33,921 nt of DNA from Lachnospiraceae bacterium 10-1 (GTDB taxonomy: Bacteria; Bacillota; Clostridia; Lachnospirales; Lachnospiraceae): positions 261,797 through 295,717 of the forward strand of contig KE159819.1 in NCBI GenBank assembly GCA_000403495.2, given 5' to 3'. Below the pieces are notes generated by a model, which did not search any database, was not told the DNA's origin, and worked only from the letters and a program-made list of their open reading frames with translations. A program made the translations under genes and the position numbers. Positions 1 to 33,921 of the stretch are shown here, piece by piece (position 1 is the stretch's first letter; each line of letters opens with the position of its first letter).

Positions 1-46
1 GTCAGAATGACTGCCGCAGTTAACAGGTAACAAATGAAATCGCCTC

Positions 47-101
47 CAATCGAAAAATATGTCTTATAAATAAGGGCGCGAAGCGCCGCATTTTTCGATT
101 G
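47..101. repeat. Nested palindrome left of the truncated permease
   Basis: A 12-bp perfect inverted repeat (CAATCGAAAAAT at 47-58, its complement at 90-101) encloses a short GGCGC-GAA-GCGCC hairpin at 75-87, which is followed by GCATTTTT. It could be a terminator or the end of a mobile element. I see no convincing gene in bases 1-180; the only reading frame at the extreme left stops at 28-30 and could be the tail of an upstream gene. Confidence 0.6.
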
Positions 102-103
102 AA

Positions 104-144
104 TTGTCAAGTGTTTTGACAAAAAAAGTGGGGGATTTTAATAA
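104..144 (+). promoter_or_regulatory. Sigma-A-like promoter with overlapping palindrome
   Basis: TTGACA (116-121), a 17-base spacer and TAATAA (139-144) form a good promoter pointing at the permease remnant. The -35 lies in an inverted repeat, TTGTCAA (104-110) / TTGACAA (116-122), which could be an operator or the tip of an insertion element. It could drive the downstream binding protein and GH30 genes now that the original operon start is missing. Confidence 0.5.
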
Positions 145-148
145 AAAA

Positions 149-187
149 GGAATCTGAAAGCCTTATATTTACTGGCTTAAAGATTCC
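149..187. repeat. Hairpin at the junction with the permease remnant
   Basis: GGAATCT (149-155) pairs with AGATTCC (181-187), and an inner AAGCC/GGCTT extends the stem. The right arm overlaps the first recognisable permease codons, so this hairpin marks the point where permease homology ends. Confidence 0.5.
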
Positions 188-585
188 GAGAGATTATTTA
201 TGCCATAGGAGGAAATGAAAAGGCGGCAATTGCTGCCGGGGTGGATGTAAAAAGACAGAAAAGAATCTTTTTTACCATAAGCGGCGCACTGGTGGGAATC
301 GCAGGGGTTATATTGATGGCAAGGCTTTTGTCAGCCCAGCCTTCGGTAGGAAATGGATATGAGTTTGACGCTATTACTGCAACGGTGGTTGGTGGAACAA
401 GCTTTACAGGAGGCAGCGGCAATGTGGGATATATGCTGATTGGTTCTATTATTGTGGGACTGATTAACAACATTTTAAACTTGCTAAATGTTTCAACCCA
501 GTATCAGATGATTATAAAGGGTATATTAATTGCAGGTGCAGTTATTATAGATATTCAAACAAAAGGAAACAAATCGGAAAGCTAA
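181..585 (+). pseudogene. 5'-truncated RbsC-type sugar ABC permease
   Basis: The frame from 181 encodes about 134 residues matching the C-terminal third of ribose/galactose-class permeases (RbsC/MglC). It has the family's YAIGGN-like loop, followed by an invariant-looking VVGGTSFTGGSG segment and hydrophobic helices to the stop. A TAA at 178-180 closes the frame upstream, although a complete permease would have roughly 190 more residues before this point. The nearest start-like codon inside (GTG 241) would give a 114-residue fragment unlikely to fold as a transporter subunit. I infer that an insertion or deletion at about 150-190 removed the 5' part. The following lipoprotein gene starts 18 bases downstream, consistent with a former transporter operon. 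Confidence 0.8.
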
Positions 586-603
586 AGAAAAGAGGGAAAA
601 ATT

Positions 604-1665
604 ATGAACAGAAAAAAAGCAGCAACATGTATTTTAGGAGGGATTCTGCTGATCAGTACATTATTAGGATGCAGCAGCACTGGTAATAATGCGGAGGAAA
701 GCAGTCAGGAGACCAATACGCAGACTGTTTCAGAAGCGGTGGAAACTGAAGCGGAGACGACGGAAGGTGAGCAGGAAGAGACAACCGGGACAACAGAGGA
801 TGGAGAAAAACTGATTTTTGGATTTGCAAATAACAATGATATTTATCCTTATTGTGCAAAGTTCAGAACTTACTTAAAGGAAGCAGCAGAGCGGGAAGGA
901 TTTGAAGTATTAGTGACAGATGCAAAGGGTGACGTTGCAGTTCAAAACGGAAATATTGATAATTTTATTGTGCAGGGTGCATCAGTGGTAAGCGGCATCA
1001 GCATGGATCTGGATGGCTCCATACCGGCAGTGGAAGCAGCAAAAAATGCAGGAATTCCATATATTTCATTTTTGGCCAGCGTGCGGGATGAAGGAAACTA
1101 TGATGCTTATATTTATGTAGGTTCTGAGAATTATGATGCAGGATATTTGCAGGGAGAATATCTGTGTAAGGTTCTTCCGGAGAACGCCCAGATTCTGTAT
1201 TTGACAGACCGCCCCAGCGATCAGCAGTATGTAGACAGAAAAGAAGGGCTTTTGGCAGCGCTTGCGGATAGAGAAGATATTGAAATTGTATCAGAAATGA
1301 ACTCTCAGAATAAAAAGGATCTTGGCATGTCCATTACAGAGGACTGGCTGCAGGTGTATGATGAGATTCAGTGTATTGTAGGACAGAATGACGATTCCGT
1401 AATCGGTGCAATTGAAGCACTAAAGGCAGCAGGCCGGCTGGAAGGCGTGATAACTGTGGGACTGGATGGAAGCGAAGATGCACTTGCATTGATTCAGGCA
1501 GGTGAAATGACTATGTCGGTTTTACAGGATGCAAAAGGACAGGCTGAGGCAGGGGTGGAAATTTTAAAGCAGATCAGAGATGGTGTCGATCCTGCCACAA
1601 TTGAGGATATTTTTGTACCTTTCCAGGCAGTGACAGCGGAAAATGTAGCAGATTATCTGGAGTAA
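604..1665 (+). CDS. Sugar-binding lipoprotein (RbsB-like, type 1 periplasmic fold)
   Basis: This 353-residue protein begins with a lysine/arginine-rich signal sequence and a lipobox ending at Cys23, then a Thr/Glu-rich linker to about residue 70. The rest is a type 1 substrate-binding fold of the RbsB/Peripla_BP_4 class. It would be anchored outside the membrane and hand a monosaccharide or small glycoside to an RbsAC-type importer. The start is supported by an AAGAGGG ribosome site. The upstream permease is truncated and no ATPase for it is visible here, so its partner is either outside the window, lost, or the importer at 5812-9406. The GH30 gene begins 13 bases after its stop, so the two are likely co-transcribed. 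Confidence 0.85.
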   Translation: MNRKKAATCILGGILLISTLLGCSSTGNNAEESSQETNTQTVSEAVETEAETTEGEQEETTGTTEDGEKLIFGFANNNDIYPYCAKFRTYLKEAAEREGFEVLVTDAKGDVAVQNGNIDNFIVQGASVVSGISMDLDGSIPAVEAAKNAGIPYISFLASVRDEGNYDAYIYVGSENYDAGYLQGEYLCKVLPENAQILYLTDRPSDQQYVDRKEGLLAALADREDIEIVSEMNSQNKKDLGMSITEDWLQVYDEIQCIVGQNDDSVIGAIEALKAAGRLEGVITVGLDGSEDALALIQAGEMTMSVLQDAKGQAEAGVEILKQIRDGVDPATIEDIFVPFQAVTAENVADYLE

Positions 1666-1678
1666 CAGGAAAGTTATT

Positions 1679-3022
1679 ATGGACAGAAAAGTTATTGTAT
1701 ATGTAACGAAAAAAGATTCCGGACAGTGCCTTGAAAAACAAGAGACAGCCGGCTTCCGGCAGGACATACAACAGCAGGAAAACAAACTTCTTATCGTTTA
1801 CCCAGAAGAAACCTTTCAAAGCATATTAGGGTTTGGAGGTGCGGTTACGGAGGCAGTGGGATATACATGGCAGCGTCTGGGAGAAAAAAATAAGAGAAAG
1901 GTATTGGAAGCTTATTTCGGAAAAGATGGAATTGGCTATAACTTCTGCAGAACCCCTATTCAAAGCTGTGATTTTGCAATGGAAAATTACAGCTATGTAA
2001 AAGAAGGAGACCAAAGTCTTGAGAGTTTTACCACAAAAAGAGATGAAAAATATATTATTCCGTTTATAGAGGAAGCGGTAAAACTTTCTTCTGAGGATCT
2101 TCTGCTTTTCTCATCCCCCTGGAGTCCTCCGGGGTGGATGAAGGAAAGCGGTAAAATGAATGGGGGCGGAAAGTTAAAAAGGGAATGTTATGGGTTGTGG
2201 GCGGAAATGCTTGCCAGGTTTATGGCGGATTACAGGGACAGAGGATTTCCGTTGTGGGGAATTTCGGTGCAGAACGAGTCCAAGGCAGATCAGAAATGGG
2301 AATCCTGTATCTTTACACCTGAGGAAGAATTGATTTTTATCCGGGATTATTTATATCCGGCCATGTGTAAATATAGAGTGCAGGATAAAAAACTGCTGTT
2401 TTGGGATTATAACCGGGACAGAGCATTGGAATGGGCACAGGAGATGATGGAAGATGAAAAAGTCAGACAGATGGTGCATGGGATTGGCGTCCACTGGTAT
2501 TCAGGAGACCACTTTGAAGCATTGGATTTAGTTAACCGGAGATATCCGGACTTGGCAATTCATTTTACCGAAGGATGTGCAAGCGGTTTTGTACCGGAAG
2601 CAAAATGGGAGTTTGGAGAAAGGTATGCCCACGATATAATAGGCAGCTTAAATCACCATACGGTTTCTTATACAGACTGGAATCTATTGCTTGACGAAAC
2701 GGGAGGCCCCACGCATATTGGTAATTTCTGCAATGCACCTGTTATGGCGGATACGGTTAAAGATGAGGTGGTACTGACGCCTTCCTATTATTACATAGGG
2801 CACTTTTCCAAATTTATAAAAAGAGGCGCTGTCCGAGTGGGACTTAGCAGGTATACAGATAAGGTGGAGGCAGCCGCCTTTAAGAATCCGGATGGGGAAA
2901 TGGTAATAGAGGTATTAAATGCAGGAAATGAGGATATTTCGTTTACTTTAAAACAGGATGAAATGATTGTAGACTTGACAGCGGGTGCAAGAAGTATGAT
3001 GACTGTTACGTATAAGTTATAA
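1679..3022 (+). CDS. GH30-family retaining beta-glycosidase, cytoplasmic
   Basis: The 447-residue protein has GH30 landmarks: the ILGFGGAVTEA opening near residues 42-52, SPWSPPGWMK near 140-150, the acid/base glutamate in VQNE (Glu200) and the nucleophile glutamate in HFTEG (Glu298), with a beta-sandwich-like C-terminal tail. GH30 members hydrolyse beta-glucosides, glucosylceramide, beta-1,6-glucans or beta-xylosides; the subfamily cannot be fixed by eye. There is no signal peptide, so it probably acts on an imported oligosaccharide or glycoside. It follows the sugar-binding lipoprotein by 13 bases and is followed by a LacI repressor gene, which fits a small uptake-and-cleavage cluster. Confidence 0.88.
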   Translation: MDRKVIVYVTKKDSGQCLEKQETAGFRQDIQQQENKLLIVYPEETFQSILGFGGAVTEAVGYTWQRLGEKNKRKVLEAYFGKDGIGYNFCRTPIQSCDFAMENYSYVKEGDQSLESFTTKRDEKYIIPFIEEAVKLSSEDLLLFSSPWSPPGWMKESGKMNGGGKLKRECYGLWAEMLARFMADYRDRGFPLWGISVQNESKADQKWESCIFTPEEELIFIRDYLYPAMCKYRVQDKKLLFWDYNRDRALEWAQEMMEDEKVRQMVHGIGVHWYSGDHFEALDLVNRRYPDLAIHFTEGCASGFVPEAKWEFGERYAHDIIGSLNHHTVSYTDWNLLLDETGGPTHIGNFCNAPVMADTVKDEVVLTPSYYYIGHFSKFIKRGAVRVGLSRYTDKVEAAAFKNPDGEMVIEVLNAGNEDISFTLKQDEMIVDLTAGARSMMTVTYKL

Positions 3023-3028
3023 AAGAGT

Positions 3029-3051
3029 GCAAATTTAAAGTTTTATTGCAC
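3029..3051 (+). terminator. Possible weak terminator after the GH30 gene
   Basis: AGTGCAA and TTGCACT form a 7-bp stem with an AT-rich loop just after the GH30 stop. No clear T-run follows, so this is weaker than the other terminators in the window. Confidence 0.35.
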
Positions 3052-3086
3052 TTATATGTTTATAAATAGAAATATAAACTTTTTTA

Positions 3087-3095
3087 TGGTATAAT
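3087..3095 (+). promoter_or_regulatory. Extended -10 promoter of the LacI-family gene
   Basis: TGGTATAAT is an extended -10 (TGn plus TATAAT). No good -35 is visible at the right spacing, which is usual for extended -10 promoters. A GTTTATA/TATAAAC inverted repeat lies just upstream at about 3059-3080 and could be an operator. Confidence 0.5.
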
Positions 3096-3098
3096 TTT

Positions 3099-3225
3099 CC
3101 TGACAGTTCGGTAAAAAAGTATAAATAAATGCTGGGCTTGTCAGGAAAGATACTGGTGGGATAAGGTTGAAAGTTTCTTTCAACCTTACATATTTGGGCC
3201 TGCTCCGATTGGAAGGAACTTCCAA
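3099..3225 (+). promoter_or_regulatory. Structured leader of the LacI-family gene, three stems
   Basis: Between the -10 and the start codon lie three inverted repeats in series. They are CCTGACA/TGTCAGG (3099-3105, 3139-3145), a perfect 12-bp stem with a 3-base loop (3162-3188), and TTGGAAG-GAA-CTTCCAA (3209-3225). None is followed by a T-run, so simple termination is unlikely. They could be mRNA-stabilising or translation-modulating structures. I recognise no known riboswitch class. Confidence 0.5.
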
Positions 3226-3264
3226 ACAGGGAAAAGCTTAAGTGGGAAAGGCATGGGCATAAAC

Positions 3265-4290
3265 ATGAAAACAACAATAAAGGACTTGGCGCGGGAAAGT
3301 GGTTTTTCAGTTGCCACTGTTTCGCTGGCACTATCGGATAAGCCCAGCCGCGTAAATACGGAAACCATTCAAAAGATCCGTAAACTGGCTAAAAAAATGA
3401 ATTATACACCCAATCGCCTGGCGGCAGGACTTGCAACCCAGAAAAGCAAGATGATCGGCTTTGTCACTGACGATTTCAGCAACACCTACATATCGGCTAA
3501 TTTTATGGCGATTGATATGGAATTGCAAAAAAGCGGATATCTTCTTATGGCGTCCTCAGCAGTACGTGATACGGAGTATGCGGAGTTTGCAATAAAAAAT
3601 CTGGTGAGCAGCGGCGTGGATGGAATTATTTACAACAAATCCGCACACACAAAAATGAGCGAGCTGGATAAACGGATTGGAGATTATCTGGAGCAGTCCG
3701 GTCTGCCGGTGGTCAGCTGTGACAATCCTTTATATGAAAAATATGGTGTGGGCGTTAAATTTGACTACTGCAAGGGCGGCTATCTGGCTACAAAGCATTT
3801 AATCGAAAACGGTCATAAAAAGATCGGCTGTCTGGCTGGCGATATCAACCTGCAGGTGACTGCCGACCGCTTTGAGGGCTATAGGTCGGCGTTAAAGGAG
3901 GCCGGTATCGCCTTTGATCCTGATTTGGTTTATTATGGAAATTACAGCATTGGAAGCGGAGGAGAAGCGCTGCCCTATCTGCTGGGACAGGGCGTTACTG
4001 CTATCTTCGCGTTTAATGACCAGATGGCCTTTGGCATTTATAAAGAGGCCCAGAAATACCATGTGTCTATCCCTGGGGATTTATCGGTGATCGGATTTGA
4101 TAATACGCAATTCTGCGACGTGCTTGATGCACCGCTGACTTCCGTAGGGAGCTTCAGCAGCAATGCAATGGGCGTTGTGGTAGCAAAAAAAATGGTTGAA
4201 CTGATCGAACAGAAGGAGAAGGCTGACAGGGAAAGAATTGTCTTCGAGCCAAGTCTGTTTCTGCGGGGGAGTACAGCGGAGAGGAAGTAA
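3265..4290 (+). CDS. LacI-family transcriptional regulator
   Basis: A standard-length (341-residue) LacI/GalR repressor. An N-terminal helix-turn-helix (TIKDLA, VATVSLALS, residues 3-25) and hinge helix (NRLAAGLA) precede a type 1 periplasmic-like sugar sensor to the end. I prefer ATG 3265 because the family starts directly at MKTTIKDLA; the in-frame ATG 3253 abuts a GGGAAAGG sequence and would add four residues. The gene has its own extended -10 promoter and structured leader and ends before a strong terminator, so it is a separate unit. It most plausibly controls the SBP-GH30 cluster and/or the operon starting at 4687. Confidence 0.9.
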   Translation: MKTTIKDLARESGFSVATVSLALSDKPSRVNTETIQKIRKLAKKMNYTPNRLAAGLATQKSKMIGFVTDDFSNTYISANFMAIDMELQKSGYLLMASSAVRDTEYAEFAIKNLVSSGVDGIIYNKSAHTKMSELDKRIGDYLEQSGLPVVSCDNPLYEKYGVGVKFDYCKGGYLATKHLIENGHKKIGCLAGDINLQVTADRFEGYRSALKEAGIAFDPDLVYYGNYSIGSGGEALPYLLGQGVTAIFAFNDQMAFGIYKEAQKYHVSIPGDLSVIGFDNTQFCDVLDAPLTSVGSFSSNAMGVVVAKKMVELIEQKEKADRERIVFEPSLFLRGSTAERK

Positions 4291-4348
4291 AGGCTGGGGC
4301 TTTTGTGTTAGCATAGACAGGAGAGAATAAAATATAGCAATAATGGCC

Positions 4349-4386
4349 AGGGGCTGCATTCTTTGACAGGATGCGCTCCTTTTTTC
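4349..4386 (+). terminator. Rho-independent terminator after the LacI gene
   Basis: AGGGGC(T)GCAT pairs with ATGCGCTCCT across a short loop and is followed directly by TTTTTT. This closes the LacI transcript. Confidence 0.8.
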
Positions 4387-4472
4387 GTTGTCGGTAAGCA
4401 CATGTTAAGGGTAAGGCATTTTTGTGTGACTTGAGGCGCACGATCCTGAAAGAAATATTCATAAATCCTTTC

Positions 4473-4485
4473 GTTAAACGTTTCA
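4473..4485. promoter_or_regulatory. LacI/CcpA-type operator candidate
   Basis: GTTAAACGTTTCA has the central CG and flanking AAACGTTT palindrome typical of LacI-family operators and resembles a degenerate cre site. It lies about 120 bases upstream of the -10 candidate of the transporter operon. Either LacI-family regulator in the window, or CcpA, could bind it. Confidence 0.45.
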
Positions 4486-4587
4486 TGGAATAATCAATCC
4501 CAGATTATTGAATCAGAAAAATGCATATGCTACTATCTGTGTAAACAATGATTGCAGACTTTATCTGTCATCTGTTGTTAATAAAAA

Positions 4588-4610
4588 TGCATAAAAATAT
4601 GCATTATAAT
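4588..4610 (+). promoter_or_regulatory. Promoter candidate of the sugar operon
   Basis: TATAAT at 4605-4610 is a consensus -10, about 77 bases before the lipoprotein start. It sits beside an ATGCAT-AAAAAT-ATGCAT palindrome (about 4587-4604) that may bind a regulator. No convincing -35 is present at 16-18 bases, suggesting activator dependence or weak basal activity. The rest of the 4291-4686 gap holds the terminator and operator listed separately. Confidence 0.45.
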
Positions 4611-4686
4611 GCAAGGGCTGTCGACAGGCATTTGCCAACCAGTGAATTTAGAAAGAGACCGCTTTAGCGGCAGAAATGAGGTAATA

Positions 4687-5772
4687 ATGAAAAAGAGGGT
4701 TACAAGAATTTTTTCCATGTTATTGATATTTATTTTACTTTTATCCGTATTAGCAGGCTGTGGACAAAAGAGTGGGGATGCGCCTGATAAAGTGCCTTCC
4801 CAGACAGAGACGGAAACACAACCGGATGCAGGAGATACCGGCAGTGAAGAGGGCAGAACCTATAAAATCGGCGTGGTAGCCGGAGAGTCTTCCTCCCCCT
4901 GGTATATCAGATCGGCAGAAGGGGCGGAGACTTTTATGAAGGAGCGTGGGATTGAGGTATTTCAGAAGGCGCCTACATCTGTTGATGCGGCGGAACAGGT
5001 GCAGGTAGTGGAGGATGTAATTGCACAGGGAATTGACGCGCTGTGTATTATTCCAATTGCGCCGGAAGCCTTAGAGCCGGTACTCCAGAAAGCAAGAGAA
5101 AACGGTATTATTGTGATTGCTCACGAGGGTTCCACACTTAAGAATATTGATTATGATGTGGAGGCATTTACGCCGGAAGGATATGGAGCTTTTATGATGG
5201 ATCTTCTGGCGGAGCAGATGAATCAGGAGGGTAAATATGTCTGTATGGTCTCTTTTTTAACTACTTCTTCGCATAATGAATGGATTGATGCGGCGATAGC
5301 ACATCAGAAGGAAGCTTATCCTGATATGGAGCTGGTGGAAGAGGAAAGGGTGGAATCACAGGACAGCCAGGAAGGAGCTTATGAAAGAGCAAAGGAATTG
5401 TTGAAAAAATATCCTGATTTAAAAGGGATTTTAGGATCAAGCTCATTTGATGCGCCGGGTTCGGCAAAAGCAATTGAGGAGCTGGGACTTGTGGGACAGG
5501 TATTTACCACAGGAACGTCCACAACTTCTTCCGCTCAAAAATACATGGAAAGCGAAACTATGAAAAATTTCACTTTATGGGATCCTGCGGATTCGGTGTA
5601 TGCAATGTGTGATCTTGCTGTCAGGATTTTGGAGGGAGAAGAGATTAAAAGCGGGGTAGACTTAGGGATCGAAGGTTACAACGAAATGACAATGGATGAA
5701 ACAGGAAAGATTCTTATGGGCTCCGGCTGGGTATGTGTAACAAAAGATACAATGGCAGATTATGATTTCTGA
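4687..5772 (+). CDS. Sugar-binding lipoprotein of an RbsABC-type importer
   Basis: ATG 4687 is preferred over the in-frame ATG 4609 because it has GAGGT upstream and places a typical signal sequence at the N-terminus, with a lipobox ending LAGC near residue 24. After an acidic linker, the protein is a type 1 periplasmic binding domain of the sugar group (RbsB/XylF-like), 361 residues in all. It would bind the substrate outside the membrane and deliver it to the two permeases encoded downstream. A small hairpin separates it from the ATPase gene, which is common after binding-protein genes that need higher expression. It is the first gene of the operon running to 16184. Confidence 0.88.
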   Translation: MKKRVTRIFSMLLIFILLLSVLAGCGQKSGDAPDKVPSQTETETQPDAGDTGSEEGRTYKIGVVAGESSSPWYIRSAEGAETFMKERGIEVFQKAPTSVDAAEQVQVVEDVIAQGIDALCIIPIAPEALEPVLQKARENGIIVIAHEGSTLKNIDYDVEAFTPEGYGAFMMDLLAEQMNQEGKYVCMVSFLTTSSHNEWIDAAIAHQKEAYPDMELVEEERVESQDSQEGAYERAKELLKKYPDLKGILGSSSFDAPGSAKAIEELGLVGQVFTTGTSTTSSAQKYMESETMKNFTLWDPADSVYAMCDLAVRILEGEEIKSGVDLGIEGYNEMTMDETGKILMGSGWVCVTKDTMADYDF

Positions 5773-5792
5773 TGCTGCGAAAGAAAGCAGCA
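5773..5792 (+). repeat. Intercistronic hairpin after the binding-protein gene
   Basis: TGCTGC-GAAAGAAA-GCAGCA is a 6-bp stem directly after the lipoprotein stop and before the ATPase ribosome site. It may protect the upstream message. Confidence 0.45.
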
Positions 5793-5811
5793 GGTTAGGA
5801 GATGGAAACAG

Positions 5812-7332
5812 GTGGATAATACAATACTTTCCTTAAAAGGAATCAGCAAGAGCTTTGGAGGCGTTCATGCTCTGGATCAAGTTGATCTTGAGGTAAAAAA
5901 AGGACAGATACATTGCCTTATGGGTGAAAATGGAAGCGGAAAATCTACGTTAATAAAAATTATCTCAGGCGTCTATAAACCGGATCAAGGTGAAATTTTG
6001 CTAAATGGCAGGAAATATGAAAGCCTTACGCCAGCAGAATCTGTAAAGCAGGGAGTTTCCATCATTTATCAGGATTTTTCCGTATTTCCCAATCTCACTG
6101 TGGCAGAAAATATATTTTTTGGTTATGTCATTGCAGAAAATCAGAAGCTAACTCATAATCAGGAAAATATCAGGAAAGCACAGGCGATTGCAAAAGAAAT
6201 TGGTTTGGAAGCAGACATGGGAGAGATACTGGAAAACTTAAGCGTCGCGCAAAAACAAATGGTGGCGATTTGTCGGGCGCTTTTAAATAATGCCAGGTTA
6301 ATCATTTTTGATGAGCCGACCACGGCATTGACGCAGAAAGAAGTGAAAAGGCTGTTTTCCCTGATACGGGATATGCGGAAAAAAGGAGTTTCCACACTGT
6401 TTGTAAGCCACAAGCTGGAAGAGGTTTTTGAGATTGCAGAAGAATTTACAATTATCCGCAATGGAAAAAAGGTGATTACAACATTTGCTGCGTCAATTAC
6501 AAGAGAGAAATTCATTTATTATATGACAGGGCGGAAGTTAAGCGAAGATCAATTTGTATGTAAAGAGAAGACGGAACAGGTTCCCCTTTTAGAGGTAAAA
6601 GGTCTTTTTATGGAAGGAGCATACCGGGACATAAGTTTTTCTTTGTATCCTGGAGAAATTTTAGGGATTGTAGGGCTGTTAGGCTCCGGAAGAACGGAGC
6701 TTGCCCTGTCCCTTTTCGGGATGGAGCCTGCGCAAAAAGGTCAGATTTTTAAAAATGGAAAGGAAATAAAATTAACATCTGTCAAGCAGGCGATGGAGCA
6801 TCACATTGGATATGTGCCGGAGGATCGATTGTCAGAAGGGTTGTTTTTGCCTCAGAGTATTAACTGGAATGTTGGTATTTCCAATCTTGGCATGTATGCA
6901 GGCAGACTGGGAAGGCTGCTTAAAGACAAAATGAGAACGGTTACACAGCAGTATGTGAAATCGCTGTCAGTAAATACCACAGAAATTGATAAGCCGGCTA
7001 ATTTTCTGTCAGGAGGAAATCAGCAGAAGGTGGTTATTGCAAGATGGCTGTCCTGTAATCCGGAAATTATGATATTTAACTGCCCCACGGTAGGTGTGGA
7101 TATTGCCGCAAAATTTGATATTCACAAAATTCTTCGTACACTGGCAGCGCAAAAAATTGGCATAATTATTATTTCTGATGATATTCCGGAGGTGTATGCA
7201 AATTGCAATAGAATTCTGATAATGCAAAAAGGTCAGATTGTGAAAGAACTAACCAATACGGAAACTTCGGAAACGGAGCTTTATTCGTTAATTGGAAGCG
7301 AATACGCTGATGAAAAAGAGGCGGCAGGATGA
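5812..7332 (+). CDS. Sugar ABC importer ATPase, two fused nucleotide-binding domains
   Basis: The 506-residue protein has the RbsA/MglA/XylG layout of two ABC domains. Domain 1 is complete: Walker A GENGSGKST at 38-46, an LSVAQ signature near 145, and Walker B FDEPTTAL with Asp167/Glu168. In domain 2 the Walker A position reads LLGSGRTEL, the usual degeneracy in this family, and the signature LSGGNQQ at 399 is kept. Unusually, the Walker B acidic pair is replaced by Asn423-Cys424 (FNCPTVGVD), where RbsA-like proteins normally have DEPT. Translation starts at GTG 5812 after TAGGAGA; the nearby ATG 5802 leads to an immediate stop. The permeases follow in the same operon. Confidence 0.9.
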   Translation: MDNTILSLKGISKSFGGVHALDQVDLEVKKGQIHCLMGENGSGKSTLIKIISGVYKPDQGEILLNGRKYESLTPAESVKQGVSIIYQDFSVFPNLTVAENIFFGYVIAENQKLTHNQENIRKAQAIAKEIGLEADMGEILENLSVAQKQMVAICRALLNNARLIIFDEPTTALTQKEVKRLFSLIRDMRKKGVSTLFVSHKLEEVFEIAEEFTIIRNGKKVITTFAASITREKFIYYMTGRKLSEDQFVCKEKTEQVPLLEVKGLFMEGAYRDISFSLYPGEILGIVGLLGSGRTELALSLFGMEPAQKGQIFKNGKEIKLTSVKQAMEHHIGYVPEDRLSEGLFLPQSINWNVGISNLGMYAGRLGRLLKDKMRTVTQQYVKSLSVNTTEIDKPANFLSGGNQQKVVIARWLSCNPEIMIFNCPTVGVDIAAKFDIHKILRTLAAQKIGIIIISDDIPEVYANCNRILIMQKGQIVKELTNTETSETELYSLIGSEYADEKEAAG

Positions 7333-7385
7333 TGGAAGAACAGGCTTAAAGCTGGCACAAATGATTAAAAGCGGAAGGGGAAGAT

Positions 7386-8390
7386 ATGGACAGGGTGAAA
7401 AAGATATACACCAGGAACGAATTTTATACGGCAGCTTTGATACTGGTTTTGGCTGTGTTTATAGAGTTAAGAAGCGGACTTTTCTTTACTTCAAATAATA
7501 TTCTGGATATTTTAAGGGGCATGATCGTACCGGGGATGCTGGGATTGTCTGAATATATTGTAATGGTATCGGGAGGATGTGATGTTTCCTTTCCCTATTC
7601 GGCGGCGCTTAGTATGTACAGCACGATTATCTTGTTAAAGGCGGTTAATTTTACCGGAAATGTAATGATAGCCTTTTTGCTTTCCTGTTTGTTTGGAATC
7701 GTGATAGGAATGGTCAATGGTTTGATTATAATGCGTTACCGTTTTCCTGTTTTGATCGTAACACTTGCGACCTGTTCGATTTGTCAGGGGATTTTATTTG
7801 GGATTTTAAATGCTCATGAGATTCCTGTGATACCACAGCCGATTCAAAACCTGGCAAAGAGTATGCTGATTCGTACTTATAGTGAGAAAGCACAGATGGC
7901 AGGCAGCCTTCCTCTCGTGTTTTTGGTTTTTTTCATACTTACTGCAGCGGTTTGGTTTTTAATGCGTCGAACGACAATAGGAAGAAGCATTTTTGCAGTA
8001 GGCGGTGATGTAAGCTCAGCGGAAAGAATCGGGATTAAAGTGAATTTTGTATATATGTTTATTTATGGTTTTGCCGGATTTATTGCGGGGCTTACAGGCA
8101 TGACGAGAGTGGTATTAATGGATACCTGCCATCCCAACACTTTTTCAGGGATGGATATGACGGTAATTGCAGCGGTTATTTTAGGAGGAACAAAGGTGAC
8201 GGGAGGCTCAGGAAGTATCACGGGAGTCATGCTTGGAACGATGCTTTTTGTGATTGTTAATAACAGTCTGCAGCTTATGGGAATTCCAAATTACTGGCAG
8301 AAATTTTTCCTTGGAGTGTTGATTGTGCTTGGAACGGGAATTGCCGCCTTTCAGGTAAGCAGAAAAAGAAAGAAAGGGAAAGCAGGATGA
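7386..8390 (+). CDS. RbsC-type sugar ABC permease, first subunit
   Basis: This 334-residue integral membrane protein consists largely of hydrophobic helices and has the RbsC/AraH/LsrC pattern, including a VVSGGCDVS-like motif near residue 60 and a late AAVILGGTKVTGGSGS loop. The start at ATG 7386 has AAGGGGAAG upstream. Its stop overlaps the start of the next permease by four bases (ATGA), so the two are translationally coupled and probably form a heterodimer served by the ATPase upstream. No truncation is seen. Confidence 0.9.
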   Translation: MDRVKKIYTRNEFYTAALILVLAVFIELRSGLFFTSNNILDILRGMIVPGMLGLSEYIVMVSGGCDVSFPYSAALSMYSTIILLKAVNFTGNVMIAFLLSCLFGIVIGMVNGLIIMRYRFPVLIVTLATCSICQGILFGILNAHEIPVIPQPIQNLAKSMLIRTYSEKAQMAGSLPLVFLVFFILTAAVWFLMRRTTIGRSIFAVGGDVSSAERIGIKVNFVYMFIYGFAGFIAGLTGMTRVVLMDTCHPNTFSGMDMTVIAAVILGGTKVTGGSGSITGVMLGTMLFVIVNNSLQLMGIPNYWQKFFLGVLIVLGTGIAAFQVSRKRKKGKAG

Positions 8391-9406
8391 TAAAACAATT
8401 TAAACAAATGTTTGCAGCCGGAAATTGGGCACATCCGGCCAGGGACAGTGTGAAGCGGCAGCTTTTATTATTGGTGGTTTTGTTTGCAGCCATGAGTATT
8501 TTAAGGCCTTCTTTGTTCCTGACTTCATCTAATTTAAATGCAATGGCCTATCAGTTTCCGGAATATGGACTGATTGCTTTAGGGGTGTTGTTTGCAATGA
8601 TTGCAGGAGGGATAGACCTTTCTTTGATAGGAATCGCAAATCTTACAGCTATTCTTATGGCGAAGCTGCTGATTTCATGGACCAAAGAAGAAATGTCAGG
8701 AATACAAAATGCAGGCATTTTCTTCATTTGTTTCCTTTTATGTATGGCGGTAGGGGCAGCCTGCGGCATGTTAAATGGTTGTCTGATTTCAGGTTTAAAG
8801 ATTCCTGCCATGCTTGCAACACTGGGAAGCCTTCAGCTTTTTTCAGGAATAGGAATGATTATCACGAAGGGAAAGGCGATTACAGGAGTTCCGGAAACTT
8901 ATGTAACGATGGGAACAGGAAAGCTGTTTGGCTTTTTGCCGGTACCGCTGGTTATTTATATAGGAGCAGTTTTTGTCTGTCATTATGTTATGTCCAGAAG
9001 TACTTTTGGAATGAGACTTAAGCTGATGGGAACCAGTCAGAAGGCAGCTTTATTTGCAGGTCAGAATAATAAACGAACGACCGTAAAAGCGCATATGGCA
9101 GGAGGAATGCTGGCTTCTTTTTCAGGATTTATTATGCTTGCAAGAATGAATTCGGCAAGGCCGGATTTTGGAAGTTCTTATACAATGCAGTCTATTTTGA
9201 TCGTGGTACTTGGCGGTGTGAACCCGGCCGGAGGGTTTGGAACGGTAAAGGGAGTTGTTCTGGCTACGCTTATTTTGCAGTGTTTTTCTTCCGGGCTTAA
9301 TATGTTTCCGGCGATCAGCCCTTACTTAAAGCAGCTGGCCTGGGGCTTAACCTTGCTTGCAGTTATGATTATGAATTTTTACAGCCGCCAAAGGAAAGCT
9401 GAGTAA
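8387..9406 (+). CDS. RbsC-type sugar ABC permease, second subunit
   Basis: A 339-residue membrane protein paralogous to the preceding one: an IAGGIDLS motif near residue 66, many hydrophobic helices, and the conserved VVLGGVNPAGGFG loop near 275. Two different permease subunits with one double ATPase is the arrangement of the autoinducer-2 (LsrC/LsrD) and some pentose importers, rather than the single RbsC of ribose systems. It is the last transporter gene; a perfect 10-bp hairpin lies between it and the regulator gene. Confidence 0.9.
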   Translation: MIKQFKQMFAAGNWAHPARDSVKRQLLLLVVLFAAMSILRPSLFLTSSNLNAMAYQFPEYGLIALGVLFAMIAGGIDLSLIGIANLTAILMAKLLISWTKEEMSGIQNAGIFFICFLLCMAVGAACGMLNGCLISGLKIPAMLATLGSLQLFSGIGMIITKGKAITGVPETYVTMGTGKLFGFLPVPLVIYIGAVFVCHYVMSRSTFGMRLKLMGTSQKAALFAGQNNKRTTVKAHMAGGMLASFSGFIMLARMNSARPDFGSSYTMQSILIVVLGGVNPAGGFGTVKGVVLATLILQCFSSGLNMFPAISPYLKQLAWGLTLLAVMIMNFYSRQRKAE

Positions 9407-9416
9407 AGAGAAAGGA

Positions 9417-9452
9417 AATGCCGGTGGAATTGCTAAAGGCAGCACCGGCATT
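9417..9452 (+). promoter_or_regulatory. Intercistronic 10-bp stem-loop between transporter and regulator
   Basis: AATGCCGGTG (9417-9426) pairs perfectly with CACCGGCATT (9443-9452) around a 16-base loop. No T-run follows, so it is more likely a processing or stability element or a weak attenuator than a full terminator. It would allow transporter and enzyme genes to differ in expression. Confidence 0.55.
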
Positions 9453-9469
9453 GACTGTAGGAGGTGCAC

Positions 9470-11710
9470 ATGCCGACCATAAAAGATGTAGCAAAAAAAT
9501 CAGGTGTTTCTATTGCAACGGTATCCAATATTTTAAATAACAAAGCATCTGTGAGTGAAGAAATTTATCAGAGAGTCTACAGTGCAATGGAGGAGCTGGA
9601 TTATAAGCCCAACATGCTGGCCAGAAATCTAAAATCCAATGGCGTGAAATTTGTGGGGATTATTGTTCCTGCCTTTTTAGGCATATATCAGGATATTATA
9701 GAAGGAATCCAGCGGGAGCTTTCGGAATATGATTTTTACCTGATTACCAGAACCACAAACGATATGATAAACAAAGAAAAAAAGCTGATTGACGAGTTTA
9801 TAGGCCTTGGTGTATGTGGAATTTTTGTTGTTACATCTTTTCGGGATATGGAATACTACAAAAAGGCGGCAGATGCGGGAATTTCTCTTGTATTTATAGA
9901 ACGGACGGTAGATGAATTAAATTATTCCAGTGTTGTGTTTGACAACAGGAGCATGGTGAGAAATCTGCTTCGCAGTTTATTGACAAAAACATGTAAAGTG
10001 GAAGAGTTATGGTTGATTACCGGTGATTTATCTTACAGCTCGGAAAGAGATTTTTTGGAGGGTGCTTATCTTGCAGTGGAAGAAGCGGGAATGCAGGCAA
10101 AGGAGTTGAAAAGGTCTCAGGTTTCTTTCAGCGAGCTGCAGGCTTTTGCGGATATGATGAATTTGATAGGCAGGGCGGACGAGATTCCTCCCTATGTGAT
10201 TCTTTCCAGCGAAAGAATATTGGAGAGTTTTATGGAAATGCTGTCTATTTATGACAGAAAAGATACCCATATCTTTGTTCCGGTGGGAGAGAGATGGAGC
10301 AGTGCAGGGAGGAGTGAATCAATCTGTGAAATTCCCCGCAGAGCAGTTTATTGCGGAAAAAGATGTGCACAGCTTATGCTGGAATTTGTGAAAAAACCGG
10401 CTACAAATGAAAATACTCAGATTGTAATTCCTACGCAGGAAGTAAAGGAAGAGCAATTGATTTCTTATATACCGGCGCTCCACAGATCATTAAAGATTTT
10501 ATTAACATCAAACGCCATGACAACTGCACTGTTAAGGCTTCTTCCGGCATTTATGAGGGAATCCGGCATACAGGTGGAAACAAAAATTTTTACCTATCAG
10601 CAGGAACTGTACGAAGAAATTATGAAACAGTATGAAAGCGGCAGCAGTGAATATGATGTTTACATGATGGATTCCCCCTGGATTGAATATTTCCGCCAGA
10701 TACAGTGTGTGCTTACACTGAATCCATATCTGGAAAAAGAAAAAGAATATGTGAAAAGCTTTGTGCCGGAAATCTGGAATAAGCTAAATGGGGGAAATGG
10801 CAGGATTATAGGTATTCCCCTTGTCAGTATGACGCAGCTTCTTTTATATAGAAGAGATCTTTTTAAAAGTCCGGCGCTTCAAAGGGCTTATTACAGGAAA
10901 AATGGTTTGGAGCTGGGGCTTCCATCCACCTGGACAGAGTATAATTTTCTGGCGAAGTTTTTTACCCGGGAATTTACAAAGGATTCTCCCACGGAATATG
11001 GAACCTGTCTTCTGGGAAAGAAGCCCAACGGATTAATACAGGAATTTTTTCCCAGGCAATGGAGTTTTCATGGGGCGGTCATGAACAAAAATCAGGTAGT
11101 AATAGATTCTTTGCAGAATGTCAGGGCAGTGCGAAATCTGATGGAAGCGTATGAATGCTCGCTGCCACAGATATGGGATTTAATGGAGAATGAGCAGATT
11201 GAAGCTTTTGCAAAAGGAAATATTGCATTTATCAGCACTTACAGCGGACATATAAAAAGTATTTTAGATTCTCAGTTTGGAAGTATTGGGGATCGTTTAG
11301 GGTATGCGGTTCTGCCGGGCAAGTATTCTCTGGTGGGAAGCTGGCTTTTGGCTGTCAATGGGAACTGTCAAAATCCGGATACCGCATTTTCATTTATCAA
11401 ATGGATTACGTCAGGAACAAGAGCAATGCAATGTAGTGTATTGGGCGGTTTTATGCCCAAGCAGACAGTAAATTTAAGTGAGCAGATTAAAACAATCTAT
11501 CCCTGGAACGAGCATCTTGAGGATTATGTTAAGATGGAGCGTCAAAGGGAAAATATCAGAAATGCAAGGGGAACCTATATCAACAATTATTCTATTGAAG
11601 GCGTGATAGCAGATGGCCTGCAGGATGTTCTTTGTAAAAAATGCGGTATTGAAGAGATGCTGGAAGATTGTAAAGAACAGATTAAGGCGATGGTCAGGGA
11701 GTGGAAGTAA
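9470..11710 (+). CDS. LacI repressor fused to a solute-binding-protein domain
   Basis: At 746 residues this is twice the length of a LacI repressor. Residues 2-55 form the LacI helix-turn-helix and hinge (TIKDVA, IATVSNIL, NMLARNL). Residues about 60-335 are a complete type 1 sugar-sensing domain. Residues about 345-746 resemble a whole family 1 extracellular solute-binding protein (type 2 fold), including a YDVYMMDSPW segment and the late sequence AFSFIKWIT. There is no signal peptide or lipobox, so the extra domain is cytoplasmic and presumably a second sensor. ATG 9470 is chosen because TAGGAGG sits at ideal distance; GTG 9464 overlaps that site. It is followed without gap by the epimerase gene, so it is probably autoregulated within the operon. 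Confidence 0.88.
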   Translation: MPTIKDVAKKSGVSIATVSNILNNKASVSEEIYQRVYSAMEELDYKPNMLARNLKSNGVKFVGIIVPAFLGIYQDIIEGIQRELSEYDFYLITRTTNDMINKEKKLIDEFIGLGVCGIFVVTSFRDMEYYKKAADAGISLVFIERTVDELNYSSVVFDNRSMVRNLLRSLLTKTCKVEELWLITGDLSYSSERDFLEGAYLAVEEAGMQAKELKRSQVSFSELQAFADMMNLIGRADEIPPYVILSSERILESFMEMLSIYDRKDTHIFVPVGERWSSAGRSESICEIPRRAVYCGKRCAQLMLEFVKKPATNENTQIVIPTQEVKEEQLISYIPALHRSLKILLTSNAMTTALLRLLPAFMRESGIQVETKIFTYQQELYEEIMKQYESGSSEYDVYMMDSPWIEYFRQIQCVLTLNPYLEKEKEYVKSFVPEIWNKLNGGNGRIIGIPLVSMTQLLLYRRDLFKSPALQRAYYRKNGLELGLPSTWTEYNFLAKFFTREFTKDSPTEYGTCLLGKKPNGLIQEFFPRQWSFHGAVMNKNQVVIDSLQNVRAVRNLMEAYECSLPQIWDLMENEQIEAFAKGNIAFISTYSGHIKSILDSQFGSIGDRLGYAVLPGKYSLVGSWLLAVNGNCQNPDTAFSFIKWITSGTRAMQCSVLGGFMPKQTVNLSEQIKTIYPWNEHLEDYVKMERQRENIRNARGTYINNYSIEGVIADGLQDVLCKKCGIEEMLEDCKEQIKAMVREWK

Positions 11711-12406
11711 ATGAAAAAAGTGAAAATAACCCCTTCGATGCTGGCATCCGATCATGGGAATTTAAGGCAGGAGGTACAAAGAGTACAGGGATGGGGAAGT
11801 GATGGGCTTCACATAGATGTTATGGAGCCGGAGGCGGTGGAAGATTTGGGGTTTACGCCCAGAATGGCAAAGGCAGTTCAGGAATGCTGCAGGTTGCCGG
11901 TAGAGTATCATATGATGCTTAAGGATTACAGGAAAGGAATGCTGCTTTTTAAAGGGCTTTATATGGAAGAACTGGTAATGCAGTATGAAACCGCAAGAGA
12001 GCCTTCTGTGCTTTTGTGTGAAGCGCTGCTGCGGGAGGCAGGAAATTATGCGGCAAGGGTAGGACTTTCCTTTGCACCGGATACGCAGCTTAAAGGAAAG
12101 GAAGCGCTTCTTCCACTGTGCAGCACTGTAATTTTAATGGGAGTGGAGCCGGGCAGGGGTGGGAGCAGATTTCAGGAGAAAACCATAGAAAAAATAAAAG
12201 AACTTGTCCGTATAAGAAAACAGATGAATATGCCTCAGTTGGTGATTGCTGTTGATGGAGGATTAAATCTTGAAAATGCGCGCAGATGTATTATGGCAGG
12301 AGCTGATAAGCTGATTATTGGAACTGCACTTTTTAATCACTCGAATCCGGCAGAAATGTTACACAAGATAAAAGAAGACAAAGGAGAAAGCAATGATTTG
12401 TTATAA
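11711..12406 (+). CDS. Ribulose-phosphate 3-epimerase superfamily enzyme (RPE/AlsE-like)
   Basis: This 231-residue (beta/alpha)8 protein keeps all four metal ligands known from E. coli Rpe: His34, Asp36, His67 and Asp182, in LHIDVM, YHMML and AVDGG. It should therefore perform metal-dependent epimerisation next to a keto group of a sugar phosphate. Two substrate-contact loops differ from ordinary Rpe and AlsE. The DVMDGxFVPN loop reads DVMEPEAVED, and the phosphate-side PGFGGQ loop reads PGRGGS. A distinct substrate is therefore likely. The start directly follows the regulator stop, with GGGAG upstream, and its end overlaps the YjbQ gene by 14 bases. A housekeeping Rpe role is unlikely in this context. 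Confidence 0.82.
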   Translation: MKKVKITPSMLASDHGNLRQEVQRVQGWGSDGLHIDVMEPEAVEDLGFTPRMAKAVQECCRLPVEYHMMLKDYRKGMLLFKGLYMEELVMQYETAREPSVLLCEALLREAGNYAARVGLSFAPDTQLKGKEALLPLCSTVILMGVEPGRGGSRFQEKTIEKIKELVRIRKQMNMPQLVIAVDGGLNLENARRCIMAGADKLIIGTALFNHSNPAEMLHKIKEDKGESNDLL

Positions 12407-12899
12407 CGAAAAAATAATAGTTCAATCAACAGGAGGACGCCCTTCTTTTCATGATATTTCTGAAAAAGTAAAGGAGGCGGTGATGCATTCAGGAGCAAAG
12501 CAGGGAATTTGCACTATCTATTCTCATCACACCACCTGTTCGGTAATGATTCAGGAATTATCCCATGACAGAAATTTTTACGGGCTTGAGTATTTGCAGC
12601 AGGATCTCTGTAATCTGATGGAAAAGCTGGTTCCCACATGCAGGACAGAAGGACAATATATGCATCCTGGCCCGGCACATATTGATTTTGCAATGAATGA
12701 AGTAGGGGAAGTGGGTGAATGGACTTGCTTAAATACGGACGCCCATTTAAGATCTTGTTTGTTTGGACGCTCTGAAAGTATTGTATTGGAAAAGGGCAGG
12801 CTTGATCTTGGTGAGTTTGGCCACATTTATATGATTGACTGGGATCAGGTCAGAGCCAGGGAAAGGGTTGTGCAGATACAGATTATTGGCATGGAGTAG
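12393..12899 (+). CDS. YjbQ/UPF0047 family protein, divergent
   Basis: The 168-residue protein shows the YjbQ landmarks YSHHTTCSV (His45, His46) and NTDAHLRSCLFG (Asp116, His118), with GRLDLGEFGHIYMIDWD at the end where the family usually has LxLGxWQxIxxxExD. YjbQ proteins have been linked to weak thiamine-phosphate synthase activity, but their physiological role is unclear. Between the conserved blocks this protein has an unusual segment, HPGPAHIDFAMNE (91-103). The gene has an AAAGGAG ribosome site inside the upstream epimerase gene and overlaps it by 14 bases, implying a role in the same pathway, perhaps as a sugar-phosphate isomerase or lyase. That role is inference. Confidence 0.8.
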   Translation: MICYNEKIIVQSTGGRPSFHDISEKVKEAVMHSGAKQGICTIYSHHTTCSVMIQELSHDRNFYGLEYLQQDLCNLMEKLVPTCRTEGQYMHPGPAHIDFAMNEVGEVGEWTCLNTDAHLRSCLFGRSESIVLEKGRLDLGEFGHIYMIDWDQVRARERVVQIQIIGME

Positions 12900-12939
12900 A
12901 GCAAAATTTGTTAGTTATTGGTGCGGCATGGAGGAAATG

Positions 12940-14628
12940 ATGAAAAAATATAGTATTGGAATAGATTTTGGAACACTTTCGGCAAGAGCGGTTCTTGCAG
13001 ATGTTTCCAGTGGAGAGATTATGGCATCCGATATATACGAGTATGGACATGGAGTCATAGAACAGCAAATGCCGGACGGAACCAGACTGCCGGAAGGGTT
13101 TGCCTTACAGGATCCTGGAGATTATCTGGAAGCAGTTGCCGCACTTATTCCCGGATTGCTGTCTTTAGCCGGAATCGCGGCAGATCAGGTAATTGGAGTG
13201 GGAACAGATTTTACTTCTTCCACAATGATTCCAGTAAAAAAAGACGGAACACCTCTTTGCAGATTGGAGCAATATAGAAACCGACCTTTTGCTTATGCGG
13301 TTTTGTGGAAGCATCATGCCTCTCAAAAAGCGGCAGATCAAATTAATAAAAAGGCAGAGGAAACCGGTCAAGAATGGCTGGATCGCTATGGAGGGAAAAT
13401 TTCTTCGGAATGGAGTATCCCAAAGCTTTTGCAAATGTACGAAGAAGATCAGGAACTCTATGAGCAGACAGATGTCTGGGTTGAAGCTGTCGACTGGATT
13501 GTATGGCAGTTGACCGGAATTGAAAATCACAGTTACAGTACAATGGAGTTTAAGGCAATTTGGGACCAGAAGGAAGGATTTCCGGCACAGGATTTTTTTA
13601 GAAAGCTTGCACCGGGATTTGAGCAGGAGGCAGTCAAAAAGCTGGGGACAAATTTTCTGCCCCAGGGTGTCAAAGCTGGTGGGATTACTTCGTATATGGC
13701 ACAGGTGACCGGATTAAAAGAAGGTACGCCGGTAAGCAGTGGAATTGTAGATGCCTATGCCTGCCTTCCGGCAGTGGGAATAGACGGGGCGGGAAAAATG
13801 CTTTTGATTGTGGGGACTTCGGTGTGCGAAATTTTGGTTGAGCCGGAAGGAAAAGATGTACCGGGACTTTGCGGGAGAGCCAGAGATGGAATTCTGCCTG
13901 GGTATTATGCACATGAAGGGGCCCAGTCGGCCGGAGGGGATATTTTGGCATGGTTTACAAAAATATGTTGTAGTGGAGAAATGGAAAGAGAGGCTGAAAA
14001 GAAAAAAATATCCTTACATACACTTTTAACGGAAAAAGCAGCCAGACTACGCCCCGGAGAAACAGGACTTTTGGCATTGGACTGGTGGAATGGTAATAAT
14101 TGTATTCTGGATGATATGTATCTAAGCGGAATGATTGTGGGGCTTACACTTTCTTCCAGGCCGGAGGAAATTTACCGGGCGATTATGGAAAGTATCGTAT
14201 TTGGAAGCAGGATAAATGTGGAACAGTTTCAAAAGCATGGCATTTTGGTAGAGCAGATATTAGCAGCCGGGGGAATCTGTAAAAAAAATGAATTGATGAT
14301 GCAGATCTATGCGGATGTGCTTAATATGCCTGTGCATGTTTCGGCTGCAGAGCAGGGGCCGGCTTTAGGAAGCGCCATGTTTGGAGCAGTTGCAGCCGGA
14401 AAAAAAGAAGGAGGCTATGATTCCATTTATGAAGCGATTTCTAAAATGAAGGCCCCGGTGGAGAAAATTTATAACCCTGTTCCGGATCATGTAAAAGTTT
14501 ATGATGAATTGTTTTTGGAATATAAAAAGCTGCATGATTATTTTGGATGCGGGGGGAATGATGTTATGTACCGTTTAAGACATGTGAAAACAGGTAAATG
14601 TGTTACGAACAAAGTCTTTGGACTTTAA
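12940..14628 (+). CDS. FGGY-family ketose kinase, AraB (ribulokinase)-like
   Basis: The 562-residue protein follows the Bacillus AraB pattern closely: IGIDFGTLSARAV near residue 5, LWKHHASQKAAD, GGKISSEW, the catalytic-base Asp271 in IVDAYACLPAVG, LLALDWWNGN, and AAGGICKKN near the ATP site. AraB-type kinases phosphorylate ribulose and related ketoses or polyols at the terminal hydroxyl using ATP. No arabinose isomerase (AraA) or AraD is nearby, so the substrate may not be arabinose-derived. Start choice: ATG 12940 has GGAGG at five bases; the in-frame ATGs at 12937 and 12928 cannot be excluded. An upstream in-frame extension overlaps the YjbQ gene and does not resemble the family. The isomerase gene follows within 20 bases. 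Confidence 0.88.
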   Translation: MKKYSIGIDFGTLSARAVLADVSSGEIMASDIYEYGHGVIEQQMPDGTRLPEGFALQDPGDYLEAVAALIPGLLSLAGIAADQVIGVGTDFTSSTMIPVKKDGTPLCRLEQYRNRPFAYAVLWKHHASQKAADQINKKAEETGQEWLDRYGGKISSEWSIPKLLQMYEEDQELYEQTDVWVEAVDWIVWQLTGIENHSYSTMEFKAIWDQKEGFPAQDFFRKLAPGFEQEAVKKLGTNFLPQGVKAGGITSYMAQVTGLKEGTPVSSGIVDAYACLPAVGIDGAGKMLLIVGTSVCEILVEPEGKDVPGLCGRARDGILPGYYAHEGAQSAGGDILAWFTKICCSGEMEREAEKKKISLHTLLTEKAARLRPGETGLLALDWWNGNNCILDDMYLSGMIVGLTLSSRPEEIYRAIMESIVFGSRINVEQFQKHGILVEQILAAGGICKKNELMMQIYADVLNMPVHVSAAEQGPALGSAMFGAVAAGKKEGGYDSIYEAISKMKAPVEKIYNPVPDHVKVYDELFLEYKKLHDYFGCGGNDVMYRLRHVKTGKCVTNKVFGL

Positions 14629-14647
14629 AAGGAGCATGATTATAAAT

Positions 14648-15208
14648 ATGGATATCTATCAAATCATCATAAAGGAAATTGAAAATGTATTGCTATCGGT
14701 TGACAGGCAGGAAATCAAAGTATTAAAACAGGAAATTTTGATGGCGCGAAGGATTTATGTTGCAGGAGCCGGAAGATCAGGACTTGTGGCGGGAAGTTTT
14801 GCAATGCGTCTTTGTCAATTGGGGTTGTGTGCCTTTCTGGTGGGGGAAGTGGCCGCCACTGCCATTGGAGAGGGGGATCTTCTTATTTTGATTTCAGGCT
14901 CAGGTAATACGGAAAGCATAGTGCGCTTTTCCCAAAAAGCAAAACAGGAAAAGACGAAAGCAGCGCTTCTTACCGTATCAGGGGAAGGAAGAGCGGCAGC
15001 TAATTGCAGCCTGACTATAAAAATGCCCGGGACTTGTGAAAAAGATGCTGCAGATAGAAATACAGGCATGGAAGGAAGCAGGCAGCCTATGGGGGCCCTG
15101 TTTGAACAGAGCGTTCTGCTTTTGTTGGACGGACTTGTACTGGAGTTAATGGAAAGCCTGCAGGAAACTTCCAAGACAATGATGAGAAGACATGCAAATC
15201 TGGAGTAG
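14648..15208 (+). CDS. hxlB: SIS-domain sugar-phosphate isomerase, 6-phospho-3-hexuloisomerase-like
   Basis: The 186-residue protein matches the PHI/HxlB pattern: AGAGRSGLVAG at 40-50, the GE loop with ATAIGEGDLL at 70-79, SGSGNTES at 83-90, a late QPMGALFEQS segment, and the RHANLE C-terminus typical of PHI. PHI interconverts D-arabino-hex-3-ulose 6-phosphate and fructose 6-phosphate. Its usual partner, hexulose-6-phosphate synthase (HxlA), is not in the window, so formaldehyde fixation is not implied. Here it may isomerise a 3-keto sugar phosphate made by the neighbouring kinase and epimerases. Start: ATG 14648 fits the family; in-frame ATG 14636 lies almost on the AAAAGGAG site and would add four residues. 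Confidence 0.82.
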   Translation: MDIYQIIIKEIENVLLSVDRQEIKVLKQEILMARRIYVAGAGRSGLVAGSFAMRLCQLGLCAFLVGEVAATAIGEGDLLILISGSGNTESIVRFSQKAKQEKTKAALLTVSGEGRAAANCSLTIKMPGTCEKDAADRNTGMEGSRQPMGALFEQSVLLLLDGLVLELMESLQETSKTMMRRHANLE

Positions 15209-15242
15209 AAGGGGCAGGCAGAAAGGAGTATGGTTATAAAAA

Positions 15243-16184
15243 ATGGAGATTGGACTTTGTTTGTCATTTTGCAATAAACGCTGGAAAAATCCGCAGGCAC
15301 TGGCAGAATTTGTAGATTCTCTTGGCGTCAGGCTGGTGCAGTTTTCATGGGATCTGGTAAATCCCTGGTGGGAAGAAGGAATTCGGGATGAACTGGCAGG
15401 GGAATATGCCAGAGCGTTCAGGCAGAGGCGGATTGAAATAACAATTTCTTTTTCAGGAATGGCTGCATATGCTTATTCCAGTCTGCTTTCAGAGGATGAA
15501 AGAGTACGTAAAATGGGGATGGATTATTTAAAGCGGGCTGTTGATATGACTGCGGCTATGGGAATTCCTGCACTGGGAACGCCGGCGGGATGTATGGAAT
15601 CTTTAGAAGGGCTACAGAATATTGGAAGAAAAAAAGCAGATATAGAAGTGCAGGATGCCGGAAAGGAGAATCACAGAGGATATGTTAAGCGTGGGGAAGT
15701 CAGAAAGCGTTTGGTTGATGATTTAATTCTTTTGTCCCGTTATGGGGCCCAAAAAGGGTTAAAGCAGCTTTATTTAGAGCCCACTCCTGTACAGACGGAA
15801 ATTCCCTGTACTGCATTGGAAGCGGGAATATTGATGGAACAGCTTTCCGGAAAAACACAAATTCCTGTTGGGCTGGTTCTGGACTGGGGACATGTTCTTT
15901 GCCCTTCTTTTAACGAAGAACCGGCAGATATGAATTATTGGCTTTCTGCTTGCAAAGGCTATGTAGGTGCATGCCATATACAGCAGTGTGATGGAAAAGG
16001 GGACAGGCACTGGGGATTTACCAGACAGGGAATTGTAACACCGGAAATGATACGGAGCGTGCTTGAAAATCCTGATGCCTCCGGAATCATTCATTATCTG
16101 GAATATTGCCCTGCTTTTGAGACGCCGGGGGAAGAAGTGATAAAGGAGATTAGGGATTCAGTGAAGTATCTGCAGTCAATATGA
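15243..16184 (+). CDS. Sugar-phosphate isomerase/epimerase, xylose-isomerase-like TIM barrel
   Basis: The 313-residue barrel carries the metal-site set of this superfamily: Glu179 (YLEPTP), Asp214 with His217 (LDWGH), His245 (CHIQQCD) and Glu287 (YLEYCP). These enzymes move a keto group or invert C3 of ketoses or their phosphates. The opening (LSFCNKRW, FSWDLVNPWW) reminds me of the erythrulose-phosphate 3-epimerase group (EryH/LerI) rather than classical UlaE or tagatose epimerases, but this is from memory and needs a search. It is the last gene of the operon, 35 bases after the SIS isomerase, and is followed by a hairpin terminator. Confidence 0.75.
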   Translation: MEIGLCLSFCNKRWKNPQALAEFVDSLGVRLVQFSWDLVNPWWEEGIRDELAGEYARAFRQRRIEITISFSGMAAYAYSSLLSEDERVRKMGMDYLKRAVDMTAAMGIPALGTPAGCMESLEGLQNIGRKKADIEVQDAGKENHRGYVKRGEVRKRLVDDLILLSRYGAQKGLKQLYLEPTPVQTEIPCTALEAGILMEQLSGKTQIPVGLVLDWGHVLCPSFNEEPADMNYWLSACKGYVGACHIQQCDGKGDRHWGFTRQGIVTPEMIRSVLENPDASGIIHYLEYCPAFETPGEEVIKEIRDSVKYLQSI

Positions 16185-16206
16185 TGCAAAATAAATAATG
16201 TGGGGA

Positions 16207-16254
16207 AGAGCCATTTGTCATGCAGGAATTGTGTGGTAAATGGCTCTATTGTAT
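16207..16254 (+). terminator. Terminator of the sugar operon
   Basis: AGAGCCATTT (16207-16216) pairs perfectly with AAATGGCTCT (16238-16247), followed by ATTGTATTTT. The tail is also the -35 region of the next promoter. This closes the unit that began near 4605. Confidence 0.65.
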
Positions 16255-16277
16255 TTTCCCGGTTAAACCAATATAAT
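16249..16277 (+). promoter_or_regulatory. Promoter of the DUF3160-CapA pair
   Basis: TTGTAT (16249-16254), a 17-base spacer and TATAAT (16272-16277). The spacer contains the palindrome GGTTAAACC, a possible operator. The leader is about 120 bases and holds the short frame listed next. Confidence 0.6.
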
Positions 16278-16330
16278 AATAAGTAATCAGGAAGGAACAC
16301 AAATCTGCACATTCTGAGGTTTACCAGCTT

Positions 16331-16420
16331 ATGAAAGATGGTGTTTCTGATATGCACTGCATGAGTGAAAAATATTTAATAGAGGATTTGGAAAGGGAAT
16401 TATGCAAAAAAGAAAACTAA
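16331..16420 (+). CDS. Possible 29-residue leader peptide
   Basis: An ATG-started frame with a GAGG about 11 bases upstream reads 29 polar residues and stops 19 bases inside the DUF3160 gene in another frame. Its overlap with the downstream start could couple translation. It matches nothing I recognise and may be chance. Confidence 0.2.
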   Translation: MKDGVSDMHCMSEKYLIEDLERELCKKEN

Positions 16421-18657
16421 AATCAATTTTAAGTCTGCTGCTGATTCTAAGTCTTTTAACAGCCTGCAGCCTGCAAAAGCAGCCGAAAGAAGGAGCAGCA
16501 CAGACAACTGGACAGCCGGGAGAAGATGAGACGGGCAGTTCCTTAACGGAGAATGGAGCAGATGGTGAGGGAAAAGAAGGGGAGGCATCTGCGGGTGCCC
16601 CGGGGAATGAGAAATCAGGGACAGGAGGGAGGCCTGCGCTGATTGGAAGTATGGAAGAGAGCGGTGAGATCAGTGTATCTCCATGTGTGGAACCATATAC
16701 TATTGAGTCGGATTTGAGTAATGTCTATAACCTGGAGCAGTTTTATTTTTCAGATGAAGAAATGATAGACAAGCTCGCTAAAAACGGGTTCGTTGTATGT
16801 GGAAGCGCCGGAAATGAATTTTTTGAAATTTACGAGATAAACAGATACAGCAATATTCCCAATTTTGTGACTGTGGATTCTTTGATGCATACTTATCATT
16901 TGTACTTTAGTTATCTTTTAAAAAATATAGAAAGAGATTATTTATCAGACAGTATCCGTCAGCTCAGCCTTAAAATGCTGGATAACAGCGCCGCGTTGTA
17001 TGAGCAGTTAAAGGGAAGTGCATGGGAGAGCGCGGCAGCCCGCAATGCTGCATTTTTCACCATAGGGGCGATGCTTTTGGGGGAAGAGCCGGAGGTAAAG
17101 GCATATGTACAGGATATGGTGCAGCAGGAGCTTGACCGGATAAAACAGGCGGATTGGATTTACAAATCGGAAATTACCGGGGATGAGGAGGATTATACCC
17201 AGTATATTCCCCGTGGATATTATGCGGGAGATCAGAAGCTGGAGCAGTATTTTCAGGCAATGATGTGGTATGGCCGGATTCACTTTGCACAGGAAAATGA
17301 GGAGATGGAAAGAAGCGCCCTTTTGATTACCAAAGCATTGACAGAGGATGAGAAGGCCTATGAATTGTGGGAATCCATTTATGCAGTAACTTCATTTTTT
17401 GCGGGAGCAAGCGATGACTTAGGAGTGTGCGAATACGCGCCGGCCGCACAAAAGGCTTTTGGAGAGGATATTTCCCTGGAGACATTAATTTCAGACGAAG
17501 AAGCTTTCCGGCAGTTTCATGCAATGACAGGGGAGCTTCCCCTGCCTCAAATTAATTCCATACCGATTATGGACGGTGAGGATAACGTAATTCCGGGATT
17601 TCGATTTATGGGGCAGAGATTTACCATCGATGCAGCCATTATGCAGAAGATGATTTACAGTGACGTGAAGGAAAATTCTTCGGGAGATAAACGTATGCTT
17701 CCGGATGTGCTGGATGTGCCTGCCGCTCTTGGCAGCGATATGGCGCTTACTATTTTGAAGGAACAGGGAGCGTTTGAATTTTCAGGCTACGGGGAAAATA
17801 TGGAGCAGCTGAAAAAATTTTTAAGTCAGGAAAATGATACCCTTTGGTCGTCAAGTCTGTATGCAGGATGGCTGCATACCCTTCGGCCATTGCTTGTACC
17901 TAAGGGGGAGGGCTACCCTGTTTTCATGCAGAGCAAGGAGTGGACAAAGAAAAATCTGGAATGCTTTGCGGGGAGCTTTACGGAATTAAAGCATGATACG
18001 GTGCTTTACTCCAAGCAGGTAATTGCAGAAATGGGCGGAGACTATATTGAGGATATTGACAGCAGGGGATATGTGGAGCCGGAGCCCTATGTGTATGCAA
18101 GGTTTGCTGCTTTGGCCGGTGAGACGTCAAAAGGGCTTAAGGCATATGGAATGCTTAGTCAGGCGGATGAGGAAAATCTGTCTATTTTGTATGAGATAGC
18201 GGACCGACTGTGGAAAATTTCCAATAAAGAGCTGAAAGATGAGGTGCTTTCCGCGGAGGACTATGACTTTATCCAGTGCTATGGCGGCAACCTTGAGCAT
18301 TTCTGGTATGAGACAGTAAAGGAAGAAACAGAAGATATGGTATCTACTCAGGAGTGTCCTGCCGCAGTGGTGGTGGATATTGCAACAAATCCCAATGGAA
18401 TTGTGCTTGAAGCAGCCACCGGAAATCCGTCTGTTATCTATGTGGTGGTTAAAGTGGACGGAAAGATTAAAATTGCAAAGGGAAGCGTTTATTCTTTTTA
18501 TCAGTTCTCCTGGCCCCTGGAAGATCGGCTGACCGACGCAAAGTGGCGTCAGATGTTGGGCATACAGGCGGATGAAAACGGAAACCATAATTATGATTTG
18601 TCAATCCCCAAACCGGATTGGACAGGAAGCTATCGTTTCAAGTATGCGTGGGAATAA
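16402..18657 (+). CDS. DUF3160-family lipoprotein
   Basis: The 751-residue protein has a basic start, a hydrophobic stretch and a lipobox ending LTAC (Cys22), then a low-complexity Gly/Glu/Ser linker to about residue 75. The remainder matches the DUF3160 pattern, including an FVTVDSLMHTYHLYFSYLL segment around 155-175 and a mainly helical body with many Trp and Tyr. It would sit on the outer face of the membrane. No catalytic motif is known to me for DUF3160. It has GGAAAGGG upstream, its own promoter, and overlaps the following CapA-like gene by 14 bases, indicating a shared function. Confidence 0.82.
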   Translation: MQKRKLKSILSLLLILSLLTACSLQKQPKEGAAQTTGQPGEDETGSSLTENGADGEGKEGEASAGAPGNEKSGTGGRPALIGSMEESGEISVSPCVEPYTIESDLSNVYNLEQFYFSDEEMIDKLAKNGFVVCGSAGNEFFEIYEINRYSNIPNFVTVDSLMHTYHLYFSYLLKNIERDYLSDSIRQLSLKMLDNSAALYEQLKGSAWESAAARNAAFFTIGAMLLGEEPEVKAYVQDMVQQELDRIKQADWIYKSEITGDEEDYTQYIPRGYYAGDQKLEQYFQAMMWYGRIHFAQENEEMERSALLITKALTEDEKAYELWESIYAVTSFFAGASDDLGVCEYAPAAQKAFGEDISLETLISDEEAFRQFHAMTGELPLPQINSIPIMDGEDNVIPGFRFMGQRFTIDAAIMQKMIYSDVKENSSGDKRMLPDVLDVPAALGSDMALTILKEQGAFEFSGYGENMEQLKKFLSQENDTLWSSSLYAGWLHTLRPLLVPKGEGYPVFMQSKEWTKKNLECFAGSFTELKHDTVLYSKQVIAEMGGDYIEDIDSRGYVEPEPYVYARFAALAGETSKGLKAYGMLSQADEENLSILYEIADRLWKISNKELKDEVLSAEDYDFIQCYGGNLEHFWYETVKEETEDMVSTQECPAAVVVDIATNPNGIVLEAATGNPSVIYVVVKVDGKIKIAKGSVYSFYQFSWPLEDRLTDAKWRQMLGIQADENGNHNYDLSIPKPDWTGSYRFKYAWE

Positions 18658-20092
18658 ACTATTATTAAAAACAGGGATTTTTGCCCTGATGCTGGTTGGT
18701 ATGGGCATTATTTGGTATGTTTTATGGGTAAATGGCGCCTTTCTGCCGGGCTGGATAGAGTGGAAAAATGAAATACTCAATGACCAATCTGGTCAATATG
18801 ATATATCAGTAAACCATAAATCTGCTCAGATTACCTATGAAGATGAAGTGATTTTTACTTCCCCGAATGAGGTGAAGGTGCAGAGTGCATTGTGCTGCGA
18901 CATTGACAATGACCGGGAGGATGAGCTGATACTTCTCTGCTGGAAAACAGGGCGGTTTGGAACTCATAGGCCTTTTTGGGTGGAAAAGGATGAAAGAAAG
19001 TGGTCACAGCATATTTTTATATATGAGTTTGAGCAGGAGAAGGTCAGGCCTAAGTGGATGTCTTCTTATATTGGACAGGATGTAATGGAACTGGCTTCAA
19101 ATGGAAAAAGCGCCCCTTTTACCAGACTTTGGCTGACTGATCCGGAGGGGAACACAAGCAGTTTTAAATGGGACGTGTGGGGATTTACCAGAGAAGATAC
19201 GGAAGTGTCTTTTGCAGTATTTGGAGATATTTTAATTCATGAACCGATTTACAGGTATGCTTTGCGCCATGAGGAATCTTTTGATTTCCTGTTTGAAAAT
19301 GTGAGGGATGTGATTGCGCTAAGTGATGTTGCAGTGATTAACCAGGAAACGCCCTATACGGATAACCCGGCAATGTACAGCGATTATCCCAGGTTTGGAA
19401 CGCCTCTTTTAGCCGGGCAGGCGGTAGTGGATGCCGGCTTTGACGTGGTGACCTGCGCCACAAACCATGCCCTTGACAGGGGAGAGGTGGGAGTTGACCT
19501 GACAAAAAATTTTTTTGACTCCCATGAAGTAATCTGTCTGGGAATACAGACAGAGGCGGAAAGACAGGACCGCCCCTATGAAATCCTCACAAGAAAAGAT
19601 ATTAAGTTTGCCCTTTTTAATTATACCTATGGCACCAATGGAATCAAACTTCCGGAAGAAAATCCGTATATGGTGCATCTATTGGAGGACGAAGCAAAAA
19701 TCAGGAAGGATATTGAGGCGGCCGGGAAGGAAGCTGATTTTGTGATTGTATTTGCCCACTGGGGCAGCGAATACACAGAGCAAATTGATGAGTTTCAGCA
19801 AGAATGGGCACAGATCTTTTTGGAAAGCGGAGTGGATGTGGTGGTTGGAACTCACCCTCATGTGCTCCAGCCCTGTGAGGTTCTCACCAGTGAGGATGGG
19901 CATAAGATGCTGGTTTTTTATTCTATTGGAAACTTTATCAGCGCCCAATCGGAGAAAAGCTGCGTAAAGGGCGGCATGGCGGAATTTACCGTATCCCTTA
20001 CGAGAGAAGGGTATCAGATTACGGATTATTCCCTTAAACCTCTTTCGATTACCTGGCAGGAGGGCGGGAAGTTTGTGGTGGATTTTGTGTAA
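18644..20092 (+). CDS. CapA-like membrane-anchored metallophosphatase-fold protein
   Basis: From ATG 18644 the protein is 482 residues with an N-terminal membrane anchor (about residues 8-28). A region with a CDIDNDREDELILL motif follows, resembling VCBS/FG-GAP calcium-binding repeats. From about 188 to the end it is a PGA_cap domain: FGDILIH, INQETP, CATNHALDRGE, FAHWGSEY, GTHPHVLQP and YSIGNFISA carry the metal-site Asp, Asn and His residues of this calcineurin-like group. CapA proteins act in poly-gamma-glutamate or cell-surface polymer handling, but no other cap genes are here. ATG 18572 would place the anchor 24 residues in; the later start is preferred. Overlap with the DUF3160 gene implies coupling. 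Confidence 0.82.
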   Translation: MRGNKLLLKTGIFALMLVGMGIIWYVLWVNGAFLPGWIEWKNEILNDQSGQYDISVNHKSAQITYEDEVIFTSPNEVKVQSALCCDIDNDREDELILLCWKTGRFGTHRPFWVEKDERKWSQHIFIYEFEQEKVRPKWMSSYIGQDVMELASNGKSAPFTRLWLTDPEGNTSSFKWDVWGFTREDTEVSFAVFGDILIHEPIYRYALRHEESFDFLFENVRDVIALSDVAVINQETPYTDNPAMYSDYPRFGTPLLAGQAVVDAGFDVVTCATNHALDRGEVGVDLTKNFFDSHEVICLGIQTEAERQDRPYEILTRKDIKFALFNYTYGTNGIKLPEENPYMVHLLEDEAKIRKDIEAAGKEADFVIVFAHWGSEYTEQIDEFQQEWAQIFLESGVDVVVGTHPHVLQPCEVLTSEDGHKMLVFYSIGNFISAQSEKSCVKGGMAEFTVSLTREGYQITDYSLKPLSITWQEGGKFVVDFV

Positions 20093-20111
20093 AAATGAAT
20101 GCTGTTAGTTA

Positions 20112-20141
20112 TTGTGTGCTTATAAAACTTCATGATACAAT
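20112..20141 (+). promoter_or_regulatory. Promoter candidate of the ATPase pair
   Basis: TTGTGT (20112-20117), an 18-base spacer and TACAAT (20136-20141), 38 bases before the ATPase start. The pair appears to be its own transcription unit. Confidence 0.5.
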
Positions 20142-20178
20142 ATTACAATAATCAGCTTGTTAGTAATGGGGTGTGAAG

Positions 20179-21531
20179 ATGCAGAAAATATATATTAGAA
20201 ATAACGGTCCGGTAAAAAATTTTGAAATGGAAGTTAAAAAATTCAATTTATTAATTGGGGAACAGGCAACCGGAAAAAGTACTATTGCCAAAAGCGTTTA
20301 TTATTTTAAGACTATAAAAACTAAAATTATCGATTATCTAACACAAGTGTACGATTCAAATTCTTATAATAGTGTTTCCCAGGAGAAAGTCTGGTTTGAT
20401 AAGGCTATAAAATCTGAATTGAAAAATATTTTTATAAAGTTATTTGGATATAGTTGGGATTTGAATCCCGAATTTTATATGAAATATGATTATGCGGAGA
20501 GCGTTTGGATACAGGTGAAATTGAAAAGGGGAGATAGGGATAAACAGTATATAAGCGTAACCTATTCGCCGGAGTTATTAAATTCCATTAAAAAGCTGCA
20601 AATGGAAATACGGGAAATGTATCATAGTAATGAAGGAATAATTAAAACCAGTCTTGTACTTACAAATGAAGAACGAAAAAGAAATCATGAAATGATAGTT
20701 CATAGAGTCAATGAGATTTTTTGTGATAATAAAGAAACCTATTATATTCCTGCCGGGCGAAGCCTCCTGACAGTAATGTCAAACAATCGAGCGATAATGA
20801 ATAACGCTGGCAATCTGGATTTGATAACGGAAATGTTTATGATGCTGATTGACAGTGTCCGCAATAGCTTTGGAAATGGCGTCCGAAAAGCACATCTTTT
20901 TTATCCTGTAGAAAAAAGACAGTTCGATGTTAAAAATATTGCAGATTTTATTATAAACATTGAAAAGGGAGAATATTTTTATAATGGCGGGAGGGAATTC
21001 CTGAAGATAGAAGAAGATGTTGAGCATCCGGTGGCAATTAATTTTGCGTCATCAGGGCAACAGGAGATTTTGTGGCTTTTAAATTTTATGTATGTTTTAA
21101 TGCTACGGGAAGAAGATGTATTTTTGATTATTGAAGAACCGGAAGCGCATATTTATCCATTGCTTCAAAAAAGAGTAATGGAATTTATTGCCTTATTTAC
21201 CAATATGCAGGATAGCGGTGTATTTATCACAACACACAGCCCCTATATTCTTACTGTTGCTAATAACCTGTATTATGCGGGGGTATTGGCAGAAGATGGT
21301 CAGGTCAAAGAGGTTTACAGGGTTTTGAATAAAAATTATATAATTAAAAAAGGAGAGCTTTCGGCATATAAGCTGCTTACAAATAGTGTACTTAAAAAGC
21401 AGCATTATATTAAATTATTGGATGAAGAAGAAAAGGAAATAGAATCAAATTTAATTGATGATGTGTCATTGCAGGTAAATGAGCTATACACTGCATTATA
21501 TGGCATTGAATTGGATAAAGAGCAGGGATAA
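20179..21531 (+). CDS. AAA/ABC-type ATPase (RecF/OLD-like), putative defence component
   Basis: The 450-residue protein opens with IYIRNNGPVKNFE, typical of RecF/SMC-like ATPases. It has Walker A GEQATGKST (27-35, Lys33), a signature-like ASSGQQE (290-296), Walker B LIIEEPEAH (Glu319/Glu320) and a THSPYIL switch histidine (His353). This is the architecture of ATPases in OLD, PARIS (AriA) and Septu-like systems, where ATPase and effector are encoded together. The next gene starts three bases after its stop. Codons are visibly more A/T-rich than in the sugar operons, suggesting acquisition. ATG 20179 is chosen for its GGGGTG site; GTG 20173 is also in frame. No TOPRIM domain is seen, so it is not OLD itself. 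Confidence 0.8.
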   Translation: MQKIYIRNNGPVKNFEMEVKKFNLLIGEQATGKSTIAKSVYYFKTIKTKIIDYLTQVYDSNSYNSVSQEKVWFDKAIKSELKNIFIKLFGYSWDLNPEFYMKYDYAESVWIQVKLKRGDRDKQYISVTYSPELLNSIKKLQMEIREMYHSNEGIIKTSLVLTNEERKRNHEMIVHRVNEIFCDNKETYYIPAGRSLLTVMSNNRAIMNNAGNLDLITEMFMMLIDSVRNSFGNGVRKAHLFYPVEKRQFDVKNIADFIINIEKGEYFYNGGREFLKIEEDVEHPVAINFASSGQQEILWLLNFMYVLMLREEDVFLIIEEPEAHIYPLLQKRVMEFIALFTNMQDSGVFITTHSPYILTVANNLYYAGVLAEDGQVKEVYRVLNKNYIIKKGELSAYKLLTNSVLKKQHYIKLLDEEEKEIESNLIDDVSLQVNELYTALYGIELDKEQG

Positions 21532-21534
21532 GAT

Positions 21535-22197
21535 ATGGCAAAAAACAAAAGGCAGAGGAAGTCATTTATCACTGAGGGGACAGAAGGGTTAAAATATGTG
21601 ATTGATGACATAGAGCATCAGAGTAAAGCATTGGTACCTATACAAATTGATGCAGGAAATCAGGTTGAAATTGTGCAGGTGGATGGCGGTTTAATTGCAG
21701 GGTTGCCAGAGGGAGAGGTTATATGTGATAATCTGGTATATACAGTAAAAGATAACTGCAGGGGACTGAATATTACCTGGATTATAGAATTAAAAGGAAC
21801 AAAAAATCCTAAAGAAGCAAGACATTCTATAAAACAGATTATAAGCAGCATACAATATTTTCAAGACCAGGCTGCATACCCGCAGGCATTTAAATATGTT
21901 AATAATAGAGATTACGTATTTGCTGCTATTGCAGGAGCACCTGATAAAACGCTTCCAGTGCTGAATAACGGGGACTTAAAAGCCCTTTGTCAAAAGCTGA
22001 TGGCGATCAGTGCTAAGAGAAAGAGTATAAAAGATATGTTTATGCTTTTTTGCTATATAAAACCCAATAGTCAATGTAAAAAAGCTGAAATAAGGGGAAA
22101 TAAACCACCATATAATATTTATTGTTATAAAAATCAGGGGGGATATATTTCATACCCCTCTATGTTGATGAAACTATTGGAGGATAAATATAATTAA
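21535..22197 (+). CDS. Small partner protein with PD-(D/E)xK-nuclease-like pattern
   Basis: The 220-residue protein begins with a basic, hydrophilic tail. It has Asp65 (ICDNLVYT) followed by Glu85-Leu-Lys87 at the end of a hydrophobic strand (TWIIELKGTK), then a helix. This is the D...ExK spacing of PD-(D/E)xK nucleases. The remaining half includes DYVFAAIAGAPD and a Tyr-rich end. I do not recognise a named family. Coupling to the ATPase upstream suggests it is the effector or target-recognition subunit of a two-gene system. The alternative is an uncharacterised ATPase partner without nuclease activity. It converges on the GntR gene with only seven bases between stops and no terminator. Confidence 0.6.
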   Translation: MAKNKRQRKSFITEGTEGLKYVIDDIEHQSKALVPIQIDAGNQVEIVQVDGGLIAGLPEGEVICDNLVYTVKDNCRGLNITWIIELKGTKNPKEARHSIKQIISSIQYFQDQAAYPQAFKYVNNRDYVFAAIAGAPDKTLPVLNNGDLKALCQKLMAISAKRKSIKDMFMLFCYIKPNSQCKKAEIRGNKPPYNIYCYKNQGGYISYPSMLMKLLEDKYN

Positions 22198-22204
22198 AGC
22201 CTGA

Positions 22205-23671
22205 TTACATAGAGCGTTCCACAAAGTGTGTTGGCATCTGGTAATAATTATGCCGGAACAAATGATCATCCACCAGCTCTGCCAGACGATCCATTTCTTT
22301 TTGCGCATCCATGCCTGATGCTATGTTGTAATAGGCATAAGCAAACTGTTTGCTGAAAAAGGGGTAAGCCGGAGTCTGGGGTCTGGTAAAGGAAGAGTGA
22401 TGGAGTTGGGAAAACAAAATATTGGTGTTATTAGAAACCGTATTAAAGTTATCCATAACCTCATAAATTTCCTTTAAAACAGGAATACCCGTATACTTGC
22501 TTATTTTCAACTGATTTTGAATGGTAAATACATATTGGATAAACTGGCAGCACTGGATGGGGTTTTTGGTCTGTCTTGACATGCAAAGTCCCCAGCTTCC
22601 GTGAGGCGTTGCAGCCTGCAGCCCTTTGGGAAGAGGAATAATCCCTACATTTTCGCTGTTTTTCAGAGATTGAAAATAGGCGCTGGGAAGGGACAGACTC
22701 ATGGCAAAGTTGTCCGGAAAGCTGGCGCTGATATTTTCAATATGAGTATAGTGATATTTATGAAACAGATCGCCCAGCCACTGCATAGCAGCGACGGAAG
22801 ATGCTGAGTTGATAAAGCCGTTGGTCTTCGTCAAATCTTCACTGAAAAAACTGCCCATATTCTGCAGAATAAAAGGAAGACCGGAATAGCTGTTCCATTC
22901 TCCTGATTTTGGCGATAAGCCCCGTCCGGAATCCATAAGAAGGGGATAGGGAAGAGAGGTTTTTTCCCTGATCAGGCTGCAGATGGATAAAAATTCCTCC
23001 CAACTCCAGGCTTCCGTGATATTTGCGGGGATTCTGATCTGCAGGCGCTTAAACAGCTCTTTATTATAAAGGATGCAGAGGGTAGATTCCGTGTAACCCA
23101 GGTGGTAAAGCTTCCCTTCGTAGCTGCCCTGTTGTATGATCTGTTTCATAAAGGAATTTAAAAAAGAAGGTTCCATGTAATCATCAAAAGGAAGCAGAGA
23201 GTTCATATAGGCCCAGTAAGCCACGTCGGGACCGTCAAGAGAGAGAATATCCGGCGCATTGCCGCTGGCAAAGCTTTGCAGAAGCGAGTCACGCAAGGGA
23301 GCCTTTTCATTGGAAAGAAAAGTGGCATTTACGGAAAATCCCTGATTGGAATTGTTGAATTCATCAATTAACGAGATCCAGAACTGCTCCTCTCCCTGCT
23401 CCATAGGACACAGATATAAGGAAAGAACCAGGCGGGATTTGGAGCGGTCGGTGACAAAGCTGCCTTTTCCCTGCTGGCGAATGATATAGCCCTCCGCTTC
23501 CAGATTCTTTAGCGCCTGGGTGATGGTGCTTTTACTGACGCCAAGGGAGCGCATCAGTTCATTATCAGAAGGAATGGCATCTCCCGGAAGGTAGGTGCCA
23601 TTTTCAATTTTTTTAATTAACGTATTTTTTATGGTAACGTACTTTGGAATACGTACATTTGTAGTGTGCAT
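22205..23671 (-). CDS. GntR-family regulator fused to a solute-binding-protein domain
   Basis: Residues 8-75 are a GntR winged helix (YVTIKNTLIKKIENG, LPSDNEL-type motif, SKSTITQALKNLEAEG, GKGSFV). From about residue 82 to 488 the protein resembles a family 1 extracellular solute-binding protein, with PDILSLDGPDVAYWA near 140 and YNKELFKRL near 205. There is no signal peptide, so the sensor is cytoplasmic. GntR proteins with LacI-type sensors (AraR) are known; a type 2 SBP sensor is less usual. It starts at ATG 23671 with AGGAGGAAC upstream. It diverges from the GH116-SBP-permease operon, whose leader has two TTGTTCGAATAA-type palindromes that it probably binds. Confidence 0.88.
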   Translation of the reverse strand: MHTTNVRIPKYVTIKNTLIKKIENGTYLPGDAIPSDNELMRSLGVSKSTITQALKNLEAEGYIIRQQGKGSFVTDRSKSRLVLSLYLCPMEQGEEQFWISLIDEFNNSNQGFSVNATFLSNEKAPLRDSLLQSFASGNAPDILSLDGPDVAYWAYMNSLLPFDDYMEPSFLNSFMKQIIQQGSYEGKLYHLGYTESTLCILYNKELFKRLQIRIPANITEAWSWEEFLSICSLIREKTSLPYPLLMDSGRGLSPKSGEWNSYSGLPFILQNMGSFFSEDLTKTNGFINSASSVAAMQWLGDLFHKYHYTHIENISASFPDNFAMSLSLPSAYFQSLKNSENVGIIPLPKGLQAATPHGSWGLCMSRQTKNPIQCCQFIQYVFTIQNQLKISKYTGIPVLKEIYEVMDNFNTVSNNTNILFSQLHHSSFTRPQTPAYPFFSKQFAYAYYNIASGMDAQKEMDRLAELVDDHLFRHNYYQMPTHFVERSM

Positions 23672-23695
23672 GATAGTTCCTCCTGAAATTTATTG

Positions 23696-23881
23696 TTTAT
23701 CCGTAACAGTTCAGCCATAAAATAATGAAAAAGCGGCGTGGGTGCTTGCACACAAAGCAGTTTTTTCATTATTTTATGAGCGGAGCGCCTCATTATGAAA
23801 TAAAAGATGAGCCACGCCAGTGGCGACGGATGCGAAGCAGACGCTTTTATGAATATTGAGGGCTGAACTGTTACGTTTATC
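23696..23881. mobile_element. MITE-like element with target-site duplication
   Basis: A 174-bp non-coding element at 23702-23875 has 15-bp perfect terminal inverted repeats (CGTAACAGTTCAGCC and its complement). It is flanked on both sides by the direct repeat TTTATC (23696-23701 and 23876-23881). Inside the left half is a second perfect 17-bp palindrome (CATAAAATAATGAAAAA and its complement, about 23716-23778), and the right half holds GCCAC/GTGGC. No transposase is encoded, so it must have been moved in trans. It lies about 25 bases upstream of the regulator's ribosome site. Confidence 0.8.
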
Positions 23882-23903
23882 CTTTAATCGTTTTGAAAAG
23901 GGA

Positions 23904-23932
23904 TTGACAAAACTTTTTTTGTATGGTAGTAT
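23904..23932 (+). promoter_or_regulatory. Strong promoter of the GH116-SBP-permease operon
   Basis: TTGACA (23904-23909), a 17-base spacer and TAGTAT (23927-23932). The start of transcription would fall just before or within the first operator palindrome. The leader to the GH116 start is about 210 bases. Confidence 0.75.
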
Positions 23933-23940
23933 CATAACAT

Positions 23941-24026
23941 AAGTTGTTCGAATAATCAAGAGAAAAGGTAAAACTCCTCAATAAAATAAAGAGGAGTTAT
24001 TAAATAAAATAAGTTATTCGAACAAC
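23941..24026. promoter_or_regulatory. Paired operator palindromes flanking a leader hairpin
   Basis: TTGTTCGAATAA (23944-23955) and its exact complement TTATTCGAACAA (24014-24025) share the TTCGAA core and are 70 bases apart, about seven helical turns, suiting repression by looping. The first sits at the expected transcription start. The pattern resembles GntR/AraR-type operators. Between them AACTCCTC/GAGGAGTT (23972-23998) makes an 8-bp RNA hairpin without a T-run. Confidence 0.6.
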
Positions 24027-24036
24027 CGAATAAGAG

Positions 24037-24044
24037 AAAGGAGG
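24037..24044 (+). promoter_or_regulatory. Displaced Shine-Dalgarno AAAGGAGG
   Basis: A consensus ribosome site that has no start codon at normal distance; the next plausible starts are at 24124 and 24154, beyond the two hairpin repeats. It probably served the GH116 gene before the repeats arrived. Confidence 0.5.
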
Positions 24045-24048
24045 ATAA

Positions 24049-24140
24049 GCACAAGTCAAATATCTAATTAAGCGTAGCTGATTAACTTGTGCTCGCACAA
24101 GTCATATATCCGCTTAGGCGCAGATGATTGATTTGTTGCT
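24049..24140 (+). repeat. Two tandem 45-46 bp hairpin repeats before the GH116 start
   Basis: Copies at 24049-24093 and 24095-24140 both begin GCACAAGTCA, share TTA/GCG and TGATT blocks, and end in CTTGTGCT or TTGTTGCT, with one base between them. The ends of copy 1 are complementary (GCACAAGT/ACTTGTGC), so each can fold as a hairpin. They sit between AAAGGAGG and the start codon. Confidence 0.7.
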
Positions 24141-24153
24141 CACAAAAAGAAAT

Positions 24154-26643
24154 ATGGATACGGTTGGGGGAAAGACATTTTCGAAGGAAGAATTGTATGA
24201 CCGAAAGCCCAGAGTATATAAAAGAGATGCTTCTCAGGTACGCTTTTTGCTGGGAGGAATTGGGACAGGCAATTTTTCAGTAGATGCCCGGGGGAAATTT
24301 TTGGATTGGGAAATTTTTAACTGGCCGGCAAAGAACACCAAGTTCCCGCTTTCCTTTTTTGCCATCAGGGTGGAAAACGAAAAAATGGAACAGCCGGTAT
24401 CGAAAATACTGGAATCCAGACTGCTTCCGCCCTACACCAGCTCACATGGATATTTGCAGGCAGAGTTGGTGAATCTGCCCAGAATGGAGGATTCCAGTCT
24501 TGTGTGTGAATATCCCTTTGCCCAGGTAAATTTTCAGGATGGAGAATTACCGGTGGAGGTTTCTTTAGAAGCATTCACGCCATTTATTCCTTTAAATGCG
24601 GAAGACTCAGGCATTCCTTGTGGCATTATCCGGTATAAGGTGAAAAATAAGGCGGACTGTGAAACAAGGGTAAGTCTGGTGGGGACGCTGCCCAATGCTT
24701 CCGGGTTTGAAGGGTATGACGTAATTGAAAATTTAAAGCTTGCCGGCAGTGTGAAAAATGAATACCGGCAGTCAGGAAAGGTAAAAGGATTGTATTATTC
24801 TCCGGCAGAGCTTTCAGAAGATCATCTCCGCTATGGAAATATGGCGATCATGATGAACGAAGAAAATGTGACTTACAAAACCGAATGGTATGACGGGGAA
24901 TGGGTGGACGGAATTCAGGACTTTTGGGATGATTTTACTGGGGACGGACTTCTTGAAAAGGAAACAAAGTCGGAGAGCGTGGGCTGTGAATTTGCCCAGT
25001 TTCACAATTTCAGTTTTTTAAAAAGGCGGGAAAAGATAGGTTCTATCGGTACTTGTCAGGTTTTAAAACCGGGGGAGGAAAGAACTTTTGAGTTTGTGAT
25101 CAGCTGGTATTTTCCTAACCGGGTAAAGGCATGGATTGAGTTTGACGAGGATTACGATAAATTTGCAAAGGGAGAATACGGAACGGTCAGAAATCACTAT
25201 GCATCCAGGTTTAAAAATGCATGGGACGTGGGAGAATATGTTTACCAGCATATGGAGCGTCTGGAAAAAGGAAGCAGGGATTTTCAGAAAGCCATGTTTC
25301 ATAAAACAACATTTCCTTATTATGTGATTGATGCGTTAACTGCCAATATCACAAATCTAAGGAGCAATCTCTGTTTTTGGCTGGAGGATGGAACCTTTGC
25401 CGGTTTTGAAGGAATCCGGGACTATATTGGATGCGGTTACGGAAGCGTGCCTCATGTGTGGAATTACGAGCAGACAGTGGCCTTTTTGTTTCCGGAGCTG
25501 GAAAAGACCATGCGGAATGTGGAGTTTTTACAGGAGACAGATGAGGAAGGCTGCATGTCCACCAGAATGTTTTCGGTATTTGACCAGGAACGGTATAAAA
25601 TGGTGCCTGCCTGTGACGGGGAGCTGGGAAGTATTGTCAGAATCTACCGGGATTTTAAAAATCTTGGAGATGTGGAATTTTTAAGAAAAATCTGGCCCAA
25701 GGCATCTGCGGCAATGGACTACTCCATGAGACAGTGGGATTTAGATCATGACGGGGTACTGGACGGACAGCAGAACACCACCTACGATATAGAGTTTTAC
25801 GGGCCCAATCCCATGACAGACAGTATTTTTCTTGCGGCGCTTAAGTGTTGTGTGGAAATGGCAGATATTTTAGGAGATGTTCCCCATAAAGACAAGTATG
25901 AGGAAGTATACCAAAAAGGAAAACTGCGGGCAGACGAGTTAATGTTCAATGGCGAATATTACATTCAGGTGCAGGAAGAAATCGACAAATATAAATATCA
26001 ATTTGGAAAGGGATGTCTTTCTGATCAGCTTCTGGGGCAATTTCTTGCACATATGGCCGGAATCGGTAATATCCTGCCCGAAGATCATATCAGATCTGCA
26101 ATGAAAGCAGTTTTTAAATATAATTATATGACGGATTTTTATCACACGGACTCAGTTCACAGAGCCTATGCCTTAAATGAAGAGCAGGGGCTGGTGATTG
26201 CCACCTGGCCGGAGGGCGGACGCCCTAAATTCCCCTTATCCTATGCAGGAGAAGTGTGGACGGGGATAGAATATGAAACAGCGGTAAACTTAATTTATGC
26301 AGGCTGTCTTGAGGAGGGGCTTACCATCATCAAATCGGTGCGTGACCGCTATGACGGATATAAAAGAAACCCCTTCAGTGAAGTGGAATCAGGGCATCAC
26401 TATAGCAGGGCAATGGCAAGCTGGGGCGTACTGAATGCATTATTAGGACAAAAAAGTGATATGTACAGGCGTACTTTAAGCTTTCATCCGGTAATTGATG
26501 AGGAGGAATTATCCAGCTTCTTTATCTGTGGAAAGGCCTGGGGCGTGTACAGTCAAAAGAAGGTAAACGGGAAACTGGAAAAAACAATTGATGTACTTTA
26601 TGGTACGCTGGATGGCATTACCATAGAAGACCAGGAAGCGTAA
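24154..26643 (+). CDS. GH116-family beta-glycosidase (GBA2-like), cytoplasmic
   Basis: The protein (829 residues from ATG 24154) has the N-terminal beta domain marker LLGGIGTGN, DWEIFNWP, and a C-terminal (alpha/alpha)6 domain. By alignment from memory with human GBA2 and TxGH116, the nucleophile is Glu419 (FEGIRD) and the acid/base Asp545 (TTYDIEFYGPN). GH116 enzymes are retaining beta-glucosidases, beta-xylosidases or glucosylceramidases. No signal peptide, so it acts inside the cell on what the adjacent importer brings. ATG 24124 is also in frame, but its ten extra residues are encoded inside the hairpin repeat and do not look like the family. Neither start has a good ribosome site. The binding-protein gene follows in 23 bases. 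Confidence 0.87.
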   Translation: MDTVGGKTFSKEELYDRKPRVYKRDASQVRFLLGGIGTGNFSVDARGKFLDWEIFNWPAKNTKFPLSFFAIRVENEKMEQPVSKILESRLLPPYTSSHGYLQAELVNLPRMEDSSLVCEYPFAQVNFQDGELPVEVSLEAFTPFIPLNAEDSGIPCGIIRYKVKNKADCETRVSLVGTLPNASGFEGYDVIENLKLAGSVKNEYRQSGKVKGLYYSPAELSEDHLRYGNMAIMMNEENVTYKTEWYDGEWVDGIQDFWDDFTGDGLLEKETKSESVGCEFAQFHNFSFLKRREKIGSIGTCQVLKPGEERTFEFVISWYFPNRVKAWIEFDEDYDKFAKGEYGTVRNHYASRFKNAWDVGEYVYQHMERLEKGSRDFQKAMFHKTTFPYYVIDALTANITNLRSNLCFWLEDGTFAGFEGIRDYIGCGYGSVPHVWNYEQTVAFLFPELEKTMRNVEFLQETDEEGCMSTRMFSVFDQERYKMVPACDGELGSIVRIYRDFKNLGDVEFLRKIWPKASAAMDYSMRQWDLDHDGVLDGQQNTTYDIEFYGPNPMTDSIFLAALKCCVEMADILGDVPHKDKYEEVYQKGKLRADELMFNGEYYIQVQEEIDKYKYQFGKGCLSDQLLGQFLAHMAGIGNILPEDHIRSAMKAVFKYNYMTDFYHTDSVHRAYALNEEQGLVIATWPEGGRPKFPLSYAGEVWTGIEYETAVNLIYAGCLEEGLTIIKSVRDRYDGYKRNPFSEVESGHHYSRAMASWGVLNALLGQKSDMYRRTLSFHPVIDEEELSSFFICGKAWGVYSQKKVNGKLEKTIDVLYGTLDGITIEDQEA

Positions 26644-26666
26644 GTTTCAGAATGGAGGAAGGTTGA

Positions 26667-28052
26667 ATGAAAAGAACAGGATTAATGAAAAAGGCAATTA
26701 GTTTGTTAAGCATAACAGCGCTGCTTTTTGCGTCAGGATGCGGGGCAAAGCAGACAGAGCCTGAAGGCGGAGTACAGGATAGTACAAATGCAGCAGCACA
26801 GGAGGAACAAGGCGGGGCATCTTTGGAAAATGCAGAGCAGGAAGCAGGCACGCAGGATATAACCATTCATTTTTCAGAGCATGTTGCCAACATAGAAGCC
26901 CAGGAGCCTCATATGATGAAAATTATTCAGGCTTTTGAGGAGACTTACCCTAACATTCATGTTGAGATTACGGGCAAGGAAGTTTCCGAACATAATACCC
27001 AGATGACACTGCTTGCAGGAGAAAATAATCTGCCGGATATTTTCTGGCTGGAACAGGCACCGGCAAAGGAGTTTGCACAAAACGGATATCTTTATGACCT
27101 GACAGGGGCTTTAAATGATTATGGCATTAATGACAGCCTGCTTCCCGGACTGGTAAATTCCTGTACGGTGGATGGAAAGGATTACGGGATTCCCAGTGAA
27201 GTTATGATGGTAGGATTTTTCTATAACAAAGAACTGTTTGAGCAGGCAGGAATCGAAACAGCGCCCGTTACTTATGAAGAGTTTACTGATGCAGTGAATA
27301 AACTGAAAAGCAGCGGAATTGTTCCCCTCACCGTAGGAGCACAGGATAATTACAGCATTTGGGCTTTTGAGACTATGCTTGCAAGATACGGATTCTTTGA
27401 AAAGCTGGAAGACTTAAATTCAGGAAATACAGAGTGGACAAATGACGATTTTATCCATTATTTTGAAAAAGTAGAAGAAATGCGGGATAATGGTACCTTC
27501 ACGGAGGATATTGCAAACATTGGCTATTTTGAAGCAAAGGAACGTTTTCTTGGTGGAAATGCAGCAATGTTTAACACAGGCGCATGGGATATTGGGGATT
27601 TTGAAAACAGCGCTATGGCACAGAACATTGGATTTTTCTGGGGACCTACCTTTTCAGACAGCGAATATCCTCAGCAGATCGGCATTAAGGCATCAGGAGG
27701 TGTGTATGTAGTATCTGCAAAAGCAGCGGAAGATCCTGCACTTTTAGACGCAGTTATGAAGTTCTGGCAGTTTTATTACGGAGAAGAGGGAACCAGAATC
27801 ATTGCAGAAGATACATCTGCATTGCCCTGCTCTAAATATAACGGTACTATAGATACACAGGCACATCCGGTTTTAGCAGCTATGATTACAGCATTAAATG
27901 ATGACTGGGATGCTGTGACGGAACCCTTTAACTCTATGTCAACTACAGTAGCTTATGGTTATTTTGATGCAACCTTTGGGGTGATGACAGGTGTTTATAC
28001 ACCGGAGGAAGCAGCTCAGTATGTGGAAGATCTTCATATGGTGGAGAGATAA
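26667..28052 (+). CDS. Family 1 sugar-binding lipoprotein of a CUT1 importer
   Basis: A 461-residue lipoprotein: signal sequence with lipobox ASGC (Cys25), Gln/Glu/Gly-rich linker, then a type 2 solute-binding domain with LPDIFWLEQAP, YGIPSEVMMVGFFYNKELF and an Ala/Trp-rich C-terminal lobe. Such proteins bind di- or oligosaccharides for MalFG-type permeases, which follow immediately. The ribosome site GGAGGAAGG is strong. Its overall fold is the same class as the sensor half of the divergent GntR regulator, so regulator and transporter may read related ligands from the two sides of the membrane. Confidence 0.9.
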   Translation: MKRTGLMKKAISLLSITALLFASGCGAKQTEPEGGVQDSTNAAAQEEQGGASLENAEQEAGTQDITIHFSEHVANIEAQEPHMMKIIQAFEETYPNIHVEITGKEVSEHNTQMTLLAGENNLPDIFWLEQAPAKEFAQNGYLYDLTGALNDYGINDSLLPGLVNSCTVDGKDYGIPSEVMMVGFFYNKELFEQAGIETAPVTYEEFTDAVNKLKSSGIVPLTVGAQDNYSIWAFETMLARYGFFEKLEDLNSGNTEWTNDDFIHYFEKVEEMRDNGTFTEDIANIGYFEAKERFLGGNAAMFNTGAWDIGDFENSAMAQNIGFFWGPTFSDSEYPQQIGIKASGGVYVVSAKAAEDPALLDAVMKFWQFYYGEEGTRIIAEDTSALPCSKYNGTIDTQAHPVLAAMITALNDDWDAVTEPFNSMSTTVAYGYFDATFGVMTGVYTPEEAAQYVEDLHMVER

Positions 28053-28055
28053 ATT

Positions 28056-28940
28056 ATGTATTGGTTAAGTACAAAGAGAGCGAAAGTATTTATGCTTCTC
28101 CCAACCCTGCTTATATACAGTATTTTTATAATTATTCCGGTATTTATTGCGGTGTATTACAGTTTTACGCAGTACAGCGGCCTTGGAAAAGCAAGTTTTA
28201 CAGGAATCAGCAATTATATCAGAATGTTTGAAGACAAGCTGTTTTTAATTGCCCTTCGAAATACACTGCTTGTGCTGATTTTAGGTACGGTTTTTCTTCT
28301 TGTTGGTTCTTTTCTGGTGGCCCTTGTCATGAATGTGGATTTTAAGGGGAATGCATTTTTTAAAATGATTATTTTTGCGCCTTATGTGATTGCGCCTATT
28401 ATTATCGGAATTATCTGGGGATATATTTTAAACCCTAATTACGGAATGCTGAACAGCTTCTTAAGAAGCGTTGGTTTGGATCGGCTTGCAATTGAATGGA
28501 TCGGTGGTACCAAATGGTCGCCTTTATCGTTAGCATTGGTGTTTACCTGGCAGATGCTGGGATTCCATGCCACCATATTTCTCTCCGGAATCAAAGCGAT
28601 TCCGGGGGAAATGTATGAGGCGTGTGCAATAGATGGTGCAAATGGCTTTCAGAAAGTATTTTTTGTTACAATTCCCATGCTGAAGGAAACCATTATCATC
28701 AACACGGTTTTAATTATCACCGGTGTGTTTAAGATATATGAGCTTGTTTACCAGATGACGGGAGGCGGGCCGGCCCATCAGTCGGAGCTTTTGACTTCTT
28801 ATATGTATTTCACCGTATTTACTTCCAGAAGATATGGATATGGCATGTCCATTGCAGTTGTTATTTTGACACTTTCCATTATCGGCTCATTTGCCTATAT
28901 CAGGATCGTGGCCAGAAAAAAGCAGGAAGGAGGCGCATAG
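28056..28940 (+). CDS. MalF-type sugar ABC permease
   Basis: 294 residues with six predicted helices and the EAA loop (EMYEACAIDGANGFQKVFFVTIPML, about 187-211) that docks to the ATPase. It starts four bases after the binding-protein stop. Part of a CUT1 importer with the next gene. No ATPase is encoded in this operon, so a shared MsmK/UgpC-type ATPase elsewhere in the genome is presumably used, as is common in Firmicutes. Confidence 0.92.
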   Translation: MYWLSTKRAKVFMLLPTLLIYSIFIIIPVFIAVYYSFTQYSGLGKASFTGISNYIRMFEDKLFLIALRNTLLVLILGTVFLLVGSFLVALVMNVDFKGNAFFKMIIFAPYVIAPIIIGIIWGYILNPNYGMLNSFLRSVGLDRLAIEWIGGTKWSPLSLALVFTWQMLGFHATIFLSGIKAIPGEMYEACAIDGANGFQKVFFVTIPMLKETIIINTVLIITGVFKIYELVYQMTGGGPAHQSELLTSYMYFTVFTSRRYGYGMSIAVVILTLSIIGSFAYIRIVARKKQEGGA

Positions 28941-28942
28941 AA

Positions 28943-29776
28943 ATGGAAAAAAACATGAAAAAAGTGTTATTTTACCTGCTGATTACAGCCATTCTTGTGA
29001 TCGCCATGCTTCCCATTCTGTGGTCGGTGCTGCTTTCTTTTAAGTCAAATAATGAAATTGTAAATGCACCTTTGGCACTGCCGAAGGTCTGGAGCTTTGG
29101 AAATTATCAGCGGGCCGTTGATACCATTGATTTTGGAAGAATGTACTTTAACACGATTTTTATTGTAATTATTGCCACCTTTTTCAGTGTGGCTATCACC
29201 TTTATGAGTTCCTTTGCCATTGCCCGGATGACATTTAAAAGAAAAAACACAGCGGATTATCTGTACTTTTATCTGCTGTTGGGAATTGCTATTCCGGTTT
29301 ATGTGCTGCTTTTTCCCATTTACCGGATTGACTCGCTGCTTGGAATTCTGGGTACCAGAATAGGGCTTATCCTTCCTTATATTGCAGTAAATATTTCATT
29401 TAATACCCTGCTTTTCGTGGGATTTTTGCGAGGGATTCCGGAGGAACTTGAAGAGGCGGCGGTAATTGACGGGTGCAGGCTTATGGGATTGTGCACCAGA
29501 GTGGTGATTCCGGTAATGAAGCCAACCTTTGTAACCATTGTAATTTTTAATGCGGTTTATATTTATAATGAATTTCCTTTTGCATCCACCTTTATTCAAA
29601 ATGACAAGCTAAATACCGTGTCGCTTATGACTTCCATGTTTAAGGGGCAGTATTCTATGGACTACAGCGGTATTATAGCTGCCAGCCTGATGATTATGCT
29701 GCCGGAACTGGTTTTCTATGTGTTTTTACAAAAGTATATTATTGGAGGAATGACAGCGGGAGCAGTGAAAGGTTAG
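28943..29776 (+). CDS. MalG-type sugar ABC permease
   Basis: 277 residues, six predicted helices, EAA loop in LEEAAVIDGCRLMGLCTRVVIP, and the short hydrophobic N-terminus of MalG-like subunits. It begins three bases after the MalF-type gene and pairs with it. It is the last gene of the GH116 operon; a strong hairpin follows. Confidence 0.92.
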   Translation: MEKNMKKVLFYLLITAILVIAMLPILWSVLLSFKSNNEIVNAPLALPKVWSFGNYQRAVDTIDFGRMYFNTIFIVIIATFFSVAITFMSSFAIARMTFKRKNTADYLYFYLLLGIAIPVYVLLFPIYRIDSLLGILGTRIGLILPYIAVNISFNTLLFVGFLRGIPEELEEAAVIDGCRLMGLCTRVVIPVMKPTFVTIVIFNAVYIYNEFPFASTFIQNDKLNTVSLMTSMFKGQYSMDYSGIIAASLMIMLPELVFYVFLQKYIIGGMTAGAVKG

Positions 29777-29823
29777 CTGCAGAGAAAGTTTGAATGAGAT
29801 AAAAATTTTAATTATGGTATATT

Positions 29824-29860
29824 CAGGCACAGGCTTCACAGCCTGTGCCTGGGTATTTTA
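29824..29860. terminator. Strong terminator between convergent genes
   Basis: CAGGCACAGGCT and AGCCTGTGCCTG form a perfect 12-bp stem around TCAC (29824-29851), followed by GGTATTTTA. It closes the permease operon and, being symmetric, may also stop the convergent Rpn transcript. Confidence 0.8.
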
Positions 29861-29872
29861 TGAATATTAAAC

Positions 29873-30826
29873 TTAAGTTGTTATATTTTTCTCTTTGGCC
29901 TTTGTGTACTCTTCTACAGTGGTGTCAAGCGCTGCGCAGGCTTCTGGCAGGTCAAGGTTTAAGTTTTTCATTAGAGATTCGATGTTTTCAACTAATTTTG
30001 TAGAAATTCCTGTGATAATTCCTTCTGACAGGCCAGTGGACTTACCCGCATCAAAGCCCTCTTCAAACCCTTCTTCATGCAGTACTTTTTTAACATATTC
30101 TTCGTTATATTCATAAATGGACATGGCAATAACCTCTGCTTTCTGTTCAATTAAAAATTCTTTCAATATATTTTTCTGAATGCATGTATCCACTGCGGCT
30201 ACGACTGCTGCCTTTAAAGATCTGGTTTTTAAATTGCTCCGTATTTCGGCAATAAAGTAAGAATAGTCTGCAAGTGTTTTACACTTATTCATCAGTTCTT
30301 TATTTTGACCATAATTGATATTAATTGTCTGTACAGTCAGCTCCAGACAGCCTTTTGTCTGATCCTCAAAAGAAGTGGAAAGCTTCTGGAAAAATTCTTC
30401 CTCCTGATGTTCGGTGCCATTGTAAAAAACAATGTAATGGGGCGTGGGAATCATGATTCGTTTCTTAATACTAAGATCAATGTCTTTGATATATTTCTTA
30501 TACAAATCAGTTAAGTAAAACAATCCCCTGAGGGGCATATTAGGGCAGTAAGTTGACTGATGTTCATATAAGCACATATCGCAGCCAATCAGGAAAGAAA
30601 CGTCATTTTTCATTTTCATAAAAATAGCATTTTCAAGGGTATTGACAGTTAGGTCATCCACATCCGTATAGGCAGTGTTGTTTAGAGCGTTGTACAGTTC
30701 TAAAAGACGCTGCTTATCCTTAAACAGGAGCCGGAAAATTCTGTCCTTGTAAGTGAAGTAGACTGGCTGGTCTGGCTCTAAGCCATAAAAATTTTTAGCG
30801 GCATTCGAAGTTTTTTCAGTATTCAT
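29873..30826 (-). CDS. Rpn-family PD-(D/E)XK nuclease / transposase-like protein
   Basis: 317 residues with the Rpn/PDDEXK-transposase pattern: DRIFRLLFKDK near 28-38, NDVSFLI (Asp75) and YEHQ (Glu88, Gln90) forming the D...ExQ active-site variant, LRGLFYLTDLYKKY near 99-113, and a C-terminal Gly/Glu-rich repeat region ending in a helix. Rpn proteins promote RecA-independent recombination and are often present in many copies; recent work links some to phage defence. Start ATG 30826 has GAAAGGAAAG upstream. It stands alone between the terminator and the DUF3791 region. Confidence 0.82.
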   Translation of the reverse strand: MNTEKTSNAAKNFYGLEPDQPVYFTYKDRIFRLLFKDKQRLLELYNALNNTAYTDVDDLTVNTLENAIFMKMKNDVSFLIGCDMCLYEHQSTYCPNMPLRGLFYLTDLYKKYIKDIDLSIKKRIMIPTPHYIVFYNGTEHQEEEFFQKLSTSFEDQTKGCLELTVQTININYGQNKELMNKCKTLADYSYFIAEIRSNLKTRSLKAAVVAAVDTCIQKNILKEFLIEQKAEVIAMSIYEYNEEYVKKVLHEEGFEEGFDAGKSTGLSEGIITGISTKLVENIESLMKNLNLDLPEACAALDTTVEEYTKAKEKNITT

Positions 30827-30943
30827 AGTTTTTCTTTCCTTTCTTATGGTGCAGGAAAAGACAGCCTGTTTTGTGTAAGAAAGGTCTGTTTTAATTCCCT
30901 GCTGATTGTTTGATTGGGTTTTAGCAAGGATTCTAAAACAGAT

Positions 30944-30966
30944 AAAATACCAGATTCAGGTATTTT
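30944..30966. repeat. Small AT-rich hairpin
   Basis: AAAATACC / GGTATTTT with a 7-base loop. It lies in the 354-base gap between the Rpn and DUF3791 genes, which otherwise holds only the promoter listed next; I see no convincing gene in the gap. Confidence 0.4.
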
Positions 30967-31130
30967 AAAGAAAAATAGATTAACAAAACGAATTTCCGTT
31001 AGAATTTCAATGCTATGTAATAATTGTAGCAGATGGGAGATGAAAGTGTCAACAATTTTAATGAGTATTATATGTAAATTAATGGTAAATCTAAAATAAA
31101 AGCTATTAAAAACCAAATACTTTGGCTTCA

Positions 31131-31159
31131 TTGAAAGCAGTAGCATTCTATGTTAGAAT
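31131..31159 (+). promoter_or_regulatory. Promoter of the DUF3791-DUF3990 unit
   Basis: TTGAAA (31131-31136), a 17-base spacer and TAGAAT (31154-31159), 21 bases before the first start codon. Confidence 0.6.
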
Positions 31160-31180
31160 TTATGAAAAGGAGATCCTGAT

Positions 31181-31414
31181 ATGAACAAAAAATCTGAAAT
31201 AGTTTTTATGCAGGTCCGATTACTCCGCCTTGCATCAGAAGAATGGCATATGCCTATCCAGAAAGTAAATATATTGTTTGATCAATACGGTATCCTTAAA
31301 TTCATAGAAGATTGTTATGATGTTTTTCATATGGAAGGTGATTATGCAGTATTTGATGAGATCAAAACTTTATTGAAAAATAAGGGGGTGGATGTTAGTG
31401 CTGAAATTATCTGA
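31181..31414 (+). CDS. DUF3791-like small protein, putative antitoxin
   Basis: 77 residues, helical, with the DUF3791-like ending LFDQYGILKFIEDCYDVFHMEGDYAV pattern. DUF3791 genes commonly sit next to DUF3990 genes in gut Firmicutes. Ribosome site AAAAGGAG. The following DUF3990 gene starts inside its 3' end, which is the organisation of a toxin-antitoxin pair. Its role as antitoxin is inference. Confidence 0.65.
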   Translation: MNKKSEIVFMQVRLLRLASEEWHMPIQKVNILFDQYGILKFIEDCYDVFHMEGDYAVFDEIKTLLKNKGVDVSAEII

Positions 31415-31964
31415 TGGTATGCTTCTTTATCATGGAAGCTATTGTGAAGTGCGGACTCCGGATTTAGCAAAGTGTGCGGATTTTAAGGATTTTGGAAAAG
31501 GCTTTTACCTGACATCATCCAGACAGCAGGCAGAGAATTTTATCAATGCTTCTCTCAAAAAAGCAAAAGCGCAAGGGGTAGTTTTCGCAGACCAGAAATA
31601 TGGAGTGCTTTCAACATTTTGTTATCATTTTGATAAAGATATAGCAGATTTTGTTTATTGCAATGCGGATGCTGACTGGCTGCATTGTGTTGTGGGGCAC
31701 AGAAAGGCAAATACATTTCCAACAGTTGTTGAAGAAATGAAAAAATATGATATCATAGCCGGAAAGATTGCAGATGATGCAACCAATGTTACGATTTTGA
31801 CTTATTTAGTTGGAGCCTATGGTACGATTGGGAGCGAGGAAGCAGACAGCTTGTGTATCAGCAGACTAATTCCGGAACGTTTAAAAGATCAGTTTTGTTT
31901 TAGAACGGAAAAAGGTTTAAAATGTCTGTCATTTGAAGGAAGTGAGCGCATATGGAAAAATTAA
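31398..31964 (+). CDS. DUF3990-family protein, ADP-ribosyltransferase-like putative toxin
   Basis: About 188 residues opening with MLLYHGSYCEV and KDFGKGFYLTSS, the His-Gly and Gly-x-Gly-x-Tyr marks of DUF3990, which resembles the NAD-binding half of ADP-ribosyltransferases. Later features include WLHCVVGHRKAN and a C-terminal FCF segment. The GTG at 31398 lies about nine bases after AGGGGG and gives the usual MLKLSDG start; ATG 31392 is in frame but sits on the ribosome site. It overlaps the upstream DUF3791 gene, and the third gene overlaps its end by 13 bases. Confidence 0.72.
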   Translation: MLKLSDGMLLYHGSYCEVRTPDLAKCADFKDFGKGFYLTSSRQQAENFINASLKKAKAQGVVFADQKYGVLSTFCYHFDKDIADFVYCNADADWLHCVVGHRKANTFPTVVEEMKKYDIIAGKIADDATNVTILTYLVGAYGTIGSEEADSLCISRLIPERLKDQFCFRTEKGLKCLSFEGSERIWKN

Positions 31965-32185
31965 AGGATGTTACGGAAGAACAGAAAAAATTTGCTGTAG
32001 ACGCAATGGTTGCGTTGGTAGTTGAAGAATTGGCTAATGTTTTAAAACTTGACTACACCACAATATTAAAAAACTTTGTCGCATCAAAAACAGGAGCATT
32101 GCTTTATGATGAGTCATCAAAACTTTGGTGGAATGGCCCTTCCTATATAGCGGATATGTATATAAAAGAATGCAGGAATATATAA
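31952..32185 (+). CDS. Small helical protein coupled to DUF3990
   Basis: 77 residues, acidic and helical, starting EKLKDVTEEQ and ending with a Trp-containing segment (KLWWNGPSYIADMY). It overlaps the DUF3990 gene by 13 bases, with AAGTGAG upstream, so it is translated with it. It is probably a second immunity or accessory subunit; I cannot assign a named family. Its stop is three bases from the convergent Fic gene end. Confidence 0.6.
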   Translation: MEKLKDVTEEQKKFAVDAMVALVVEELANVLKLDYTTILKNFVASKTGALLYDESSKLWWNGPSYIADMYIKECRNI

Positions 32186-32188
32186 TTC

Positions 32189-32929
32189 CTACATAAAATA
32201 TTGACACTTCTCCAAATAAAATTGCTGTTCTTTCTCAAAAAGTGCAATCAGTTTATCAATACCTTTTTCTTCCTGATATTCTTTCAATGCTTCCAAATAT
32301 TCATTTCTGTTTGCATCTTCAATTACAACCGGCACGATGCCATTCTTCAAACACTCTCTAAAAAGAATTAGTCTGCCTGTTCTGCCATTCCCATCCTGAA
32401 ATGGGTGAATACTCTCATATCTTGCATGGAATTTGGCCAATGAATTAAGATTTACTTCCTGTTCCAAATACCATCTCAGAAGAATAGTTATTTCTTCTTC
32501 AACGTTTTCAGGCTTTACAGTCTGATACATTCCAATCATATTGGGACGTTTTTTATAATCACCAATTGCATACCCATTTGCGCGGTCCTCAAATACGCCG
32601 GATTTCAGTTCATAATGAAATTGCTTTATTAATTCCTGAGTTAATGGCTCATCCAAGGTATCCAACATTTTATTGAACATCAGGAAATGTCCATTCATCT
32701 CTTCAACGTCTTTTGCTCTGTAGTAATCGTCTGATTTAGGCAGTGTGCCATTGTCAAACAGTGAAGCTGTCTGTTCCTCGGTCAGCGTACTTCCTTCAAT
32801 TTTATTGGAATTATAAGCAAGCAAACGCTGGGTGTATGCATACACACCGGTTCTGTCAAATTTTTCTCTTTCTATCTTCAACCTTTCCATAAGAAAGTTT
32901 AAAAACTCTTTATTCCTGTCATTACTCAT
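32189..32929 (-). CDS. Class II Fic-domain protein
   Basis: 246 residues from ATG 32929 (AAAGGTG upstream; GTG 32938 is in frame but coincides with that site). The catalytic HPFQDGNGRTGR motif is complete (175-186, His175). The N-terminal inhibitory helix motif SNKIEG (41-46) matches (S/T)xxxE(G/N), placing it in class II, which are self-inhibited. Fic enzymes transfer AMP or related groups to hydroxyls of target proteins. Neighbouring toxin-like genes suggest an accessory or defence island rather than metabolism. Confidence 0.9.
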   Translation of the reverse strand: MSNDRNKEFLNFLMERLKIEREKFDRTGVYAYTQRLLAYNSNKIEGSTLTEEQTASLFDNGTLPKSDDYYRAKDVEEMNGHFLMFNKMLDTLDEPLTQELIKQFHYELKSGVFEDRANGYAIGDYKKRPNMIGMYQTVKPENVEEEITILLRWYLEQEVNLNSLAKFHARYESIHPFQDGNGRTGRLILFRECLKNGIVPVVIEDANRNEYLEALKEYQEEKGIDKLIALFEKEQQFYLEKCQYFM

Positions 32930-33003
32930 ATTGTTCACCTTTATAAATGAGCCAACTCGAAAGAGCAGCGTTCCTTTTTACAGTTAAATCTCTTTATCGT
33001 TAT

Positions 33004-33032
33004 ATTGTACACGCTGATTACGAAATGGTCAA
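33004..33032 (-). promoter_or_regulatory. Promoter of the Fic gene
   Basis: On the minus strand TTGACC (33032-33027), a 17-base spacer and TACAAT (33009-33004). It lies about 75 bases upstream of the Fic start. The rest of 32939-33111 is AT-rich with no gene seen. Confidence 0.55.
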
Positions 33033-33111
33033 TGTCAACATTTTTTACATGCATTATAGGTAAATTGTTTTTTTTTACTAGGTTAGTGCGTTAAAATTTT
33101 ATCAATAGAAA

Positions 33112-33441
33112 CGTTTTTCATGTCTGTTTGATTTCCAGCTTCCTTTTCATCTGGAGTGCAGACAGAATATTATTCAACTGCATCTGGATAATGTGAACAG
33201 TGACCTGACGGAATTCACCCGCTGTATACGTGACAGGGAAAACATTAAAGCATTAGAGTCCGCAATTCCGCTTTATCAGGGAACTTTTTTTGAAGAGGAG
33301 GGATATGAGTGGATTATGGATAAAGAAGGAAAGTTTGATATGCTTTATCTGGATGCCCTGCAGTATTTGGCGGATCATTACAGTAAAAAAGGAATGAAAC
33401 ACAAATTATTTTATTATGAAACTTTAATGGAGCGGTTTTAG
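33112..33441 (+). pseudogene. Remnant of a SARP-type regulator (BTAD domain)
   Basis: The open frame between the stop at 33109 and 33441 reads about 109 residues resembling the last part of a bacterial transcriptional activator domain. It shows LHLDNVNSDLTEF, a LYQGTFFEEEGYEW segment, then YLDALQYLADHYSKKG and the C-terminal tail. The DNA-binding N-terminus and most of a normal regulator are missing. The only start-like codon in the conserved part is GTG 33193. It is best read as a decayed gene or a piece left by a rearrangement. Confidence 0.65.
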
Positions 33442-33476
33442 AAAGTGGATGACGTATTTGGGGAGCATCCTTACAT

Positions 33477-33517
33477 AAAAAGCAGCACAGCATCCGGTGA
33501 GATGCGGTGCTGCTTTT
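33477..33517 (+). terminator. Terminator after the regulator remnant
   Basis: AGCAGCAC-A-GCATC pairs with GATGC-G-GTGCTGCT around CGGTGA, with flanking A and T runs. Its survival fits a gene that was once expressed. Confidence 0.8.
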
Positions 33518-33667
33518 GCTGTTAAGGAAGTAATTGAGTGATTGGATATGTGGGATAAAAAATTAACTGGAATATAAATGTAAAATTTTATCTGCATGTT
33601 TACAAATCCGTTTTTACTGCCTCTTTCCTATATAGCCGGCAAAATTATGGAAAGGAAAGGTAACAAT

Positions 33668-33921
33668 ATGGATACAAATTTAGAGGAAAGCAAAATTCTT
33701 TTTACAGCAGGAGATGGTACAGCGGAAAATCCCTTTATTATTTCAGACAGGGAAGGACTTGAAGCGGTTTCTGATAATTTATCTGCTCATTATAAGCTGG
33801 GGGCGGATATAGACCTTTTGGGAGAGGCATTTACGCCGATAGGGACATCTTCATTGTACTTTACAGGAAGCCTTGACGGGGACGGCCATGTGCTGAGAGG
33901 ACTGAAGGTATCAGCAGCCGG
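33668..33921 (+). CDS. Start of a GLUG-like repeat surface protein, cut by the window end
   Basis: 84 codons are visible from ATG 33668, with AAAGGAAAGG upstream, and no stop before the edge. The sequence DGTAENPFIISDREGLEAV, then YKLGADIDL and YFTGSLDGDGHVLRGLKV, matches the beta-helical GLUG-type repeats of large secreted or wall-bound Firmicute proteins. No signal peptide is visible at this start, so either an export signal is unusual or the protein is cytoplasmic. Confidence 0.7.
   Translation, partial: MDTNLEESKILFTAGDGTAENPFIISDREGLEAVSDNLSAHYKLGADIDLLGEAFTPIGTSSLYFTGSLDGDGHVLRGLKVSAA

Follow-up and report, generated by a model that had tools for sequence, protein, structure and literature searches.

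The window, a 33,921-nucleotide stretch of DNA from Lachnospiraceae bacterium 10-1, contains a ten-gene unit (4609–16184, + strand) that consists of four importer genes, a gene for a LacI-SBP fusion, and five enzyme genes. The intergenic gaps within the unit are at most 57 nt. The features of the unit and its borders are:

4355–4375, + strand: terminator-like hairpin upstream of the unit, 3′ of a separate LacI gene (3253–4290)
4586–4605, no strand assigned: palindrome AATGCATAAAAATATGCATT, directly before the first gene
4609–5772, + strand: sugar-binding protein, RhaS/LsrB-like Peripla_BP_4 (profile matches)
5812–7332, + strand: sugar ABC transporter ATPase, AraG/AlsA type (profile matches)
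7386–8390, + strand: ABC permease BPD_transp_2 (profile matches)
8387–9406, + strand: ABC permease BPD_transp_2 (profile matches)
9464–11710, + strand: hybrid regulator, LacI-SBP fusion (domain matches)
11711–12406, + strand: divergent ribulose-phosphate 3-epimerase-like (RPE-like) protein (domain match; H34, D36, H67, and D182 kept)
12393–12899, + strand: long-clade YjbQ/UPF0047 protein (domain match, clade placement)
12940–14628, + strand: L-ribulokinase-type FGGY kinase, AraB (start at 12928, 12937, or 12940)
14636–15208, + strand: HxlB-type SIS isomerase (score and 6-phospho-3-hexuloisomerase motifs)
15243–16184, + strand: EryC-like metal-type TIM-barrel epimerase (domain match, nearest structures)
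16207–16247, + strand: terminator-like hairpin of 19 pairs that closes the unit

The five enzyme genes were confirmed, in this order and on the + strand, between 11711 and 16184, and the five families named in a preliminary description of the sequence were all recovered with matches far past chance. That description presented five enzymes behind an importer. The importer does lie upstream, but the unit is larger and includes the regulator. The genes had also been described as overlapping or closely spaced; the RPE-like and YjbQ genes do overlap, by 14 nt, but an overlap of the AraB and YjbQ genes is improbable. The reading frame of AraB opens at TTG 12835, within yjbQ; however, the two genes probably do not overlap, because the conserved AraB protein begins only at ATG 12928, 12937, or 12940. 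The start of hxlB is probably ATG 14636, behind AAAGGAGC, rather than GTG 14600, since the frame from GTG 14600 exceeds the gene of a relative by 12 codons. The palindrome AATGCATAAAAATATGCATT is a possible operator. Fifteen terminator-like sites were found versus 11.1 expected in shuffled sequences, and the hairpin upstream of the unit is thus weak evidence on its own.

The importer had been called RbsABC-type, but its binding protein is closer to the RhaS (157.9 bits) and LsrB (117.3 bits) models, both matched below cut-off, than to RbsB. The regulator combines a LacI helix-turn-helix, a periplasmic-binding-like domain, and an SBP_bac_1 domain, and a full-length relative of this hybrid was found at another locus (L112).

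The kinase matches the FGGY_C domain (1.1e-39) and scores above the cut-off of the L-ribulokinase AraB equivalog TIGR01234 (619.4; cut-off 583.25) and below that of the pentulose-kinase subfamily TIGR01315 (203.6; cut-off 408.7). L-ribulose is contacted in AraB by Ala96, Lys208, Asp274, and Glu329 (PMC4880283). Three of the four contacts are kept in the window protein, and Ala96 is replaced by serine, a residue that 9 of the 22 other AraB-like proteins also have there. Two residues past Asp274 the protein has a tyrosine, where 21 of the 22 others have a histidine. The AraB-type kinase of the unit is the only one in the genome. A profile search for AraA gave no match at 0.001 in this genome, which is rated 100% complete; the same model matched 5 of 14 control genomes, including those of E. 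coli and B. subtilis. The AraB-type L-ribulokinase is shared with the araBAD system of L-arabinose use, from which the genome differs by having no AraA and by the position of its two AraD-type genes outside the unit. The preliminary description listed AraA, AraD, HxlA, and any dehydrogenase as absent. This holds for the ten genes at 4609–16184, among which TPI-like and RpiB-like isomerases were not found either; for AraD it does not extend to the rest of the genome.

The SIS protein (SIS domain, 3.4e-12) exceeds the cut-off of the HxlB model TIGR03127 (191.7; cut-off 160) and carries the motifs GAGRSG, SGSGNT, QPMG, and HANLE of 6-phospho-3-hexuloisomerase. Among five HxlA-linked SIS proteins, GAGRSG occurs in four, SGSG(E/N)T in all, and QPMG and HANLE in three each. 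The HxlB-type isomerase with its usual motifs is common to the unit and the HxlA-HxlB ribulose monophosphate pathway, whereas HxlA is missing from the unit. The HxlB cut-off is also exceeded by the SIS proteins of loci L232 (200.7) and L233 (190.2), in neither of which HxlA was seen, and by the second SIS protein of L043 (164.3). Therefore, a score above this cut-off is no proof of hexulose activity.

The RPE-like protein matches the Ribul_P_3_epim domain (3.7e-39) but remains below the cut-off of the rpe equivalog TIGR01163 (140.5; cut-off 212.6) and far below that of AlsE NF007266 (84.5 bits; cut-off 271). With 23.3 bits against the HxlA model, it is not an HPS. It represents a divergent lineage that was seen in this analysis only in this genus. 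It aligns with solved RPEs and keeps H34, D36, H67, and D182, the metal-binding and catalytic His/Asp positions of RPE structures. The protein may work like RPE, though it is not classed as one. The motifs of HxlB point to a hexulose, and AraB and RPE to a pentulose.

The barrel (AP_endonuc_2 domain, 7.7e-15), described earlier as a metal-dependent TIM-barrel epimerase, likewise contains the metal-binding and catalytic residues expected of an epimerase. Its closest structure is 3qxb, a "putative" protein of unknown function, followed by EryC, which resembles the barrel more closely in both sequence and fold than any other characterised barrel in the comparison. EryC, missed as the nearest characterised relative in the preliminary description, is a D-erythrulose-1-phosphate 3-epimerase according to the excerpts of a report that also covers the reactions of LerI and DerI (PMC10733421).

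YjbQ, listed previously only as a divergent family member, matches UPF0047 (3.1e-27), exceeds the TIGR00149 cut-off, and has the YjbQ fold. It belongs to a distinct long clade, which has about 30 extra residues between two aligned blocks in comparison with nine YjbQ/UPF0047 proteins whose structures are solved, 1vph, 2p6c, and 1vmj among them. In Clostridia, long YjbQ genes lie beside TpiA-like, SIS, FGGY-kinase, or AraA/SftI-like genes at 44 of 46 loci, whereas canonical YjbQ genes, which do not share this sugar-phosphate neighbourhood, have such partners at none of 57. Judged by gene neighbourhood, YjbQ is not a bystander in the unit, and we consider its link to sugar genes more surprising than the ketose reading proposed earlier. 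The family is a widespread one, with members in 10 of the 14 control genomes, and at least nine of its structures have been solved. The activities named for it in the literature searched, as far as the excerpts extend, are thiamin phosphate synthase activity and the rescue of a pdxB mutant; extra yjbQ relieves an E. coli pdxB mutant by an unresolved route (PMC7954711). The fixed metabolic neighbourhood of one clade makes the old question of YjbQ function directly testable, and C4–C6 ketose and aldose phosphates are the first substrates to try. In the same literature, no activity is known for the RPE-like protein, the closest structure of the barrel, or long-clade YjbQ.

Co-occurrence of the genes outside this genome had been suggested as a test, and its outcome is divided. 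The complete set, with the five-gene order kept and 87–97% identity, is present in one other genome of the genus (G202). In another (G203), it is broken by a contig end inside araB, and 34 of 37 genus genomes gave no match to the barrel at 1e-25. A smaller module that had escaped notice recurs with other kinases: an EryC-like barrel is paired with an HxlB-type SIS protein at 10 of 19 barrel loci, together with AraB-, XylB-, or dihydroxyacetone (DAK)-type kinases, and 7 of the 19 have neither SIS nor TPI nearby. The window SIS protein falls outside the clade of DAK-linked SIS proteins and has no firm placement of its own; therefore, the barrel–SIS pairing is old or arose more than once.

Based on the gene content, the structure of the unit, the family scores, the active-site residues, and the recurrence of sub-modules, we infer the reactions, their order, the substrate, and the product of a ketose-import operon, to which we assign a probability of about 0.4. 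The ABC importer would bring in a ketose, and the AraB-type kinase would phosphorylate its terminal carbon. Shifting the carbonyl between C2 and C3 may be the task of the HxlB-type SIS protein. In the 3-ketose form, the EryC-like barrel would invert a carbinol centre adjoining the carbonyl; in the 2-ketose form, the RPE-like protein would invert C3. The product entering central metabolism would most likely be D-xylulose or D-ribulose 5-phosphate, from a pentulose, and less likely fructose 6-phosphate, from a hexulose. Long-clade YjbQ may catalyse one more sugar-phosphate step in this route. The scheme of import, AraB-type phosphorylation, epimerases, and an HxlB-type isomerase had been proposed before and is plausible in view of the AraB and HxlB scores, the HxlB motifs, and the epimerase residues. 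As also proposed, the set matches no standard pathway: the literature searched gave no single described pathway that contains it.

We speculate, and consider it unlikely, that the route is a redox-free and aldolase-free "carbonyl walk" that converts all four pentulose 5-phosphates to D-xylulose 5-phosphate without AraD. AraB would phosphorylate any of the four 2-pentuloses, the SIS protein would shift the C2 carbonyl to C3, the barrel would invert C4, then adjoining the carbonyl, and after the SIS protein had returned the carbonyl the RPE-like enzyme would set C3. The walk would also cover L-ribulose and L-xylulose phosphate, with long-clade YjbQ as a new sugar-phosphate enzyme reused in Clostridia. 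AraD-type genes are present elsewhere in the genome, so L-ribulose, were it the substrate, would not require a route that avoids AraD. If the ketose-import model given above is correct, gut clostridia can alter sugar stereochemistry by shifting a carbonyl back and forth without NAD or an aldolase, and HxlB-type isomerases serve beyond formaldehyde metabolism.

A plain D-ribulose (or D-xylulose) operon, rather unlikely in our judgement, would need only the importer, AraB, and the RPE-like protein, which would convert D-ribulose through D-ribulose 5-phosphate to D-xylulose 5-phosphate, with HxlB, the barrel, and YjbQ as accessories. It is consistent with the sole AraB-type kinase of the genome lying in the unit and with the lack of AraA. 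The excerpts of a report on the Rbl locus of Citrobacter rodentium (PMC12307932) describe an ABC importer, an FGGY kinase, and an SIS isomerase used together for D-ribulose, no growth defect upon loss of the isomerase, and phosphorylation of D-ribulose by EHEC AraB. However, the Rbl locus has a dedicated D-ribulokinase and a KpsF-type rather than HxlB-type SIS protein, and the excerpts name no RPE-like, YjbQ, or EryC-like genes. Three of the five enzymes would be idle, yet the five-gene order is conserved in G202, and the window kinase stays under the pentulose-kinase cut-off. A hexulose route, in which a 3-hexulose or rare 2-ketohexose phosphorylated at C6 would reach fructose 6-phosphate via HxlB while the barrel and the RPE-like (AlsE-like) protein correct the stereochemistry, would explain the SIS score and motifs and the match to AlsE. 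We regard it as improbable: the AlsE score is far under the cut-off, the pocket residues of AraB are those of a pentulose kinase, and SIS proteins without a nearby HxlA also exceed the HxlB cut-off.

The similarity of the barrel to EryC would fit a route that leads from a tetrulose (erythrulose) to erythrose 4-phosphate, resembling tetritol use, with the SIS protein replacing L-erythrulose-1-phosphate isomerase. With the tetritol pathways of EryC, LerI, and DerI (PMC10733421), the unit shares an EryC-like barrel whose neighbours are a kinase and an isomerase that may shift the carbonyl. Barrel, SIS, and dihydroxyacetone-kinase genes lie together at five places in other Lachnospiraceae, and one genome (G751) combines the barrel with TPI, an FGGY kinase, and a GlpO-like oxidase. 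The route is nevertheless quite unlikely for the window, where the kinase is AraB and not DAK or a tetritol/erythrulose kinase, the isomerase is an HxlB-type SIS protein without the GREG and HRNVE/HRNIE motifs of three aligned DAK-linked ones, and RpiB/DerI and a dehydrogenase are missing from the unit. In a salvage or detoxification unit, YjbQ would remove or repair a damaged sugar phosphate, which the other enzymes would feed back into the pentose phosphate pathway. This reading would accord with the relief of the pdxB mutant but is very unlikely, as a dedicated importer and a hybrid regulator lead the unit and point to a nutrient.

The ten genes at 4609–16184 overlap or are separated by gaps of at most 57 nt and are followed by a hairpin:

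4609–16184, forward strand, first half: binding protein, ATPase, two permeases, LacI–SBP hybrid regulator
4609–16184, forward strand, second half: RPE-like protein, YjbQ, AraB-type kinase, HxlB-type SIS protein, TIM barrel
16207–16247: hairpin of 19 pairs with a T-rich tail, 3' of the ten-gene unit

The five-gene enzyme set of the preliminary description is borne out, with refinements that place it in the ten-gene unit and correct two gene starts. The frame of araB opens at TTG 12835, and the conserved start is ATG 12928, 12937 or 12940; the HxlB gene most likely starts at 14636. The source genome comprises 4.57 Mb in 24 contigs, and the named contigs closest to the window belong to the Lachnospiraceae MAGs UBA7199 and UBA7093.

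The set is a new variant assembled from recognisable modules. The EryC-like barrel was matched in three of 37 genomes of the genus (1e-25; the window's genome, G202 and G203), in 7/200 of the family sample (1e-25) and in 7/378 of the phylum sample (1e-40), each count including the window's genome. Beyond the window's genome, co-occurrence of the five genes was found in G202 (locus L030), which has all of them in the same order at 87–97% identity; in G203 (L039), the contig end falls inside araB, and no copy of the five genes together was found outside the genus in the genomes sampled. The RPE-like protein matched the window's genome only among the 332 genomes of the class sample at 1e-33, and its copy in G202 is 88% identical.

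The most surprising result is the link of a clade of the orphan family YjbQ with sugar-phosphate isomerase loci. Matches to the family model TIGR00149 in the 99-genome class sample form two groups, 57 canonical proteins above 100 bits and 25 at 45.7–80.1 bits, including that of the window. One of the 25, in G324 (76.4 bits), has none of the partner genes and was left out of the clade assignments. A 79-row tree separates the 59 long proteins, including that of the window, from 20 canonical ones with a split support of 100/99, with the caveat that long branches meet at the join. At 1e-30, the window YjbQ was matched in 40 of 341 class genomes, the window's genome counted.

All 57 non-window places of the long YjbQ from the 1e-30 search, taken as 46 stretches, were compared with all 57 canonical places from the 99-genome sample, taken as 57 stretches. 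Within 6 kb of the long YjbQ we observed a TpiA-like gene in 39/46 stretches, SIS in 34/46, an AraA/SftI-like isomerase in 25/46 and an FGGY kinase in 24/46; these counts used reference proteins drawn from the studied loci, mostly long-YjbQ ones, and many test genomes are of the same family. TpiA-like and SIS genes were both present in 30/46 stretches. One or more of the four partners occurred in 44/46, and the two stretches that had none, L091 and L143, lie close to contig ends. None of the four was found at the 57 canonical stretches at 1e-10 or 1e-5, where RpiB occurred once; 12/57 control and 8/46 test stretches were shorter than 10 kb. The window has the barrel in place of a TpiA-like partner. 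Its closest analogue among the loci examined is L147, from a different family, with the order AraB-like FGGY kinase, RPE, TpiA-like protein, class II aldolase and YjbQ. Paired long-YjbQ paralogues of ~164 and ~206 residues, often close by, occur at L093, L097, L099, L125, L134, L135 and other loci, and the two sizes fall into separate groups of the tree. A 499-residue protein (L082, 9573–11069), for which neither Pfam nor NCBIfam gave a match at 0.001, has relatives next to the long YjbQ at 10/46 loci.

The 19 barrel places examined are all those listed from the family, genus and phylum searches. Within 7.5 kb of the barrel, ten have an HxlB-type SIS gene, two TPI, none both and seven neither. 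This absence of co-occurrence would fit SIS performing the carbonyl shift that the TPI homologue carries out, but at these numbers it is not significant (about 0.21, worked out by hand). The kinases at the ten barrel–SIS loci are AraB in three, one of which is truncated where its contig stops; DAK in five; XylB-like in one; and in one a protein above the xylulokinase cut-off (577.3 against 380.25). Both TPI loci encode a GlpO-like oxidase; one also has an FGGY kinase, and the other is a 5.3-kb contig. The locus with the kinase resembles the erythritol arrangement of kinase EryA, dehydrogenase EryB, EryC and the TPI homologue EryH. RPE lies within 7.5 kb of the barrel at four of the 19 places, two in the window's genus and two adjoining zinc alcohol dehydrogenases. 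Outside the family, EryC-like barrels at L232, L233, L235 and L237 accompany kinases or oxidoreductases plus one isomerase, SIS or TPI, as though the two could substitute for each other. Five loci of other Lachnospiraceae (L032, L033, L036, L037 and L038) combine barrel, SIS and a dihydroxyacetone-kinase fusion with an upstream ABC importer, and two of the five fetched stretches contain an RpiB/DerI-like gene. They are candidate operons for erythrulose import and use; tetrose transporters and kinases are described as not reported in the available text of PMC12780249.

The RPE-like protein retains H34, D36, H67 and D182, the metal and catalytic residues expected of an RPE, and scores below the cut-offs of both rpe (140.5 against 212.6) and AlsE (84.5 against 271). 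The SIS protein exceeds the 6-phospho-3-hexuloisomerase cut-off (191.7 against 160). This is not proof of hexulose activity, because two SIS proteins of barrel loci without an observed HxlA also pass (190.2 and 200.7). The window protein has the motifs GAGRSG, SGSGNT, QPMG and HANLE; among five HxlA-adjoining proteins of other Lachnospiraceae, GAGRSG is present in four, SGSG(E/N)T in five, and QPMG and HANLE in three each, and the three aligned DAK-linked proteins have GREG, LGDG and HRNVE or HRNIE instead. In a 26-row tree, the three DAK-linked proteins belong to a ten-row clade (support 100/100). The window SIS falls outside this clade, with no firmer placement, and so do its relatives from the genus.

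The kinase scores 619.4 bits against the L-ribulokinase model (cut-off 583.25) and aligns with the solved ribulokinase 3qdk across 551 residues. Among the L-ribulose contacts Ala96, Lys208, Asp274 and Glu329 given for 3qdk in the available text of PMC4880283, the last three have equivalents in the window kinase, which has Ser in place of Ala96, as do 9 of 22 further AraB-like sequences in the family sample. Two positions after Asp274 it has Tyr, whereas 21 of those 22 have His. It is the only match at 1e-90 in its genome, which has no AraA match, so a conventional role as L-arabinose kinase is unlikely.

The preliminary description proposed that an imported rare ketose is phosphorylated and converted by epimerases and an isomerase to fructose 6-phosphate or xylulose 5-phosphate. 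This route is partly supported. The HxlB-type enzyme would interconvert 3-ketose and 2-ketose phosphates, each form presenting different neighbouring centres to an epimerase; with this chemistry, each of the four isomerising enzymes would have a use. If the substrate were an L-pentulose, the carbonyl shift and the epimerases could achieve 4-epimerisation without AraD. Judging from the name of its reaction, EryC would invert the centre distal to the phosphate. This regiochemistry is a better match for C2 inversion in a 3-ulose than for C4 inversion, which argues against 4-epimerisation without AraD and in favour of an imported 3-ulose. The strongest rival to the rare-ketose route is plain D-ribulose use: according to the available text of PMC12307932, the importer, FGGY kinase and SIS of the Rbl locus can simply serve D-ribulose, and the SIS gene is dispensable for growth. 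Tetrulose and hexulose routes are also possible.

Upstream of the first gene, a palindrome (4586–4605) and repeated ATGCAT words (also at 4521–4526) are a possible operator for LacI-type regulators. The 748-residue regulator (9464–11710) combines a LacI helix-turn-helix with two further domains, one periplasmic-binding-like and the other an SBP_bac_1 binding domain. In G013, a relative that matches it over its full length (L112, 15728–18013; 26% identity over 762 residues) adjoins a related importer. Another hybrid regulator, at 22205–23671 on the reverse strand, fuses a GntR helix-turn-helix with SBP_bac_8 and neighbours genes for a GH116 protein and an SBP. Two overlapping genes at 16402–20092 encode a DUF3160 protein and a PGA_cap capsule-synthesis-like protein. 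Both are also paired in G202, where a 157-residue ORF, weakly similar to the window ORF at 31392–31964, lies between the barrel and DUF3160.
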